Of a DNA stretch of 64,000 nucleotides, positions 1-64,000 are shown in pieces. Origin of the DNA: Thioalkalivibrio halophilus (lineage in GTDB: Bacteria; Pseudomonadota; Gammaproteobacteria; Ectothiorhodospirales; Ectothiorhodospiraceae). Numbering within the stretch: position 1 is the first letter of the stretch; each line of letters starts with the position of its first letter. The stretch covers positions 1 through 64,000 of the forward strand of contig NZ_MUZR01000008.1 of the NCBI RefSeq assembly GCF_001995255.1, in the 5' to 3' direction. The position numbers were made by a program, and so were the translations under genes. Under the pieces are notes generated by a model. It saw only the letters and a program-made list of their open reading frames with translations, searched no databases and was not told the origin of the DNA.

Positions 1-76
1 GTTCATCGACGGCATCGAGCAGACCGAACCGACCAACGACGAGGCATCATCCATCACCGACCGGAGCGCCGCCTGA
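1..76 (+). CDS. 3' end of a truncated upstream gene
   Basis: An open frame enters the window from the left and ends at the TGA at 74-76. Only about 24 residues are visible (FIDGIEQTEPTNDEASSITD and four more). The tail is polar and I recognise no family; a transposase or other accessory gene is possible given the surroundings but nothing visible proves it. The rest of the gene lies outside the window. Confidence 0.35.
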   Translation, partial: FIDGIEQTEPTNDEASSITDRSAA

Positions 77-116
77 ACCAGCCATCGCTCATACACCAGA
101 CTTGACCATAACTCCA

Positions 117-134
117 CGGCCGGCCAGCCGGCCG
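117..134. repeat. perfect palindrome CGGCCGGC-CA-GCCGGCCG
   Basis: Eight bases, two-base centre, eight complementary bases, about 40 nt after the stop of the truncated gene. It could act as a transcription terminator hairpin for that gene, though no T-run follows, or be part of the end of a lost mobile element. Confidence 0.4.
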
Positions 135-506
135 GGTGCCCCCACGGGATCGGGTAGGTGGCATCGCCGGTGAGTTTCACGGCCCCCTCTTTGAATGTTT
201 CACGGTTAGGCGCTTCGGGGGTGCATACGTTGGTATCCGATTGATCCTTCGCCACTTTCGCTCCCTCCAAGCCGACCTCCAGAGAATATGTTTCACGGCC
301 CCTGAACAGTGTGGAACGGGGTCTCGGGCTCTAGTGGACACAATGCGCAACAGCAGAAGCCAGGGTTACGTGGATCGAGCGTTTCATTGTTCTCCTTTGC
401 TTGATTGGGTGTTCGCTTGATTGTCCGACGGGCAAGGATCGTGGGTCGTGCTCGTGCTGTTCGTCAGCGCGATATGGATACAGGCTAGGATGGAAAGCGC
501 TGGTTA

Positions 507-528
507 TCCGGGCCGACAACCTTGCGGG
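507..528 (+). repeat. direct repeat, left copy (flanks CRISPR locus)
   Basis: This 22-bp stretch (starts TCCGGGCCG, ends CAACCTTGCGGG) matches 18201-18222 at 21 of 22 positions, the only difference being A versus G at the tenth base. The two copies bracket everything from csx16 to the CARF protein and beyond, 17.7 kb apart, in the same orientation. They could be duplicated attachment cores, or members of a dispersed repeat family. Confidence 0.45.
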
Positions 529-562
529 GCCGCCGCCTTGGGTGGGTCATCGGGGTTCATTG

Positions 563-868
563 TTACTGGGGCTTTACTGGAACCACGCGAAATTCCTCAA
601 GGCGTGCGCCGCAGGCTTCGAGGTCGTCGGCATTGAGTTCCTTGCCCCGAGCCTCTGGCGGCATGTCCAGTGAAAGATGGAAGTAACGGGCGCCCTGCTC
701 GCAGACGGTTGCGGCGAGGTGGACGGGCAGGGTGCCCAGTACCCGGTCGCCTGGGGCCAGAATGCTCGGGTCGAGATGCGCGAGGGATTCGTCGACCGCC
801 AGTCCCTGGCGTTCTGCCCATTCCACCGCTCCGGGATGGCGGGTTACGAAATAGGTCCGTTCGGGCAT
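563..868 (-). CDS. csx16: Csx16 family CRISPR accessory protein
   Basis: A 101-residue protein of the Csx16 (VVA1548) family, seen in type III CRISPR loci. Family signatures are visible: TYFVTRHPGAVEWAERQG at 5-22, HLDP at 31-34, the GTLP strand-turn at 45-48, and the HLSLDMP segment near 64-70. Csx16 proteins have been linked to degradation of cyclic oligoadenylate (ring nuclease activity), so the likely role is switching off the CARF effectors encoded just upstream; that assignment is from family knowledge. The ATG at 868 has a clear GGAGGA ribosome binding site. It is the third gene of a leftward set after the membrane CARF protein and the CARF-HEPN protein, with an 87-bp gap to the latter. 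Confidence 0.85.
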   Translation of the reverse strand: MPERTYFVTRHPGAVEWAERQGLAVDESLAHLDPSILAPGDRVLGTLPVHLAATVCEQGARYFHLSLDMPPEARGKELNADDLEACGARLEEFRVVPVKPQ

Positions 869-955
869 GACATCCTCCGGTTGGCTGAGAGTGAGTGCAT
901 ACTCCGCGATTGGCTCGCCGGAGTCCGGATTGGCAAGCTTGCCGCGCGATCCATT

Positions 956-2179
956 TCAGGTGTTATTGAGCCGGTTGATGGCGGCCTCGAGCTCGCGTTG
1001 TAGCCGCTCCCGGTCATGCATGATTTGCCGCACCTTTGAATTTCTGGGCGGGGTGCCATGAGCCATGGCGTTCCGCAGCTCGCGCAGAAGGTGCCACGCG
1101 TCGCGTTTCCAATCGGGTTCTTCCTTGTTGACCCGCTTGCTGAAGGCGTCGCGGATTTGTTCCCGAGCCTTGTAATTGGTCGGGGTCTCTCCCTGTTCGA
1201 TACAAAGGCTGGTGAGAAACGCCTCGAACCCGAATATCGCGGCGCGCGGATAGTCCCGTCGGCGCAGGGCACGCAGGGCCAGTGCTCGCTGATTGTTGCC
1301 GAGGTTGTCGGACCGTGCCCAGGAGAGCCGTTCGATGAGTTTTTCCCTGAACAGGGCGGAAGCCCCGCTCAGTTCGGTTTCTTCGAGCTCCTTGAGTACG
1401 GTTTGGAGTCGCTGGCGTGCAGCCGGAATATTGAGCGTGGTCTGATGGAAATGCGCTTCTGCCAGCGCCCTGGCCTTGTCCGAGGGCAGACCATCCCGTG
1501 CCAGGAGGGGCCCGAACACCCCATAGTCCCCCGAGGCATCAAACCGGGTGAGGGCTTCTATCCAGCGGTGAACTCCATCGAGACCATCGAGCTGAAGTAC
1601 GGGCGTCATGCCTTGATCCGGGCCGTCACTCGGGGTCATGTCGAGCGCGCCGTACCACAAGTGGTTTACCTGGATGGAGCGCAGGGCCTCCAGAAAGTAT
1701 GCGGAGAGGAAACCGAGCATCCCCAGGTGACGGAACCCGTGGGTCAGGTCAAGATCGACTCGCCCGCGCGGTATCGACTCGGCGATTCCCTGAAGAATGC
1801 GCATCTGCTCACGGTCGTCACGGGCTTCCGGAATCAGGCGCAGTTCGACATCCATGCCCGTGGCCTCTTGCGCGAGTGCAGTCAGGGGCGCCAGTTGTTC
1901 CTCGGAGACGCGGTGGTGGCTTTCCGCTTCGAGCAGTTCCAGACGCTCGTTCTCCCGCCGGTTGTCCCCTTGGTCTGCCAGATGTTCCACCAGCACGCTC
2001 CACATGCTGCCGCTGGTTCCCAGAATGACGAGTCGGTCCGGCATCAGTTCCTTGGCCAGTTCCAGCCCGAAAAACGGGCTGACGCGGATCGAACCCCCGG
2101 GAAAGGCGTAACTGGCCGTCCGGTAGCCCGTGGCTTCCGAGTACCGGCCGCGTCCGAGAAAAGTGCTCAATGAATGCAT
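956..2179 (-). CDS. CARF-HEPN ribonuclease, TM1812/Csx1-Csx2 type
   Basis: A 407-residue ancillary effector of type III CRISPR immunity. The N-terminal half is a CARF domain of the TM1812 family: FLGRGRYSEATGY at the start, LGTSGS at 53-58, the ligand-pocket segment DLDLTHGFRHLG at 142-153, and LWYGALDM at 174-181. The C-terminal part is a HEPN domain ending in RELRNAMAHG, giving the R-x4-H motif R369/H374 expected of a metal-independent ribonuclease. The model is that cyclic oligoadenylate from Cas10 binds the CARF dimer and activates RNA cleavage. I chose the ATG at 2179 because GAGGA precedes it and the family starts there; an in-frame ATG nine codons upstream lacks this. It follows the membrane CARF gene by 81 bp. 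Confidence 0.88.
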   Translation of the reverse strand: MHSLSTFLGRGRYSEATGYRTASYAFPGGSIRVSPFFGLELAKELMPDRLVILGTSGSMWSVLVEHLADQGDNRRENERLELLEAESHHRVSEEQLAPLTALAQEATGMDVELRLIPEARDDREQMRILQGIAESIPRGRVDLDLTHGFRHLGMLGFLSAYFLEALRSIQVNHLWYGALDMTPSDGPDQGMTPVLQLDGLDGVHRWIEALTRFDASGDYGVFGPLLARDGLPSDKARALAEAHFHQTTLNIPAARQRLQTVLKELEETELSGASALFREKLIERLSWARSDNLGNNQRALALRALRRRDYPRAAIFGFEAFLTSLCIEQGETPTNYKAREQIRDAFSKRVNKEEPDWKRDAWHLLRELRNAMAHGTPPRNSKVRQIMHDRERLQRELEAAINRLNNT

Positions 2180-2260
2180 GTTGTCCTCATCGCGTGGTGT
2201 GACCATTGGGTGAAGGGAATCGAAGCCGCTCGATCGGGCCGGTACTCGCCGGTCCGCGGC

Positions 2261-3193
2261 TCATGACCTGTCGGTTCGGAGTACGTCGATCGTGAATACG
2301 CGTGGTGTGCCGTCCGAGATCCGGACATACTGGCAACGCCGGTCCTGTTCGCGGGTGAAGAGTGCGCCGGCCACCGAGGCGAGTTTGGTGCCGGCGGTGA
2401 TGTCCACCAGAATCTGGCGTTCCTTGAGCCGGCGTACCCACCCTTCTTCCTGCTGGCGATAGGTTTCCCAAATCACCTGAAGATGGTTCCAGACCGATTC
2501 GACCTCGTTGAAATCACAGCCCTGGGGATCGAAAACGTTCGTCCCCGGTGCCGAATGCTTGAAATCATCCAGACTGAGGATCCGAATGTTGTGTGGGGCC
2601 AGCAGCCGCGTAAGGATCTGTCGGAAAAGGTCGAGGTCACGGACTGAGCCGTCGTCACCCCCGGACGGTATGACCACAATCTCCTTTAGCCGCGTCTTTT
2701 CAGGTTCCGCGCTCAGATGCGGTTTGATGGCTTCCAGCGGCATCCGCCAGTTAGCAAGGGTGTCCTGCCATTGATTCAGGTCTGTGGCGGGGTCCAGCCT
2801 GGATGGCAGTGATGCCGCGTCGTTCAGGGAGTGGTCCTTCGGAAGGGCGCTCAGGAACAGTACAAGGACGCGAGTGTCAGGAGGATCCAGAGTGATCTCG
2901 CGCTGTTCGGCTGCAAAGTCGGCCGGGGCTTCCTGATTGCGCAGAAAATGGATGGCATAGAGGATGATAAGCAGACCAATGATCAGGAACAGCAGAGGAG
3001 TCGTGGTAGGCGGGTAGGGCACTCCCCACTCCGTCAGTGTGCTCTCCGTCAGGAGGAACAGACTGGAGCCCAGCCAGTCGAGGGCCAGAAGAATGCCCAC
3101 GACGAGGAGAATGGCCCGCCATGTGTTGCCGCCGAGGACGTTCTGTAGTGCATTGAGCAGGGACCGATTGCGGGTTCCGGCGAGTTTCTTCAT
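2261..3193 (-). CDS. membrane-anchored CARF-like effector
   Basis: A 310-residue protein with two predicted transmembrane helices (about 26-48 and 64-84) separated by a short loop, a polar linker, then a soluble domain from about 106. That domain has strand VLVLFLSALP, a glycine-rich turn PSGGDDG at 176-182, and ILVDITAGTKLASVAGAL at 261-278, a variant of the D-x-T-x-G-T-K motif of CARF domains, followed by a YVRISDG strand. The layout resembles the TM-CARF group, whose best known member is Cam1, a pore-forming effector triggered by cyclic oligoadenylate, but this protein is longer and has two helices instead of one. Start at 3193 is supported by AGGAGA 5 nt upstream. It heads the leftward set with the CARF-HEPN and csx16 genes and is divergent from cas6. 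Confidence 0.72.
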   Translation of the reverse strand: MKKLAGTRNRSLLNALQNVLGGNTWRAILLVVGILLALDWLGSSLFLLTESTLTEWGVPYPPTTTPLLFLIIGLLIILYAIHFLRNQEAPADFAAEQREITLDPPDTRVLVLFLSALPKDHSLNDAASLPSRLDPATDLNQWQDTLANWRMPLEAIKPHLSAEPEKTRLKEIVVIPSGGDDGSVRDLDLFRQILTRLLAPHNIRILSLDDFKHSAPGTNVFDPQGCDFNEVESVWNHLQVIWETYRQQEEGWVRRLKERQILVDITAGTKLASVAGALFTREQDRRCQYVRISDGTPRVFTIDVLRTDRS

Positions 3194-3251
3194 GTCATCT
3201 CCTGGAATTCGATACCGTACGCAGTCCAACCGCCTGTCGACGAGCCGGCTG

Positions 3252-4226
3252 ATGAATGCACTTCCCTTAACGCTGTTGCGCCTTCACTTTTTTGCGTCGA
3301 TCCCGGTCCGCCTAGGGGAATTTCCCGGTGCGGTCTGGCGTGGTGCGCTTGGTGCCCGGCTTCGCGAACTGGTATGCACCACCGGGTTGCCGGAGTGTAA
3401 TGGCTGTCCTGTCGTCGATCAGTGCCCCTATCCGGCGCTGTTCGAGACCCGCGTCCCGGCCGACCCGCCGAGTGCCCTGCTGCAGCACAATGGCGCAACA
3501 ACGCCCCCCTTCGTGCTGCGCCCGGATGCGTCCGGCGAAGATCAGGATGTGACCCGGACTACTCTGGGCCTCAATCTCGTGAGTCAGGACGCGCGGGCGT
3601 GTGCGCTGATGGTCCGAGCGCTGGAGCGCGCCGGTGCGCTGGGAATGGGGCACAACCGGGTGCCGCTTCAACTTGTGAGCATCGAACAGGCCGACGTTCG
3701 GGCAGGAGGGGAAGATGGTGAGCCCCCCTGGCGTGTCCTGAATAATGATTCCATCGATCAATCGCTTGAGCCCCCCTCGGCGATGGTCGTTCCGCCGGCA
3801 CCGCCAGCGGTTGATGTCCGGCTGGTCACGCCCCTGCGGATGCGCATTCGCGGGCGTTACGTGACACCGGATGCGTTTGACCCGGTCTCTTTCGTGCGCA
3901 CCGTCCTGCGCCGGGCCACACACCTGGGTGCCAGTCACTGCCCTGACTTCGAGGAATCCGAACTGGCACGGATCGGTCGTCGTGCGAGCCACTTGCGACT
4001 GTTGTCCAGCGATCTCGCCTGGCGGGATCTTCGACGCTATTCCGCCCGTCAGGGTCGTGCTGTCCCCATGGGCGGACTGCTCGGGACTGTCCGGATTGCC
4101 GGGGAAGCCCTGAATGACGTCTGGCCATGGTTATGGCAGGGGCAGTGGTGGCACGCGGGCAAGGGCACGACCATGGGGCTCGGGCAATACCACCTGATGC
4201 CCCTGGCCGGAGCCCCGGAGCGCTGA
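3252..4226 (+). CDS. cas6: Cas6 pre-crRNA endoribonuclease
   Basis: A 324-residue Cas6 of the PF10040 type, which cuts the repeat in the CRISPR transcript to make crRNAs. Visible signatures are a cysteine-rich segment near 42-61 (LVCTTGLPECNGCPVVDQCP) followed by ALFET, and the C-terminal glycine-rich loop GKGTTMGLGQY at 303-313, preceded by GGLLGTVRIAG and WHAGKG; H301 could be a catalytic residue. The ATG at 3252 gives the usual N-terminus (LTLLRLHFFASIPV) but has only a weak ribosome binding site. It is the only CRISPR gene left of the array transcribed rightwards, divergent from the membrane CARF gene (58 bp apart) and convergent with the interference operon. Confidence 0.87.
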   Translation: MNALPLTLLRLHFFASIPVRLGEFPGAVWRGALGARLRELVCTTGLPECNGCPVVDQCPYPALFETRVPADPPSALLQHNGATTPPFVLRPDASGEDQDVTRTTLGLNLVSQDARACALMVRALERAGALGMGHNRVPLQLVSIEQADVRAGGEDGEPPWRVLNNDSIDQSLEPPSAMVVPPAPPAVDVRLVTPLRMRIRGRYVTPDAFDPVSFVRTVLRRATHLGASHCPDFEESELARIGRRASHLRLLSSDLAWRDLRRYSARQGRAVPMGGLLGTVRIAGEALNDVWPWLWQGQWWHAGKGTTMGLGQYHLMPLAGAPER

Positions 4227-4441
4227 TGGCTACAGCGCGCCCGATTGTTGTTGTTCAGGGCTTCGACTGTAAAAGAGGCTGCCGGGCGCGTCCGGACCCA
4301 CAAGCTTGTCACCGGCTCCAAAGGCACTTGAACTGGTTACGGTCGTCCCTCTGAGACGGAACAAAGTTGCGTGAGCCTGTTCGGCTCGCTCGCTCGTTCG
4401 GTGGGTGGGCGTGAGGCGCAGATATGCGCGGGCCCTGGACT

Positions 4442-4464
4442 GCGACCGGGCATGGCCCGGTCGC
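4442..4464 (-). terminator. hairpin at the end of the interference operon
   Basis: GCGACCGGGC, loop ATG, GCCCGGTCGC: a perfect 10-bp stem 12 nt beyond the stop of the last leftward RAMP gene. No T-run follows on either strand, so it may be a 3'-end stabilising hairpin or a bidirectional terminator between cas6 and the cas10 operon. The rest of 4227-4475 shows nothing else. Confidence 0.45.
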
Positions 4465-4475
4465 GGTGAATGGGG

Positions 4476-6647
4476 TCAGTCGCCGGCGATGCTCAGGCGG
4501 GTGCGGGCCTGGCGCACGGCCTTGACGATCTTCTTCTGGTCGTGACCGTCGGCCAGGTTCTCCGCGCGGTCCAGCAGGTCGGCGAGCTGCGGGATGAGTT
4601 CGTCCCAGCCGGCGGCTTCATCGGGGAGTTCGCGGATGGCCTTGTTGAGGTTGTTCCAGCGGCTCTTGCCGGGCTCGGCCTCGCAGGCCTCCAGGGCCTG
4701 GCGGAGGTCGTCGACCTGCGTTTCTTCGGGGCTCATCGCCTGGCGCTTCTGTTCGCGCTCCTGTTTTTCCTGCGCCTGCTGGTGCTGGCGGCGGGTCTCT
4801 TCCAGGGCCTGGCCGAAGCCGGGGGCTTCGGGTGCGGCGCTGTCACCGAGCTGCGTGCGAAGGCTGTGCCAGCCGTCCTTTTCTTTTAGATGTGGCTTCA
4901 GGTATTCGCCGTCTTTGCGCGCGTCCATGAAGAACTTTGGATTCCCCAGCTTGTCCAGCGGGGCATCCGCCGCCCGGGACGGGTCGGCCATGGCCAGTAG
5001 CTGGCGCAGGGGTTCACTGTCTTCCCAGCGCTCTTCCGCGCCGTCGGTGGCCTGTGCCCAGGCGTCGTTCATGTACTGTACGAAGGCGTGGCGGCAGGCC
5101 TCCAGGTTCACAAGCGCGTCGTCGTCGATCTCGCGTGCCGGATCGTTCGGCTCCAGACGGGCATCGGTCACGCCGACCGAGACCTGGCCGAACCCGAACG
5201 GCTTGCCGGTTCCCAGCGAGTGGCGAAGGTCGCCGCGCCCGCCGAAGTCCAGCGCCCACACCAGCGCGCCCAGCTCCACGTCGCGCAGGTTGTGGAAGCG
5301 GATCTGCGTGGAGAAGGTGGTATCGGAGGGCACGGTTTCCAGCTTCACCTGGACCTTCGGGCCGGATTTGTCCGGCGGGCGGGGAACGTGATGGGAGCTT
5401 CGGACCGGATAGCGTTTCCAGCCGGACAGTTCGGCGCGGTCATCCATCAGGGTGATGTAGTCCTTCTTTGTCTCCTGCTGTCGCAGGTAGGCCGGGTAGA
5501 AGGTGGGCTTGGGCCCGTTGAGGACCATCGGGCCTTCCCAGTGGGTGGCGACGTCCTCTTCGCACTCGGCCAGCCCGGGCATCACGCGGCCCCGCAGGCT
5601 GCCATTCGGGCCTTCGGCATCAATGCGGCCGAACAGGAGTTCGGCCAGGTCGGGGGCATCGTCGTCCAGATGCGCGGAGGCCGCGTTCTTGCCGGCACGG
5701 GTGTGGCGGATGGCGTCGTGCAGAGTGTTGCGATAGGCGAGGCGATACATCATGGCCAGGCCCAGCGAGCGTACGCTGCTCTGATCGCCTTCGGCGTGCC
5801 AGAACACCGGTACGCCGGGGGAAACGCTGTGGAGTTGAGGCTTCCAGAAGTCATTCCATTCAGGGGATTCCTGGTGGATGAACTGGAAGTCGCTCATCAC
5901 CTCGGGGGATACGGGGATCTCGTCCCGGGGTTTGCCGGCGTCGTAGAAGATGAACTCGCGTTTCTTGGCGTTCTTTCGGGTGTAGTCCGGGCCGGGTTGG
6001 CCGGTGACCACCACGTGGCCGTGGCGCGGTCCGCGCCCGAGGTCGATGGCATCGGCCTGATCGTTGTTGCGCACGGGCCCGACATCAAAGTGGATCTCGG
6101 GGAGGGTCCCGATCAGCCCGTATCGTTTCTGCACGGTCCCCGCTTTCTTCCATTTTTGTTCATCAACGCCGAACGCCCGGATCAGTTCTTCCTGGTGCAG
6201 GCGGACGAAGTTCACCGGCCGGATGTACCAGCTGCCCTCGCGGTAGCGCAGCCAGCCCGCTTGCACCGGTGCCTTGACCATCTCCTTCATGTAGAAGTTG
6301 TCCGCCTTTGTGAGGTCGCGCACCCCCAGGCGCTGGTCCTCCACCTCACGGAAATGGCCGAACGCGGCGATCTCGAGCACGTGGCGCAGCATGCCCTTGA
6401 GGCTGCTGGCCGGCACGGCCGGACGCCCGTCCGGCGTGCGGGCCAAATGGACCTTGCCGGGTTCCCTGTCGCTGCCCGGGGTCTGCGCGCCGCCGACGCT
6501 CAGCGGGGTGTGTGCGGTCAGGCGGATGCGGATCTCGCCGCTCCAGCCGTCCTGGAACGGGTGGTCGTGGCTCACGTGCGCGTGCCAGTCCGGGCGCAGC
6601 ACGAACGGGGTGAGCGGCACAAAGTTGTAGGGCAGGTTGAGGGTCAT
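4476..6647 (-). CDS. large Cas7-type RAMP protein with helical tail
   Basis: A 723-residue RAMP subunit, probably the family annotated as TIGR03986, found in type III-D effector complexes. The N-terminal RAMP fold shows the strand EIRIRLTAHTPLSVGGAQ at 38-55, D60 in the position where Csm3 carries its RNA-cleaving aspartate, the helix signature AVPASSLKGMLRHVLE at 77-92, and the glycine-rich loop GTGKPFGFGQV at 479-489. After about 500 the protein becomes helical and charged, including a coiled-coil-like QEKQEREQKR stretch; this could supply a Cas11-like function because no separate small subunit is seen. It is the last gene of the operon and overlaps the Csx19-like gene by ATGA. The start at 6647 is fixed by that overlap. 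Confidence 0.82.
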   Translation of the reverse strand: MTLNLPYNFVPLTPFVLRPDWHAHVSHDHPFQDGWSGEIRIRLTAHTPLSVGGAQTPGSDREPGKVHLARTPDGRPAVPASSLKGMLRHVLEIAAFGHFREVEDQRLGVRDLTKADNFYMKEMVKAPVQAGWLRYREGSWYIRPVNFVRLHQEELIRAFGVDEQKWKKAGTVQKRYGLIGTLPEIHFDVGPVRNNDQADAIDLGRGPRHGHVVVTGQPGPDYTRKNAKKREFIFYDAGKPRDEIPVSPEVMSDFQFIHQESPEWNDFWKPQLHSVSPGVPVFWHAEGDQSSVRSLGLAMMYRLAYRNTLHDAIRHTRAGKNAASAHLDDDAPDLAELLFGRIDAEGPNGSLRGRVMPGLAECEEDVATHWEGPMVLNGPKPTFYPAYLRQQETKKDYITLMDDRAELSGWKRYPVRSSHHVPRPPDKSGPKVQVKLETVPSDTTFSTQIRFHNLRDVELGALVWALDFGGRGDLRHSLGTGKPFGFGQVSVGVTDARLEPNDPAREIDDDALVNLEACRHAFVQYMNDAWAQATDGAEERWEDSEPLRQLLAMADPSRAADAPLDKLGNPKFFMDARKDGEYLKPHLKEKDGWHSLRTQLGDSAAPEAPGFGQALEETRRQHQQAQEKQEREQKRQAMSPEETQVDDLRQALEACEAEPGKSRWNNLNKAIRELPDEAAGWDELIPQLADLLDRAENLADGHDQKKIVKAVRQARTRLSIAGD

Positions 6648-7165
6648 GCCCGGTCCTCCTTGAATCCGTCGAATACGGCCAGTACGGCCTCGGGGGTGGC
6701 GTCGTCGGCCGGATCGCCGTCGGTGTGCCCGGCGAAGCCGTACAGGCGCAGGTAACGCAGGGGCGCGGGTGCCCGATGGTCGTTGAGATGGATGACCGTC
6801 TCGGCCAGATAACCGGGGTCCGTGTCTGTCTCTTCGATCCGGAAGCAGTGCAGGCGCCAGCCGTCGCCGCCCCGGTATTCGAGCTGCCAGCGCGTCCCGT
6901 CCGCCGCCAGGCCTTCGCCCTCCAGCGGCGGCATGCCGTCCACGGGCTCGGCGGGCAGGCTGCGGACCTCGGCGGGCCACTGCATCCAGCCCCGGTCGTT
7001 GCACAGCGCACGACAGCGCTCGTGCACGGTGGTCGAGTCCAGGTCCTCGCAGTCGTGCTTCAGGCGCACGGGGGTCAGCGCGGGCGGGGTCCATTCCCAG
7101 CCCTGCTCCTCGCAGGCCCGAAGGAAGCGGCGGTGGTCGGCGAGCAGCGATTCGAGACGGTTCAT
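6644..7165 (-). CDS. Csx19-like type III-D protein
   Basis: A 173-residue protein without a glycine-rich RAMP loop, placed between two RAMP genes with ATGA overlaps on both sides. Position, size and tryptophan-rich composition fit Csx19 (all1473/TIGR03984), a gene of unknown function typical of subtype III-D, but I assign it mainly from context. Visible features: a helical N-terminus (RLESLLADHRRFLRAC), then mixed strands with WQLEYRGGDGWRLHCFRI near the middle and ETVIHLND later. It may be a structural subunit of the effector complex or stand in for the missing Cas11. Confidence 0.6.
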   Translation of the reverse strand: MNRLESLLADHRRFLRACEEQGWEWTPPALTPVRLKHDCEDLDSTTVHERCRALCNDRGWMQWPAEVRSLPAEPVDGMPPLEGEGLAADGTRWQLEYRGGDGWRLHCFRIEETDTDPGYLAETVIHLNDHRAPAPLRYLRLYGFAGHTDGDPADDATPEAVLAVFDGFKEDRA

Positions 7166-8619
7166 CGGGCGGTGTCTCCTTCGGCGTTGAGCGTTGGCGC
7201 GTCCTGGCCGGCGACCCAGGCCCCGTCGTCGTTCCATTCGGGATCGTGTTCGGCGGCAAATCCGCCCAGCCCGCGGCTGCCGCCGGCGCCCAGCGGCAAC
7301 CAGCCGCGCGCGAGGTCGCGCAGGGCCAGATCCAGGGCCTCGCGCACCTCCACTGGGACCGGGATGTCCCGGCGCGGCAGGATATGCAGGCGCAGCGGCA
7401 GGCGACTGCGCCAGAGCTGTTCCTCCTGGAACAGGGCGCCGCGCTGGACACCGCCGGTGAAACGGTCGATGCGATTGTGCAGCGGTGCGTGGACCTGCGG
7501 ATCGGGTTCCAGATAGGTGTCGTTGATAATGACGGCACCGGCGAGCCCGGAGGCATCGCGGTCGCTGGCGTGGCCGAACAGGCAGCGCACTGCCTCGCTG
7601 CGTTCCGCATCGGGCGGTGGCCCGTCGGGGTTGATGAACTCCCCGGTCAGGCGACGGTGGTGGAAGGCCACCCGATGGGCGAGCGCGCCCTTGATCGCCG
7701 AGGCGGGCACCACCGGCCGGGGCCGGGTCCAGGTGCCGCGTCCGTCGCGCCATTCGATCACGGGCTCGCTCTGCGGGAGCATGTTGTCGGGTTCTTTCGT
7801 GCCCGAGTACTCGCCGAGCGGGTGCTCGCCGCCCCCGATGCGCCAGCCGGCTTCGGCCTGCAGATCGAGCTCCACGCCGGGGATGCGAAACGCGGTATCC
7901 CCGGGCGTGAGGGCCTGCAGTCCGTCGCGGCTGGCACGGTGGCGCGGGCGCTTGCGGAATCCTTCGCGGCCTTCGGGGGTGCGCAGGTCCCAGCGCGCCA
8001 TGTGGAGTTCGGCCACCCGGAACGCGCCCGAACCCGCGCGGGTGCCGCGGCCCAGACGCAGGGCCGGGGACTGCAGCAGGCGCAGCAGCCCGTCCCATTC
8101 CCGGGAGGCGGCGTCCGAGCCGTCGCTCCAGTGGCCGAGCAGGAAGGTATAGCGGGTGCCGCGCGGAGCGAGCGTGACATCGAACTTGCCGCGGTCATCG
8201 GCGGCGCCCCGGTGGTTGAGCCGGACGCGCTGGCGGATCAGCGGGTGACTCCGGCTCAGCCGCGACAGCAGTGCGTCGCCGCGCACGTCCTCCTCCTCGC
8301 GCAGGCCTTCCACGGGCCGGTCCTGGCTGTCGTGGACCAAGCCCCAGAAGACCTGCACGCGCGAGATGCGCCCTTCGCCGCGTCCTTCGCCTTCGAGGTG
8401 GCCGAACAGCCGGTCGGCGACGGTGTCGCCGTATTCGTCCGCGCAGGCGTGGCGCAGCACGCCGGCCAGTCCGCTGGCGGGCAGGGTGGGCAGGTGATTC
8501 GCGTCCCGCATCAGGACCAGGTCATGTGTGGCATCGCCGGCCCCCGAACCGATCGCGTGCGGGGTCTCGGCTTCCAGGGTGACGCGGGCAAAGTCGTGTA
8601 CCGGGAGTTCGGGGATCAT
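7162..8619 (-). CDS. tandem Cas7 (Csm3-like) fusion protein
   Basis: A 485-residue protein with two RAMP units. Unit one: PHAIGSGAGD at 20-29, D33 at the place of the catalytic aspartate of Csm3, TLPASGLAGVLRHAC at 45-59, and loop RGTRAGSGAF at 191-200. Unit two: IGGGEHPLG at 261-269, VVPASAIKGALAHRV at 303-317, NRIDRFTGGVQRGALF at 382-397, and loop GAGGSRGLGGF at 444-454. Such fusions form part of the crRNA-bound backbone in type III-D complexes and cut target RNA at 6-nt intervals. The ATG at 8619 overlaps the csx10 stop; its own stop overlaps the Csx19-like start by ATGA. The second unit has a longer pre-helix insertion, so its catalytic residue is unclear. Confidence 0.86.
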   Translation of the reverse strand: MIPELPVHDFARVTLEAETPHAIGSGAGDATHDLVLMRDANHLPTLPASGLAGVLRHACADEYGDTVADRLFGHLEGEGRGEGRISRVQVFWGLVHDSQDRPVEGLREEEDVRGDALLSRLSRSHPLIRQRVRLNHRGAADDRGKFDVTLAPRGTRYTFLLGHWSDGSDAASREWDGLLRLLQSPALRLGRGTRAGSGAFRVAELHMARWDLRTPEGREGFRKRPRHRASRDGLQALTPGDTAFRIPGVELDLQAEAGWRIGGGEHPLGEYSGTKEPDNMLPQSEPVIEWRDGRGTWTRPRPVVPASAIKGALAHRVAFHHRRLTGEFINPDGPPPDAERSEAVRCLFGHASDRDASGLAGAVIINDTYLEPDPQVHAPLHNRIDRFTGGVQRGALFQEEQLWRSRLPLRLHILPRRDIPVPVEVREALDLALRDLARGWLPLGAGGSRGLGGFAAEHDPEWNDDGAWVAGQDAPTLNAEGDTAR

Positions 8620-10238
8620 GCCTGCGGCTCCTTGGTTGCGTGCCCTTCCACGGCACGGGTCCATTCGGGGGTCTGGCCCAGCGATGCCAGCCGCACCACC
8701 ACCTCGGACAGCTGCTCCGGAGCATTGCGATGAATCGCCTCCAGTTGAGCTTTGAGGCGCACTCCCAGGACGTCTTCTTGCCTGGGACCCAGTTTGAGTT
8801 GCCATCCCGAACGCGTACGCACGATGGCGTCTTCGGGGGGCTCGCGATCCTTGGTGGCCCCGGAGTCCTTGGGCGGCTGGAACAGGGCGCGCCACAGGCC
8901 GTCCGGGTCGCCCCGGTGGCGGTTGGCGGCGTCGCGCAAACGGCCCCACTGGCTGCGCCCGGGGACCTCGTCCTCCGCCAGGGGCGCATTGGGCGGGATC
9001 CCCTGCCAGCTGCGGGCCTCGTCAAGGGATGCGATCAGGGCCTCGAAGACCCGCCGGGCACGGTGCTCGGCGTCGAATTCGAGGAACTCGGTGCGGGCCA
9101 TCCGGCGCAGCCGGCGCAGCAGCGCGGTGTCGGGTGCCGCCGGGACCGAGCGGGTGTCCGTGGTTCGCGCAGCGGGCGCCTCCACCTGCAGGGACTTGTC
9201 GGCGAGCATCTGCGGCCGGGCGACGGCCTGGCCCAGGCCGGCCTCGCGGTAGTGCCCGAGGCCGTGTTCCAGCGCGGGCAGGGCCTCGGGCGGGGTGCCG
9301 GCGGGCAGGGTGTAATGCAGCACACTGCCGCGGGCGATCACCTGGCGGTCGGCATCCCGCCCCCGGCGCTTGCCGTTGTACGGGCTGTAGCTGCGCGTGC
9401 GCAGGAAACTCTTCTGGTGGTCCCACTCGGCGCCTTCGGGCAGGCCGAGGTACTGCGGTCGGGGCTGCAGGGTGGGCTGCCCGCGTTCGTCACGCAGCGC
9501 CAGATCGGACAGCAGCCACAGGGTCAGGGTGTTGTCAGAACCGCCAACGCTGGCCGGATGCGGCGGCGCCTGGTCCAGCGGCTCGATTTGCACGCGGCCG
9601 AACTCGGCGCTGCGCGAGCGGCCGAGACGCGCGGGGCCGTTCAGACATTGGTGCAGGCGCTGCACGAGCGCCTCGTCCAGGGTGTCGTCGGTCTGCAGCT
9701 CGAAGACAAAGCTCTGCCCGCGCTCCAGGGCTTCGTAGCCGAACAACTGGCCTTCTTCGACCCGGCCGGTCTCCGGCGCGATGGCGGTCTTGAGTGACTG
9801 TCGGGTGCGCGGGCGGATCCACCGACCGCAGGCATCGACATGGCCGCCACGCAGCTGGCGGGGCTGGCGCCCGTCCTCGGGTTCGCGATGCATGAGGTTG
9901 AGCACCCGGTCGCGGTCCAGACGGGCGTGACCGCTTCCCGCAACCTTCTGCTTGGCGTCTTCGTTCTTGTAGTGGTGAAGGGCGAGCGGCACCGGCCAGG
10001 CGGGGGTGCCGGGTTCGCTTTCGGGCAGGGCGTCGCAGAAGCGGACCCCCCCGCCGTGAAACACCTGCCAGGCCTGATCGGGGGCCAGGCTGGCGTACAG
10101 CCGGCCCGCCGCCAGGCCCAGAAAGAGGCTGCCCGGCAGATGATCGAGGGTTTCGTGTTCGCCTGCGGTGGCGGCAGACCGGCTGACGATCACGTCCTGC
10201 TCCAGGGTGACGCGGAAGGCGTGGCGCGTGGCACTCAT
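8616..10238 (-). CDS. csx10: Csx10, Cas5-like subunit of III-D
   Basis: A 540-residue protein with the marks of Csx10, the Cas5-group protein that defines subtype III-D and caps the crRNA 5' handle. Visible are the opening strand HAFRVTLEQDVIVSRSA, the segment LPGSLFLGLAAGRLYA at 34-49, and LNGPARLGRSRSAEFGRVQI near 198-217, the family glycine loop. A second half has LPEGAEWDHQKSFLRTRSYS. The last 170 residues, from LLRRLRRMARTEFLEF on, are helical and are not needed for a Cas5 fold; they are a candidate for a fused small-subunit domain. The start at 10238 overlaps the preceding cas7 stop by ATGA. Confidence 0.85.
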   Translation of the reverse strand: MSATRHAFRVTLEQDVIVSRSAATAGEHETLDHLPGSLFLGLAAGRLYASLAPDQAWQVFHGGGVRFCDALPESEPGTPAWPVPLALHHYKNEDAKQKVAGSGHARLDRDRVLNLMHREPEDGRQPRQLRGGHVDACGRWIRPRTRQSLKTAIAPETGRVEEGQLFGYEALERGQSFVFELQTDDTLDEALVQRLHQCLNGPARLGRSRSAEFGRVQIEPLDQAPPHPASVGGSDNTLTLWLLSDLALRDERGQPTLQPRPQYLGLPEGAEWDHQKSFLRTRSYSPYNGKRRGRDADRQVIARGSVLHYTLPAGTPPEALPALEHGLGHYREAGLGQAVARPQMLADKSLQVEAPAARTTDTRSVPAAPDTALLRRLRRMARTEFLEFDAEHRARRVFEALIASLDEARSWQGIPPNAPLAEDEVPGRSQWGRLRDAANRHRGDPDGLWRALFQPPKDSGATKDREPPEDAIVRTRSGWQLKLGPRQEDVLGVRLKAQLEAIHRNAPEQLSEVVVRLASLGQTPEWTRAVEGHATKEPQA

Positions 10239-10891
10239 GACGGATCCCTCAGGCTGAGTTCGGCCTCACCCAGGCCGCGGTTGCGTTCGGCGCCGACGGC
10301 GCTGATCAGCGGCAGGACGCCTTCCAGCGTGCTCCACAGATCGGCTTCATCGAGCGCGCGCTGCTGTTGCCGACGCAGTTCCTCTTCCAGCGAGGTTACC
10401 TCCAGGCCCAGTGGCGTCTGCAGCTGCATGGGGAGGGCGACCTCGGTGCCCCGCAGGGTCTTGTCGCTGGCGCTGCCCTGTCGGTTGATGGCCGTGCGAT
10501 GGACGTCCCGGAACAGGAACGGCCGCAGCTGCGGGCCATCGGTGTCGGGATGGGCGAGGAATGCTCGCTCGGGCTCCGGCAGCGTGGCGTCATCCACCTG
10601 CAGCATCCCCGGCCGGGTGGCGGAGCGCGCCTCCTGGCCGCTGCGGGAGCCGAACAGGAGTTCTTCCACGTTTCCGGCAGGGCCGTCGGGCAGGGTGACC
10701 CCGTCGAACCAGTTCCAGGTGCCGGCGCAGCGCATCGCATGGCGCAGCAGGCCCTTGAGATGGCGGCCGGGGATGACCGGCAGGCCGTCACGGTCGCGTG
10801 CGGTGAGTGCGTCGAGATGCGTACCGGCGGAATGGCCGCTGCCACAGTGCCAGTAGCCGTGCAGCTGCACGGTCAGGGTCTTCGTCGACAT
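10235..10891 (-). CDS. single-domain Cas7 (Csm3-like) RAMP protein
   Basis: A 218-residue Cas7-family backbone subunit. It has the typical first strand LTVQLHGYWHCGSGHSAG, D27 aligned with the catalytic aspartate of Csm3, the helix signature GLPVIPGRHLKGLLRHAM at 36-53, an FRDVHR segment like that in other Csm3 proteins, and the C-terminal glycine loop GAERNRGLGEAEL. It directly follows cas10 with start and stop codons sharing one base (TGATG), so the two are likely translationally coupled. Confidence 0.86.
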   Translation of the reverse strand: MSTKTLTVQLHGYWHCGSGHSAGTHLDALTARDRDGLPVIPGRHLKGLLRHAMRCAGTWNWFDGVTLPDGPAGNVEELLFGSRSGQEARSATRPGMLQVDDATLPEPERAFLAHPDTDGPQLRPFLFRDVHRTAINRQGSASDKTLRGTEVALPMQLQTPLGLEVTSLEEELRRQQQRALDEADLWSTLEGVLPLISAVGAERNRGLGEAELSLRDPS

Positions 10892-12531
10892 CAGGCGGTC
10901 TCCTTCCGGGTGTCTTGCCTGTGGAGGGCCAGCAGCGCCAGCAGGTCGCCCAGCGGGCTGTAGCGCTCCCGGCTCCCTCCGTCGCGGTCGCCGTCACGCT
11001 CGGGGCCGAACGGGAGATCGTGTTCATCGGCCCGGCCGACCAGCGCTTCCAGGTGGCGGTCGAACTCGTGCAGTGCCCGGGCCGCCGGGGCTTCGGCCAG
11101 GGCGCGCCAGCGGTTGTATTCCTTGCGCGCAAGCTCGGGGCTTTCGTGGATGCGGGTGGCGAGCTGGCGCAGGCGCGCGGCGTTGAGGGCACCGTCCTGC
11201 AGGTGCTCGACAAGATCACGCAGCGTTTGCAGCCTCGGCAGGCCGGCGGCGTCCACCTGGCCTACCGCGTAAGCCGGGAGGCCCAGGTGATAGACCGTGT
11301 TGTGCGTCGACTCGTAGCGTTCCATCTCCTGACTACTCAGGGCCGCGGCATCGTCCGCCAGGCTGGTCTGGATCCGGTGGAAGGCGATGGATGACGGCAC
11401 TGTCGCCTCCTCGGTGGCCGAGCGCGACTGCTGCTTGGCACGGTCGCACAGGCTTTCCGCCAGCTGATAGCCGCGGGCGAACGGTTGCCCGGACTTGAGA
11501 TAGGTGATGCCGGCACAGGCGGTCAGCCGTTCTGGCAGGCGCTCGATGACATCGTCCGGTGTGCCGGCCTCCTTCAGTTGTCCGCGAAGGGTCTGCAGCA
11601 TGCGTTCGGATTCGCGCTCGAAGGCCTCGATGAAGTTCTCGGTGAAGTCCAGTGCAAGGTCGGCGCGCACCAGAAGGGTCAGGTCGTCACCCCCCAGAAC
11701 CAGCGGGCGTGCGGGGTAGACGCCGTCGTTGATCTGCGGCTGCAGCACGTCCTGCGTGGCGCTGCGGGCGGCGTCGCCCGTGGCTGCGTCCAGCCCTTCC
11801 GAGAAGGCGCGGTAAAGCCGGACGTAGTGTTCGGGGGCGTGTCCGGTGGCGTCTCCCAGTACCCGCAGGATCTGGCCCAGGCCGTTGCCGTCCGCGTGGA
11901 TGAGCCCGACCATGCCGTCTTCGCCCAGCGGGAAGCGCCGCGATCCGGGCTCGTCCTGTTCGAAGTTCCGGGGCCACTCGGCCCGGTCATCCGGGTCGAA
12001 CTTGTGCGCCAGACCCGCGTGTTCCGACCGAGCGAACTGCCGCTTGACCCGAGTGGCGGCATCCACCGGTTCCCGGTCACGCTTGCGGTCCCGGGCCACG
12101 GCGACCTCGCCGGTACGGGCGTTGCGCTCGGCGACGGGCGCCGGGTTCGGCAGCGCGGCGGGGCGCAGGTTGCGCATGCCGGCAAGCGTGTCGATCCCCG
12201 TGTTGATGGCCCCCTTCACCGACTCACCCGAGCAGATGCAGTCCACCCGCTCGATGCCGGGCAGGAGCTGGGCCACCAGCGTGCGCCACAGGGCCCGGAA
12301 GCGCCGGGCGGTCTCTGCGTCCTCGAACACCAGGTACAGGGCACCACCGGCCCGCCGCGGTGCCGGCAGCGACTCGGGTTCCACCTCGCAGGCGCGCAGG
12401 GCCTGGTCGAGGATGCCACGCGAGAGCTCGTCCAGCAGGTCGCTCCCCGCCACCATGTCGGCCAGGCGGCCGGAGGCGAAGAGGAATGGCTGGATGGAGC
12501 GGGCTTCGAACAGATAGGCGTGGTAGCGCAT
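10891..12531 (-). CDS. cas10: Cas10 without HD domain, GGDD polymerase
   Basis: A 546-residue large subunit of the type III effector. The palm motif LGGDDLTLLV (GGDD at 280-283) is intact, which predicts synthesis of cyclic oligoadenylate on target RNA binding and fits the three CARF proteins nearby. An earlier palm segment MVGLIHADGNGLG sits at 207-219. The N-terminus begins straight with AYLFEARSIQPFLFASGRLA and shows no HD metal-binding motif, as is usual for III-D, so ssDNA cleavage by this protein is not expected. The start at 12531 has AAGGA just upstream; the longer open frame before it is low-complexity read-through. It opens the leftward operon of six genes. Confidence 0.92.
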   Translation of the reverse strand: MRYHAYLFEARSIQPFLFASGRLADMVAGSDLLDELSRGILDQALRACEVEPESLPAPRRAGGALYLVFEDAETARRFRALWRTLVAQLLPGIERVDCICSGESVKGAINTGIDTLAGMRNLRPAALPNPAPVAERNARTGEVAVARDRKRDREPVDAATRVKRQFARSEHAGLAHKFDPDDRAEWPRNFEQDEPGSRRFPLGEDGMVGLIHADGNGLGQILRVLGDATGHAPEHYVRLYRAFSEGLDAATGDAARSATQDVLQPQINDGVYPARPLVLGGDDLTLLVRADLALDFTENFIEAFERESERMLQTLRGQLKEAGTPDDVIERLPERLTACAGITYLKSGQPFARGYQLAESLCDRAKQQSRSATEEATVPSSIAFHRIQTSLADDAAALSSQEMERYESTHNTVYHLGLPAYAVGQVDAAGLPRLQTLRDLVEHLQDGALNAARLRQLATRIHESPELARKEYNRWRALAEAPAARALHEFDRHLEALVGRADEHDLPFGPERDGDRDGGSRERYSPLGDLLALLALHRQDTRKETA

Positions 12532-12787
12532 AGGTCCTTCCTTGACGGGCCGGAGGCCTTGCCTCCTGGCGGCGGGGACGATTTTTTGCTGGAGGGTACA
12601 AAAAAAATGCGGATGCGGCAGCTGCGAAAAGGTTGTGGCCGGACTCGGGAAGTATCTCGGTGGAGGGCGTAGCGGCGGTATGTGCGGCACTCGGCGGAAA
12701 TACCGCTGACACGCGGAGGTTCGAGTCGCGCGCGTTCCGGGTAACCGGTCGGACGTAAACCGCATCCGCGAGGTGCGGCCCCGGAAG
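12532..12787 (-). promoter_or_regulatory. array trailer and cas10 upstream region
   Basis: 256 bp between the array and cas10. It has an AT-rich patch with a run of eight A near 12598-12606 (T-run on the minus strand), which could end or weaken transcription arriving from the array, and GGAAGGAC before the cas10 start. If the array is read leftwards, this is the trailer and any array transcript runs toward cas10, so readthrough could feed cas10 expression. No clear promoter boxes are visible. Confidence 0.4.
12720..12755 (-). repeat. degenerate terminal CRISPR repeat
   Basis: The last nine bases (CGGTCGGAC, 12747-12755) are identical to the right end of the true repeats on the plus strand and 14 of the last 17 match. 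The distance to the first intact repeat is 32 nt (12756-12787), exactly a spacer length. The other half of the unit has decayed. A degenerate repeat is typical of the leader-distal end, so this supports a leader on the right. Confidence 0.55.
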
Positions 12788-13235
12788 GTCTTAATCCCCT
12801 TTCAGTCGGGGCATCGGTCGGACGAGCTGCCCCAGGCCCCGGCCATGATGCAGAGTCTTAATCCCCTTTCAGTCGGGGCATCGGTCGGACGCTCTTATGC
12901 ACCCAGTAGCGACGGCGAAGGCGTCTTAATCCCCTTTCAGTCGGGGCATCGGTCGGACAGCTCTATGGAGCTGGTCTGGGAGTAAACCCGCGTCTTAATC
13001 CCCTTTCAGTCGGGGCATCGGTCGGACGGCCACGGCCGTAGGGGCATTCGGCGGCATAGGGTCTTAATCCCCTTTCAGTCGGGGCATCGGTCGGACGTTT
13101 AACACCTTTGAAGGGAGAAGTGATGAACAGTCTTAATCCCCTTTCAGTCGGGGCATCGGTCGGACCTCTGACTTTTATTTTTTGAGTCGTCTCCCCGTGG
13201 TCTTAATCCCCTTTCAGTCGGGGCATCGGTCGGAC
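12788..13235 (-). CRISPR. CRISPR array, 7 repeats of 36 bp, 6 spacers
   Basis: Seven identical 36-bp repeats start at 12788, 12855, 12923, 12992, 13061, 13130 and 13200. Spacers (31, 32, 33, 33, 33 and 34 bp) lie at 12824-12854, 12891-12922, 12959-12991, 13028-13060, 13097-13129 and 13166-13199. Read on the minus strand the repeat begins GTCCGACC, has a CCCC/GGGG hairpin, then ends ATTAAGAC, close to the common type III crRNA handle ATTGAAAC; on the plus strand the tail after the hairpin is 12 nt with no such handle. I therefore assign transcription to the minus strand, leader to the right. The short array and perfectly identical repeats suggest recent activity. The spacer at 13166-13199 is AT-rich compared with the host. 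Confidence 0.95.
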
Positions 13236-13478
13236 TCTTCCGCTTCGTAGATAAGCCGTAGATTCAGCGGCTTGCGACGTCCAGTCCTGCACCAATCTGG
13301 TGCAGAAAAAGTTTGCTTGTTGAGTCGGGATAACCACGGCCAAAGGCTAGCCCGCCGGAGAGGTGCCACGCAAGGTCCGACGGCTCGACAATCCCGACAA
13401 GCTTGCCGGGCCGGACACGGCGGCGCGCACGGTGGAGGATCGTAATTGCCAATTCATCGAATCGAAAGGAGCCGCACC
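13236..13478. promoter_or_regulatory. probable CRISPR leader / cas2 promoter region
   Basis: 243 bp between the array and cas2. By the orientation argued for the array this is the leader, and it must also drive the rightward cas2-cas2-cas1-RT operon. A perfect inverted repeat CTGCACC-AATCT-GGTGCAG lies at 13287-13305, 51 bp from the first repeat, followed by A5, which could be a leader anchoring or integration-protein site. The cas2 ribosome binding site AAAGGAG is at its right end. I cannot place the promoters with confidence. Confidence 0.5.
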
Positions 13479-13763
13479 ATGCGACGTCGACCCGCGATCA
13501 TTGCTTACGACATCAGCAGCCCCTTGCGCCGTCGGCGCGTTCACCGGCAGTTGGTCCAGTGGCGTATCGATGGCCAGAAATCGGTCCACGAATGCCTTCT
13601 TGCCCCGCAGGAAGCGGACGAGCTCTACCTCCAGCTCGGTGAGCTGATTGACCCGGACAAGGATCGTCTTCTGCTGGCCTGGTTGACGCCGAATGCCCCG
13701 ATCGAGGCGCGGGGCAGTGGCGACAGCGAGAGCCTGTTTCGCCGGATGCTGAGGGTCGGATGA
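13479..13763 (+). CDS. cas2: Cas2, first copy
   Basis: A 94-residue Cas2, half of the Cas1-Cas2 spacer integrase. It has the first strand with the usual aspartate (AIIAYDISSPLRRRRVHRQL), a QKSVHECLL strand, and ends with a short C-terminal region after LLLAWL. The start at 13479 is chosen for the AAAGGAG site; a frame extending 11 codons upstream has none. Its stop overlaps the next gene by ATGA. The protein differs strongly from the Cas2 that follows. Confidence 0.83.
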   Translation: MRRRPAIIAYDISSPLRRRRVHRQLVQWRIDGQKSVHECLLAPQEADELYLQLGELIDPDKDRLLLAWLTPNAPIEARGSGDSESLFRRMLRVG

Positions 13764-14107
13764 TGCATGGGGATAAGTGGTATCTGGTCGCCTATGACAT
13801 CCGTTGCCCGCGGCGCTTGCGTCGGGTCCAGCGCGAAATCGTAAAGGACGCTCAGGGTTTGCAGCAGTCGGTCTACCTGGTGCGCGGAAGCCGGCAGTAT
13901 CTGCAGGAGCTTCTGGGCCGACTTGAGGGGCACATGGAACCGTCGGTGGATGATCTGAGGGCCTATCCCGTGCCGCACCCGGCTCGACTCTGGTGTGGCG
14001 GCGCAATGGTCAGTGCAAGCGTTGAACGCAATGAGTCGGTCGAGGCCATCGGCGTGTGGTGGGACTGGTTGTCGGAACGGATACGGCGCTGGCGGGCGTC
14101 CGCATGA
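13760..14107 (+). CDS. cas2: Cas2, second copy
   Basis: A 115-residue Cas2 with the classical start KWYLVAYDIRCPRRLRRVQRE, the aspartate in AYD, and the QQSVYLVRGS strand. It is longer than the first copy and shares little sequence with it beyond the fold-defining segments, so the pair is not a recent duplication. Two ATG codons in tandem (13760, 13763) make the exact start uncertain by one residue. It overlaps both neighbours by ATGA, so both Cas2 proteins and Cas1 should be made together, perhaps as a heterodimeric Cas2 core. Confidence 0.85.
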   Translation: MMHGDKWYLVAYDIRCPRRLRRVQREIVKDAQGLQQSVYLVRGSRQYLQELLGRLEGHMEPSVDDLRAYPVPHPARLWCGGAMVSASVERNESVEAIGVWWDWLSERIRRWRASA

Positions 14108-15099
14108 GTGACGGACTCTGGTTGATCGTCGACCGTCGCGGGGCCACGCTCTCGGTTGAACACCAGTCGGTGCGGGTGGATGAGCCGGACGGTTCGTTTC
14201 GGCGAGTGCCTCCGGCGCTGCTGGAGGCGGTCGTGATCCATGGCAGGAATTCCGTCGCCAGCGACGTGTGGCGCTTGTTGGCCGGCCAGGGAGTTCCGGC
14301 GGTGTTGTTGCCGGGACGGGGCCATGGCCCCGCGGCCTGGGTGGGTGGCGGGCTGGGCGGATCGTTGAACATCCGCAGGTGTCAGTTCAGGGCTGCCGAG
14401 GACGCTCAAGGCTGCTTGCTCCTTGCGCGTCGAATGGTGCAACGGAAGTTCCGGGGATACATGGATGCCTTGATCTGGGCCGGGCACGGCGAGTCGACCT
14501 TTCAGAACCGACTGCTTGAGCTGCAGTCCCACCTCGACGAGGCGGTAACGCTCGAACATGTTCGAGGGCTGGAGGGAGCAGCGGCGCGGTTCTGGTATGA
14601 CTGGCTGGCTGAACGAATTCCCGAGGAATGGCGATTCCTTGGGAGAAACCGCCGTCCACCCCGGGATCCCGTCAACGCGATGCTGTCTCTGGGCTATACG
14701 CTGCTGGCGACTCAGGCGCACTCACGGGTCGAAGCGGCTGGTCTGGATGTGCATCTGGGCTTTCTGCATCAGCCGGTACCGGGCCGCCCGGCGCTGGCGC
14801 TGGATGTGATGGAGCCGCTCCGGCCCTGGGTGGATCTGTTCGTACTGGGGCTGCTCGATCGTGTGGTGGGGCCCGCCGATTTTTCCAACAACGATCTCGA
14901 TGGTTGCCGCCTGCACAAGGAACCGCGAGGCCGCTTTTATTCTGCCTGGGCGTACTGGAACCGCGAGGTTCCGCCCGCCGTGTCCGGCGATGACGACGTG
15001 GAATCGGTGTCAGGCAAGGGGGTGGGTGCGTGGCTGCAAGCGGAAGTCCGGTCGCTGCGGGCAGAGCTCGAGTCGATCCGGCAGGAGATCTCGGCATGA
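14104..15099 (+). CDS. cas1: Cas1 integrase
   Basis: A 331-residue Cas1, the catalytic subunit for spacer insertion. The N-terminal beta domain starts LWLIVDRRGATLSVEHQSVR; the conserved helix VVIHGRNSVASDVWRLLA lies at 43-60. Active-site residues are in place: E157 in LEGAAARFWYDWL, H222 in HLGFLHQPVPGRP, and E237 in LALDVMEPLRPWVDL. The ATG at 14104 overlaps the second cas2 stop; its own stop overlaps the reverse transcriptase start. The C-terminal tail after about 295 is charged and helical (EVRSLRAELESIRQEI), which could contact the RT. Confidence 0.93.
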   Translation: MSDGLWLIVDRRGATLSVEHQSVRVDEPDGSFRRVPPALLEAVVIHGRNSVASDVWRLLAGQGVPAVLLPGRGHGPAAWVGGGLGGSLNIRRCQFRAAEDAQGCLLLARRMVQRKFRGYMDALIWAGHGESTFQNRLLELQSHLDEAVTLEHVRGLEGAAARFWYDWLAERIPEEWRFLGRNRRPPRDPVNAMLSLGYTLLATQAHSRVEAAGLDVHLGFLHQPVPGRPALALDVMEPLRPWVDLFVLGLLDRVVGPADFSNNDLDGCRLHKEPRGRFYSAWAYWNREVPPAVSGDDDVESVSGKGVGAWLQAEVRSLRAELESIRQEISA

Positions 15100-15953
15100 A
15101 CGCCTTGCTGGACTCCATGGTGGATCCGGAGAACGTACAGAAGGCCTGGCGCAGGGTGCGCCGCGACCGGGCTCCCTGGTCGCCAGAGGTCAACCGGGAA
15201 CATCTGGACCAGGCGCTGCCTCGCCACCTGCTGCGGTTGGTTCAGGACCTGCAAACCGGGCGGTATCGGCCAGGAGCAATGCGTCAGTTTGCTGTGGCCA
15301 AGGGCGACGGCGGGCGGCGTGTGATTTCCGCCCAGTACCTTCGGGACAAGCTCGCCCAACGTATGGCGCATCAGGTGCTCGAACCGCGGGTCGAACCGTT
15401 CCTGCATCCCGACAGTTTTGGCTATCGACCGGGGCGGGGTGTTCCGCATGCGCTCCATCGCGTGCGTGAGCGGATTGCCACGGGGTTGGACTGGGTGGTG
15501 GACGCAGATATTCGCTCGTTCTTCGATCAGGTGCCGCACCGCGGCGTACGTCGGGAGCTGAAGCGTTTCGTACGCGATCGCGGCTTGCGGCGCCTGATTG
15601 ATCGCTGGCTTGTCGCGGGCAGCCATTCCGCCTCGTTGGCCGGATCCCGGAGAGGAGTGCCACAAGGAGCGGTTTTGTCACCGCTGCTTTGTAATATCTT
15701 CCTCGACCGCCTTGATCGCAGTCTGGCGGATGCCGGCATCCCGTTCGTCCGCTACGCGGATGATTTTCTTCTACTCGCTGCGACCCGGACCGACGCTGAA
15801 CGGGCGCGCAGTCATGTGGATCGTTGCCTTCGGCGGATGGGACTCGAACTGCACCCGGACAAAACCCGCGTCTCCAGGGTTTCGCCGCGCGTACGGTTTC
15901 TCGGGGAGCCCGTTGTGCGTCGGTCGCGGGCTACCCGCAAACGCCGGCAGTGA
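15096..15953 (+). CDS. stand-alone CRISPR-associated reverse transcriptase
   Basis: A 285-residue reverse transcriptase of the group II intron-like lineage used by type III adaptation modules. RT blocks are visible in order: FAVAKGDGGRRVISAQYLRD at 65-84, FLHPDSFGYRPGRG at 102-115, VVDADIRSFFDQVPH at 134-148 with catalytic D137, RRGVPQGAVLSPLLCNIFLD at 185-204, and VRYADDFLLLA at 218-228 with D222 and D223. It ends soon after VRFLGEPVV, so it lacks a thumb/maturase domain and any fused Cas1 or Cas6. Overlap with cas1 by ATGA suggests a working Cas1-Cas2-RT complex that can take spacers from RNA through cDNA. There is no sign of a group II intron around it. Confidence 0.9.
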   Translation: MNALLDSMVDPENVQKAWRRVRRDRAPWSPEVNREHLDQALPRHLLRLVQDLQTGRYRPGAMRQFAVAKGDGGRRVISAQYLRDKLAQRMAHQVLEPRVEPFLHPDSFGYRPGRGVPHALHRVRERIATGLDWVVDADIRSFFDQVPHRGVRRELKRFVRDRGLRRLIDRWLVAGSHSASLAGSRRGVPQGAVLSPLLCNIFLDRLDRSLADAGIPFVRYADDFLLLAATRTDAERARSHVDRCLRRMGLELHPDKTRVSRVSPRVRFLGEPVVRRSRATRKRRQ

Positions 15954-15959
15954 TCGTAC

Positions 15960-17096
15960 CTAGGGTCCGCGAGTGGAAGGCCGGATCTCGATTTTCTCCG
16001 GGTCCAACGTGAGCTGGTATCGGACGCGAGGCCGGGAGCCCGTTTGCTGAATCCGGTAGGCCTCGGCGGCGGGGCCCAGTTTGTTCAGCTCCCTGTTGAC
16101 GTGGGACTTGCGCTGGTCGAAATAGTCCGGAGGCATTCCTTCTTTGACGGCTTTCTCGACGCGCTCACGATCGCCCGCCATGGGGTTGGAAATGTCGTAG
16201 TATGCCTGAAGAAACTGCTGTGCGTACTCGGGGCCGACTTCCTGGCGGGCTACAGGCGGCTCACCATTGCGAGCGCGGCGTGCCAGCCAGAGATAAAACG
16301 CGAAATTGACCGGGCTGAGAGTGAGCGTCTCGTCGCGACAGTGAATTTCCAGACGCTCCAGGTCCAGTTCCAGACGCGGCGGCTTGAGGCTCGCCTGCGC
16401 CCGGTTGATCGCTTCGGAGAAACCGACCCCTTCCTCTACCAGAAGATCGGAGAGTCCGCCGCGCAGACGAACAAACGGGATTTGGGCGAGGGTGATTTCC
16501 GCGTCGCTGGTACGGATCGGCTTTTGTTCCCGCGTATACAGTACAACCGGGGTGTGCGGTGGGTAGAAGAACTGGTAGTGACCCTCGAACGGCTCGGAAA
16601 CCAGAACGTGGGAAAGTTCATCCTGCGGTCGCCCAAACAGCGATAGCGCATAGCCAAGGTAATAGCCCATTGTCTTGCGCCCGCCCGCGATGGACGCGTG
16701 CAGCGTTAGCTGAGGATCCTGGGTCAGGCGGCGCACGAGGTCGACGATCAGGTCGGCCGCAGCTTCATTGTGGGCGGGATCCCGGATGTCATCCAGTGGT
16801 TGGCCGTGCTGGTCACGTATGACATGAATGGTTTCGGCGCTGAAGTCAATCTGTTCGGGATCCAGACCGTAATCAGCGCAAAGACGGTAGAAATACCCTT
16901 GCGAGGGGTCGAGAAGAGTGAGGCGGGCGCGTTCGGCTCCCTCCTGGGTGGTCACGACATGGATGGAGTCGGGGACAAAAGCGGGATCACGCTGCACGGC
17001 AAGTCCGTAGAGTGTTTCCGTGATGATCTGGGGTGCGAGCCCCGCCACGCAAAGAAGCGCGTTGCGGGGCGTAGAGTGGGTTTCGGCGCTTTCCAT
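15960..17096 (-). CDS. CARF protein (Cas_NE0113 type) with winged-helix-like tail
   Basis: A 378-residue protein. Residues 12-240 fit the Cas_NE0113/TIGR02584 CARF family: ALLCVAGLAPQIITETLYGL, SIHVVTTQEGAERARL, and the pocket motif HASIAGGRKTMGYYLGYAL at 133-151 followed by LSHVLVSEP. Residues about 242-378 look like a winged helix of the OmpR C-terminal kind (ETLTLSPVNFAFYLWLARR, then KSHVNRELNKLG and a wing RPRVRYQLTL). It could be a cyclic-oligoadenylate-responsive transcription regulator, or a ring nuclease with an added domain. The ATG at 17096 begins just before conserved sequence; a TTG 21 codons upstream would add a polar tail and is less likely. It converges on the RT gene with only 6 bp between stops. 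Confidence 0.78.
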   Translation of the reverse strand: MESAETHSTPRNALLCVAGLAPQIITETLYGLAVQRDPAFVPDSIHVVTTQEGAERARLTLLDPSQGYFYRLCADYGLDPEQIDFSAETIHVIRDQHGQPLDDIRDPAHNEAAADLIVDLVRRLTQDPQLTLHASIAGGRKTMGYYLGYALSLFGRPQDELSHVLVSEPFEGHYQFFYPPHTPVVLYTREQKPIRTSDAEITLAQIPFVRLRGGLSDLLVEEGVGFSEAINRAQASLKPPRLELDLERLEIHCRDETLTLSPVNFAFYLWLARRARNGEPPVARQEVGPEYAQQFLQAYYDISNPMAGDRERVEKAVKEGMPPDYFDQRKSHVNRELNKLGPAAEAYRIQQTGSRPRVRYQLTLDPEKIEIRPSTRGP

Positions 17097-17238
17097 GGCT
17101 TCGTGGTTTCCGTGGTTGGTGTTTGTGTTCTGGGTTGTTACCGGCACAGGGTCTTTCAATGGCCGCCGTATTGGGGCGGACCGGAGGTCCGGTATGGCCG
17201 AACGGCGGGCCGGCGATCACCTGCCGAAGGGCGGATGT

Positions 17239-17532
17239 TCAGTCGTCCTCGTGGCTGGGTGGCGAATGTTCGTTATCGGCGTCAGGGCCGTATATCCACC
17301 AGGGCAACGACGACGAACGGGGACTCTTGTTCCCGAATCCGCGATGCGTCTCGCGTGGCTCGTTGTTTTCCGCCGCCTTCTCGGCCAGGTTTTGACTGGC
17401 ATCCGCTGCTTTCTGGAGGCCGGCCCCGATTCGATCGAGGTGATCGAGTACCGTGTCAATGAAGGATTGTTCCTCCGGCGGCGTTTCCTCTTCCGAGTCC
17501 TGGTTGTCGGGAGTCGGTTTCTCGTTGCTCAT
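17239..17532 (-). CDS. small hypothetical acidic protein
   Basis: A 97-residue protein with a good AGGAGAG ribosome binding site 7 nt before the ATG. The start is acidic and polar (EEETPPEEQ), the middle is an amphipathic helix (SFIDTVLDHLDRIGAGLQKA and following), and the end is rich in Ser, Pro and His. No family recognised. It lies between the CARF gene and the glycine-zipper lipoprotein on the same strand, with more than 100 bp on each side, so an operon link is not shown. Confidence 0.55.
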   Translation of the reverse strand: MSNEKPTPDNQDSEEETPPEEQSFIDTVLDHLDRIGAGLQKAADASQNLAEKAAENNEPRETHRGFGNKSPRSSSLPWWIYGPDADNEHSPPSHEDD

Positions 17533-17645
17533 CAGGGACTCTCCTGTTTTCTGAAGAATTCAGGGGGGCAGAAGCTTGTGCAGGGTACCTGTGTTCAGAA
17601 TGCCCCCGCCGTAGATGGATCGCGGCGCGGTCTGCCTGCCATCCA

Positions 17646-18128
17646 TCAGGGTGCCACGCGGTAAGTCCTTCCGTGTTTGATCAGACGGACTTGCTGTCCG
17701 GCTTGAAACGTCTGATCGTCTCCCTGCGTCACTACAACGTGGCTGCCGTCGTCTTTTCTAACCTCGATTTCCAGGCCGCTCTGGGTTGCGAGTTCTCGGT
17801 CCACCCGGGACCCGGCAATCGCGCCGGCCCCGGCCCCGACAACGCGGGCAAGATCCCGGCCGGACCCGCCGCCCACATTGTCCCCGAGCAGAGCGCCGGC
17901 AGCGGCACCGGCGCTGGCACCGACCCCGCCACGCCGACCGAACGCGGACCGTGCGTCCTCGCGGATCCGTACTTGCCGAACATCGACCACCTCACCGGTC
18001 TGCACTGTCCCGGTCGACCGGGTTTGTCCGGTTTCGTAATCACCGGAACCTACGGGGGTGTTGGCGCAACCGGTGGCCCCAATGCCAATGAACAGCGCGA
18101 GCGACAGTTTGGCCATCCCGTTAAGCAT
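17646..18128 (-). CDS. SlyB/YcfJ-like glycine-zipper outer membrane lipoprotein
   Basis: A 160-residue lipoprotein. The signal peptide ends in IGIGATGCAN, giving a lipobox cysteine. The mature part has VDVRQVRI, then a glycine-zipper 2TM region (GGVGASAGAAAGALLG and VVGAGAGAIAGSRVD), then a C-terminal beta region ending GRTYRVAP, the order seen in SlyB/Pcp family envelope proteins. These act in outer-membrane integrity. The start at 18128 has AAGGAGA; 16 extra codons upstream lack a site. Confidence 0.82.
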   Translation of the reverse strand: MLNGMAKLSLALFIGIGATGCANTPVGSGDYETGQTRSTGTVQTGEVVDVRQVRIREDARSAFGRRGGVGASAGAAAGALLGDNVGGGSGRDLARVVGAGAGAIAGSRVDRELATQSGLEIEVRKDDGSHVVVTQGDDQTFQAGQQVRLIKHGRTYRVAP

Positions 18129-18200
18129 CCTGTGTCTCCTTCGGCCAGTTTCTGGCTGTGTTGACCTCGAATGCAACGATAACGGGCGGTGCCAAAGGTG

Positions 18201-18222
18201 TCCGGGCCGGCAACCTTGCGGG
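18201..18222 (+). repeat. direct repeat, right copy (flanks CRISPR locus)
   Basis: Same 22-bp sequence as 507-528 with one difference (G instead of A at base ten), same orientation. It lies past the CARF protein and the glycine-zipper lipoprotein gene. Bases on either side do not match, so the shared unit is short and sharply bounded. Confidence 0.45.
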
Positions 18223-18299
18223 ACTCGTCAGAACGGAGTGTCGGTCCATGTTCGGCTACCGGCCCGTCCACGTTCGGTTCCTGCCCATATAGCCCCGAT

Positions 18300-18334
18300 G
18301 CCGGCCAGATTCCCCCGGTACGAATCTGACCGGC
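18300..18334. repeat. imperfect inverted repeat (12 of 13 pairs)
   Basis: Left arm GCCGGCCAGATTC, 9-nt loop, right arm GAATCTGACCGGC, one mismatch. It sits midway between divergent genes with no T-run, so it may be an operator or a small dispersed palindrome rather than a terminator. Confidence 0.4.
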
Positions 18335-18554
18335 CCGGAGCAAAGCGCTGTATGCGCACCTCATTCAGCGCGACCCCCCGTGAACGATATTGGGAGGCTG
18401 CCATCGTCCGATTGGGGAATTCCCGCTAGATATTCAGGATTCGGCCGGGATCGACAAGGTTGTCGTTCCGGAAGCGGTCTAGCAGGTCGGGATACGGTAA
18501 CGCTATCGGTATGCACTGCAGACTGAATTGCGAGGAAAACAATAAGGAGGCGAC

Positions 18555-19991
18555 ATGAAGAGGACTCTTCTTGTGGCGGGCGTCAGCGCGGCGCTTGCGG
18601 TACTGGCGACCGGGTGCGACTCGTATCCCACGGAGGCCGAGATCGATTTCGATGCGTTGGAGTCGGAAGAGGAACGTGCAGTGGCCCGGATGATTTGGGT
18701 AGAATTCGAGGAAACGCTCGAAACGGGCTGGTCGTTCATGCTTTCGACCGAGGTTGAGGCGGAGCTGGAGCCGGTGGCCGCTCATCTCGAGGAACTGTCC
18801 GATTATCTGGACACCCCCGGTGACGGTTCGAAACCGGAATTGTTGTACGAAGGCCCGGAAAGCGAGGCCCTGCGCGCGGCGCACTCCGAGTACCTGGAAG
18901 TCCGGCGCTCGATCAAGGCCGAACGGGAAGAGGAAATCGAGGCGCGGCGGGAGGAGCTCTCGCAGGAGCTGTCGTCGATCGACGCCGATCTTGCGGAAAC
19001 GGAGGAGGCGATCGAAGCGCGCGAAGCAATGCTGCGGGACGAAGTGGAAGCGGTGAGCGAGCTCGAGGACGAGATCGAGGAAGCCGAACAGGAGTTCGAA
19101 GACATCCGCGAGACGGTCCGCCAGGAACTGAACGAGGCGATCGAGGCAGAAGATCTGCCCATCAACACGCTGGACCACCTGCGTCGTTATTCGTGGCGTG
19201 AGTGGGAGAAGGGGCCGGGGGAGGAATGCCCACGGCCGGACAGCTCACTTACCGTGGATGCTCGAGACTCCCACGGAGTATGCCTTTTCGCGACCCCGAC
19301 GCCCTACCGTGATCCATCGCCCTTCGATGGTGGCGAAGGGGTCAATGAGGTCCTGGACCCGATCCTGGCTTCGAGGCTGCTGGAGGCCTACGAGGTGACA
19401 GAGGAGCTCGGTCCGATTGGACGCAACGCACCCGAGGACAGTCTCCGGGGCGAGCTTCGCCAGGCTCGACAAACGCTCTCCGAGCGTCAGAACGAGGCGG
19501 ACTCGAAGCATGGAAGTGCGCGCGATCTCAACCGGAAACACTCACGTTCCGAACGCGAGCGAGAGCGTGTTCAGGGGCGCCTGGACGGAGTGGAACGTGC
19601 GGAACCGAACGTGCAGTCCTTCGAGGTTCGGGAAGAGCAGCAGGCTCTCCAGCGGTCGCGTCGTGAGTATCGCGATGCGTTGATCCGGACGACCGTGGAA
19701 GACCACGCCCAACCGGCGGGGGAGATGACCGACGAGGGGACGTTCCCGGTCGAGGGGAAGGAAGGCATGGTCGTGGCCGTGATGGCGGCTCAGGATGCCC
19801 GTGCCTCGCAATCCTGGGAATGGTCGATCTCCCTGTTCACAACCCCGCTCGAAGAAGAGATGGCCGACCGGAACCGAGTGCCGATTGACCCCGTTGAAGG
19901 CGAAGCCGGCCGGGCCGTGTTCGACGAGAAAGACCGGGACACGATGACCCGGGAGGCCTATCTGGTGGTCGGTCAGGAGCTGATGGATTGA
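18555..19991 (+). CDS. coiled-coil lipoprotein of unknown function
   Basis: A 478-residue lipoprotein: signal peptide KRTLLVAGVSAALAVLATGC with lipobox cysteine C21. The mature protein is very acidic. A long coiled coil runs from about 112 to 200 and a second one from about 300 to 380, separated by a globular part with two cysteines (GEECPRPDSS and SHGVCLF) and aromatic residues. The C-terminal 80 residues (about 400-478) are again compact. I know no family. The ribosome binding site AAGGAGG is strong. It is followed after 108 bp by the protease-like lipoprotein gene on the same strand. Confidence 0.75.
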   Translation: MKRTLLVAGVSAALAVLATGCDSYPTEAEIDFDALESEEERAVARMIWVEFEETLETGWSFMLSTEVEAELEPVAAHLEELSDYLDTPGDGSKPELLYEGPESEALRAAHSEYLEVRRSIKAEREEEIEARREELSQELSSIDADLAETEEAIEAREAMLRDEVEAVSELEDEIEEAEQEFEDIRETVRQELNEAIEAEDLPINTLDHLRRYSWREWEKGPGEECPRPDSSLTVDARDSHGVCLFATPTPYRDPSPFDGGEGVNEVLDPILASRLLEAYEVTEELGPIGRNAPEDSLRGELRQARQTLSERQNEADSKHGSARDLNRKHSRSERERERVQGRLDGVERAEPNVQSFEVREEQQALQRSRREYRDALIRTTVEDHAQPAGEMTDEGTFPVEGKEGMVVAVMAAQDARASQSWEWSISLFTTPLEEEMADRNRVPIDPVEGEAGRAVFDEKDRDTMTREAYLVVGQELMD

Positions 19992-20037
19992 GACCCGAAC
20001 GCGGTCGACATTCCGCGTGATTCGAAAACAAGAAATT

Positions 20038-20074
20038 GGGGCCAGCCTTGTGCAGCGCACGCAGGGCTGGCCCC
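20038..20074 (+). repeat. intergenic hairpin
   Basis: GGGGCCAGCC and GGCTGGCCCC form a perfect 10-bp stem around a 17-nt loop that itself contains TGTGC/GCGCA. It lies between the coiled-coil lipoprotein and the protease gene, 26 nt before the latter's start. There is no T-run; it may partly end transcription or stabilise one half of a two-gene message. Confidence 0.5.
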
Positions 20075-20099
20075 GGCAACAACCAGGGAGATCCGAATC

Positions 20100-22466
20100 A
20101 TGATGATTTCAATAGACCCTGAATTCAGGGACCGTTTTCGTCCCACCTTCGTGGCCGTCGCCGTGTCGGCAGCAATCGTGGCACTGTCCGGCTGCGCCAG
20201 TAGCGGTGGAAGCAGTAGCAATGGTGGTGGAGGTGGCTCCGACAACGGCGAGGAAGAAGATACACGCGTACTGCCAACCTACGATCAGCAGGCGATCCTG
20301 GATGATGACGGGGACACCGTGGAAGTCCAGGTCGCGGTCATCGATGCTGAATTCCGTCCGAGTCATGAAGAATTCGATGGCCGTGTGTCGGGCACGAAGG
20401 CCGTGGCGGGCGACCGGGATAGCGTGGAAGCCACGGAAGATGATGACGGGAATCCGGATTATGTCCATGGAACCCCGGTTGCAGCCCTGCTCGGTGGGCA
20501 AGAATTCGGGATCAGCGGGAATGCCCGAATGGAGCTGATTGCTGCAGCGGATGATCATGGGACGGTTTTCAGTGGTTATGTGCGTGATGGAGTGGCGCAT
20601 GCCGTCGATGAAGGGGCTCGGGTCATCAATGCGTCCCTGGGGGACCAATGGTCGACGTGGGATTACGAAGAAACGGTCGAGCAGATTCAGGAGGTCACGT
20701 ACGAAAAACCACAGGAAGATGGCGAAAGCGAAACCATCGAGGTGGGGACTGCTGCAGTGTTTGCGGCCGGTAACGATGGAAACAATCTGAGCAAGGATGA
20801 TGTAACCGAAGATGGGGAAGGTGAGTATATCAATCCGGATGATTTTGAATACTTGGGTGAGGTCTGGGATCAAATCCTGATTGCGGGTGGTTCGCACGAC
20901 TGGAAGAAACACGCGAGCAGCAACTACCCGGGCCAGGATGAAGAAATCCAGGATCGGTTCCTGGTGGCGCCTTTCACGGCGCGTTCGGCAACGAATACCG
21001 ACGACGACGCCGAAGGGATGTTCAGAGGGACCTCGTTCGCGAGCCCGCGGATTGCCGGCATGGTGACCGGAATCATCGCGCAGTGGCCGCATCTGGACGC
21101 ATCCGAGGCCACCGGGCGTCTGCTCGAGACGGCCAGCCAGGAGTCGGAGCTTTATGAAGAAAACGACTGCGGGCCGAACGAAGACCTGAACTGCGGCTAT
21201 TACTATCTTGGCCAGGGTCATGCGGATTTCGAGGCCGCTCTGGAACCGAAAGGCGATGTCGTCCAGCCGGCCGGCGAACAGGTCGAGGATGACGAAAGCC
21301 ACGATGTTCAGGAGAGCTACGCGTCCTGGTCGCACGCGTTCGGCAACGGCTTCCAGGCGGACGAAGAGCTGTTCGACGGCGCGGTGGCGTTCGACGAACT
21401 GGGCCGTGACTACCGCGTGGACCTGAGCGGGCATCATGCGGGCGGATTCGCGCTGGACACGCATGTCCGTCAGCGGCTGGAAACGCACCTGGGGAATGCC
21501 TCGGTGGCGGGTGACGAATCCATCGAGATCGCCGAAGGTGTCAGCATGGCCGCGCGCTATACGGATTCCGGAGAACTGCTCACCGGTCGTTTCGACATGG
21601 AATTCGACGATACCCGCATGTCCGCGTTCGGCTTCCAGGGTGGGGAGGAGAACCCGATGGAGACCGTGCTGGAGGGGGCGGATACCGCCATGCTGTCCAG
21701 CACCACGCCGCAGTTCACCCACAGTCTGGACGATGTGGCCGGCGTCGCCGCCGAGGTGGGCCTGACCGATACGTTCAGCATCAGCGCGGAATACTGGTCC
21801 GGGCGATCGGACGAAGATCCGGCCGAGCGCATGCTGAGCGAAGACACCGTGGGTCTGTCGGATTACGGCGTGGACCGCCAGGACGTCGCCCTGCACATGC
21901 AGGCCACGGACGATCTGCGGCTGTCGCTGGGTCAGGGCATGCTGCGTGAGGACAACGGCATGCTGGGGTCCCGCGGCTATGGCGCGCTGAACCTGGGTGA
22001 CGAACACGAGCTGCATGTCACCAGCTTCGGGGCGGAATATGCCGTGTCGGATCGACTGAGCGTGACGGGTCAGTACGAGTACGGCCAGGGCCGTATGGAC
22101 GGCGGTGCCGGCATGATCCGCTCCATCGACAACCTGCGCACCGAACAGGCCACCCTGGGCGTGGCGTGGGACGGCGATGACCATCAGGTCGCGCTCATGG
22201 CGAACCAGCCGATGCGGGTGACCGGTGGGGAGATCGAGGCCAGTGTGCCGGTCGGCCGAACGGTGGATGGTGAGGTGGTTCGCGAGGACCGCACGGCCAG
22301 CATTGGCACCGACGGTCGCCAGACGGACATCGAGCTGGGCTACAGCTTCATGCCCGACCGGGACAGCCGGTTCAACGCCAATCTGCTGTACATGGACCAG
22401 CCGAACCATGACCCGAACGCCTCGGGTGAATGGGCCGGTGCCGTGACCTACGCGGTGCGGTTCTGA
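20100..22466 (+). CDS. subtilisin-like lipoprotein with C-terminal beta domain
   Basis: A 788-residue surface or periplasmic S8 family peptidase. Lipobox ALSGC places the lipid cysteine at 32, followed by a Ser/Gly linker. The catalytic triad of subtilases is visible: D82 in VAVIDAEF, H123 in VHGTPVAALLGG, S312 in FRGTSFASPRIAG, with oxyanion N225 in FAAGNDGNN. From about 400 to the end the sequence alternates strands and turns and ends with ANLLYMDQP and a final AVTYAVRF, which looks like an autotransporter-type beta-barrel with terminal phenylalanine. The mature protein is strongly acidic, fitting a saline habitat. Two Met codons in tandem leave the start uncertain by one residue. GGGAGA lies upstream. 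Confidence 0.82.
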   Translation: MMISIDPEFRDRFRPTFVAVAVSAAIVALSGCASSGGSSSNGGGGGSDNGEEEDTRVLPTYDQQAILDDDGDTVEVQVAVIDAEFRPSHEEFDGRVSGTKAVAGDRDSVEATEDDDGNPDYVHGTPVAALLGGQEFGISGNARMELIAAADDHGTVFSGYVRDGVAHAVDEGARVINASLGDQWSTWDYEETVEQIQEVTYEKPQEDGESETIEVGTAAVFAAGNDGNNLSKDDVTEDGEGEYINPDDFEYLGEVWDQILIAGGSHDWKKHASSNYPGQDEEIQDRFLVAPFTARSATNTDDDAEGMFRGTSFASPRIAGMVTGIIAQWPHLDASEATGRLLETASQESELYEENDCGPNEDLNCGYYYLGQGHADFEAALEPKGDVVQPAGEQVEDDESHDVQESYASWSHAFGNGFQADEELFDGAVAFDELGRDYRVDLSGHHAGGFALDTHVRQRLETHLGNASVAGDESIEIAEGVSMAARYTDSGELLTGRFDMEFDDTRMSAFGFQGGEENPMETVLEGADTAMLSSTTPQFTHSLDDVAGVAAEVGLTDTFSISAEYWSGRSDEDPAERMLSEDTVGLSDYGVDRQDVALHMQATDDLRLSLGQGMLREDNGMLGSRGYGALNLGDEHELHVTSFGAEYAVSDRLSVTGQYEYGQGRMDGGAGMIRSIDNLRTEQATLGVAWDGDDHQVALMANQPMRVTGGEIEASVPVGRTVDGEVVREDRTASIGTDGRQTDIELGYSFMPDRDSRFNANLLYMDQPNHDPNASGEWAGAVTYAVRF

Positions 22467-22753
22467 TGGCGGCTCGATATGCCATGACCCTCATGGTGGC
22501 CCTCGCGGGGGCCACCATGCTTTCCGCATGCGCCGGCGGCGGTCAGGCCGGGGTCGAAACCCAAGAATCGAAGGCCGGCGAATCGGAGCCCAGCGTTCGC
22601 TATGTCCCGATTGGCCGGGACGAGGGCGGGTGCATGCAGTATCGCCCGGAACCGCTGAAAGAAGATGTCGCGGTGCCGGCGGCGATCTTCTTCTGGGATG
22701 GCGAGGGCTACACGACGAACCGTGATCGGTGCGTAGAGGAGCCGAAACCGTGA
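22466..22753 (+). CDS. small lipoprotein
   Basis: A 95-residue lipoprotein with signal peptide ending MLSACAGGG. The mature part has a GGCMQYRPEP segment and a final CVEEPKP, leaving two cysteines that could form a disulfide. Its ATG shares a base with the stop of the subtilase gene (TGATG), so the two are translated together and the small protein may be a partner or inhibitor of the protease. No family recognised. Confidence 0.68.
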   Translation: MAARYAMTLMVALAGATMLSACAGGGQAGVETQESKAGESEPSVRYVPIGRDEGGCMQYRPEPLKEDVAVPAAIFFWDGEGYTTNRDRCVEEPKP

Positions 22754-23100
22754 GCGAAGCCGTGAAAAAAGGGTGGCTGGCATACCCTTCGGGACGAACA
22801 GGCCTGTACAACCGTCAGATCGGGCAAAAAAGCGTCGCGGCATCGAACGCCGGTGGAGACACTCAAGGCATGGCAACAGGAACGCCCCGATTTGTTTCGT
22901 AAACGGGTATAGAACCAGCCGGGATCTGATAATTGGTAATTCACGAGAAAGGTTCGAATCCTGCCGGGGACGCCACATTTTACCGCTCTCGATTTTCCGT
23001 CCCCGGGCGACGCGGAACGGCGCATTCCTGACTACACTCAAAGGACATGACCTCCACGTGACGAACGTGAGGGCCGTGCAACCACGTCAAGGAGCGGTTC
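22754..23100. other. intergenic region with tRNA remnant, probable island edge
   Basis: 347 bp without a gene. Open frames on the minus strand here are the well known antisense artefact of tRNA 3' ends. The tRNA fragment at 22950-22975 is the main feature. The bases before it do not fold into the rest of a tRNA. The CBS-domain gene's ribosome binding site CAAGGAG lies at the right end. Confidence 0.55.
22950..22975 (+). other. tRNA 3'-end fragment, attachment-site-like
   Basis: The bases read AGGTTCGAATCCTGC, then CGGGGAC, G and CCA: half of a T-stem, T-loop TTCGAAT, the 3' T-stem, the 3' acceptor strand, a discriminator base and CCA. The 5' T-stem bases that should pair with GC are not there, and no D-arm or anticodon arm precedes it. 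From memory the closest match is the end of tRNA-Arg(CCU), a common integration site for islands. It is therefore probably the duplicated end left by integration. Confidence 0.62.
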
Positions 23101-23694
23101 ATGAACAAGAGTTTTGCCCCCATCCAGACTCGTCCGCTGTCGGCGGATGCCACCGTGCTGCGTTGCGATGGCGTGCTGGCGCCACGGGTGACGCCGGAAT
23201 CACCGGCTGACCGCGCGATGACCGACCTGCGCAAGGTGCCGGCGGTGACCGCTACCGCGGAGATGCAAGCCGACGAGGCCCTCCAGCGGATGATCCATGC
23301 AGGAGTGCGTCTGTTGCTGGTGGTGGACGGCCGGGATTCGGTGAAGGGTGTGGTGACCGCGCGCGACATCATGGGCGAGCGGCCGGTGAAGGCCGCACAG
23401 GACGAAGGGATCCCGCGTGACGCGGTGCAAGTAAAACACGTGATGAGCAAGGTCAGCGAACTGGAGGCCATCAATCTTGACAAGGTCGAACACTCGCGGG
23501 TCGGCGACGTGGTCGAGACCCTGAAGAAATCCGGTCGCCAGCATGCCCTGGTTGTGACGTCCCTGGATGGCGGCGGCGAGGCGGTGTGCGGCCTGTTCTC
23601 GGCGACCCAGGTCGGGCGTCAGCTGGGCGTGGAGGTCTCGCCCGAGGGGCCGGCCCAGACGTTCGCCGAGCTGGAGCGTTCCCTGGCTTCCTGA
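23101..23694 (+). CDS. CBS-domain pair protein
   Basis: A 197-residue cytoplasmic protein with two CBS motifs, which bind adenine nucleotides and report energy state. First motif around LRKVPAVTATAEMQADEALQ with RLLLVVDGRDSVKGVVTARD; second from KHVMSKVSELEAINLDKV with GRQHALVVTSLDG and VCGLFSATQVGRQLG. No effector domain is attached. It is the first ordinary gene right of the tRNA fragment and is convergent with the M14 peptidase gene. Confidence 0.8.
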   Translation: MNKSFAPIQTRPLSADATVLRCDGVLAPRVTPESPADRAMTDLRKVPAVTATAEMQADEALQRMIHAGVRLLLVVDGRDSVKGVVTARDIMGERPVKAAQDEGIPRDAVQVKHVMSKVSELEAINLDKVEHSRVGDVVETLKKSGRQHALVVTSLDGGGEAVCGLFSATQVGRQLGVEVSPEGPAQTFAELERSLAS

Positions 23695-23742
23695 CCCGGG
23701 CAGCGGAGAGGTCCGTCCCGGGGAGCCGTAACCCCGGGGCGG

Positions 23743-24825
23743 TTACGGCCCTTCACTGCGGTCGGTGCCGCCGTCGGTATACGGGTAGCCAGGGGCTTCG
23801 AGGTCTTCCTGGAAGGTTTCCAGGCGTTCCACCGCGATGTCGGTGCGGTGGAACTGGGCGATGTGGAAGACCGCGTCGCCTTCGTTCACCAGGGGCAGGC
23901 GCAGCTGGCCGATCACGATCCCCGATACCGGGGCGCGGATTTCGGTCTCGCGTTCGCCGAACGGGTCGGAGACGATCGCCAGCAGGGTCTGGTCGCGGGT
24001 TACGCGGTCCCCTTCGCGCACGAAGATCCGCAGGATGCCGCTCTCCGGGGCCCGCACCCAGCTGGCGGAACGCGCCATCACCGGTTCCTTGCGTCTCCGC
24101 TGGCGGGGCGGCGCCGGCAGCATGCCCAGGTAGCGCATCACCTCGATGATTCCGTGTACCCCGCCGCGGATGGAGAGTTCGTCGAAGCGCAGGGCTTCGC
24201 CGGCCTCGTACAGCAGGATGGGGACCTGCCGCTCGGCGGCGGCCTCGCGCAGGGAGCCGTCGCGCAGGGCCGAGTTGAGGATGACCGGTGCGCCGAAGGC
24301 CTGCGCCATCTCGCGGGTCTCGCGGTGGTCCAGGTTGGCGCGGATCTGTGGCAGGTTGGAACGATGGATCGCCCCGGTGTGCAGGTCGATGCCGTGGGTG
24401 CTGTTGTGCACGATCTCGCGCATGAACAGGCGTGCGACCCGGGCCCCCAGTGAGCCCTTGCGCGAGCCCGGGAACAGCCGGTTGAGGTCGCGCCGGTCGG
24501 GCAGGTAGCGGCTCTGGTTGATGAAGCCGTGCATGTTGACCACCGGCACGGCCAGCAGGGTGCCCTTCATGCGCCGCAGGGCGGGGGCCTTGAGCAGCCG
24601 GCGGATGATCTCCACGCCGTTGATCTCGTCACCGTGGATAGCGGCGCTGACAAACAGCACCGGCCCCTTCTGGCGCCCGCACACTACCTGCACCGGCATG
24701 TGCGCCGGGGCGTCGGTGTACAGGCTGCCGACCTGCAGTTCGACCGTGCGGCGTTCACCGGGCTGGACGGTGGTGTCGCCCAGCGTGACCGGTCGGTTGC
24801 GTCGCGCCCGGGGCAATCCGGCCAT
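23743..24825 (-). CDS. M14 zinc carboxypeptidase-like (AstE/ASPA family)
   Basis: A 360-residue member of the succinylglutamate desuccinylase/aspartoacylase family. Zinc ligands H64 and E67 are in AAIHGDEING; DLNRLFPG and GIDLHTG follow, the family's order. The last 100 residues hold a barrel-sandwich-like unit (RAPESGILRIFVREGDRVTR and APVSGIVIGQLRLPLVNEGD), as often attached in this family. It directly follows rimK (stop and start separated by no bases) and probably works with it, perhaps removing glutamates or processing a related conjugate; that role is inference. Confidence 0.82.
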   Translation of the reverse strand: MAGLPRARRNRPVTLGDTTVQPGERRTVELQVGSLYTDAPAHMPVQVVCGRQKGPVLFVSAAIHGDEINGVEIIRRLLKAPALRRMKGTLLAVPVVNMHGFINQSRYLPDRRDLNRLFPGSRKGSLGARVARLFMREIVHNSTHGIDLHTGAIHRSNLPQIRANLDHRETREMAQAFGAPVILNSALRDGSLREAAAERQVPILLYEAGEALRFDELSIRGGVHGIIEVMRYLGMLPAPPRQRRRKEPVMARSASWVRAPESGILRIFVREGDRVTRDQTLLAIVSDPFGERETEIRAPVSGIVIGQLRLPLVNEGDAVFHIAQFHRTDIAVERLETFQEDLEAPGYPYTDGGTDRSEGP

Positions 24826-25731
24826 TCAGCCGCGCCCCTTGGTCTTGGTGCGATTGGGCTTGCCGTTCTTCTGGATGAAGTCGATGATCATGCCGGCCAC
24901 GTCCTTGCCCGAGGCGGCCTCGATGCCCTCCAGCCCGGGCGACGAATTGACCTCCATGACCACTGCGCCGTGATTGGAACGCAGCAGGTCCACGCCGCAG
25001 ACGTTCAGGCCCATCACCTTGGCCGCGCGCACCGCGGTGGCGCGTTCCTCCGGCGTGATGCGGCAAAGTGCCGCGCTCCCGCCACGATGCAGATTGGAGC
25101 GGAACTCGCCTTCCTTCGCCTGTCGCTTCATCGACGCGACAACCTTGTCGCCGATCACGAAGCAGCGGATATCCGCGCCTTTCGCCTCCTTGATGTATTC
25201 CTGCACCAGGATGTGCTGCTTGAGCCCCATGAAGGCCTGAATCACGCTCTCGGCCGCCTGCTTGGTCTCGGCCAGCACCACGCCCAGCCCCTGGGTGCCC
25301 TCCAGCAGTTTGATCACGCAGGGCGCGCCCCCGACCGTGGCCAGCAGGTCGTCGATGTCGTCCGGGGAGTGGGCGAACCCGGTGACGGGCAGGCCGATGC
25401 CGCGGCGCGACAGCAGCTGCAGGCTGCGCAGCTTGTCGCGCGAGCGCGAGATGCCCACCGATTCGTTCAGCGGATAGACGTTCATCATCTCGAACTGCCG
25501 CAGCACCGCCGTGCCGTAGAACGTGATCGAGGCCCCGATGCGCGGAATAACCGCGTTGAACTCGTCGAGGATGTCGCCCTTGTAATGGATCTGCGGCTTG
25601 TGCGCCGTGATGTTCATGTAGCAGCGCAACGGGTCCACCACCCGTACTTCGTGCTCGCGTTCCTGGGCGGCCTCGACCAGGCGGCGGGTGGAGTAGAGCT
25701 TGGCGTTGCGCGACAGAATGCCGATTTTCAT
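24826..25731 (-). CDS. rimK: RimK, S6-glutamate ligase (ATP-grasp)
   Basis: A 301-residue ATP-grasp ligase that adds glutamates to the C-terminus of ribosomal protein S6. Sequence starts [20 protein letters not shown], has the ATP-binding [35 protein letters not shown], and the metal-binding end [16 protein letters not shown]-like segment ([20 protein letters not shown]). The length matches E. coli RimK. The start overlaps the upstream rimB stop by ATGA. Confidence 0.93.
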
Positions 25732-26228
25732 GGGGTTTCCCGGGGGCTGGTTGCGGGTTCGTCGTCGTGGTCCTGCTGCAGGATGTCGGGTCGCTCCGGA
25801 GGTTTCCCCAGGGCGAAGGATGCGCCGGGGTCGACCAGGAACCGGCCCCGCATCGCCTCGCGCCCGAGCAGCATGCGAAACAGCATGGTATCGCGAGCCG
25901 TCAGGGACAAATCCACCGGCAGCAGCGAATCGCCAATGCGCACGGGCGTACGGATGAAGTAGCGGTCGCTCTGGTGGCCGCCGGAATCGGTGACCGGGCG
26001 TACGTCCAGCACCGGCGCCTCGCACCAGGTTTCGGTCGTACTGTCCTGCTGGCGCGGATGCATGCCGAAGCGGACCCACTCGCATCCGTCACGTTCGAAG
26101 GTTTCAATCGCGAAGGCGTGCAGCGCCGAGCTGCGCGCGCCGGTGTCGACCTTGCACTTGATCCAGTCGAGCCCCAGTTCCGGCAGCCCCACCCACTCGC
26201 GCCAGCCAAGTACCGGACGGGTCTTCAT
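25728..26228 (-). CDS. rimB: RimK-linked retropepsin-like protease RimB
   Basis: A 166-residue member of the ATP-dependent zinc protease family encoded next to rimK. The active-site-like [13 protein letters not shown] lies at 26-38, [14 protein letters not shown] near 120-135, and [11 protein letters not shown] in the middle. It is thought to shorten polyglutamate tails made by RimK. It is the first gene of the leftward rimB-rimK-M14 operon. Confidence 0.88.
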
Positions 26229-26374
26229 CCGCCCCTCGCGGGCCCGATTTCCGGGTACAGCCGATTGCAGTACATCAACGTCTCCTGATGAAGTCCATGT
26301 GAGCTGTGGGGATCGGTTTGCGGCCCGGCCGTCAGGTGCCTAAATTGCGCGGCTTCGGAACGGGGGAGATCACC

Positions 26375-28528
26375 ATGACGCAACGTACCATCGGGAAGAC
26401 GACGCTGGCCACGCTGCTGGCCCTGCCGGGCGCGGCCCTGGCCCAGGACGAGGCCGTGGAGCTGGCACCGGTATCGGTCACGGCCACCGGCTATGAGACC
26501 CTGATCGAGGATACGCCGGCATCGGTCACGGTCATCGACCGCGACGAGATCCGCAACCGCCCGGGGGTGGGCGTGGGCGACCTACTGCGCGGCGAGGCGG
26601 GCCTGGCCACCGCGGTGGACGGCTCGGTGGGGCAGGACCCGATCATCCGCGGGCTCAAGCGTGACCAGGTGCTGGTGCTGGTGGACGGCGTGCGGGTCAA
26701 CGCGATGCAGCCGCCGGCGCGCGGCTCGCTCGCCTCCTACGTGAACATGGACCTGATCGAACGCATCGAGATCGTGCGCGGCCCGAGTTCGGTGCTCTAC
26801 GGTTCCGGCGCGATGGGCGGGGTGATCAACATCATCACCCGCAGCGGCGATTTCACCGAAGAAGAGGAGATGAACGCCTGGAGTCGCCTGGGGTACAGCT
26901 CGGTGGATCGCGGACTGCGCACGGCGCTGGGCGTGACGGCCTCCAACGAACGCCACGTGCTGGACTTCTCCACCGCCTATCTGGATACCGGTGACTACCG
27001 CATGGGCGACGGTGACCGCCTGGACGACAGCGGTACCCGCCAGGAGGCCTATCACCTGCGCTATCGCACCCGCCTGACGCCGGATCACGAACTTGGTTTC
27101 CGTGCCCAGCGCGACGAGCGCGAGGACGTGTGGTATCTGGCGTCGCGGACGTTCAACCCCATGGATCCGGCCAACCTTGATCCCAATGATCCGGATGAAG
27201 CGGCTCTGCGGATGCAGGCGCCGCCTCAGGGGCTGAATACCCATTACACGCCGACGCAGACCCGGGATCTGCTGGAGGCGACCTACCAGGGCGATTTTGG
27301 CGGGGCCTGGGCGCCTCGCGTCGAGGCCTCGGTGTACCGTCAGGAGCTCTCGCGCGGCAACTACGACTGGAGCCATGCGCTGGGGCGGGACTACCGCGTC
27401 TCGGACACTGATTTCACCACCGACGGGGCGCGCATCCAGACCGAGCTGTTCCCGACCGACAACCAGATCCTGCTGGTCGGCGCCGAGTACTGGCGTCTGC
27501 GGGCCAGTCCGGATTCCTATATCGGTAACGTGAACCAGGATTTCCGGCCGAATGACGATGACGCGCTGTTCATGGATCTGATCGACGACGGACAGATCGA
27601 TTCGCAGGGCGTGTTCGTGCAGCACGAGACCTTCCTCGATGCCGGAACCCTGAACCTCGGAGTGCGCTACGACCGCGTGGAAGGGGATGCGGATGCCGTT
27701 TTCGGTGCTGACGGGGACCTGCAGCAGGTGGATCACAACCTGAGCTGGTCCGCCGGCTTCAACTGGGACCTGCGCGAGGAGGTCAATCCCTATGTCAGTC
27801 TGTCCGAAGGCTACCGTTCGGCCAGCCTGATCGAACGGTTCCTGACCTACCCCTACAGCGACGGCAACTTCTGGCAGGCCGATCCGCAGCTGGATCCCGA
27901 GCGTAATCGGACCCTGGAGGTCGGGGCGCGCGGCCATCTGCAGGGCTTCAGCTACATGGTCTCTGCCTACGAGAGCCGGATCCGCGACTACATCGGCGGT
28001 GTGGTGCCGGAGGCCGGCCAGCGCCAGACGGTCAACCTGGACGAGGCGCGCATCCGCGGGGTCGAGCTGCAGGTCCGGCGCCCGTTCACCGAGCACGTGA
28101 CCGGCGAGTTCACCGGCACCTGGATCCGCGGCGAGAACCGCGACAGCCGGTTCGACGAGCCGCTGGCGGAGATGCCGCCGCCGGAGGCCAGCATCGCGCT
28201 GCGTCGCTCGGTGGATCAGGGCTGGCAGTGGGAAGGCCGGCTGCGCGCGGTGGCGCGCCAGGATCGCACGGCGGACCGCTTCACGGATAATACCGAACGC
28301 GAGACCTCCGGCTTCGCGACCGGGGATCTGCTGGTGGGCTATCGTTTCCAGCCGTCCGGTCTGCTGCGCCACAACGAGCTGACCTTCCAGGTGAACAACA
28401 TCGCCGACAAGGCCTACCGCGAGCACGTGACCGGGCAGCGGGAAGACCAGATCGACCCGGCGCGTGGCGCGCAGGAGATCCTCGCCCCCGGCCGCAGCTT
28501 CGGGGTGGTCTGGTACGCTGAGTTCTGA
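26375..28528 (+). CDS. TonB-dependent outer membrane receptor
   Basis: A 717-residue receptor. The signal peptide (TTLATLLALPGAALA) is followed by a TonB-box-like LAPVSVTATG, the plug with IIRGLKRDQVLVLVDGVRVN and IEIVRGPSSVLYGSGAMGGV, and a 22-strand type barrel ending FGVVWYAEF with the terminal aromatic. The start at 26375 is preceded by GGGGGAG; longer frames lack this. The substrate is not evident; haem, siderophore or another metal complex would fit the overall layout. Not obviously coupled to the lipoate ligase gene 66 bp downstream. Confidence 0.87.
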   Translation: MTQRTIGKTTLATLLALPGAALAQDEAVELAPVSVTATGYETLIEDTPASVTVIDRDEIRNRPGVGVGDLLRGEAGLATAVDGSVGQDPIIRGLKRDQVLVLVDGVRVNAMQPPARGSLASYVNMDLIERIEIVRGPSSVLYGSGAMGGVINIITRSGDFTEEEEMNAWSRLGYSSVDRGLRTALGVTASNERHVLDFSTAYLDTGDYRMGDGDRLDDSGTRQEAYHLRYRTRLTPDHELGFRAQRDEREDVWYLASRTFNPMDPANLDPNDPDEAALRMQAPPQGLNTHYTPTQTRDLLEATYQGDFGGAWAPRVEASVYRQELSRGNYDWSHALGRDYRVSDTDFTTDGARIQTELFPTDNQILLVGAEYWRLRASPDSYIGNVNQDFRPNDDDALFMDLIDDGQIDSQGVFVQHETFLDAGTLNLGVRYDRVEGDADAVFGADGDLQQVDHNLSWSAGFNWDLREEVNPYVSLSEGYRSASLIERFLTYPYSDGNFWQADPQLDPERNRTLEVGARGHLQGFSYMVSAYESRIRDYIGGVVPEAGQRQTVNLDEARIRGVELQVRRPFTEHVTGEFTGTWIRGENRDSRFDEPLAEMPPPEASIALRRSVDQGWQWEGRLRAVARQDRTADRFTDNTERETSGFATGDLLVGYRFQPSGLLRHNELTFQVNNIADKAYREHVTGQREDQIDPARGAQEILAPGRSFGVVWYAEF

Positions 28529-28594
28529 TCCGGCCCGCGACCGGAGCCGTCATGGATACCGGGGCCGCGGCCCCGCTCGATCAGAGGAAGGAAG

Positions 28595-29674
28595 ATGCGT
28601 TTGCGCGTGATCGATTTCGGGCAGCAGCCCGCACTGCGCTCCCAGGCCGTGTACCACGGCGTGGCCGAGGCGATGGGGCCGGACGACGATCCGGTCCTGA
28701 CCCTGGTGAACCCCGATGATCCCTACGTCTGCGTGGGGCTGCATCAGGAGATCGCCCTGGAGGTGGACGAGGAGTACTGCGAGGAACAGAACCTCCCCAT
28801 CGTGCGCCGGCATGTGGGTGGCGGCGCGGTGTATCTGGATCGGGACCAGATGTTCTTCCACTTCATCTATCCGAGCGCGAAGGCGCCGCGCATCGTCTCG
28901 CAGATCTATCAGAAATTCATCGATCCGGTGATCCACACGTATCAGGATCTGGGCGTCAATGCGACCTTCCGGCCGGTGAACGATATCCACGTGGACGGGC
29001 GCAAGATCGGGGGGACGGGTGCTGCCAGCATCGGCGATGCCACCGTGATGGTCGGCAGTTTCATGTTCGATTTCGACACCGCGACCATGGCGCAGTGCCT
29101 GAAGGTGCCGTCGGAGAAGTTCCGCGACAAGCTGCGTGCCGGCATGGAGGACTACATCACCACGCTGACCCGCGAGCTGGGCGAGAAGCCGCCGCGCGAG
29201 ACGGTGCGCGACGCCTTCCTCAAGCGGGTCGGCGAGGAGCTGGACGTGGACGTCGAGCTGAGCGAACCGACGGCCGAGGAGGCCGCCGCCATTGACGAAC
29301 AGGTGCAGGCCCTGGCGGATCCCGAATGGACCTATCGCAAGGGCCGCAAGTTCGTCGAGATGGGGGTCAAGATCGCCGCGGGCACCCACCTGACCGAGGG
29401 CGCGCACAAGGCGGCCGGCGGGCTGATCCGCGCGCAGCTGATGGAAAAGGACGACGAGATCGCCGATCTCCTGCTGTCCGGCGACTTCACGGTGTTCCCC
29501 GAAGACGGCATGGACCGGGTCGCGGAGGCCCTGCAGGGGATCCCGCTGGAAGAGCCGGTGCTGCAGGATGCGGTGGCCACGGCCATGTCCGGGGTGGGGC
29601 TGGATGCCCCGGGCATCGAACCCGGCGATGTGGCGGCGGCCATCCTGGCGGCTCGCCACCACGAACCGCACTGA
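28595..29674 (+). CDS. lipoate-protein ligase A-like
   Basis: A 359-residue biotin/lipoate ligase family protein. The substrate loop reads RRHVGGGAVYLD at 71-82 where classical LplA has R-R-x-S/T-G-G-G-A-V-x-H-D; the catalytic lysine is in NDIHVDGRKIGGTGAA (K137). The C-terminal third is helical, with repeated acidic segments, and probably the accessory domain. Specialised ligases of this shape serve lipoate-binding proteins in the sHdr sulfur oxidation pathway of related bacteria; no such partner genes are in the window, so this is only a possibility. A good AGAGGAAGG site precedes the ATG. Confidence 0.8.
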   Translation: MRLRVIDFGQQPALRSQAVYHGVAEAMGPDDDPVLTLVNPDDPYVCVGLHQEIALEVDEEYCEEQNLPIVRRHVGGGAVYLDRDQMFFHFIYPSAKAPRIVSQIYQKFIDPVIHTYQDLGVNATFRPVNDIHVDGRKIGGTGAASIGDATVMVGSFMFDFDTATMAQCLKVPSEKFRDKLRAGMEDYITTLTRELGEKPPRETVRDAFLKRVGEELDVDVELSEPTAEEAAAIDEQVQALADPEWTYRKGRKFVEMGVKIAAGTHLTEGAHKAAGGLIRAQLMEKDDEIADLLLSGDFTVFPEDGMDRVAEALQGIPLEEPVLQDAVATAMSGVGLDAPGIEPGDVAAAILAARHHEPH

Positions 29675-29685
29675 GGGAAGGCTGC

Positions 29686-29716
29686 GGCGGCCGGTCCGTT
29701 TCCGGGGCCGGCCGCC
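29686..29716. terminator. bidirectional hairpin between lplA-like gene and qmcA
   Basis: GGCGGCCGG and CCGGCCGCC pair perfectly (9 bp) around a 13-nt loop that can pair further. It lies between two convergent genes, 11 nt after the ligase stop. No long T-run. Confidence 0.5.
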
Positions 29717-29740
29717 ATGGGCGTGCCGTGGCGCGCGGCG

Positions 29741-30736
29741 TCAGCTGCCCTGCGTCGGGGAGCCGGTCACCGGTGCGGCCGGGCTGTCGACACTGGACAT
29801 CGCTCCGGCACCGAACAGGTCGCGCATGCCGCCCAGTGATCCCAGCAGGGCGGTGCCTTCCATCGGCACGAACACGCGGTCGCCCTGTTTGGCCAGTTCG
29901 GGCAGCATCTCGATGTAGCGCTGCGCGATCAGGTACTGCACGCCGGCCATCGGGTCGTCGGCCTTGCCCTCGAGGGCGGCCATCACGTTCTGGATGGCCT
30001 CCTTCTCGCCCTGGGCCACCAGGATGGCGGCCTGTTTCTGGCCCTCGGCCTTGGCGATCTCCGCCTGCTTGTCACCCTCGGCCTTCTGGATCTCGGCTTC
30101 CTTGTAGCCCTCGGCCTCGCGCACCGTGGCGCGGCGGTTGCGCTCGGCGACCATCTGCTGGTTCATCGCCTCGCGGATCTCCTGCGGGGTGTCGATATCG
30201 CGGATCTCCACGCGGTTCACCTTCAGGCCCCATTTGTTGCCGGCCTCGTCCATCACCGTCTGCAGGCGCGCGTTGATCTCCTGGCGCGACTCGAAGATCT
30301 TGTCCAGCTCCATGGTGCCGATCTCGGAGCGCAGCGAGGTCTGGGCGAGGGTCTGGATCGCCAGCACCAGGTTCTCGGTGCCGTAGACCGCGGCCTGCGG
30401 GTCCATGATCTGGTAGTAGAGCACGCCGTCGATCTGTACGCCGACGTTGTCCTGAGTGATGACCGACTGGCTGGGGAAGTCGAGCACGACCTCGCGCATG
30501 TCGATCTTGTCCTCGGTCCTCACCACCGGCTGGTCGTTCTTGAAGGTGAGGATCGTGATCGCCCGGGGACGGTCGATGAACGGGATGATCAGGTTCAGGC
30601 CCGGCTCCAGGGTGCGGTGGTACTTGCCGAGGCGTTCGATCACCTGGGCGCGGCGCTGCGGGATCATGGTGATCCCCATGCTGAGGAAGACCGCCACGAG
30701 GACGGCGATGGCGATGAGGGTGATGAGCGTATTCAT
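29741..30736 (-). CDS. qmcA: SPFH/stomatin membrane protein QmcA
   Basis: A 331-residue band-7 protein: one N-terminal transmembrane helix (LITLIAIAVLVAVFLSMGIT), the SPFH core (ERLGKYHRTLEPGLNLIIPF, then TQDNVGVQIDGVLYYQI), and a helical Glu/Ala/Lys-rich region (EAEIQKAEGDKQAEIAKAEG). Such proteins form membrane microdomain rings with NfeD partners. It overlaps the nfeD gene upstream by ATGA. Confidence 0.9.
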   Translation of the reverse strand: MNTLITLIAIAVLVAVFLSMGITMIPQRRAQVIERLGKYHRTLEPGLNLIIPFIDRPRAITILTFKNDQPVVRTEDKIDMREVVLDFPSQSVITQDNVGVQIDGVLYYQIMDPQAAVYGTENLVLAIQTLAQTSLRSEIGTMELDKIFESRQEINARLQTVMDEAGNKWGLKVNRVEIRDIDTPQEIREAMNQQMVAERNRRATVREAEGYKEAEIQKAEGDKQAEIAKAEGQKQAAILVAQGEKEAIQNVMAALEGKADDPMAGVQYLIAQRYIEMLPELAKQGDRVFVPMEGTALLGSLGGMRDLFGAGAMSSVDSPAAPVTGSPTQGS

Positions 30737-31257
30737 GCGGGATTCCCTTCGTTGGTGTGGCTGGAGTGGGTGCCGGGGTCGTCGCCGGCCGGCCGGACCA
30801 CGGCGGTGATGCCCTGGAAACGCTGGATGCGCACGGGGTCGCCTTCCTGCAGGGTCTGCTGCGGATCCTCGGGACGGGCGGGGTAGGCATCGCCCAGCAC
30901 GCGCACGCCGAGCCCTCCATTGTAGGGTTCGAGGTGCAGGATCTCGTCGCGCACCCGGGGATCATCCGGCGGCCCCTGCTGCGGGCGGCCGGCCCAGCGG
31001 CGGCCGACCCAGAACGCCAGGGCGCCGGCCAGGATCATGCCGACCACGCCGGCGCTGAGCTGGCCGGCCAGTTCGGCACCGAAGGCCGCGGCCACCATGG
31101 CACCGAGGGCGCCGCCGGCCAGTACAAGGGTGATGCCGCCACCGCCCGACATCAGCCCGCCGAGGATGGCGAGGTCGATGATCAGGATCAGCAGGGCGGC
31201 GAGCAGCCAGATCTGCCAGGGATCGAGGGCCCCGGCCCAGGAGGCGATGTCGGCCAT
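30733..31257 (-). CDS. NfeD-family membrane protein
   Basis: A 174-residue short NfeD: several hydrophobic helices (WLLAALLILIIDLAILGGLM and ITLVLAGGALGAMVAAAFGA, then VVGMILAGALAFWVG) and a C-terminal OB-fold (YNGGLGVRVLGDAYPARPED, VRIQRFQGITAVVRP). It is the usual partner of a QmcA-type SPFH protein and is translationally coupled to it. The start at 31257 was chosen because the longer frame upstream is arginine-rich read-through. Confidence 0.85.
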   Translation of the reverse strand: MADIASWAGALDPWQIWLLAALLILIIDLAILGGLMSGGGGITLVLAGGALGAMVAAAFGAELAGQLSAGVVGMILAGALAFWVGRRWAGRPQQGPPDDPRVRDEILHLEPYNGGLGVRVLGDAYPARPEDPQQTLQEGDPVRIQRFQGITAVVRPAGDDPGTHSSHTNEGNPA

Positions 31258-31395
31258 GATTCGGTTCCTTCCGTTGCGTGGTTCGACCCTGCCCGACTCG
31301 GCGCGGGCTTGCAATGCATGGTCACGGTCCCGAGTGGATGCCCGCGCCCCGCACGGGCTGTCATACTCAGGGTTTGCGATGGCCGGAGATAGCAG

Positions 31396-32229
31396 ATGGC
31401 GGACGGGGAACGCCTGCGGCGCTTTGATGCCGAGGACTACAACAAGGAAGGCGTGTTGCGGCGCAAGGTCTATGAACGCGAGCTGCGGCGGCTGCAGGTG
31501 GAGCTGGTCAAGCTGCAGCGCTGCGTGAAGGCCGAAGGCCGCCGCGTGGTGATCCTGTTCGAGGGCCGCGACGCGGCCGGCAAGGGCGGGGTGATCAAGC
31601 GCATCATGGAGAAGAGCAACCCGCGCATCGTGCGCACCGTCGCGCTGGGGAAACCCTCGGACCACGAACGCGGGCAGTGGTATTTCCAGCGTTATGCCGC
31701 GCATCTGCCCACGGCGGGCGAGATCGTGCTGTTCGACCGTTCCTGGTACAACCGGGCCGGGGTCGAACGGGTGATGGGCTTCGCCTCGGAAGAAGAGGTG
31801 CAGCGCTTTCTCGATGCCTGTCCGACGTTCGAGCGGCTGCTGGTGGAAGACGGCATCGAGCTGTACAAGTACTGGTTCTCGGTCAGCGAGCAGGAGCAGG
31901 AACGCCGCTTTCAGGCGCGGGTGGAGGACCCCGTCAAGCGCTGGAAGCTCTCGCCCATGGATCTGAAGTCCCGGGAGCTGTGGCACGAGTTCTCGAAGGC
32001 CAAGGACGACATGCTGCGCCATACCGATACCGCGCATGCCCCCTGGCGCATGGTGGATGCGGACATCAAGCGCCACGCGCGGCTCAACTGCATCGCGGAT
32101 ATCCTCGCGAATATCCCCTACAGTGATCATCCACCCGAGAAACCGGAGCTGGAACCCCGCGTGTGGGCCAACGATCAGGACGCGCGCGGCCCGCTGCTGA
32201 CCGGCAAATACATCCCCGCACGCTACTGA
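31396..32229 (+). CDS. ppk2: polyphosphate kinase 2 (PPK2 class)
   Basis: A 277-residue PPK2, which phosphorylates nucleotides using polyphosphate. Walker A is FEGRDAAGKGG at about 55-65, Walker B and neighbours LFDRSWYNRAGVERVMGF, the lid region with KRWKLSPMDLKS. Length fits single-domain class I enzymes. It is divergent from nfeD and convergent with srkA. Confidence 0.9.
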   Translation: MADGERLRRFDAEDYNKEGVLRRKVYERELRRLQVELVKLQRCVKAEGRRVVILFEGRDAAGKGGVIKRIMEKSNPRIVRTVALGKPSDHERGQWYFQRYAAHLPTAGEIVLFDRSWYNRAGVERVMGFASEEEVQRFLDACPTFERLLVEDGIELYKYWFSVSEQEQERRFQARVEDPVKRWKLSPMDLKSRELWHEFSKAKDDMLRHTDTAHAPWRMVDADIKRHARLNCIADILANIPYSDHPPEKPELEPRVWANDQDARGPLLTGKYIPARY

Positions 32230-32247
32230 CGGGGCGTACGAGGAGCT

Positions 32248-33243
32248 TCAGGGCAGGTTCAGAGGGGGCTCGTCGAGGGCGGCGCGCTGCTCGCGCAGCG
32301 TGAGGATGTGCTCCTCCCAGAAACGGGGCGTGTAGAACACCGGGAAGCCCTGGACGAAGGCCGGGTCGTCGGCGCGGCGTGCCAGCCAGGCTGCATGGCG
32401 CAGGATGCGCAGGGCCCGCAGCGGGGCGATCAGGGCCAGCTCGCGGCGGTCGAAGGGACGAAAGTCCTCGTATCCCTCCAGCAGGTCCAGCAGCTGTCCG
32501 GTCATGGTCGGCGTATCGCCGGACAGGAACATCCACAGATCCTGCACCGCGGGCCCGGTGCGGGCATCGTCGAGGTCGACGAAATGCGGGCCGGCGTCGG
32601 TCCACAGCAGGTTGCCGCGATGGGTGTCGCCGTGCAGCCGGATCGCCGGGACTTCGCCCAGTATCGGCTCGAAGTCCCGCAGACGCTCGATCAGGTCGGC
32701 ACTGAGGTCGCGATAGACCGATACCAGTTCCGGCGGCAGATGCTCGCCGGACAGGACATCTTCGCGGGCCGCGGTGGCCAGACCGGTAAGGTCCATGACC
32801 TCGCGATGCAGGAACGGGGCGGCGGCGCCGACGGTGTGGATGCGGCCGATGAAGCGTCCGATGCGTTCCAGCACCTCGGGCTGTTCCAGATCGGGACTGC
32901 GGCCCCCGCGCTGCGGATACAGCGCGAAGCGGAAGCCGGCGTGTTCGTGGAAGGTCTCGCCGTCGGCATCGGGCAGGGGGGCGACCACCGGGATCTCCGC
33001 CGCCGCCAGCTCGAGGGCGAATGCGTGCTCTTCGCGGATGGCGGCATCCGACCAGCGCCCGGGGCGGTAGAACTTGCCGATGATCGGCCGTGATCCTCCC
33101 CGAGCATCTTCGGTGCCGATCTGGTAGACGCGGTTTTCGAACGAGTTGAGTTCCAGCAGGCGTCCGTCGCAGCGCAGGCCGGTAGATTCCACTGCATCCA
33201 GGATGCATTCGGGGGTCAGGGCGTCGTAGGGATGTGCGGCCAT
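32248..33243 (-). CDS. srkA: stress response kinase SrkA (YihE)
   Basis: A 331-residue Ser/Thr kinase-like protein of the aminoglycoside phosphotransferase fold. Visible: LNSFENRVYQIG, KFYRPGRWSDAAIREEHAFA with the ATP-binding lysine, the catalytic loop RLHGDTHRGNLLW and the metal-binding FVDLDDARTGPAVQDLW. Length is as in E. coli SrkA, which counters programmed death under stress. The start at 33243 is where the family begins (HPYDALTPE). Confidence 0.88.
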   Translation of the reverse strand: MAAHPYDALTPECILDAVESTGLRCDGRLLELNSFENRVYQIGTEDARGGSRPIIGKFYRPGRWSDAAIREEHAFALELAAAEIPVVAPLPDADGETFHEHAGFRFALYPQRGGRSPDLEQPEVLERIGRFIGRIHTVGAAAPFLHREVMDLTGLATAAREDVLSGEHLPPELVSVYRDLSADLIERLRDFEPILGEVPAIRLHGDTHRGNLLWTDAGPHFVDLDDARTGPAVQDLWMFLSGDTPTMTGQLLDLLEGYEDFRPFDRRELALIAPLRALRILRHAAWLARRADDPAFVQGFPVFYTPRFWEEHILTLREQRAALDEPPLNLP

Positions 33244-33365
33244 CGGTGGATTGTGACACAGCGGACGGGTGCCGGGCCGCGGGTCACGGTCGGGACGCGC
33301 GCCGGAGGCCCGCATATATTAGGATAGACCCACTTTCCCAGGTTTCATCTCATACGGGGTCCGAT

Positions 33366-34175
33366 TTGGACAAGGCAACCCTATTCGGCGTGCTGCTGGG
33401 CCTGGCCACCATCCTGGGGGCCATCATGCTCAGCGGCCAGGCGGCCGATTTCTGGCACACGCCGGCAGTGCTGGTGGTGGTGGGCGGCACTATGGCCGGC
33501 ACCTTCATCAAATTCCCGTTCCGGCATGTGATGAGCTCGTTCCGGGTGGCGGGGAAGACTCTCTATGAGCCGGCGGATGACCCGCGTGCCCTGATCGAGC
33601 GCACCAAGGAGCTGGCCCAGGTCGCGCGCAAGAAAGGGCTGCTGGCGCTGGAAGACGAGGAGACCCCGAACGAGTTCTACGCCAAGGCCCTGCAGCTGTC
33701 GGTGGACGGCTTCGAGCCCGACCGCATCCAGCACGTGCTGCGCGAGGACCTGGAACTGTCGCTGGAGCGTCACGAGACCGGTCAGAGGGTGTTCCGGTCC
33801 ATCGGCGAGCAGGCGCCGGCTTTCGGCATGATCGGAACGCTGGTGGGGCTGGTGCAGATGCTGGGCAACCTCGAAAGCCCGGAAGCGGTCGGCCCCGGCA
33901 TGGCCGTTGCCCTCCTGACAACGCTTTACGGCGCGATCTTCGCGCAGCTTGTGGCCCTGCCCATCGCGGACAATCTGGAGATGCGGGCGCGCTCCGAGCA
34001 CATCACTCGGAGCCTGATCGTGGATGCCGTCAACTGCATCCACCAGGGCTTCAATTCGCGCATGATCGAGGAGATGCTGCTCCCGTACCTGCCCAGCAAG
34101 CAGCGCGAGAAGGCGGCCGAGGAGCTCGAAAAGCAGGGACAGGCCGAGGGGCAGCCTCAGGGTTCGTCTTCGTAG
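33366..34175 (+). CDS. pomA: flagellar motor stator PomA/MotA
   Basis: A 269-residue stator subunit beginning with a TTG codon at 33366 (LDKATLFGVLLGLATILGAI), which matches the PomA start; no ATG fits. Four membrane helices are visible, including AFGMIGTLVGLVQMLGNL and MAVALLTTLYGAIFAQLVAL, and a cytoplasmic loop with conserved charged residues (ERTKELAQVARKKGLLALED). It is more like sodium-driven PomA than proton-driven MotA. The next gene starts directly after its stop. Confidence 0.87.
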   Translation: MDKATLFGVLLGLATILGAIMLSGQAADFWHTPAVLVVVGGTMAGTFIKFPFRHVMSSFRVAGKTLYEPADDPRALIERTKELAQVARKKGLLALEDEETPNEFYAKALQLSVDGFEPDRIQHVLREDLELSLERHETGQRVFRSIGEQAPAFGMIGTLVGLVQMLGNLESPEAVGPGMAVALLTTLYGAIFAQLVALPIADNLEMRARSEHITRSLIVDAVNCIHQGFNSRMIEEMLLPYLPSKQREKAAEELEKQGQAEGQPQGSSS

Positions 34176-35003
34176 ATGGCCGTGCGCAGGAGCAAGAAAG
34201 GCGAGGGTGGCGCACCGCGCTGGATGACCACCTTCGCCGATCTGATGGCGGTGCTGGTGGTGTTCTTCGTGATGCTTTACGCCTTTTCCACCATCGACGC
34301 GGAGAAGTACGAGCAGATGGCCGATTCGCTGCGCGAGGTGCTGGGCTCCACCGAGGTGCAGGAGGAAGTGCCCGCCATTCCGGAACCCACCGTTATCGAC
34401 CTCGAAGGCCGCTCGCCGGAGCCGCGCACCGTCGAGGAGCCGGAACCCGAACCGGAATACCGCGAGCAGGACGAGATCACCGAGGCCCTGCGCGAGGCCC
34501 TGCAGGATGAGCTCGAGCAGGGGCTGATCGACATGGCGGAAGAAGACGCCGGTATCCTGCTGCGTTTCGAGGAGCAGGCCGCCTTCGAGATCGGGGAGAA
34601 GGATCTGAACGTGGACTTCGTGCCGGTGCTGGAACGGGTGGCCGAGGTGCTGGCCGAGACCCCGGGCCAGATCGTGATTGCCGGGCATACCGACGATCTG
34701 CCGATCCGCAGCGAACGTTTCCGCTCCAACTGGGACCTGTCCACCGCGCGGGCGGTCTCGGTGGTGCACGTGATGGAGGGCACCGGGGTGGAGCCGGCCC
34801 GCATGCGTGCGACCGGCCATGCGGATACCCGTCCGCTGCGCCCGAACGTGGATGCCGAAAGCCGCGCCCGCAACCGGCGGGTGGACGTGCTGCTTATGGA
34901 CGATGACGACGCCGATCCGGGCGGGGGGTCGACCGATATCATCGGTGGGGACTCGGGGCCGGATGAGCCGGTACCGCTGGACCAGGCCGTGCCCGAAGGG
35001 TGA
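34176..35003 (+). CDS. pomB: flagellar motor stator PomB/MotB
   Basis: A 275-residue stator subunit: one membrane helix with the ion-binding aspartate (WMTTFADLMAVLVVFFVMLY, D22), a long acidic linker, and an OmpA-like peptidoglycan-binding domain (IVIAGHTDDLPIRSERFRSN, RNRRVDVLLM). The C-terminal tail is acidic. Two-gene operon with pomA. No other flagellar genes are in the window. Confidence 0.88.
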   Translation: MAVRRSKKGEGGAPRWMTTFADLMAVLVVFFVMLYAFSTIDAEKYEQMADSLREVLGSTEVQEEVPAIPEPTVIDLEGRSPEPRTVEEPEPEPEYREQDEITEALREALQDELEQGLIDMAEEDAGILLRFEEQAAFEIGEKDLNVDFVPVLERVAEVLAETPGQIVIAGHTDDLPIRSERFRSNWDLSTARAVSVVHVMEGTGVEPARMRATGHADTRPLRPNVDAESRARNRRVDVLLMDDDDADPGGGSTDIIGGDSGPDEPVPLDQAVPEG

Positions 35004-35164
35004 GGGGCCGACGGGCCGGGGCGCCCCGCCCCGCTGCGGGCAGGGATTCGTGTCGGTTTGTGCGGGGTTCGTGATAACCTCTGCAACTCGGTTGTCCGAA
35101 CCCTTTTCATTTTCTGAATCAGCGACGTTCGACCCCGCGTATGGGTCGGCGAAGGAGTTTCGCA

Positions 35165-37087
35165 ATGCCTGCAGTATCCCTCCCCGACGGCAGCCGCCGC
35201 GAGTTCGATCAACCCGTCACCATCATGGACGTGGCGAAGGACATCGGCACCGGCCTGGCGAAGGCTGCCGTCGCCGGCAAGGTGAATGGCGCACTGGTGG
35301 ACGTGCGCCACGAGATCGATGACGACGCCGAGGTCGCGATCGTCACCGACCGCGATCCGGAAGGCGTGGAGATCATCCGCCACTCCACCGCGCATCTGAT
35401 GGCGCAGGCGGTCAAGGAACTCTTTCCCGATGCCCAGGTGACCATCGGCCCGACCATCGAGAACGGGTTCTACTACGACTTCGCGTATGACCGCGGCTTC
35501 ACGCCGGAAGATCTGGAAAAGATCGAGAAGCGCATGAAGGAGCTGGCGAAGCAGGATCTGCCGGTGGAGCGCTCGACCATGGACCGCGACGAGGCGGTGG
35601 AGTACTTCCGCAACATGGGGGAGGAATACAAGGCCGAGATCATCGAATCCATCCCGCAGGGCGAGACCATCTCGCTGTACCGTCAGGGCGATTTCATCGA
35701 CCTGTGCCGGGGCCCGCACATCCCGTCCACCGGCAAGTTGAAGGCCTTCAAGCTGACCAGCGTGGCCGGGGCGTACTGGCGCGGCGATTCCGACAACGAG
35801 ATGCTGCAGCGCATCTATGGCACCGCGTGGCCGAACAAGCAGCAGCTGGAGGAGCATCTTCATCGCCTGAAGGAAGCCGAACGCCGTGACCATCGCAAGA
35901 TCGGCGCGGAGCTGGACCTGTTCTCCATCCAGGACGAGGCCGGCGGCGGGCTGGTGTTCTGGCACCCGAAGGGCGCGCGCATCCGCCGCGAGATCGAGAA
36001 CTTCTGGTACGAGATGCACGAGAAGGCCGGCTACGACTTCGTCGTGTCGCCGCATATCGCCAACCTGGAGCTGTGGCATACCTCCGGGCACGCCGAGTTT
36101 TACGCCGACTCGATGTACGAGCCGATGCAGGACGAGCACCAGGCGTTCCAGCTCAAGCCGATGAACTGCCCGTTCCACGTGCTGATGTACAAGGACCGGC
36201 TGCATTCCTATCGTGATCTGCCGATCCGCTGGGGCGAGATGGGCACGGTGTACCGGCGCGAGATGTCCGGGGCGCTGCACGGCCTGATGCGCGTGCGCGG
36301 GTTCACCCAGGACGACGCCCATATCTTCTGTCGCGAGGATCAGATCGAGGACGAGGTCATGGGCGTCATCGACCTCACGCTGGAGACCCTGCGGACCTTC
36401 GGCTTCGAGGATTTCGACGTGAACCTGTCGACCCGGCCGGATGATGCGGTCGGGTCGGACGAGATCTGGGATCACGCGACCCGGGCCCTGCGCGGCGCGA
36501 TCGAGAAGAAGGGGCTGGAATACACCCTGGACGAAGGTGGCGGTGCGTTCTACGGTCCCAAGATCGACATCAAGATCCACGACGCGATCGGTCGCCAGTG
36601 GCAGTGTTCCACCATTCAGCTCGACTTCAATCTGCCCGAGCGTTTCGACATGGAGTACGTCGCCGAAGACAATGAGCGGCGGCGGCCGATCATGATCCAT
36701 CGCGCCCTGCTGGGCTCCGTGGAACGCTTCTTCGGCGTTCTGATCGAGCACTACGCCGGGCATTTCCCGACCTGGCTGGCCCCGGTGCAGGCATCGGTGC
36801 TGACCATCACCGAACGCCAGGATGATTACGCCCGGGACGTGGCGCGGCGCCTGCGCGAGCAGGGCTTTCGGATCGAGCCCGACTTGAGAAACGAAAAGAT
36901 CGGCTTTAAGATCCGCGAGCACACGCTTAAGCGCGTGCCGTACCTGCTGGTGCTCGGAGACCGGGAGATGGAAGAGGGCAAGGTCGCGGTTCGTACCCGC
37001 GACGGGGAAGACCTCGGCACCATGTCCCTGGACGAACTGAGCGAACGCCTCGGGAAAGAGGTTGCCAGCCGGGGCACCGGAACCTGA
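35165..37087 (+). CDS. thrS: threonyl-tRNA synthetase
   Basis: A 640-residue class II synthetase. TGS domain at the start ([20 protein letters not shown]), editing domain with [11 protein letters not shown] and zinc-type [10 protein letters not shown], catalytic motifs [50 protein letters not shown], and the C-terminal anticodon domain. AAGGAG lies 7 nt before the ATG at 35165. First gene of the classical thrS-infC-rpmI-rplT-pheST-ihfA cluster. Confidence 0.97.
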
Positions 37088-37102
37088 ACTGGAGAAAAGG
37101 CC

Positions 37103-37624
37103 ATTAGCGCAGCGAAAACCGTTCGCCTGAACGATCAGATTACGAGCCCGAAAATCCGGCTGATCGACGCCGAAGGCGAGAACCGGGGGATTACCACCAG
37201 CGACGAGGCCCTCGAGATGGCCCGCGATTCCGGCCTGGACCTGGTGGAGATCTCGCCGAATGCCGAGCCGCCGGTCTGCCGGATCATGGACTACGGCAAG
37301 TACAAGTTCGAACAGTCGAAAAAGGCTCAGGAAGCCAAGAAAAAGCAGAAGCAGATCCAGATCAAGGAAGTGAAGTTCCGTCCCGGAACGGACGAGGGCG
37401 ACTACAACGTCAAGCTGCGGAATCTGCGGCGTTTCCTCGAGGCGGGTGACAAGGCCAAGGTCACCATCCGCTTCCGTGGTCGCGAAATGCGCCACCAGGA
37501 GCTGGGCAATCAGCTGCTGGACAAGATCGAACAGGACGTGTCCGACATCGCGGTGGTGGAACAGCGCCCCAAAATGGAAGGACGCCAGATGATCATGGTG
37601 ATGTCGGCCCGCAAGAAGCAGTAG
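37103..37624 (+). CDS. infC: translation initiation factor IF-3, ATT start
   Basis: A 173-residue IF-3 running from [20 protein letters not shown] to the end MVMSARKKQ. The correct start is an ATT codon at 37103, 15 nt after thrS and following GGAGAAAAGG; the first ATG is 38 codons inside the N-terminal domain. Use of ATT is the known autoregulation device of infC, since IF-3 discriminates against non-standard start codons. Confidence 0.95.
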
Positions 37625-37725
37625 GGCGGACATCGACAAGGGGCGGCGGGTTTCCGCATACCTGATCGCCCTTTTCACAAACGACCGGCCCTGCGGGGAA
37701 CCGGTCCGAAATGCCGGAGAAGAAA

Positions 37726-37926
37726 ATGCCCAAGATCAAGACCAACCGGGGTGCGGCCAAGCGCTTCACCCGTACGGGGTCGGGAAAGTACAAGCGGTTC
37801 CAGTCGCACCGCAGCCACATCCTGACCAAGAAGTCCACCAAGCGTAAGCGTCACCTGCGCAGCCCGGCGATGGTGCACGAGGCCGACACGGCCGCCGTGC
37901 GCAAGATGCTGCCCAACCATCGTTGA
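37726..37926 (+). CDS. rpmI: ribosomal protein bL35
   Basis: A 66-residue very basic protein ([20 protein letters not shown] at the start, [10 protein letters not shown] later), standard for bL35. The ATG at 37726 follows CCGGAGAAG; a frame five codons longer is not needed. Followed by rplT after 20 bp. Confidence 0.95.
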
Positions 37927-37946
37927 ACTGACCGAGGAATCGAGAT

Positions 37947-39470
<1,524 letters not shown>

Positions 39471-39471
<1 letters not shown>

Positions 39472-41837
39472 TGCGCATCAGTATGGAATGGCTGCAGGAC
39501 TGGCTGCAGATCGACGAGACCCCGCGGGAGCTCGGGCACCGCCTGACCATGGCGGGGCTGGAGCTGGACGCCATCGAAGCGGCGGCGCCGGTCTTTCACG
39601 GCGTGCGGGTCGGCCGGGTGATCAGCGTGGAGCCGCACCCGGATGCCGACCGCCTGCGGGTTTGTCAGGTGGAGGCGGGCGAGGCGGAACCGCTGAACAT
39701 CGTCTGTGGCGCACCCAATGTCTACACGGGAATGGTGGCGCCGGTCGCGGTGGTCGGGGCGGAGCTGCCGGGCGAGTTCCGCATCAAGCGCTCGAAGTTG
39801 CGCGGCGTGGCCTCCGAAGGGATGCTCTGTTCCGCACGCGAGATCGGCCTGGCCGAGGACGCCGAGGGCCTCCTGGATCTGCCCGCGGACCTGGAAGTCG
39901 GCAGCGACCTGCGCACGGCGCTGGGGCTGGATGATCATGTGCTGGAGGTCGACCTGACGCCCAATCGCGCAGACTGTCTGGGCATGCGCGGGATCGCCCG
40001 CGAGTGCTCGGCCCTGCTGGACCGGCCGCTGCAGGTCCGCCCGGCGCCCGCGGTGGAGGCGACGCTGGATCGACGTGTGCGCGTGACCGTCGACGATGCG
40101 CAGGCCTGTCCGATCTATTCGGGGCGGATCCTCGAGGGTCTGGATGCCCGGGCACCCACGCCGCTGTGGATGTCCGAACGCCTGCGCCGGGCCGGGGTGC
40201 GCCCGCTCTCCGCGATTGTCGACGTGACCAACTACGTGATGCTGGAGCTGGGTCAGCCGCTGCATGCCTTCGATGCCGACCGTGCCGACGAGGTGATTCG
40301 CGTGCGCCGGGGCGGCGAGGGCGAGTCCCTGACCCTGCTGGGCGGCGAGCAGACGGTGGAGCTGTCGGCGCGGGATCTGGTGATCGCCGGAGAGACCCAA
40401 CCGCTGGCGCTGGCCGGAATCATGGGCGGAGCCGCTTCGGCGGTGGATGACGACACCACCCGGGTGGTCCTGGAATGTGCCCATTTCGCGCCGCGTGCGC
40501 TGGCGGGCCGGGCTCGCGAACACGGGCTGCATACCGATGCGTCGCATCGCTTTGAGCGGGGTGTGGATCCCACCCTGGTGCCGCGCGCGATGGAACGGGC
40601 CACCGAGCTGTTGCTGGCGATCTGCGGCGGCGCCTGCGGGCCCGTGGAGACGGTCGGCGACATCCCCTCGACGCACGATGAACGGCCGATCACCCTGCGC
40701 GCCGGACGTATTGAGCGGCTGCTCGGGGTCGCCCTGGACGACGGCGAGGTGGAGCGTATCCTGCGGGCGCTGGACTGCGTGGTGGAGCCCGGTGGCGATG
40801 GCACGTGGCGGGTGTTGGCCCCGCGTGCGCGCTTCGACCTGGAGCGCGAGGAAGACCTGATCGAGGAACTGGCGCGGGTGCACGGGTATGACCGTCTGCC
40901 GCGCACCCTGCCGGGCGCGGTGCCGCCGGTGACGCCGCCGGGTGGCCTGAAGGCGCTGTGGGAAGGTCTGACCCGGCGCGGGTTCCACGAGGTGATCAGT
41001 TTCAGCTTCATCGACCGCGAGGTTTCGCAGCGCTTCTATCCCGAGGTGGAGCCGCTGGCGCTGGCCAACCCCATCGCCTCCGACATGAGCGTGATGCGCC
41101 CCGGTCTGTGGCCGGGGCTGGTGAGCACGGCCGCCTGGAATACGGCCCGGCAGCAGTACGACCTGCGGCTGTTCGAACACGGCCTGCGCTTCGTGCCCGG
41201 GGCCTCCGGCCTGTCCCAGGAACCCCGGCTGGCCGGGCTGCTGAGCGGACGGGCCATGCCCGAGCACTGGGAGACGGCATCCCGCGAGCTGGACTTCTTC
41301 GACGCCAAGGGCGAGGTGGAGACCCTTTGCGGCAACCTGGCGGAGCCGTTGCGCTTCCGCGCGGAGAAGCATCCCGCGCTGCACGATGGTCAGAGTGCCC
41401 GTGTGCTGGCCGGCGAACAGCCGATCGGCTGGGTGGGCAAGCTGCATCCGTCGCTGGCGGAGCGCTTCGACCTCGGGGCCCCGGTGTTCCTGTTCGACCT
41501 GGATGCACGGACCGTCAGTACCGACCCGGTGGCGCAGTTCCGGCCCCTGTCGGCTTATCCCTCGATCCGGCGGGATCTGGCCCTGGTCGTGCAGGAGAAC
41601 GTGCCCGCCGGGGATCTGCTGGCGGCGATCGGCGAACTCGAGCTGGAGCTGCTGCGTGACGTCCGGCTGTTCGATGTCTACCAGGGCAAGGGTTTGAATC
41701 CGGGCGAGAAGAGTCTGGCTCTGGGCTTGATTTTGCAGGCATTTGATCGCACGCTTGATGACTCCGATGTGACCGCCGTGACCGATGCGGTGGTGGCGCA
41801 CCTCGAAAGCCGGTTCAATGCGACCCTGAGGCACTGA
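39471..41837 (+). CDS. pheT: phenylalanyl-tRNA synthetase beta subunit
   Basis: A 788-residue beta subunit: SEWLQDWL-type start (SMEWLQDWLQIDETPRELGH), tRNA-binding domain (PHPDADRLRVCQVEAGEAEP), B3/B4 editing domain, the DLEREEDLIEELARVHGYD segment, and the C-terminal ferredoxin-like anticodon-binding domain (AYPSIRRDLALVVQENVPAG). Full normal length. Confidence 0.97.
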
Positions 41838-41840
41838 TCG

Positions 41841-42140
41841 ATGGCAGCTGTGACCAAGGCGGATCTGGCCGCCACGCTGAACGAGGAACTGGGCCTGAAC
41901 AAGCGCGAGGCCAAGGAATTCGTCGAAATGTTCTTCGAGGAGATGCGTCAGTCGCTGGAAGACGGCGAGGGCGTGAAACTCTCGGGGTTCGGCAATTTCG
42001 TGCTGCGCGACAAGAACCAGCGCCCGGGGCGCAATCCCAAGACCGGGGAAGAGATCCCGGTCTCCGCGCGCCGCGTCGTGACGTTCCGCCCGGGCCAGAA
42101 ACTGCGCGAACGGGTCGAGAGCTATGCTGGAAGCGAGTAA
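41841..42140 (+). CDS. ihfA: integration host factor alpha subunit
   Basis: A 99-residue HU-family protein with [20 protein letters not shown] and the DNA-binding arm ([20 protein letters not shown]). Immediately after pheT as in most gammaproteobacteria. IHF is also used by many Cas1-Cas2 systems to bend the leader, although this is a housekeeping copy. Confidence 0.96.
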
Positions 42141-42480
42141 CCACCAGGAGCTGCCGGCGATCCCGGGCAAGCGGTATTTCACCATCGGGGAAGTCGCCGA
42201 GCTGTGCCTGGTCAAGCCGCACGTGTTGCGTTACTGGGAGCAGGAATTCCCGATGCTGGAGCCGGTCAAGCGGCGCGGCAACCGCCGGTACTACCAGCGT
42301 CAGGACGTCATCCTGATCCGTCAGATCCGCGCGCTGCTGTACGAAGAAGGCTTTACCATCAGTGGCGCGCGGCAGAAGCTCTCCGGGGACGAGGCGCGCG
42401 AGGATCACCAGCAGGCCCGGCAGATCATCCAGGACACGATTCAGGAACTGGAATCGGTACTGAAGGTGCTGAGGAACTGA
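42124..42480 (+). CDS. MerR-family regulator of the ihfA neighbourhood
   Basis: A 118-residue regulator with an N-terminal MerR helix-turn-helix ([20 protein letters not shown], then [20 protein letters not shown]) and a short coiled coil, no metal-binding cysteines. Overlaps the ihfA end by 17 bp. This pair is conserved in many gammaproteobacteria; its target is not known to me. Confidence 0.92.
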
Positions 42481-42549
42481 AACACGCGGAAGACGGGGTT
42501 GTTCGCCCCCTTTCGCGAACGGCCGCTCTCGATTACCATATATCGCGTT

Positions 42550-42626
42550 CGGGGCGTAGCGCAGTCTGGTAGCGCATCTGCATGGGGTGCAGAGGGTCGC
42601 AGGTTCAAATCCTGCCGTCCCGACCA
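42550..42626 (+). tRNA. tRNA-Pro (anticodon GGG)
   Basis: A 77-nt cloverleaf: acceptor CGGGGCG/CGTCCCG, D-arm GCGC/GCGC, anticodon stem TCTGC/GCAGA with GGG at 42584-42586, T-loop TTCAAAT with stem GCAGG/CCTGC, discriminator A and encoded CCA. It follows the merR gene as in many relatives. Confidence 0.95.
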
Positions 42627-42642
42627 AACAGGACAGTAAAAA

Positions 42643-42674
42643 GGCCGCCGGGGGAGTCCCCGGCGGCCTTTTTT
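42643..42674 (+). terminator. strong terminator after tRNA-Pro
   Basis: GGCCGCCGGGG, loop GAGT, CCCCGGCGGCC, then six T: an 11-bp perfect GC stem, 17 nt after the tRNA. It also lies downstream of the convergent DsrE-family gene. Confidence 0.9.
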
Positions 42675-42712
42675 GTGCGCGCCGAACGGGTTCGGCGTCG
42701 GCCGGGATCGGT

Positions 42713-43213
42713 TTACTGCATGTAGGAATAGCCTTCCTGCTGCAGATGGATGATTTCGGAGTCCGCCATGGGGACGATCTCCACGAACCCGTGCACGTCC
42801 TCGGGCTCGATGCCGCGCAGGGCGGCGGAGGCCTCGCACATGCGGATGTCGATGTTGCCGGCACGGGTCAGGGACTCGGCGCGGCGCATCAGGTCACGAT
42901 GTTCATCGAACTGATCGTGGGTGAAGAAGGGCACTTCGCGGCCGTGCAGCACCAGCACGATGTGCGAATCGAACGGATCGGCCTCGTACACGTTGTTGAG
43001 CATGCTGACGCGGTCGAGGACGAAATCCATCTCGTCCGCGGTATCCACGGCCACGTCATACACCACGCGGGCCGGTTCGTACTCCTTCTGGTTGACCTCG
43101 GCGGAGCCCCAGGGCATGTCGTCCTGTGCCGGGGTGGTAAGCGGGGCGCCCAGCAGGAGTGCCCCGGCGACCAGGCTGGCGAGGGGACCGATACGGCTTG
43201 CATGTGCGGACAT
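42713..43213 (-). CDS. exported DsrE-family protein
   Basis: A 166-residue protein with a cleavable signal peptide (GPLASLVAGALLLGAPLTTPAQ) and a DsrE/DsrF-like fold: RVVYDVAVDTADEMDFVLDR, HIVLVLHGREVPFF, and a conserved-type cysteine in NIDIRMCEASAALRGI. Periplasmic DsrE-like proteins are common in sulfur-oxidising bacteria but their role is unclear. A transcription unit of its own. Confidence 0.8.
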   Translation of the reverse strand: MSAHASRIGPLASLVAGALLLGAPLTTPAQDDMPWGSAEVNQKEYEPARVVYDVAVDTADEMDFVLDRVSMLNNVYEADPFDSHIVLVLHGREVPFFTHDQFDEHRDLMRRAESLTRAGNIDIRMCEASAALRGIEPEDVHGFVEIVPMADSEIIHLQQEGYSYMQ

Positions 43214-43292
43214 CACGTTCTCCCTTGCAATGTGGGCTGGCGATACCAACAAGACGCATGGACGGGCCGGATCCATTCCGTCAGCGTGTCCG

Positions 43293-44510
43293 TCAGCGTG
43301 GCGGCTCGCCCGGCCCGCGGGCGTGATCTTCGGGGCTGCGGGCGTGCAGCACGCGCTCCAGCAGTTGTTCGGCGGCCATGCCGACCCGTCGACCAAGCGG
43401 TTGCGCGCGGGTATAGGAGACCTCGAAGACCTCGGCCTCGCGCGCCAGTTTCATCAACAGGTCGTCGCTGGTGCCGATCTCGTCGGCCAGCCCCAGGGCG
43501 CGGGCCTGGTCCCCGTACCAGTGTTCGCCGGTGGCGACCCGGTCCAGTTCCAGCTGCGGGCGGTATCGCTGCAGGAACTGCTTGAACAGTTCGTGGGTTT
43601 CGTCGAGGTGATCCTGGAACTTGCGCCGGGCGGCGTCGGTGTTTTCGCCGAATACGGTCAGGGTGCGCTTGTAGTCCCCGGCGGTCAGCAGTTCGAAGTC
43701 GATGTCGTGGCGGTCGAGCCAGCGATGCAGATTGGGGATCTGCGCCACCACCCCGATGGAGCCGAGGATGGCGAACGGGGCGGCGACGATGCGATGACCG
43801 ACCGCGGCCATCATGTAGCCGCCACTGGCGGCCACGCGGTCGACCACCACGGTGAGATCCAGCCCGGCCTCGCGCAGGCGGACGAGCTGGGAGGCCGCGA
43901 GGCCGTAGGAGGGTACCATTCCCCCGGGGCTCTCGAGGCACACGACGGCCTGATCGCGGCCGGGCTCGGCCAGGGTGAGCACGGCGGTGATTTCTTCGCG
44001 AAGGTTGTCCACCGCCGACGCCCGAATGTCGCCCTGAAAGCGCAGCACGAACACCCGCGGCGCTGGGGCCTCTTCCTGTTCGAGTTCGACCACGGTTGGT
44101 GATTCGCTGACCGGGTTTCCCCCGGGCGCGGAAGAACCGGACGGGTCGGCCGGCGATTCGGCGGTGTCGGCGTCGCTTACCCCGGCGGATTGCGTCGATC
44201 CATAGGGGGTCCCGCCATCGGGGGTCCCGTTGCCCTGGCCGTTGCCATCAAAGGGGTGTCCGGGGTGGCGGCGCCGGCGCAGGCGGTCTCGCAGGCGCTG
44301 CAGGCGGGTGCGTGGGCCTTCCACCGCGCGGCGCACGGTCTTTTCCATGCGTGCATAGCGGTCGTTCAGGCGTTTGACGTTGAGCTGGTCGGGGCGGCGC
44401 TCGCGGCTGCGGGCAATCAGCCCGATAAAGGCGCTCATCAGGATCAGCACCGCCATGACGGCGGTGACGACCTTGGCGAAGAACAGTCCGAAATCCTGCA
44501 GCAGTTCCAT
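43293..44510 (-). CDS. sohB: SohB-like inner membrane peptidase (S49)
   Basis: A 405-residue S49 peptidase: N-terminal membrane helix (VVTAVMAVLILMSAFIGLIA), a long Gly/Ser/Pro-rich linker around 80-145, the catalytic fold with VVCLESPGGMVPSYGLAASQ, the nucleophile serine region VDRVAASGGYMMAAVGHRIV, and lysine in DYKRTLTVFGEN. The linker is longer than in E. coli SohB. The start at 44510 is the first ATG before the membrane helix. Confidence 0.86.
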   Translation of the reverse strand: MELLQDFGLFFAKVVTAVMAVLILMSAFIGLIARSRERRPDQLNVKRLNDRYARMEKTVRRAVEGPRTRLQRLRDRLRRRRHPGHPFDGNGQGNGTPDGGTPYGSTQSAGVSDADTAESPADPSGSSAPGGNPVSESPTVVELEQEEAPAPRVFVLRFQGDIRASAVDNLREEITAVLTLAEPGRDQAVVCLESPGGMVPSYGLAASQLVRLREAGLDLTVVVDRVAASGGYMMAAVGHRIVAAPFAILGSIGVVAQIPNLHRWLDRHDIDFELLTAGDYKRTLTVFGENTDAARRKFQDHLDETHELFKQFLQRYRPQLELDRVATGEHWYGDQARALGLADEIGTSDDLLMKLAREAEVFEVSYTRAQPLGRRVGMAAEQLLERVLHARSPEDHARGPGEPPR

Positions 44511-44569
44511 GCGATTCCTCGGGGTCGGCGGGTGGTCGACGCATCGTCTGTGCGTGCCATAATGCCACC

Positions 44570-44950
44570 ATGATTGCTTCCGACGCTTGGGACCCGCGCG
44601 CTCCGGGTCGTTTTCATGGTTGCGAGGATGCCGGGGGGGCGGAGCCCGAGCCGGTGGTCTACCGCGATGTTCCGGTGCTGACGCTGCGTCAGGTCGACGA
44701 ATGGAACGGCCAGCCCAAGGGCACGGCGTTCCGCATGTTTCGGGCCCGCGAGGGTGAGCTGGAAGAGGGGCGTGACTTCTTCCTGATCCGTCGGGGCGAG
44801 GAGCCCGAGCTTGCCGAGCAATGGCGGGCGGCCGGCACCATCTATCCGTCGACCGTGCACGTGGTCCTGCTGGGGACGCGGGCGGTGGAGCGCATGCGTG
44901 CGGAATGGCATGCGCGCACGCACAGCCCGGACTGCGGATGTCCCGGGTAA
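44570..44950 (+). CDS. small protein with ORF6N-like segment
   Basis: A 126-residue protein. Residues about 34-73 (PVLTLRQVDEWNGQPKGTAF, RMF and a DFFLI strand) resemble the ORF6N DNA-binding segment typical of phage antirepressors; the end has a CGC pair. Divergent from sohB, and its last 13 bases overlap the LysR-type gene downstream, so the two may be co-expressed. Function unknown. Confidence 0.62.
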   Translation: MIASDAWDPRAPGRFHGCEDAGGAEPEPVVYRDVPVLTLRQVDEWNGQPKGTAFRMFRAREGELEEGRDFFLIRRGEEPELAEQWRAAGTIYPSTVHVVLLGTRAVERMRAEWHARTHSPDCGCPG

Positions 44951-45846
44951 CCCTCGAGCAGTGGCGCATGCTCAAGGCGGTGGTGGATGCGGGTGGTTTC
45001 GCCCGCGCCGCCGAGCGGGTGCACAAGAGCGCCTCCAGCGTGAACCACGCGGTGCAGAAGCTGGAGGAACAGCTGGGGGTCGAGGTTTTCCAGCTGCAGG
45101 GCCGCAAGGCGGAACTGACGCCGGCGGGCCATGCGCTGCTGCGGCGCGCGGAACACCTGCTCGAGGAGGCCGCGGACATCGAGGCCCTGGCCGGCGCGCT
45201 GGCCACCGGCGTGGAATCGGAACTGCACCTGGCGGTGGAGCAGATCATCCCCGCCGCGCGGGTCATCCATGCCCTGGAGGCGTTTTCGCGCGAACAGCCG
45301 GCGACCCGCATCCAGCTGCACGAGGTGGTGCTGGAGGACGGTCCCCAGCGTCTGGAGCAGGGGCGAGTGGACATGCTGCTGGCGCCCCAGGTGCCCTCGG
45401 ATTTCCTGGCGCAGGAAATCGGGGAACAGACCATGGTGTGTGTCGCTCATCCGGGGCACCCGCTGGCGAGGTCGGGTGCGGTGCTCACCCGGCGTGACCT
45501 GCGGCCTCATCGCCAGGTCGTGCTGCGCGATTCGGGTGCCCGTGGCAACGGTGAAGGCGGCTGGCTGGATGCCGATCAGCGCTGGACCGTGGGGCATGTG
45601 TCCACGGTGCTGGAAGTGCTGCGTTCCGGAGTCGGGTTCGCCTGGGTGCCGCTGGACCGTGTGGCGGATGATCTGGCCTCCGGTCGCCTGGCGGAACTGG
45701 TGCTGGAGGCCGGCGGGCGTATGCGGGTGCCGTTCTATCTCACGCTGGCCGACGGTGACGCGGCCGGCGTCGCCGGGCGGGCGCTGGCTGACGCACTGCG
45801 CACGGCCTTTCAATCTTTGCCAACTTCGACCGGGATGGATCCATAA
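44938..45846 (+). CDS. LysR-type transcription regulator
   Basis: A 302-residue LysR regulator with helix-turn-helix at 5-65 (AGGFARAAERVHKSASSVNH, QLGVEVFQLQGRKAELTPAG) and a periplasmic-binding-like sensor. The start at 44938 overlaps the preceding gene. It stands directly before the NAGGN amidotransferase gene (3 bp apart) and could control it or be a co-transcribed partner. Confidence 0.87.
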   Translation: MSRVTLEQWRMLKAVVDAGGFARAAERVHKSASSVNHAVQKLEEQLGVEVFQLQGRKAELTPAGHALLRRAEHLLEEAADIEALAGALATGVESELHLAVEQIIPAARVIHALEAFSREQPATRIQLHEVVLEDGPQRLEQGRVDMLLAPQVPSDFLAQEIGEQTMVCVAHPGHPLARSGAVLTRRDLRPHRQVVLRDSGARGNGEGGWLDADQRWTVGHVSTVLEVLRSGVGFAWVPLDRVADDLASGRLAELVLEAGGRMRVPFYLTLADGDAAGVAGRALADALRTAFQSLPTSTGMDP

Positions 45847-45849
45847 CCC

Positions 45850-47634
45850 ATGTGCGGAATCGCCGGAGAATTCGTCTGGGGCGAGCGACGCGCGAACGCG
45901 GATGCGGTCGCGCGCATGCTGCCCTGTCTGGAACGCCGCGGCCCGGATGCCGATGGCCTGTGGGCCTCGGGCCGGGTGGCGCTGGGACACCGGCGGCTGT
46001 CCATCCTGGACCTGTCGCAGCGGGCGCACCAGCCGATGTTCGACCCCGAAACCGGGTTGTCGCTGGTGTTCAACGGGGCGATCTACAATTTCCGCGCGTT
46101 GCGCAGCGAGCTCGAGGGGCGCGGTCACCGCTTCTTCTCCAGCGGTGATACGGAGGTGATCCTGCGCGGGTATGCCGAATGGGGCGAGGGCGTGGTGGCG
46201 CGGCTGCACGGCATGTTCGCCTTCGCACTGTTCGACGGGGAACACCAGCGCCTGCTGCTGGCGCGCGACCGCATGGGCATCAAGCCCCTGTACCTTGCGC
46301 GCACCGGTGACGGGATCCGTTTTGCCTCCAATACCGCGGCCCTGCTGGCCGGCGGCGGTGTGGATACCGAGCTGGATCCCGAGGGCCTGCACATGCTGTT
46401 CTCGCTGCATGCCGTGGTGCCGGCGCCGCGCACGGTGTTGCGGGGGGTGCGCAAGCTGGAACCCGGTCATTACATCACCATCGATGCGCACGGCCAGGAG
46501 CGCCAGCAGTGCTACTGGCAACTGAACGCCCGACGTCCTGCGGAGGCGGTGAGTGACGCCGAATGGCAGGAACGCATCGAGGCGGGCCTGCGCCGCGCGG
46601 TGCGCCGGCGCCTGGAAGTGGCGGATGTACCGGTGGGGGTGCTGCTGTCGGGCGGCCTGGATTCCAGCCTGCTGGTGGCGCTGGCCATGGAAGAAGGTGC
46701 GCAGGATCTGCGCACCTTTACCGTGGGGTTCGAGGATCAGCCCGAGGAAAAGGGCTCCGAGTTCGAGTATTCCGATCCGGTGGCGGAGCGTTACGCGACC
46801 GATCACCAGGCCACGCTGATCCCCAACGACCAGGTGCTCGCACGGCTGCCGGAGGCCGTGGAGGCCATGGCCGAACCGATGTTCGGGCAGGACGCGGTCG
46901 CATTCTACCTGCTGTCCGAACAGGTCTCGCAGCACGTGAAGGTGGTGCAGTCGGGCCAGGGGGCGGACGAGGTCTTCGGCGGCTATTTCTGGTACCCGCA
47001 GATGGCGGAGGATCGTCACGGCGACTGGGTGGAACGCTTCCGCCGGCACTATTTCGATCGCGATCACCCCGAGATGGCCGAGATGCTGCGCCATCCGCCG
47101 CCGAATGACGTGACCGGGGAGTGGCTGCGCGAACAGTTCCATCGTCTGGAGTCCGACCGCGCGGACTCGTTCATTGATGCGGTGCTGGCGCTGGACGTGA
47201 CCACGCTGATCGTCGACGACCCGGTCAAGCGGGTGGACAACATGACCATGGCCTTCGGCCTGGAGGCGCGGGTGCCGTTCCTGGACCACGAACTGGTGGA
47301 GACCGCCGCGGCGATGCCGCCGCATCTGAAGCTGGGCGACGGCGGCAAGGACGTGCTGCGGCGCATCGCCCGCGGCCGTCTGCCGGACGCGGTGCTGGAC
47401 CGGCCCAAGGGCTACTTCCCGGTGCCGGCGCTGAAATACGTGCGCGGGGATTTCCTCGACTTCATGCGCGACATCCTCAACTCGCGTGCGGCGCGCGAGC
47501 GCGGGCTGTATCAGCCGGCCTACATCGACAAACTGCTGGACGCCCCGGACCAGTATTTCACCCGCATCCAGGGCTCCAAGCTGTGGCACGCGGCACTGCT
47601 GGAGTACTGGCTGCAGGTCCACGTGGATGGCTGA
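45850..47634 (+). CDS. N-acetylglutaminylglutamine amidotransferase (AsnB family)
   Basis: A 594-residue class II glutamine amidotransferase: nucleophile C2 (MCGIAGEFVWG), FNGAIYNFRALRSELEGRGH, HAVVPAPRTVLRG, then the synthetase domain with SGGLDSSLLVALAM and QSGQGADEVFGGYFWYP. The insertion, wording and length match the NAGGN branch (TIGR03104) rather than classical asparagine synthetase. The product, N-acetylglutaminylglutamine amide, is an osmoprotectant. Its usual neighbour, the NAGGN synthetase gene, is not adjacent here. Plain AsnB or another amide-forming role cannot be excluded. Confidence 0.78.
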   Translation: MCGIAGEFVWGERRANADAVARMLPCLERRGPDADGLWASGRVALGHRRLSILDLSQRAHQPMFDPETGLSLVFNGAIYNFRALRSELEGRGHRFFSSGDTEVILRGYAEWGEGVVARLHGMFAFALFDGEHQRLLLARDRMGIKPLYLARTGDGIRFASNTAALLAGGGVDTELDPEGLHMLFSLHAVVPAPRTVLRGVRKLEPGHYITIDAHGQERQQCYWQLNARRPAEAVSDAEWQERIEAGLRRAVRRRLEVADVPVGVLLSGGLDSSLLVALAMEEGAQDLRTFTVGFEDQPEEKGSEFEYSDPVAERYATDHQATLIPNDQVLARLPEAVEAMAEPMFGQDAVAFYLLSEQVSQHVKVVQSGQGADEVFGGYFWYPQMAEDRHGDWVERFRRHYFDRDHPEMAEMLRHPPPNDVTGEWLREQFHRLESDRADSFIDAVLALDVTTLIVDDPVKRVDNMTMAFGLEARVPFLDHELVETAAAMPPHLKLGDGGKDVLRRIARGRLPDAVLDRPKGYFPVPALKYVRGDFLDFMRDILNSRAARERGLYQPAYIDKLLDAPDQYFTRIQGSKLWHAALLEYWLQVHVDG

Positions 47635-47689
47635 ATGCCGTGCCGGAGCGGTCAGGGGATCGGTCAGGGGGGCTGACCTCCTGCGCGTC

Positions 47690-48229
47690 TCAGATTTCCT
47701 TCAGGCGCGGCATCAGCATGGTCAGGTTGCAGGGCATGGTGCGGGCGTCAAGCTGGGCGCGGATCAGCTGGTCCCAGGCCGTCCGGCAGGCCCCGGTGGA
47801 GCCCGGCAGCACGAACACGTAAGTGCCGTTGGCCACGCCTGACAGGGCCCGCGACTGCAGGCTGGAGGTGCCGATCTCTTCGTACGACAGCGCGCGGAAC
47901 AGTTCGCCGAAGCCCTCAATGGTCTTGTCCAGCAGCACCGACACCGCCTCGGGGGTGCCGTCGCGGCCGGTGATACCCGTTCCACCGGTGGTGAGGATGG
48001 CGTCGATCCGCGGATCGGCGATCCAGCGCGAGACCACCGCGCGCAGGGCGTAGATGTCGTCCGGCTGCAGGTCGCGCTCGGCCAGTTGATGGCCGGCGGC
48101 TTCCAGGCGTTGGACCAGGGCATCGCCGGAGCGATCCTCGGCCGCCGAACGGCTGTCGGAGACCGTGAGGACGGCGATATTCAGCGGTGTGGTGACGGCG
48201 TCACCGGTTTCGGGCGCATTGGGGCTCAT
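47690..48229 (-). CDS. moaB: molybdenum cofactor protein MoaB
   Basis: A 179-residue MoaB/MogA-fold protein: [39 protein letters not shown] and [20 protein letters not shown] are family signatures. It takes part in adenylylation of molybdopterin. Divergent from rluB. Confidence 0.92.
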
Positions 48230-48284
48230 GGCGGGTTCCCGTTGGTGTATCGTGGGCGCCCATCATAAACAGTGGCAGGAGCCG

Positions 48285-49214
48285 ATGCAGGAACGGGTAC
48301 AGAAGGTCCTCGCGGCGCGCGGTCTGGGGTCGCGGCGCGAGATCGAGGGCTGGATCGAACGCGGCGAGGTGCAGATCAACCAGAGCACCGCCGGACTGGG
48401 CGATCGCGTGGGGCCGGATGACGTGATCCGGGTGCGCGGCCGCGTGGTCACGCGACCGGAATATCCGCACCGCTGGATCGCCTATCACAAGCCGGTCGGC
48501 GAGATCTGTTCGCGCTCCGATCCGGAGGGCCGGCGTCCGGTGTTTGCCAGCCTGCCGAAGCTCAAGGGCCAGCGCTGGGTGGCGGTGGGCCGCCTGGACC
48601 TCAATACCTCCGGGCTGCTGCTGTTCACCACCGACGGCGAACTGGCCAATGCGCTGATGCATCCGGGCGGCGCCATGGAGCGCGAATACGCGGTGCGTGT
48701 GCTGGGCCAGGTGCCGGAGGAGACGCAGCGCATGCTGCTGGAGGGCGTGGAGCTGGAGGACGGACCGGCCCGATTTGATGCCCTGGAGGCCGGGGGAGGC
48801 GATGGCGCCAACCAGTGGTATCACGTGATCGTGACCGAGGGCCGCAATCGGCTGGTGCGGCGGCTGTGGGATGCGGTCGGGGTGACGGTCAGCCGCCTGA
48901 TCCGGGTGCGCTACGGGCCGGTGGTGCTGGGGCGCGGGCTGAAATCGGGCGCTGCGCGTGACCTCGAGGTGGGCGAAGTGGCCGCGCTGTATCGCGAGGC
49001 GGGGCTGAATGTGCCGGAGAACCTGCAGCCGCCGCAGAAACGTCGCGGCACACGGCCGAAAAAGAAAAAGGGCGGGGCAGCCGGGGGTCGCGACAAGGGC
49101 GAGGGCTGGAGTTCGTCACGTCCGGGTGCCGGGGCGAAGACCGCCAAATCCGGCAAGCCCGGCGCGCGCCAGGGCAGGGGAGCGCGCGGCGGACGCGGCC
49201 GGCCGGGGCGCTGA
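48285..49214 (+). CDS. rluB: 23S rRNA pseudouridine synthase RluB
   Basis: A 309-residue enzyme: S4 domain at the start (ERVQKVLAARGLGSRREIEG), catalytic VGRLDLNTSGLLLFTTDGEL with the aspartate, and EGRNRLVRRLWDAVG. The last 50 residues are Lys/Arg/Gly-rich and disordered, as often in RluB. CAGGAG precedes the ATG. Confidence 0.91.
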   Translation: MQERVQKVLAARGLGSRREIEGWIERGEVQINQSTAGLGDRVGPDDVIRVRGRVVTRPEYPHRWIAYHKPVGEICSRSDPEGRRPVFASLPKLKGQRWVAVGRLDLNTSGLLLFTTDGELANALMHPGGAMEREYAVRVLGQVPEETQRMLLEGVELEDGPARFDALEAGGGDGANQWYHVIVTEGRNRLVRRLWDAVGVTVSRLIRVRYGPVVLGRGLKSGAARDLEVGEVAALYREAGLNVPENLQPPQKRRGTRPKKKKGGAAGGRDKGEGWSSSRPGAGAKTAKSGKPGARQGRGARGGRGRPGR

Positions 49215-49217
49215 ATC

Positions 49218-49889
49218 ATGACCGACGGGGCTGACACCGCGGCGCCGGACTGTCGCACGGTGCTGGAACGGCTGCATGCGCATTATGGCCCGTTGCACTG
49301 GTGGCCCGCCGAGACCGCGTTCGAGGTCATGGTCGGGGCGGTGCTGACGCAGAACACGGCCTGGAGCAACGTGGAGCGCGCGCTTGCGGCCCTGCGCGAG
49401 GCGGATGCGCTGACGCCGGCAGGGATGGCGGCCCTGGAGCCGGAGGAACTGGCCGAGCGGATCCGCCCGTCGGGGTATTACAACGTCAAGGCCGGGCGCC
49501 TGCGGCACCTGCTGGCGTTCCTCGAGCGGACGGGCGGGATCGAGGCGCTGTCTGCGCTGGAGACCGGAGCACTGCGCGAGGCCCTGCTGGAGGTGAAGGG
49601 CATCGGTCCGGAAACGGCCGATGACATCGTGCTGTACGCCTTCCACCGTCCGGTGTTCGTCGTGGATGCCTACACCCGGCGCCTGTTCGAACGCCTCGGG
49701 CGACCGCATGCGCGGGACGGCTACGAGACGCTGCGGGCCTCGGTGGAGGCCGAGCTGGGTGCGGATACCGTGGCGTTCAACGAACTGCATGCACTGATCG
49801 TGGAACACGGCAAACAGCGCTGCCGGCCACGCCCGCTGTGCGACGGCTGTCCGCTGGGGGATCGCTGTTACGGGGTTGTCACGGGCTGA
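49218..49889 (+). CDS. HhH-GPD DNA glycosylase (MagIII/endonuclease III-like)
   Basis: A 223-residue DNA glycosylase of the endonuclease III superfamily. Helix-hairpin-helix EVKGIGPETADDIVLYAF has glutamate where endonuclease III has its catalytic lysine, followed by aspartate in FVVDAYTRRLF, the pattern of monofunctional MagIII-like enzymes. The C-terminal cysteines C-x6-C-x2-C-x5-C (CRPRPLCDGCPLGDRC) bind a 4Fe-4S cluster. It starts 3 bp after rluB and probably shares its transcript. Confidence 0.83.
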   Translation: MTDGADTAAPDCRTVLERLHAHYGPLHWWPAETAFEVMVGAVLTQNTAWSNVERALAALREADALTPAGMAALEPEELAERIRPSGYYNVKAGRLRHLLAFLERTGGIEALSALETGALREALLEVKGIGPETADDIVLYAFHRPVFVVDAYTRRLFERLGRPHARDGYETLRASVEAELGADTVAFNELHALIVEHGKQRCRPRPLCDGCPLGDRCYGVVTG

Positions 49890-49922
49890 TGCGCCACGCG
49901 AAGCGGCACCGGCGGGTGCGGC

Positions 49923-51362
49923 TCAGAGGGCGTCATCCAGCCGCTGCAGGTGCCGGTACAGGCTGCGCTCGCTGAGCCCCAGACGCGCCGCCAGCGAGCG
50001 CCGGTCGCCCCGGTGTACGGTGGCCGCGTAACGCAGGTATTCGCGTTCCACTTCCTCCAGCGGGCGGATCTCGCCGTCGGCCAGCGCGCGCGGCGGCGGC
50101 AGGTCGCGATCGTCCACGCCTTCGGTCACCTCGGTGCCCAGGTGTTCCGCGCGGATCTCCTCGCCGTCGCTGAGCAGCGCGGCGCGTTCTAGGATATTGC
50201 GCAGCTCGCGGATGTTGCCGGGGAAGGGATAGCGTTCCAGCACCTCGCGCGCCCCCGGACTGAGATACGGGCGGGCCGGCAGTTCGAGACGCTCGAACAG
50301 GGCCTGGGAAAGGATCGGGATGTCCGCCTTGCGTTCGCGCAGCGGCGGTACGCGAATGGGAAAGGTGCTCAGCCGGTAATAGAGGTCCTCGCGAAACTCC
50401 CCTTCGCGGACCAGCTGGCGGAGATCACGGTGCGAGGCACACACCAGGCGGAAATCGGCGCGCCGCGGTTCGGTGCTGCCCACCCGCCGGAAGGTCCGGG
50501 TCTCCAGCAGGCGCAGCAGCTTGACCTGCAGCCCGTGGGGTACGTCGCCGATCTCGTCGAGGAACAGTGTGCCACCGGCGGCGGACTCCACCAGCCCGGC
50601 CTTGGCATGGGTGGCCCCGGTGAAGGCGCCGCGTTCATGGCCGAAGAGCTCGCTTTCGAACAGGGTCTCGGTCAGGCCGGAGCATTCCACCGGCACGAAC
50701 GGGCCTTCCGCGCGGCGGCTCTGGTCGTGCACGGCACGGGCCACCAGCTCCTTGCCGGTGCCCGACTCGCCCTGCAGCAGCACCGATGCCTCGCTGGGCG
50801 CGACCCGGCTGACCAGCCCCAGCATCTCGTTGAAGGCGGCGGACTGTCCGACCAGCCCCTGTTCCCCGGCCTGCGGAGACGAGACCGGCAGATGGTGCAG
50901 GACCTCGATCAGGTAGCGCAGCTTGCCGTCGGAACCGTGGATCGGGAACATCTCGACGTCCACGTGTTCCTTGCCGCGAGCCGTGTGGTGGACGTGCAGC
51001 GTGCGGTTGGGCTTGCCGGTGGCCAGGGTGTCACGCAGAGGGCAGGTCTCGCCTGCTTCATCACAGGGCCGGCGGAAGTCGTGCGAGGCTTCGTAGCAGC
51101 GTTGCCCGTTGCCCCCGGCATCTACCTCGTACAGATGCCGATAGGCATGATTGGCGCCCAGGATGTCGTAGTCCGGCGACAGCAGGATGGCGGGCTCCTG
51201 AAACACGTCGAGGATGCTGACCACCTCGTCGCGGTCCAGGCCGCGTGTCCATTGAGGCACGGATTCTGTGGGCAACTTTTCGTTCACGATGCTGACGGCT
51301 CCGGTGTCCGGGAATGGGTCCCTGCGTGTGGCAGTATCTCCCGTGTTCCCGGTTGGAGTCAT
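49923..51362 (-). CDS. PAS-type sigma-54 dependent activator
   Basis: A 479-residue enhancer-binding protein. N-terminal PAS-like domain ([20 protein letters not shown]) with four cysteines ([20 protein letters not shown]) that may bind metal or a redox cofactor; AAA+ core with Walker [14 protein letters not shown], the sigma-54 loop GAFTGA and Walker [13 protein letters not shown]-terminal Fis-type helix-turn-helix ([19 protein letters not shown]). Start at 51362. It is downstream of cydB on the same strand, after a terminator, so cydAB or the SQR-like gene are possible targets, but no sigma-54 promoter is clear. Confidence 0.88.
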
Positions 51363-51394
51363 GTTCCCGCATCGTGTTGCGGTGCTCCGCAAAC

Positions 51395-51426
51395 AAAAAA
51401 CGCCACGAACCCGAAGGTTCGTGGCG
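51395..51426 (-). terminator. rho-independent terminator of the cydAB operon
   Basis: On the minus strand: an 11-bp stem GCCACGAACC with TTCG loop and GGTTCGTGGC, followed by T6. It stands about 100 nt beyond the cydB stop and before the sigma-54 activator gene. Confidence 0.9.
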
Positions 51427-51523
51427 CCTCGTGTCCGCCCCGCAGCGGGCGGTTGCCTGCGAGCCGGGTCCGGAGAGAGAGAGAAAGACCCGGTCGCAAA
51501 CCCTGAACGGTCAGGCAGCGGCG

Positions 51524-52525
51524 CTAGTGGTAACCCGCGTCCGCCGTGACCTTGCCGCGGAAGACCCAGTAGGTCCACGCGGTATAGCCGAGAATGATCG
51601 GGATGATGAACAGCGCCCCGATCAGGATGAAGAGCTGCGCATCCGGGGAGGATGCGGCGTCCCAGAAGGTGTAGTCCGGCGGAACCACGTACGGCCACTT
51701 GCTCACGATCAGCCCCAGGAAGGTGAAGATGAACAGGGCGATCGTGGACACGAAGGGCAGCCCCTCGTGGCGCCGGCGCACCGAGCGCAGGATCTGCCAG
51801 GCCGCCAGCAGCGCCAGGGCCGGAAGGACCCACAGGATCTCGAAGGTGCCCATCCAGCGTTCCATGACCTTGGCATCGATGAACGGCGTGATCGCACTGA
51901 CCAGCCCGAACACCACCAGCACGGCACCCAGCAGCCACGGGGTCACGCGGTAGGCAAAGGCCTGGGTTTCACCCTCGGTCTTGAGGATCATCCAGGTCGC
52001 GCCCAGCAGGGCGTAGCCCGCCATCAGACCCAGACCGGTGAGCACCGTGAACGGGGTCAGCCAGTCCAGCGCGGTGCCGGCGTAGTTCAGCCCGTCCATC
52101 TGGAAGCCCTGGATATAGGCCCCGACGACCGCCCCCTGGGCGAAGGCCGCGACCATCGAGCCGATCGCGAAGGAGGCGTTCCAGCCGCGCCGGGATTTCG
52201 CCGAACTCGCCTTGAAGCGGAACTCGAAGGCCACGCCGCGGAAGATCAGCCCCGCCAGCATCAGGAACACCCCGATGTACAGCGCCGGCAGGAACACCGA
52301 GTAGACCAGCGGGAAGGCCGCCAGCAGGCCGGCCCCCCCGAGGATCAGCCAGGTCTCGTTGCCGTCCCAGACCGGGGCGACCGTGTTCATCATGATGTCG
52401 CGCGACTGCTCGCCGGGGGCGAAGGGGAAGAGGATCCCCACGCCCAGGTCAAACCCGTCCATCAGGACGTAGCCGACCAGTCCGACGGCGATGATCACGA
52501 CCCATACCAGTGTGATATCGACCAT
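51524..52525 (-). CDS. cydB: cytochrome bd-type oxidase subunit II
   Basis: A 333-residue integral membrane protein with about eight helices, starting [20 protein letters not shown] and including [20 protein letters not shown]. It is the partner of the CydA-type subunit; together they oxidise quinol and reduce oxygen. Follows the cydA gene after 4 bp. Confidence 0.93.
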
Positions 52526-52529
52526 GGTT

Positions 52530-53936
52530 TCAGCTCCTTGCGTCAGCGGCAGGGTTGTCGTTGAACGGCGTATCGGCCGCCGACAGCGGGCGCTTGGCGT
52601 GCTGCGGCTCCTGCACCGGGTGGTCCGGCTCCGGACCCTTGCGCACGATGCGCACGATGTAATAGACGCCGGCGGTGAAGACCACGGCATACACCGCGAT
52701 GTAACCCAGCAGACTGAACAGCGCCATGCCGCCGGTCAGCGACGGCGTGAGGCCGGTCGCGTGGTCCATGATTTCGTACACCAGCCAGGGCGCGCGGCCC
52801 GTTTCGGTCACGAACCAGCCGGCCAGCACCGCGACGAACGGCGTCGGGATCATCCAGGTGAGGCCCTTGAGGAAACGCTCCGAGCCGAACAGGTCACCAC
52901 GGAAGCGCAGCCAGGCACTCCACAGGGCGAACGCGATCATCACGAAGCCGATGGCCAGCATGATGCGGAACGACCAGAAGGTGATGCCGACCGGGGGACG
53001 TTCTTCGGCGGGCACTTCGTTCAGCCCGGGCACCTCGCCGTCCAGCTCGTGGGTCAGCACCAGCGAAGCCATGTTGGGCAGGCCGATCTCGAGGTGGTTG
53101 GTCTCGTTGGCCGAATCCGGGATGGCGAACAGCAGGAACGGTGCCCCGCGTTCGGTCTCCCAGACCCCTTCCATTGCCGCCACCTTGGTCGGCTGGTGCT
53201 CGAAGGTGTTGAGGCCGTGGATGTCACCCACCACCAGCTGGGCCGGGGCGGCGAACAGCAGGATCCACATGGTGGTCCCCAGCGCCTTGCGGTTCATCTC
53301 GACGTGCTTGTTGCGCAGCAGGTAGTAGGCGGAGACGCCCGCCACCACGAAGCCGGCGGTCAGCAGCGAGGCCAGACCCATGTGGAAGAAACGCGGCCAG
53401 AAGCTGGGGTTGAAGATCGCCTCGGCCCACGAGGTGACCTGGAACACGCCGTCAACCAGTTCGAGGCCGGCCGGGGTCTGCATCCAGCTGTTGGCCACCA
53501 GGATCCAGAACGAGGAGATGAAGGTACCCAGCGCCACCATCAGCGCGGCGAACACATGCACGCCCTGCGGGACACGGTCACGCCCGAACAGCAGTACGCC
53601 GAGGAATGCCGCCTCCAGGAAGAATGCGGTGATCACCTCGTAGGACAGCACCGGCCCGAGGAAATTGGCCGTGGCATAGGAGAACACGCTCCAGTTTGTG
53701 CCGAACTGGAAGGACATCACGATCCCGGAGACCACCCCCATGCCGAACACGACCGCGAAGATCTTGATCCAGAACTTCGAGATCCGGGTGTACAGGGCGT
53801 CGCCGGTCTGCCAGGCCCGGAATTCCAGGAAGGCGATGAACGAGGCGAGCCCGATGGTGAATACCGGGAACAGTGCGTGAAATGACACGACGAATGCGAA
53901 CTGCAGTCGTGACAGGAGTAAGGGGTCAAGCTCCAT
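52530..53936 (-). CDS. cydA: cytochrome bd-type oxidase subunit I (CydA/CioA)
   Basis: A 468-residue subunit carrying the haems. Starts ELDPLLLSRLQFAFVVSFHA; haem ligands lie in SRLQFAFVVSFHALF and the VLSYEVITAFFLEAAFLGVL segment with GWFVTETGRAPW near 390. The Q-loop is short, as in cyanide-insensitive CioA. Such oxidases stay active in sulfide, in keeping with the divergent SQR-like gene. C-terminal tail is polar. Confidence 0.92.
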   Translation of the reverse strand: MELDPLLLSRLQFAFVVSFHALFPVFTIGLASFIAFLEFRAWQTGDALYTRISKFWIKIFAVVFGMGVVSGIVMSFQFGTNWSVFSYATANFLGPVLSYEVITAFFLEAAFLGVLLFGRDRVPQGVHVFAALMVALGTFISSFWILVANSWMQTPAGLELVDGVFQVTSWAEAIFNPSFWPRFFHMGLASLLTAGFVVAGVSAYYLLRNKHVEMNRKALGTTMWILLFAAPAQLVVGDIHGLNTFEHQPTKVAAMEGVWETERGAPFLLFAIPDSANETNHLEIGLPNMASLVLTHELDGEVPGLNEVPAEERPPVGITFWSFRIMLAIGFVMIAFALWSAWLRFRGDLFGSERFLKGLTWMIPTPFVAVLAGWFVTETGRAPWLVYEIMDHATGLTPSLTGGMALFSLLGYIAVYAVVFTAGVYYIVRIVRKGPEPDHPVQEPQHAKRPLSAADTPFNDNPAADARS

Positions 53937-54310
53937 GGCATTGCCTCCGTGAACGATTGAGAGAGGACGCGCTGTGCGTTCCGCCCGGATGACAATCAAG
54001 TTGCGTGCCAGTTCTCGCTTTGGGGTGCGTGTTCGCGCTGCGACGCGGTTTGCGGCTGCACCCCGCGGGGAACAGGGAATCCCCGGGGTGTTGTGCATGC
54101 CGCACATGACAGTCTAGAACATTGAAGTGACACTCACGGCAGACAAAGCCTCCGGAGTCGGGGGGGCGAGGGGCGCGGAATGCGGTTTTTGCGGGTTTTG
54201 TGGCACTGGCACGAAATCTGTATGTCAGAACGGCTGAAGCGCGGCGCCACCGGCGACCGCTCCGAAAAAAGACGCCCCGCGGGATGACGGGGTCGCGAGG
54301 AGGCATACAC
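53937..54310. promoter_or_regulatory. divergent promoter region of cydAB and SQR-like gene
   Basis: 374 bp with no gene. Both genes must be controlled from here. I searched by eye for a sigma-54 site: TGGCACGAAATCTGT (near 54210) has the GG element but GT instead of the needed GC, so I do not call it. GAGGAGG precedes the right-hand gene. Confidence 0.4.
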
Positions 54311-55675
54311 ATGACAGATCGCAATAAGGCAGGTTCGTCAAAGGCACCGCTGGTATTGCGGGACGGACTTTCGCGGCGGGACTTTCTTAAACTGACCGGC
54401 GGGCTGACTGCGGCGGCAGCCGTAGGGTCTGCGCCGGCGGCGGCGCAGGCCGGTGTGCAGACCCGCGCGCGGATCGTTGTGCTGGGCGGCGGCGCCGCCG
54501 GGCTGACCGTGGCGGCGCGGTTGCGCGACCTGCTGGACGGGGCGCGCATCACCGTGGTGGAACCGAGCGAGACCCATCACTACCAGCCCGGCTGGACCCT
54601 GGTCGCGGCCGGGACCTATTCGGTCAGCGACGTGACCGCGCGCAACGAGCATTACATCCCGCGCGGCGTCGACTGGAAGAAGGACTACGTGGCCGCGGTG
54701 GATCCGGAGAGTCAGGTGGTCGAGACCGCCGGCGGGGATCGTCTGGATTACGATTTCCTGGTCGTTGCCACCGGGATCCATCTGGATTACGAGGCGATCG
54801 AAGGCCTGGAGCGCGCGGATATCGGGCAGAACGGCCTGACCAGTATCTATGCCGGCCCCGAGCAGGCGCGGCATGCGTACGAACAGACGCAGCGCCTGGG
54901 CGAGCAGGGTGGTGTGGCACGCTTCACCATTCCGAATACGCCGATCAAGTGCGCGGGTGCACCGATCAAGGCGACCCTGATCGCGGAAGACCTGCTGCGC
55001 ACGGCCGGTCACCGGGACCGGGTGGATTTCCACTATCACGTCCGTGAAGGGGCGCTGTTCAGTGTCGAACGTTTCGACGGGATGGTGCGCGACATCTATG
55101 GCGAGCGCGGAGTGGGGATCGAATCCGGATCCGTGCTGCAGGGCGTGGAGCCCGAGCTGCGCCGTGCGACCTTCGTGGATGGCGACGGCAATCGCGAGAC
55201 GGTGGACTACGACTACCTGCACGTGGTGCCGCCCATGCGCGCCCACGACTGGGTGCGCGAGGCCGGTCTGGCGGTGGAAGACGGCAGTCTGGCGGAAGGC
55301 GGCTGGCTGGCCGTGGACGACCAGACGCTGCAGCATGCCCGCTACCCGAACGTGTTCGGCGCCGGCGACGTGGTGGACACGGCGATCGGCAAGACGGCCT
55401 CCACGGTCCGGGCCCACGGGTCGGTGACCCCGGACAACCTGGTGTCGGTGCTGCAGGATCGCGAACCGCAACAGCGTTTCGACGGCTACACCTCCTGCCC
55501 GCTGATCACCGAGGTGGGCAAGGCCGCCCTGGTCGAGTTCGACTACACCCTTGAGGAGGTCCCGACCTTCGGCTTCATCGACCAGGGGCAGCCGAGCTGG
55601 ATGTGGTGGCGATTGAAGGTGCACATGATCAAGCCGCTGTACTACAACATGCTGCGCGGGCGTTACCTTCGCTGA
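54311..55675 (+). CDS. Tat-exported sulfide:quinone oxidoreductase-like flavoprotein
   Basis: A 454-residue flavoprotein with a twin-arginine signal (SRRDFLKLTGGLTAAAAVGS) and FAD-binding RIVVLGGGAAGLTVAARLRD at 54-73. Two cysteines are present: C214 in IPNTPIKCAGAPIKA and C396 in YTSCPLIT, matching the two redox cysteines of sulfide:quinone oxidoreductases; quinone-side helix residues sit at the C-terminus (WWRLKVHMIKPLYYNML). It lacks the third cysteine of classical type I enzymes. Likely role: sulfide oxidation in the periplasm with electrons to quinol, feeding the bd-type oxidase encoded next door. A flavocytochrome c-like partner is not seen. Confidence 0.8.
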   Translation: MTDRNKAGSSKAPLVLRDGLSRRDFLKLTGGLTAAAAVGSAPAAAQAGVQTRARIVVLGGGAAGLTVAARLRDLLDGARITVVEPSETHHYQPGWTLVAAGTYSVSDVTARNEHYIPRGVDWKKDYVAAVDPESQVVETAGGDRLDYDFLVVATGIHLDYEAIEGLERADIGQNGLTSIYAGPEQARHAYEQTQRLGEQGGVARFTIPNTPIKCAGAPIKATLIAEDLLRTAGHRDRVDFHYHVREGALFSVERFDGMVRDIYGERGVGIESGSVLQGVEPELRRATFVDGDGNRETVDYDYLHVVPPMRAHDWVREAGLAVEDGSLAEGGWLAVDDQTLQHARYPNVFGAGDVVDTAIGKTASTVRAHGSVTPDNLVSVLQDREPQQRFDGYTSCPLITEVGKAALVEFDYTLEEVPTFGFIDQGQPSWMWWRLKVHMIKPLYYNMLRGRYLR

Positions 55676-55744
55676 TCGCGGGCGGCGCGCCTCCGGGGGC
55701 GGGGATGCGTTAGGGTAGGGCATTCGCGAACCCCCGGGAGCGGC

Positions 55745-56542
55745 GTGGCACCCGATATTCTGTTCTATGGCGATCCCCATGGCCTCTTCGATCCCCTGAT
55801 CGAGGCGGTGGCCCGCCATCGTCCACGGGCGGTGATTCTGCTGGGGGACATGGAGCTGCGCGAACAGTCGCTGGATACCGTACTGGCGCCGTTGCGCGAA
55901 GCCGTGGCGGCGGGCGCCACGATGCCGGAGATCTACTGGATCCCCGGCAATCACGAGAGTGATACCGATGCGGCCTGGGCGCATGTGTTCGGCAGTTCCT
56001 ATGTGGCGGGCAATTTGCACGCGCGTGTCGCGGAAGTGGCCGGCCGGCCGGTAGCGGGTCTCGGCGGGGTGTTCCGTGGACGCGTCTGGTACCCGCGGGG
56101 CCCGCGCTGCAAGGCGCCGGTCTTCTTCACCCGAAACGAACATGTGGCGCAGCTCCCCGAACGCGATCGCTGGCAGGGTGCCGGGGATCGCGAGCCGGGT
56201 CTGCCCCGGCGCCATCGAACCTCCATCTATCCCGAAGACATCGAACGCCTGCGCGGGCTGCGGGCCGATATCCTGATCACCCACGAGGCGCCGTCGCCGC
56301 ATGCGAGCGGCTTCGACACCATCGACGGCCTGGCCGAGCTGCTGGGGGCCGTACTGATCGTTCACGGGCACCATCACCAGGACTACGAGGCATATACCCC
56401 GGACGGGGTGCGGGTGCGCGGTGTCGGGCGGGCCGGGGTGGTCGGCCTGTATCCGGACGGCCGGCTGGAGACCCTGACGCCCGGCACGGGGGGCCCTGAC
56501 GCGTCCGGTCAGGAGCCCGCCGCTTCCGGGAGAGCGTCGTGA
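55745..56542 (+). CDS. metallophosphoesterase
   Basis: A 265-residue calcineurin-like phosphoesterase with all metal motifs: YGDPHG (D-x-H), LLGDME, IPGNHES, and at the end HEAPSPH and VHGHHHQDYEAY. It starts at a GTG (55745) after GGGAGCGG. Substrate not predictable; a protein or nucleotide phosphatase role is possible. Confidence 0.8.
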   Translation: MAPDILFYGDPHGLFDPLIEAVARHRPRAVILLGDMELREQSLDTVLAPLREAVAAGATMPEIYWIPGNHESDTDAAWAHVFGSSYVAGNLHARVAEVAGRPVAGLGGVFRGRVWYPRGPRCKAPVFFTRNEHVAQLPERDRWQGAGDREPGLPRRHRTSIYPEDIERLRGLRADILITHEAPSPHASGFDTIDGLAELLGAVLIVHGHHHQDYEAYTPDGVRVRGVGRAGVVGLYPDGRLETLTPGTGGPDASGQEPAASGRAS

Positions 56543-56563
56543 GTGCAGTGCGTCCGTGGTAAT

Positions 56564-56974
56564 CTAACGATGGTGTTCGCCCGCCCGCTCCGGCTGAAAC
56601 AGCACCTTGTCGATGCGCACGTGCATCACGCCCCCGCCCGGACGCGGCCACTCGATCTCCTCGCCTTCCGAGAGTCCGAGCAGGGCACTGCCCACCGGCG
56701 CCATGATCGACAGCGTCTGCCCGCTGTCATCCATGTCACGCGGGTAGACCAGGGTCATGGTGAATTCCTCCCCGGATTCCACCACCCGGAAGCGCACGCT
56801 GGAGTTCATGGTTACGACCGACGCCGGCATCTCGTGCGAGTCCACCACCCGCGCACGATCCAGTTCGGCTTCCAGCTCCGTTCTGCCGGGCCACTCCTCC
56901 GCGGACACGGATTCCAGCAACTGGTCCAGCCGCTCCATGTCGGTTGCCGAAACAACGATCTCGGGCTTGTCCAC
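56564..56974 (-). CDS. rnk: Rnk, nucleoside diphosphate kinase regulator
   Basis: A 136-residue Rnk/GreA-like protein: coiled-coil start (IVVSATDMERLDQLLESVSA) and GreA/B C-terminal fold (VRFRVVESGEEFTMTLVYPR, PVGSALLGLSEGEEIEWPRP). It binds RNA polymerase and affects nucleotide metabolism. Convergent with the phosphoesterase gene. Confidence 0.9.
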   Translation of the reverse strand: MDKPEIVVSATDMERLDQLLESVSAEEWPGRTELEAELDRARVVDSHEMPASVVTMNSSVRFRVVESGEEFTMTLVYPRDMDDSGQTLSIMAPVGSALLGLSEGEEIEWPRPGGGVMHVRIDKVLFQPERAGEHHR

Positions 56975-57237
56975 AACTCCACCTCTCGAGGCCGGTCAAC
57001 GCCACTGCGGTGACCGGTAAAGCATGCAGGGAAAAGGCCGCCGGGAAGCCGACGGACACCACATACCGGGGACGCTGGCGGCCCGGCGGGACACGCGGAT
57101 GCGGTGCCTCTGACGACCGATTCTGGGGTCGAATGACGCAAAAGACAAACCCGGAAGCACGATGTGATCCGTATCAAGGCCACACGGCCGTCGAACTGCT
57201 ACACAGGGGAAGACGTTCTGTACCCGGGAGCCCCTGC

Positions 57238-57783
57238 ATGAATCTCCAGATGAACGAGCCATTACCCGGTTTCGACCGTCCCGTCGAGGTCCTGCGCGCC
57301 TGCCATCGACGCCTCAGGGGCTGCCTGGAGACGCTCGAACGCTTGCATGCGCACGTCCCGGAACACGGCGCGGATGCCGAGGCCCAGGCCGCGGCCCAGC
57401 GGCTGCTGAAATATTTCCATGCCTCCGCACCGCATCATCACGCCGACGAGGACGAGGACCTGTTCCCGCGGCTCAGGAGCCTGGGCGATCAGCCCGACTG
57501 CCATCCCCAGCTGCCCGACTGGCTGGACCGTCTTACCGCGGAGCACGAAACGCTGGAAAATGGCTGGTCCCGCCTGGAGCCGGACCTGCTCGACATCGCC
57601 GAAGGACGCGATGCCCCGCTGGAGGGGGCCGCGGAATGGATCGAACAATACCGCCGCCATCTGTCCCTCGAGGACGAGGCCGTGCTGCCCCTGGCCGAAC
57701 ACCTGCTGGACGCCGATCAGTGCCGCGCCATCGGCGAAGCCATGGCTCGCCGGCGCGACCTGGACCCCGAACCCCATGACTGA
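57238..57783 (+). CDS. hemerythrin-domain protein, copy 1
   Basis: A 181-residue four-helix hemerythrin-like protein with the metal-binding pattern: H in RACHRRLRG, HHHADEDEDLFPRL near 66-80, H in TAEHETLENGW and YRRHLSLEDEAVLPLAEHLL. Probably a di-iron protein sensing or storing oxygen or NO. It overlaps the next gene by 8 bp. It is clearly paralogous to the gene at 58578-59123 on the other strand. Confidence 0.85.
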   Translation: MNLQMNEPLPGFDRPVEVLRACHRRLRGCLETLERLHAHVPEHGADAEAQAAAQRLLKYFHASAPHHHADEDEDLFPRLRSLGDQPDCHPQLPDWLDRLTAEHETLENGWSRLEPDLLDIAEGRDAPLEGAAEWIEQYRRHLSLEDEAVLPLAEHLLDADQCRAIGEAMARRRDLDPEPHD

Positions 57784-58540
57784 TTTCACCCTGGACCTGC
57801 GCGGACTGGGCGACCACGCCCATACCCGCGCCTACTACACCCTGCGCGAACTCGGCCCCGGCCAGACCTTCGACGTACTGGTAGAGGAAGAGCCCGAACT
57901 GCTGATGGCCGCCGTCGCGCAGCAGCTGCGCCACGCCATCCACTGGGAAACCGTAAAAGCCGGGCCACCGCTGTGGACCCTGCGCGTGCGCCGGCGCGAC
58001 GACACCGAACCCGTCGACCTGGTCGACCTCCTCACTCGTGACCACCTGCGCATCGACCGCCTGTTCGCCAGCGCCCTTCACCGGGTCAATGCCGGCGATG
58101 CCGAGGGTGCCGCTCCGGCATTCCACGCCTATGTGGCCGGACTGCGACGCCACGTTCACGTGGAGAATGAACTGATCGTTCCGCTGCTTGATCTGCCGCG
58201 CCATCCGGGCGGAGACGACCCGACGTCCATCATGCTGCGCGAACATGACGAACTGCTGGATCAGACCGCGATGCTGGAACACGAATTCTCCGAGGGGGTC
58301 GACGAACCCGGGGTCATCGCGCCCTTCTTCGCCCTGATCTCGGGCGGACTGGCCAAGCACGAAGGGCGCGAGGAACAGAACCTGTTCCCGCACTGGAGCA
58401 GGCGCCTGAAGGAACAACCCGACGTATCCCGCGAGCTCTTCGACAAGGCCCGACACATGCTCGTCGTCCCCGGCGACGAATCCGAAGATGCCGCCGACTC
58501 CGGCGGGCCGCAGAACCCGCCGGAGTCGGGGAAGGGTTAA
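57776..58540 (+). CDS. DUF2249-hemerythrin fusion protein
   Basis: A 254-residue protein: residues 1-75 form a DUF2249 (TusA-like) unit (LDLRGLGDHAHTRAYYTLRE, then PPLWTLRVRRRD); 80-230 form a hemerythrin domain (LTRDHLRIDRLF, GLRRHVHVENELIVPLLDL, REHDELLDQTAML, AKHEGREEQNLFPHW). DUF2249-hemerythrin combinations are found in denitrifiers and are thought to respond to NO. The TusA-like unit has no cysteine in the usual place. Confidence 0.83.
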   Translation: MTDFTLDLRGLGDHAHTRAYYTLRELGPGQTFDVLVEEEPELLMAAVAQQLRHAIHWETVKAGPPLWTLRVRRRDDTEPVDLVDLLTRDHLRIDRLFASALHRVNAGDAEGAAPAFHAYVAGLRRHVHVENELIVPLLDLPRHPGGDDPTSIMLREHDELLDQTAMLEHEFSEGVDEPGVIAPFFALISGGLAKHEGREEQNLFPHWSRRLKEQPDVSRELFDKARHMLVVPGDESEDAADSGGPQNPPESGKG

Positions 58541-58559
58541 AGAAAGGTTGGTTTAACCC
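58534..58559. terminator. hairpin between convergent hemerythrin genes
   Basis: GGGTTAAA, 10-nt loop, TTTAACCC: an 8-bp perfect stem that includes the stop codon of the fusion gene. It lies between convergent genes. Confidence 0.5.
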
Positions 58560-58577
58560 GCTCCCGTTCCGGAGGGG

Positions 58578-59123
58578 TCAGGCACGGCATTCAATTTCGA
58601 TGTCACGCCGGCGAGCCATGGCTTCGCCGATGGCGCGGCACTGATCGGCGTCCAGCAGGTGCTCGGCCAGGGGCAGCACGGCCTGTTCCTTGAGGCTCAG
58701 GTGCCGGCGATAGCGGGCGACCCATTCCGGGGCTCCCGCGAGGGAAGCGGGGCGGCCTTCGGCGATGTCCAGCAGGTCCGGCTCCAGCCGGGCCCAGACC
58801 CTTTCGAGGGCCTCGTGATCCGCGGTCAGGCTGTCCAGCCAGGCGGGGAGCTGAGGGTGAGACGCCGGATGGTCGCCCAGGCGCTTGAGCCTCGGGAACA
58901 GGTCCTCGTACTCGTCGGCATGATGGTGCGGAGCGGCCGAATAAAAATAATGCAGCAGGCGCTGGGCGGCGGCCTGGGCCGTGGCATCCGCTCCGTGTTC
59001 CGGGACGTGAGCATGCAGGTGTTCCAGCCGCTCCAGACAGGCCAGCAGGCGGCGGTGACAGGTACGCAGGACCTCCAGAGGACGGTTAAACCCGGGGAAG
59101 GGTTCGTTGATCATCAGATCCAT
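58578..59123 (-). CDS. hemerythrin-domain protein, copy 2 (inverted paralogue)
   Basis: A 181-residue protein nearly collinear with copy 1: same length, same EVLRTCHRRLLACLERLEHL start, SAAPHHHADEYEDLFPRL, TADHEALE, and identical AEHLLDADQCRAIGEAMARR end. All metal ligands are kept. It faces copy 1, so the pair is an inverted duplication around the DUF2249 fusion gene. Confidence 0.85.
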   Translation of the reverse strand: MDLMINEPFPGFNRPLEVLRTCHRRLLACLERLEHLHAHVPEHGADATAQAAAQRLLHYFYSAAPHHHADEYEDLFPRLKRLGDHPASHPQLPAWLDSLTADHEALERVWARLEPDLLDIAEGRPASLAGAPEWVARYRRHLSLKEQAVLPLAEHLLDADQCRAIGEAMARRRDIEIECRA

Positions 59124-59296
59124 GGGTTTACCTCAGCGTGCTGATTCGGGGTTTGCGGACGGGGGGGCGGGCATGAATATCCAGCCAGGCCCTTCGAGGA
59201 GGGGGCCAGGCCGGCCGCCGGCACCATCTGGACGCGGGCGGCGAACGGGATGGTCCCGGCATAGCCGAGCATGAGCGTGAAAGGTTTTTTTTTCAT
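59114..59296 (-). pseudogene. short remnant resembling a DUF3429 N-terminus
   Basis: A 60-residue frame beginning KKKPFTLMLGYAGTIPFAAR, which is like the start of DUF3429 membrane proteins (LGYAGLIPF), but the remaining helices are missing and the rest is proline-rich. It overlaps the start of hemerythrin copy 2 by 10 bp. It has a weak GAGG site. Probably a truncated gene; a small functional peptide is possible. Confidence 0.3.
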
Positions 59297-59453
59297 AATG
59301 CATGCCTCGTCGTGTGTCCCTGTGCGGGGTGGGTTCGGGATATTTCCTGGGCAGGGGCAGGGCCGATGATCACGACTCGCTTCCCCGTGCCGGGACGAGA
59401 ATGCATTTGTGTCGGTGTGGGTTCTGTTCGGTGCCGCACACAAGGAGCGGGCC

Positions 59454-61085
59454 TTATCCCCAGTACCCCTGGCGAAACCAGCCCCCATTGCGCAGGCAGC
59501 GAAACAGCCAGATCCAGCGGCCGCGGACATCGCGGGTCAGGGCATAGTCGCGGCGTCGGTCGTTCTCCCGGTCCCACCAGCCGTTTTCCAGCCGCCCCAG
59601 TGGCTGGGTGTCGCCGCTTCGGGGTGCCGGCACCGGCTCCGGGGCATGTACCCACAGGGCCGTACCGCAAGCTTGCTGCGCGGGGCTGGGGGGATGTGTG
59701 GCGGTGTCCGGCCCCGGCCGCATGGCGGCGAACACGGGTTCCTGCGCATCTTCCGGGGCCGGGGTGCCGCGGTTGACCAGGCGTCCGACCTGTTGCGCCC
59801 CCAGACGCGCGCGCAGGCGTGCGAGCACGGCGGGCAGGTGCCTGGGGTGGCCGGCGCCGTGCCCGGCATCGTCGTGGTCCCCGGCGGGGTCTCCGGTCAG
59901 TAGCCCGTCATCGGTGGCGGGCGGCTCGAGCAGTTCGGCCGAGTGCAGGCGCAGGCCGATAACCGGGGCCTGCAGGGTCTCGCGCTCCAGCCGCGTCTGC
60001 CACAGGCTCAGCCAGTCCGCCGCACGGATGCCCGGCTGCCCGCGCTCCAGATTCAGGCGGGTGGTGTCCTCCCGATGCTGCAGATCCAGCTGCATGCCCT
60101 GCAGGCTCAGGGCCCGGCCGCGCAGTTGCTGCTCGGCCTGCTGCAGCAGGCGCCGCAAGGGGAAGACCAGGGCCGTACTCGCACGGATCTCGTGATCCAG
60201 ACGCAGGGTGAGTTCCAGGGTCGCCGGCGGGACGAAACGCGGCAGGGTTTCGCAGGCATCGCCCAGCAGACGGTCGATGGTCTGCAGCAGGTCCGGCCCG
60301 TGGCGCCGGGCCAGCTCCGCGCGGGGCAGGCGCAGCAGCTCGCCGAACACCCGCAGCCCGGTGGCCTGCAGGGCCTCGCGGGTGGTTGCGGGCAGAGGCA
60401 GGGTGCCCAGCGGGAAGCGAGCCAGGCTGCGACGCAGGGCATCACGGTCCTCGGGAATCTCCGGGTGCCGGTGCGCGGCGAGCAGCCGCGCAGCGGCCGG
60501 GCTGCGGGCCATGCCGGTGCGCGGCTGGAAACCCAGTTCGCGCAGCACCGCCTCTGCCCGTTCGCGCAGGGCCGGCAGCCCGCCGAACAGGCGCCGGCTG
60601 CGCCCGACCTCGAGCAGGATGCGCTGTGCTCCGGGTTCGGGATGCACGTGGTCGCTGAACTGCAGCAGGGCGGCGGCGAGCTGGTGAATCTCGCGCGCGC
60701 GGGCCACCGGATCGTCCTCGATCAGTTCCGGGGTGTCCAGCAGGGCCAGGGCATCGCCCAGGGGCATGCCCGGGCGGGCGCCGGCGCGGCGCGCGGCACG
60801 GTTGGCGGCATGCACCCGGGGTCGTTCCCCGCGTTCCACGATCAGCAGGGGATGCTGCGCGAGACGGTCGGCATCCGCGTGGTGGCGGGCCTGGAGGTCC
60901 AGGGCCAGATGCGGGAGCTGGATGGCCAGCCAGCACTCCGGGGCCCCCGGCGCGGCGTTCGGGGACGGGGCGGGTGCAGAATCGCGGGGCAGCTCCGGGA
61001 GCCCCGGAAGCAGCTGCAGGGCGGGGCCCGAAGGGCCGCGGTCGCGGGCGGGCGCCGGTTGCGACGGGTGCGCGTCCGGGATCAC
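59454..61085 (-). CDS. imuB: ImuB, Y-family polymerase-like mutagenesis protein
   Basis: A 543-residue Y-family-like protein of the SOS mutasome. Visible: AIQLPHLALDLQARHHADAD, RRAGARPGMPLGDALALL, PEPGAQRILLEVGRSRRLFG and the little-finger-like region. In place of catalytic acidic residues of DinB it has LPHLALDL and LLEVGRS, as in ImuB proteins that lack polymerase activity. GTG start at 61085 overlaps the imuA stop (GTGA). Works with ImuA and DnaE2; the dnaE2 gene should follow but is not in the expected place. Confidence 0.87.
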   Translation of the reverse strand: MIPDAHPSQPAPARDRGPSGPALQLLPGLPELPRDSAPAPSPNAAPGAPECWLAIQLPHLALDLQARHHADADRLAQHPLLIVERGERPRVHAANRAARRAGARPGMPLGDALALLDTPELIEDDPVARAREIHQLAAALLQFSDHVHPEPGAQRILLEVGRSRRLFGGLPALRERAEAVLRELGFQPRTGMARSPAAARLLAAHRHPEIPEDRDALRRSLARFPLGTLPLPATTREALQATGLRVFGELLRLPRAELARRHGPDLLQTIDRLLGDACETLPRFVPPATLELTLRLDHEIRASTALVFPLRRLLQQAEQQLRGRALSLQGMQLDLQHREDTTRLNLERGQPGIRAADWLSLWQTRLERETLQAPVIGLRLHSAELLEPPATDDGLLTGDPAGDHDDAGHGAGHPRHLPAVLARLRARLGAQQVGRLVNRGTPAPEDAQEPVFAAMRPGPDTATHPPSPAQQACGTALWVHAPEPVPAPRSGDTQPLGRLENGWWDRENDRRRDYALTRDVRGRWIWLFRCLRNGGWFRQGYWG

Positions 61086-61735
61086 GGGGCGTCCTCCGCG
61101 GGGGGCGGGTGTGCAACGGAGATATCCAGCGGCCGACCGCGTCGGTGCTGTGCGCCGTTGCCCTTGAGAAAGTGCAGGCGCAGGTCCCGGCCATGTGGCT
61201 GCCACTGCAGGCGCTGATGCGCTGGCGAGGGCTGTTCGGCCGCCTGCGGCGGACGGTAGAGCACGGCACAGGCGCGGCTTTCGCCGGCCGCCAGGCGCAG
61301 ACGCCGCAGGCGCGCGGTTTCCGCAGGGCCGTGGATCCAGACCAGCAGTGCGCCAAAGGCCGGGTCACGCAGGCACTGTTCCGCGCTCCACAGGCGTTCG
61401 GGGTCCTGTTCGGCCTGCACCAGCAGGACCCGCTCCGGGGGAATGCCCAGCTGCTGCCAGCCGGGCAGCCAGGGGGTGGCCGGCGGGCCGATCAGGGCGA
61501 TCCACAGCCGCGCGCGCGCGCAGGCGGCGAGCATCGGGACCAGCAGGCGGGTCTCGCCGCTGCCGAAGGGCGCGCCCAGCAGTTCCACCAGCTGGCCGCG
61601 CGGCCAGCCGCCGCCCAGGGCCTTTTCCAGTTCGGGCGTGCCCGCCGGCCAGACCGCGTCGCCACTGACGGGGGCGCCCTGGCGGCCGCGCCACAGGGCC
61701 GGGTGTTCCAGCAGCGAGTCCAGGGCGCGGGTCAT
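61082..61735 (-). CDS. imuA: ImuA, SOS mutasome RecA-like protein
   Basis: A 217-residue ImuA (SulA-like/RecA-fold): [40 protein letters not shown] in the Walker A place, [17 protein letters not shown]. It overlaps lexA (ATGA) upstream and imuB downstream. Part of DNA damage-induced translesion synthesis. Confidence 0.88.
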
Positions 61736-62376
61736 TCGCCTTCCAGATTTCGCAGTACCCCTACGCCGATCCCCTCGATCGCGAGTTCGCGGCGTTCGGG
61801 ATCGACCTCGATGGGGCTGAAATCGGGGTTTTCGGGCAGCAGACGGATCCGCGAACCATCGCGCCGGAAGCGCTTGACCGTGACCTCGTCCTCGATGCGC
61901 GCGACCACGATCTGCCCCTCCCGGGCCTCCGGGGTGCGGCGCACGGCCAGCAGGTCGCCGTCGAGGATACCGGCATCGCGCATGCTTTCGCCGTGTACCC
62001 GCAGCAGGTAGTCGGGACGAGCCCGGAACAGTGCGTCACCGAGATGGTAGTGCCCCTCGATGTGTTCGGTGGCCAGCAGCGGCGAGCCGGCGGCGACGTG
62101 GCCGACCAGGGGGATGCCGTCCGCTCCCGAGGGCGTGGCGGGCGAGGGGCGCGTGTCGGGAGGCAGGCGGATCCCGCGGGCCGCCCCGCCCACCAGTTCG
62201 ATCGCACCCTTGCGCGCCAGGGCCTTGAGGTGGCATTCCGCCGCATGGGGCGAGCGGAAACCGAAGGCCGTGGCGATCTCGTTGCGCGTGGGCGCGGTGC
62301 CCTGGGTGGTGACCACCTCGGTGATGTAGTCGAGGATGGCCTGCTGGCGCGGGGTAAGCGAGGGGTCGGACGACAC
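61732..62376 (-). CDS. lexA: LexA repressor
   Basis: A 214-residue LexA: N-terminal winged helix ([40 protein letters not shown]), cleavage site A96-G97 in HVAAGSP, catalytic S131 in [10 protein letters not shown] and K168 in EVTVKRFRR. It heads the operon lexA-imuA-imuB and sits 15 nt below a perfect SOS box, so it controls itself and the two mutagenesis genes. Confidence 0.95.
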
Positions 62377-62391
62377 GAGGGCAGCTCCGGA

Positions 62392-62411
62392 TACTGTTCA
62401 TAATTACAGTA
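62392..62411 (-). promoter_or_regulatory. LexA (SOS) box
   Basis: TACTGTTCATAATTACAGTA, a full match to TACTG-N10-CAGTA with core CTGT-N8-ACAG at 62394-62409, only 15 nt upstream of the lexA start. Binding here would cover the transcription start. Confidence 0.93.
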
Positions 62412-62439
62412 ACCGGAGGGCGCCCGGGTCGGCAAGCGG

Positions 62440-63957
62440 TCAGTCGGGGTCCGCTGCGGCCCCGTCCTCGTCTGCTGCGTGCCCGGTGTAGAAGCGCCGG
62501 GCGTCGTCGAACAGCTCGGCGTTGGTGTCGGCACGCATGTACAGCATGTGCCCGCCGGGATAGCGGCCGGTGACGATGCGCTCGTCGTCGCCCGGGTCCG
62601 CGGCATGCGCGATCTGCCCCAGCAGCCATTCGGTGGCGAAATAGGGGGTGATCAGGTCGGCCTCGCCGTGCACGCTGAAGATGCGAAAGCGGGGATCCAG
62701 TGCCAGCGCGGTGGCCAGGTCGTCCATCGCCGAGGCCGGGCCGGTCCGCTGCGAGCTGTCCCAGTCCCAGGCACCGAAGACTTCGCGGCTGAGCAGGCGA
62801 TACTGATGCCCGTGTGACCAGTCCAGGGTGTTGCGCAGGTGGTCCAGCATGGCGGTGGACAGCGGGGCCACCAGACCGTCGAGGATGGCATCGGCCCGCG
62901 GCCGCGTGCGGGTCGGGATCGGATCGGGCGAATCGATCCCGCCGTCGTACAGGCTGACCAGCCGGCCCTCGTCCCGCAGCAGGCCACGCTGCGCCATGTT
63001 CAGGGTGACGCGGCCGCCGGTCGCGCGCAGGTGGTCGCGGTCGATCCCGGTGAATCGGGCCACTTCATCGATCCAGTCCGCGTCGATCCGGTCCGGATGC
63101 AGCAGGCCTTCGAGATAGTCCCCCAGCGCGAATGCCTCCGCCTGCTCGAGGCTCGGCGGGTCATCGCCCAGGCGGTCATGCGCGCGGGCCGAGGCGGTCA
63201 GCGCCGGCAGCATCAGTGCGTGCGGGAGCGGGCGGCCGGTGCCGCCCTCGAGCATGCCGAAATCCAGCGCGGGGGAGACCAGCACCGTGCCCGAGACGCT
63301 GATGCCGGAGTTGCGCATCAGCCGCGCCGGCAGGGCACCGGCGCGATAGCCGCCATAGCTTTCCCCGCCGAGGTACACCGGGTCGCCGCGCCGTCCGTGG
63401 TCGTCCAGCCAGCGTTCCAGGGTTTCTTCCAGCGCGGCCAGGTCGCCCTCCGGCTCGAAGAAATCTTCGGGATCGCCGGCCTCCATGACCCGGCTGAAGC
63501 CGGTGCCCGGCGGATCCACGAAGACCAGGTCGGTAAATGCCAGCCAGGTCTTCGGGTTGTCCACCAGGCGCGGCGGGGTGGTGGCCGACAGGCCACGCTC
63601 GTCGGTCTCCAGCACCCGCGGTCCGAGTCCGCCGACGTTGAGATAGGCCGAGGCCGCCCCCGGTCCGCCGTTGAACAGGAAGGTCACCGGGCGGTCGGCT
63701 TCTTCGTCGCCCATCGTATAGGCTACGCTGAAGACCCGCGCCTCGGGGTGTTCGCGATCCTCGCCCAGCGGGGTGTAGCCGACCGTCGCGCGGTACTCCA
63801 GCCGTTCGCCGTCCACCGTTTCCAGCGAATGCGTGGTGGTCACCGGCTCGGGGAGCACCGCCGGAAGGTCCTCGCGATTGTCTTCTTCGCCCGGTGCCGG
63901 GGCGGCGAGCAGCAGCAGGACCAGACCCAGGGCACCGGGGCCGCCATGTCGCCGCAT
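62440..63957 (-). CDS. serine carboxypeptidase (S10 family)
   Basis: A 505-residue exported peptidase. The signal peptide has a hydrophobic ALGLVLLLLAAPA core. The S10 motifs are present: FLFNGGPGAASAYLNVGGLG, the nucleophile in YLGGESYGGYRAG, the aspartate in FSVHGEADLITPYFA and the histidine in RYPGGHMLYM. It is likely periplasmic or secreted. ATG at 63957; two upstream frame codons are not ATG. Confidence 0.85.
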   Translation of the reverse strand: MRRHGGPGALGLVLLLLAAPAPGEEDNREDLPAVLPEPVTTTHSLETVDGERLEYRATVGYTPLGEDREHPEARVFSVAYTMGDEEADRPVTFLFNGGPGAASAYLNVGGLGPRVLETDERGLSATTPPRLVDNPKTWLAFTDLVFVDPPGTGFSRVMEAGDPEDFFEPEGDLAALEETLERWLDDHGRRGDPVYLGGESYGGYRAGALPARLMRNSGISVSGTVLVSPALDFGMLEGGTGRPLPHALMLPALTASARAHDRLGDDPPSLEQAEAFALGDYLEGLLHPDRIDADWIDEVARFTGIDRDHLRATGGRVTLNMAQRGLLRDEGRLVSLYDGGIDSPDPIPTRTRPRADAILDGLVAPLSTAMLDHLRNTLDWSHGHQYRLLSREVFGAWDWDSSQRTGPASAMDDLATALALDPRFRIFSVHGEADLITPYFATEWLLGQIAHAADPGDDERIVTGRYPGGHMLYMRADTNAELFDDARRFYTGHAADEDGAAADPD

Positions 63958-64000
63958 CAGCAAACCGCCGTCTCCTCGGTGTCGGGGCAGTCGTGCTGCA

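Follow-up and report, generated by a model that had tools for sequence, protein, structure and literature searches.

The DNA analysed here, 64,000 nt of a Thioalkalivibrio halophilus contig (NZ_MUZR01000008.1, hereafter the window), carries a type III-D CRISPR locus whose adaptation genes comprise cas1, a free reverse transcriptase (RT) and two different cas2 genes. The Cas2 pair is the most distinctive feature of the locus and the less expected one, stand-alone and thumb-less CRISPR RTs being already known. We propose, with a probability of roughly 0.65, that the locus belongs to a conserved lineage in which an integrase with paired Cas2a and Cas2b works with a free RT copying captured RNA (or single-stranded DNA), coupled to III-D signalling. 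This bears on two questions: what lets type III systems place spacers in the useful direction, and how an RT passes cDNA to the integrase. RT, Cas1, Cas2a and Cas2b are four separate small proteins, and natural Cas2a::Cas2b fusions and RT-less sister modules exist; the role of each can thus be probed by omitting or swapping one subunit, which is impossible with RT-Cas1 fusions.

Array, adaptation operon and III-D effectors

The array and the adaptation genes are as follows:

12788..13235, minus strand: CRISPR array, 7 repeats of 36 nt, crRNA-sense repeat GTCCGACCGATGCCCCGACTGAAAGGGGATTAAGAC, transcribed leftwards
13236..13478, minus strand: probable leader, with TGCACCA..TGGTGCA and AAAGTTTGCTTGTTGAG conserved; aligns with the flank of a second array on contig C29
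13479..13763, plus strand: cas2a, first Cas2 paralogue, 94 aa (Pfam PF09827, CRISPR_Cas2, E 1.7e-10; Cas2a clade, 100/98)
13760..14107, plus strand: cas2b, second Cas2 paralogue, 115 aa (PF09827, E 5.8e-12; Cas2b clade, 100/97)
14104..15099, plus strand: cas1 integrase, 331 aa (Pfam E 7.8e-68; E157, H222 and D234 intact; paired-Cas2 Cas1 group)
15096..15953, plus strand: stand-alone, thumb-less RT, 285 aa (RVT_1 E 1.5e-40; PADLOC CRISPR 'RT' 313 bits)

Spacers of 31-34 nt separate the repeats. Orientation of the array was read from the repeat end and from the leader, which is homologous to that of the second array in the genome (12 repeats of the same type). To the right of the array the gene order is cas2a-cas2b-cas1-RT, with an ATGA overlap at all three junctions. 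The original prediction of one overlapping operon beside the array, made of two cas2, cas1 and a 285-residue RT, was thus borne out, the genes being identified by Pfam and PADLOC. Relatives from several phyla carry the same set, a separate RT and two different Cas2. The III-D effector set adjoins:

956..2206, minus strand: Csx1-type CARF-HEPN effector (PADLOC CARF_HEPN, 478 bits)
2261..3229, minus strand: CARF protein with a membrane segment (PADLOC CARF8--CARF_TM, 363 bits)
3039..4226, plus strand: cas6 (Pfam Cas6 E 2.5e-14); true start probably within the ORF
4476..6650, minus strand: large III-D cas7 (PADLOC Cas7_IIId, 410 bits)
7162..8949, minus strand: double III-D cas7 (PADLOC Cas7_IIId, 296 bits); true start probably within the ORF
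8616..10238, minus strand: III-D cas5 (PADLOC Cas5_IIId, 217 bits)
10235..10891, minus strand: III-D cas7 (PADLOC Cas7_IIId)
10891..12531, minus strand: cas10 (PADLOC Cas10, 246 bits), with GGDD and no N-terminal HD by motif check
15960..17159, minus strand: NE0113-family (Csm6/Csx1-like) CARF protein (Pfam Cas_NE0113 E 2.8e-47; PADLOC CARF5, 430 bits), convergent to the RT gene

Cas10 is accompanied by a III-D Cas5 (217 bits) and multiple III-D Cas7 (296, 410 and 117 bits), which supports the predicted subtype. The predicted lack of HD in Cas10 holds as well.

In the mechanism that we propose, the integrase of the lineage would combine two different Cas2 paralogues with a free thumb-less RT, and no RT-Cas1 fusion. 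Cas2a and Cas2b would most likely form one heterodimer bridging two Cas1 dimers, and the RT would dock non-covalently on the Cas1-Cas2 complex and make DNA copies of captured RNA (or of single-stranded DNA). Cas1 would insert the new DNA into the array's leader-proximal end, which lies on the right, beside cas2a. The leftward array transcript would then give crRNAs arming the HD-less Cas10 complex, which would signal to the three CARF proteins; GGDD and the presence of CARF domains suggest cyclic oligoadenylate as the messenger.

Source and orientation of the spacers

By homology with characterised systems, RNA-derived spacers are likely. RT-Cas1 relatives acquire spacers from RNA in vivo (PMC11014452, PMC5513706), and published RT-linked arrays lie almost only beside RNA-sensing type III systems (PMC5513706, PMC5541045). 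These two points stand against the alternative in which the RT serves adaptation without recording RNA, by priming, tailing or filling in single-stranded DNA prespacers, the spacers being mainly DNA-derived. We consider this somewhat unlikely, although CRISPR RTs can prime on DNA as well as on RNA (PMC10415136), and DNA is the preferred substrate of the Cas6-RT-Cas1 integrase (PMC8102632). No protospacers for the array spacers were found in a phage collection, nor in two exact scans of viral contigs.

Orientation of the spacers does not discriminate. The 441 oriented spacers of the family were biased: the strand that pairs with the crRNA had a purine fraction of 0.531 +/- 0.0045 (19/21 loci), and SD..ATG motifs numbered 28 versus 8 by orientation. 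The larger RT-less dual-Cas1 type III arrays showed the same purine bias or more (0.52-0.57); the signal therefore says nothing for the RT, and was rejected as evidence of RNA origin. That it arises without an RT is also in keeping with DNA prespacers. The SD..ATG ratio was 7:0 over all control arrays. This genome's type I-G array (0.494 +/- 0.011) had no orientation bias, nor did one RT-less type III array (L154, 0.507).

The Cas2 pair and its RT-less relatives

Two distinct Cas2 paralogues were present in 24 of the 34 loci of the RT's clade (described below), and fused as Cas2a::Cas2b in 5 more. A few relatives are exceptions, in that one Cas2 is absent (L058) or the locus has decayed (L059, L061). 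In the Cas2 tree the two gene positions correspond to two clades (Cas2a 100/98, Cas2b 100/97) with no swaps, and the halves of the fusions fall in the matching clades. The canonical Cas1-Cas2 integrase has a single Cas2 gene and one Cas2 homodimer; here two paralogues from two clades were found. In the original prediction the Cas2 pair figured just as a rarity. Both genes are indeed there, but most loci of the clade keep both, and the supposedly uncommon combination with a free RT is the rule within it. A search for paired Cas2 with RT found nothing relevant in the open-licence literature, a weak absence as subscription papers fall outside it; the available part of the work on stand-alone CRISPR RTs (PMC6013744) does not describe the pair.

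Two Cas2 are likewise found beside the closest Cas1 relatives that lack an RT; there a diverged Cas1, predicted to be inactive, occupies the place taken here by the RT. Cas2b therefore probably predates the link with the RT, and the idea that the pair evolved for the RT is not favoured, Cas2b being found in these sister modules too. They correspond to the dual-Cas1 type III modules (PADLOC PDLC01185, 'Cas1, diverged variant, second in the loci'), which share with the window the two Cas2, the second paralogue and the Cas1 group, and differ by their diverged Cas1, the lack of RT and the order cas2-cas1-diverged cas1-cas2.

From these sequences we infer that Cas2a and Cas2b form a heterodimer. 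One may object that they are unpaired, one serving structurally in the integrase and the second acting alone, for instance as an RNase or a regulator: homodimeric Cas2 is the rule in known integrases, and in a large Cas2 tree Cas2a lies among ordinary single Cas2, with Cas2b as a derived paralogue. We find this unlikely, as a joint unit is favoured by the coupled overlaps, by the co-inheritance reported below, and by the Cas2a::Cas2b fusion of a sister lineage, which is head-to-tail, keeps the gene order and folds as two Cas2 domains. A Cas2a/Cas2b heterodimer would in turn make the integrase asymmetric, with the RT as a putative exchangeable partner. More tentatively, the heterodimer might be obligate and make the two ends of the integrase differ, one of them holding an exchangeable fourth subunit (diverged Cas1 or RT). 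If so, such a complex could receive an RNA/cDNA prespacer and integrate it always the same way round, so that the resulting crRNAs would be antisense to transcripts.

Integrity and ancestry of the reverse transcriptase

The catalytic Asp triad (D138, D222, D223) is invariant in 35/35 RTs of the clade. An intact active site with D137 and YADD had been predicted; YADD is present (residues 220-223), but the motif-A Asp is D138, residue 137 being Ala. Distances of RT, Cas1, Cas2a and Cas2b are correlated (0.68-0.82), a level reached by 0 of 2000 permutations. Compared to Thioalkalivibrio ALE14, dN/dS was 0.16 for the RT and 0.14 for cas2b, with dS near saturation. The module might look intact and nevertheless have lost spacer acquisition, given the short array (7 repeats) and the decayed copies in relatives (L059, L039). 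This is very unlikely: all four genes are open, the catalytic residues of Cas1 and RT are intact, and the second array has this repeat type and a homologous leader.

In the RT tree, the window RT fell inside a 35-sequence clade (SH-aLRT 100) containing only RTs of CRISPR cassettes; the RTs of group II introns and those of RT-Cas1 fusions that were sampled lie outside it. Retron models scored it far below the CRISPR RT model (HMM scores only, retron RTs being outside the tree). The placement on which the original prediction was to be judged thus came out in its favour and, on sequence grounds, the window RT qualifies as a genuine RT of CRISPR adaptation. To our knowledge, no experiment exists on any member of this clade.

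The protein stops directly past RT7; in the AF2 model (pLDDT 94) no structure follows the palm. The predicted absence of a thumb is therefore correct, but neither this nor the free form is special: CRISPR RTs normally lack it (PMC8102632, PMC11014452), which rules it out as a novelty. By Foldseek, the model matched the GsI-IIC group II intron RT (PDB 6ar1, E about 4e-21), with which it has the fingers-palm fold in common; unlike GsI-IIC it has no thumb or maturase domain, is cas-linked, and no intron RNA was found by Rfam within the window. Despite this group II intron type of sequence and fold, the view that an intron or retron RT has recently come to lie as a passenger beside an ordinary III-D system can practically be dismissed, the sole RT of the genome lying in an old, CRISPR-only clade and having neither maturase domain nor, within the window, intron RNA.

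CRISPR RTs of the stand-alone type have been described before (PMC6013744, PMC10415136); Toro et al. placed them in clades 1, 9 and 13, clade 13 being Silas branch 7 (PMC6013744). Like the window RT, they are group II intron-derived, lie beside type III cas1 and are unfused; the window RT is a probable member of clade 13/branch 7, the match being one of stand-alone layout only. The RT-Cas1 and Cas6-RT-Cas1 systems (Marinomonas MMB-1, the cryo-EM complex of PMC8102632, Vibrio vulnificus III-D) also have a thumb-less fingers-palm RT and a type III Cas1-Cas2, but there the RT is fused to Cas1 and a single Cas2 gene is present. Among the fusions sampled, Cas1 fell outside the window Cas1 group, just as the RT fell outside the window RT clade.

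The cassette and its genomic setting

The CRISPR locus is made of the following elements.

12788-13235: CRISPR array, seven 36-nt repeats, spacers of 31-34 nt
13479-13763, + strand, right of the array: cas2a, the first Cas2 paralogue
13760-14107, + strand: cas2b, the second Cas2 paralogue
14104-15099, + strand: cas1
15096-15953, + strand: stand-alone reverse transcriptase (RT), 285 aa
left of the array, - strand: type III-D effector set (Cas10, Cas7, Cas5, double Cas7, large Cas7)

The original prediction of an array followed by overlapping cas2, cas2, cas1 and RT genes was borne out by these coordinates, by an ATGA overlap at each of the three junctions, and by the agreement of Pfam, NCBIfam and PADLOC on all four genes. 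The HD-less Cas10 predicted among the III-D effectors was likewise found, with GGDD present. Also encoded, on the flanks of the locus, are Cas6 and three CARF proteins. A 175-aa ORF within the effector operon (6644-7171, - strand), with no Pfam or PADLOC match, is possibly a Cas11-like small subunit.

A second array of 12 copies of a near-identical repeat was found at the end of another contig of the same genome, C29. Its right flank aligns with window positions 13236-13446, which places the leader on the right, adjoining cas2a, so that the arrays are transcribed leftwards. The window RT is the only RVT_1 gene of the T. halophilus genome. The second Cas1 of this genome is a Cas4-Cas1 fusion, part of a type I-G-like system that has a separate large array of some 60 repeats (L131, contig C32, 1-12000).

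A clade of CRISPR-associated RTs

When an alignment of six RTs served as query in a genome-wide search, 80 loci were returned, about 35 of which are CRISPR cassettes, with RT identities of roughly 38-73%, in Thioalkalivibrio, Thiothrix, Thiocapsa, Leucothrix, Thiohalocapsa, Desulfobacteraceae, a Phycisphaerales MAG and others. The other matches (at most 39% identity) are for the most part RTs of the intron type, 400-500 aa long. Placement of the RT on a tree had been proposed as a check; in a 96-row tree (IQ-TREE, C20 mixture, quick search, SH-aLRT support only) it fell, with support of 100, in a group of 35 rows consisting of cassette RTs only. Outside this group lay the seven fusions of RT with Cas1 and the 53 RTs of intron type.

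D138, D222 and D223 are invariant in all 35 RTs of the clade. The predicted YADD stands, at residues 220-223 of the window RT, but the catalytic motif-A aspartate is D138 rather than D137. The predicted lack of a thumb also holds: the protein terminates directly past RT7, and its AF2 model (pLDDT 94, pTM 0.89; top Foldseek match, GsI-IIC RT) comprises fingers and palm. Residues beyond the RT domain number mostly 0-40 in cassette RTs vs 110-217 in intron RTs. This is no oddity, however, since absence of the thumb is usual in CRISPR RTs (PMC8102632; PMC11014452), the solved Cas6-RT-Cas1 structure included (PMC8102632). CRISPR RTs that stand alone have been described before (Toro clades 1, 9 and 13; PMC6013744), and the present clade probably corresponds to clade 13. 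We conclude that the RT-CRISPR association is real, functional-looking and of a known kind.

Two Cas2 paralogues and their origin

The commonest gene order among the cassettes is cas2a-cas2b-cas1-RT; RT-cas2a-cas2b-cas1 is found in some Desulfobacteraceae and Deltaproteobacteria, and RT-(cas2a::cas2b)-cas1 in a sister group. Both Cas2 are present in 24 of the 34 loci of the RT clade and a fused Cas2 protein in 5; the remaining 5 have contig-end or frame problems (L054, L069) or lack part of the set (L058, L059, L061). In a 69-row Cas2 tree that included both halves of the fusions, all first-position Cas2 and fusion N-halves form one clade (100/98), all second-position Cas2 and fusion C-halves the other (100/97), and a single label change accounts for all positions. 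Cas2a and Cas2b are thus long-separated paralogues that have at no time traded positions, and the sister lineage has joined them without changing their order. The fusion has two Cas2 domains by Pfam and two Cas2 folds in its AF2 model (pLDDT 74, pTM 0.73), which Foldseek matches to Cas2 structures. Distances among RT, Cas1, Cas2a and Cas2b are correlated over 26 loci (0.68-0.82), and no permutation reached such values. Because canonical integrases use a single Cas2 gene, as a homodimer, the simplest reading is that Cas2a and Cas2b form an obligate heterodimer. No description of the conserved pair, its natural fusion or its sharing with the diverged-Cas1 modules described below was found in the open-licence literature.

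By homology, captured RNA or ssDNA would be copied into DNA by the RT. We infer that the product would be taken up by Cas1 with the Cas2a/Cas2b heterodimer; integration at the leader end would follow, as homology and the intact active sites suggest. Cas6 processing, sensing of target RNA by the III-D Cas10, cyclic oligoadenylate and CARF effectors would complete the pathway, again by homology.

The nearest RT-less Cas1 relatives fall into two sets, modules with two cas2 genes vs those with one. The former (n=12, Cas1 identity 35-41%) include in 11 cases a diverged Cas1, labelled by PADLOC 'Cas1, diverged variant, second in the loci' (PDLC01185). Its aligned catalytic-His position is unconserved and its motif-I Glu region absent; it is probably inactive. 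Of the dual-Cas1 modules (L163-L175, L187-L193), some adjoin apparent type III effectors. RT cassettes, dual-Cas1 modules and L154 form one group in the Cas1 tree (SH-aLRT 99), with single-Cas2 Cas1s and RT-Cas1 fusions outside, and the second Cas2 of the modules lies together with Cas2b to one side of a 98/95 branch of an 83-row tree, unrooted and built on few columns. No RT was found around dual-Cas1 modules in seven regions of 5-20 kb, two of which (L188, L190) adjoin type III effector-like genes, as judged by eye from sequence. The Cas2 pair, common to both lineages, therefore probably predates the link with the RT, and the RT of one and the diverged Cas1 of the other seem to be alternatives for the fourth subunit of a single integrase type. 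At L154 (G068:C35, 13601-15207), a type III locus that has no RT, cas1 adjoins a gene for a fused Cas2-Cas2; the Cas1 of this locus groups with those of fused-Cas2 RT cassettes, which suggests that the RT was lost here.

L039 (G147:C56, 1944-2675), where the first Cas2a residues abut a C-terminal RT fragment with a CARF gene alongside, is a cassette remnant, of the pattern left by internal deletion. In L067 (Thiomargarita sp. CSMAG_1650, 3253-4182) another RT-like gene, the second of the locus, separates cas2a::cas2b from cas1; as its motif-A aspartate is lost (ANIKDCL) and VADD retained, it may encode a catalytically dead RT partner.

Spacer orientation

Protospacers were found neither for the 17 spacers of the window genome in a phage collection, nor for two of the 17 in viral contigs. 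When 441 spacers were oriented by repeat end, the crRNA-complementary strand was purine-rich (0.531 +/- 0.0045; 19 of 21 loci exceeded 0.5), and it alone carried Shine-Dalgarno..ATG motifs in 28 cases vs 8, a pattern that crRNAs antisense to mRNA would be expected to produce. No strand bias was seen in the type I-G array of the window genome (L131). RNA-derived spacers had been predicted as probable, but the bias does not show RNA origin, being as strong in RT-less dual-Cas1 type III arrays (L163-L175, L187-L193). Selection by type III interference could account for it, as could oriented insertion.
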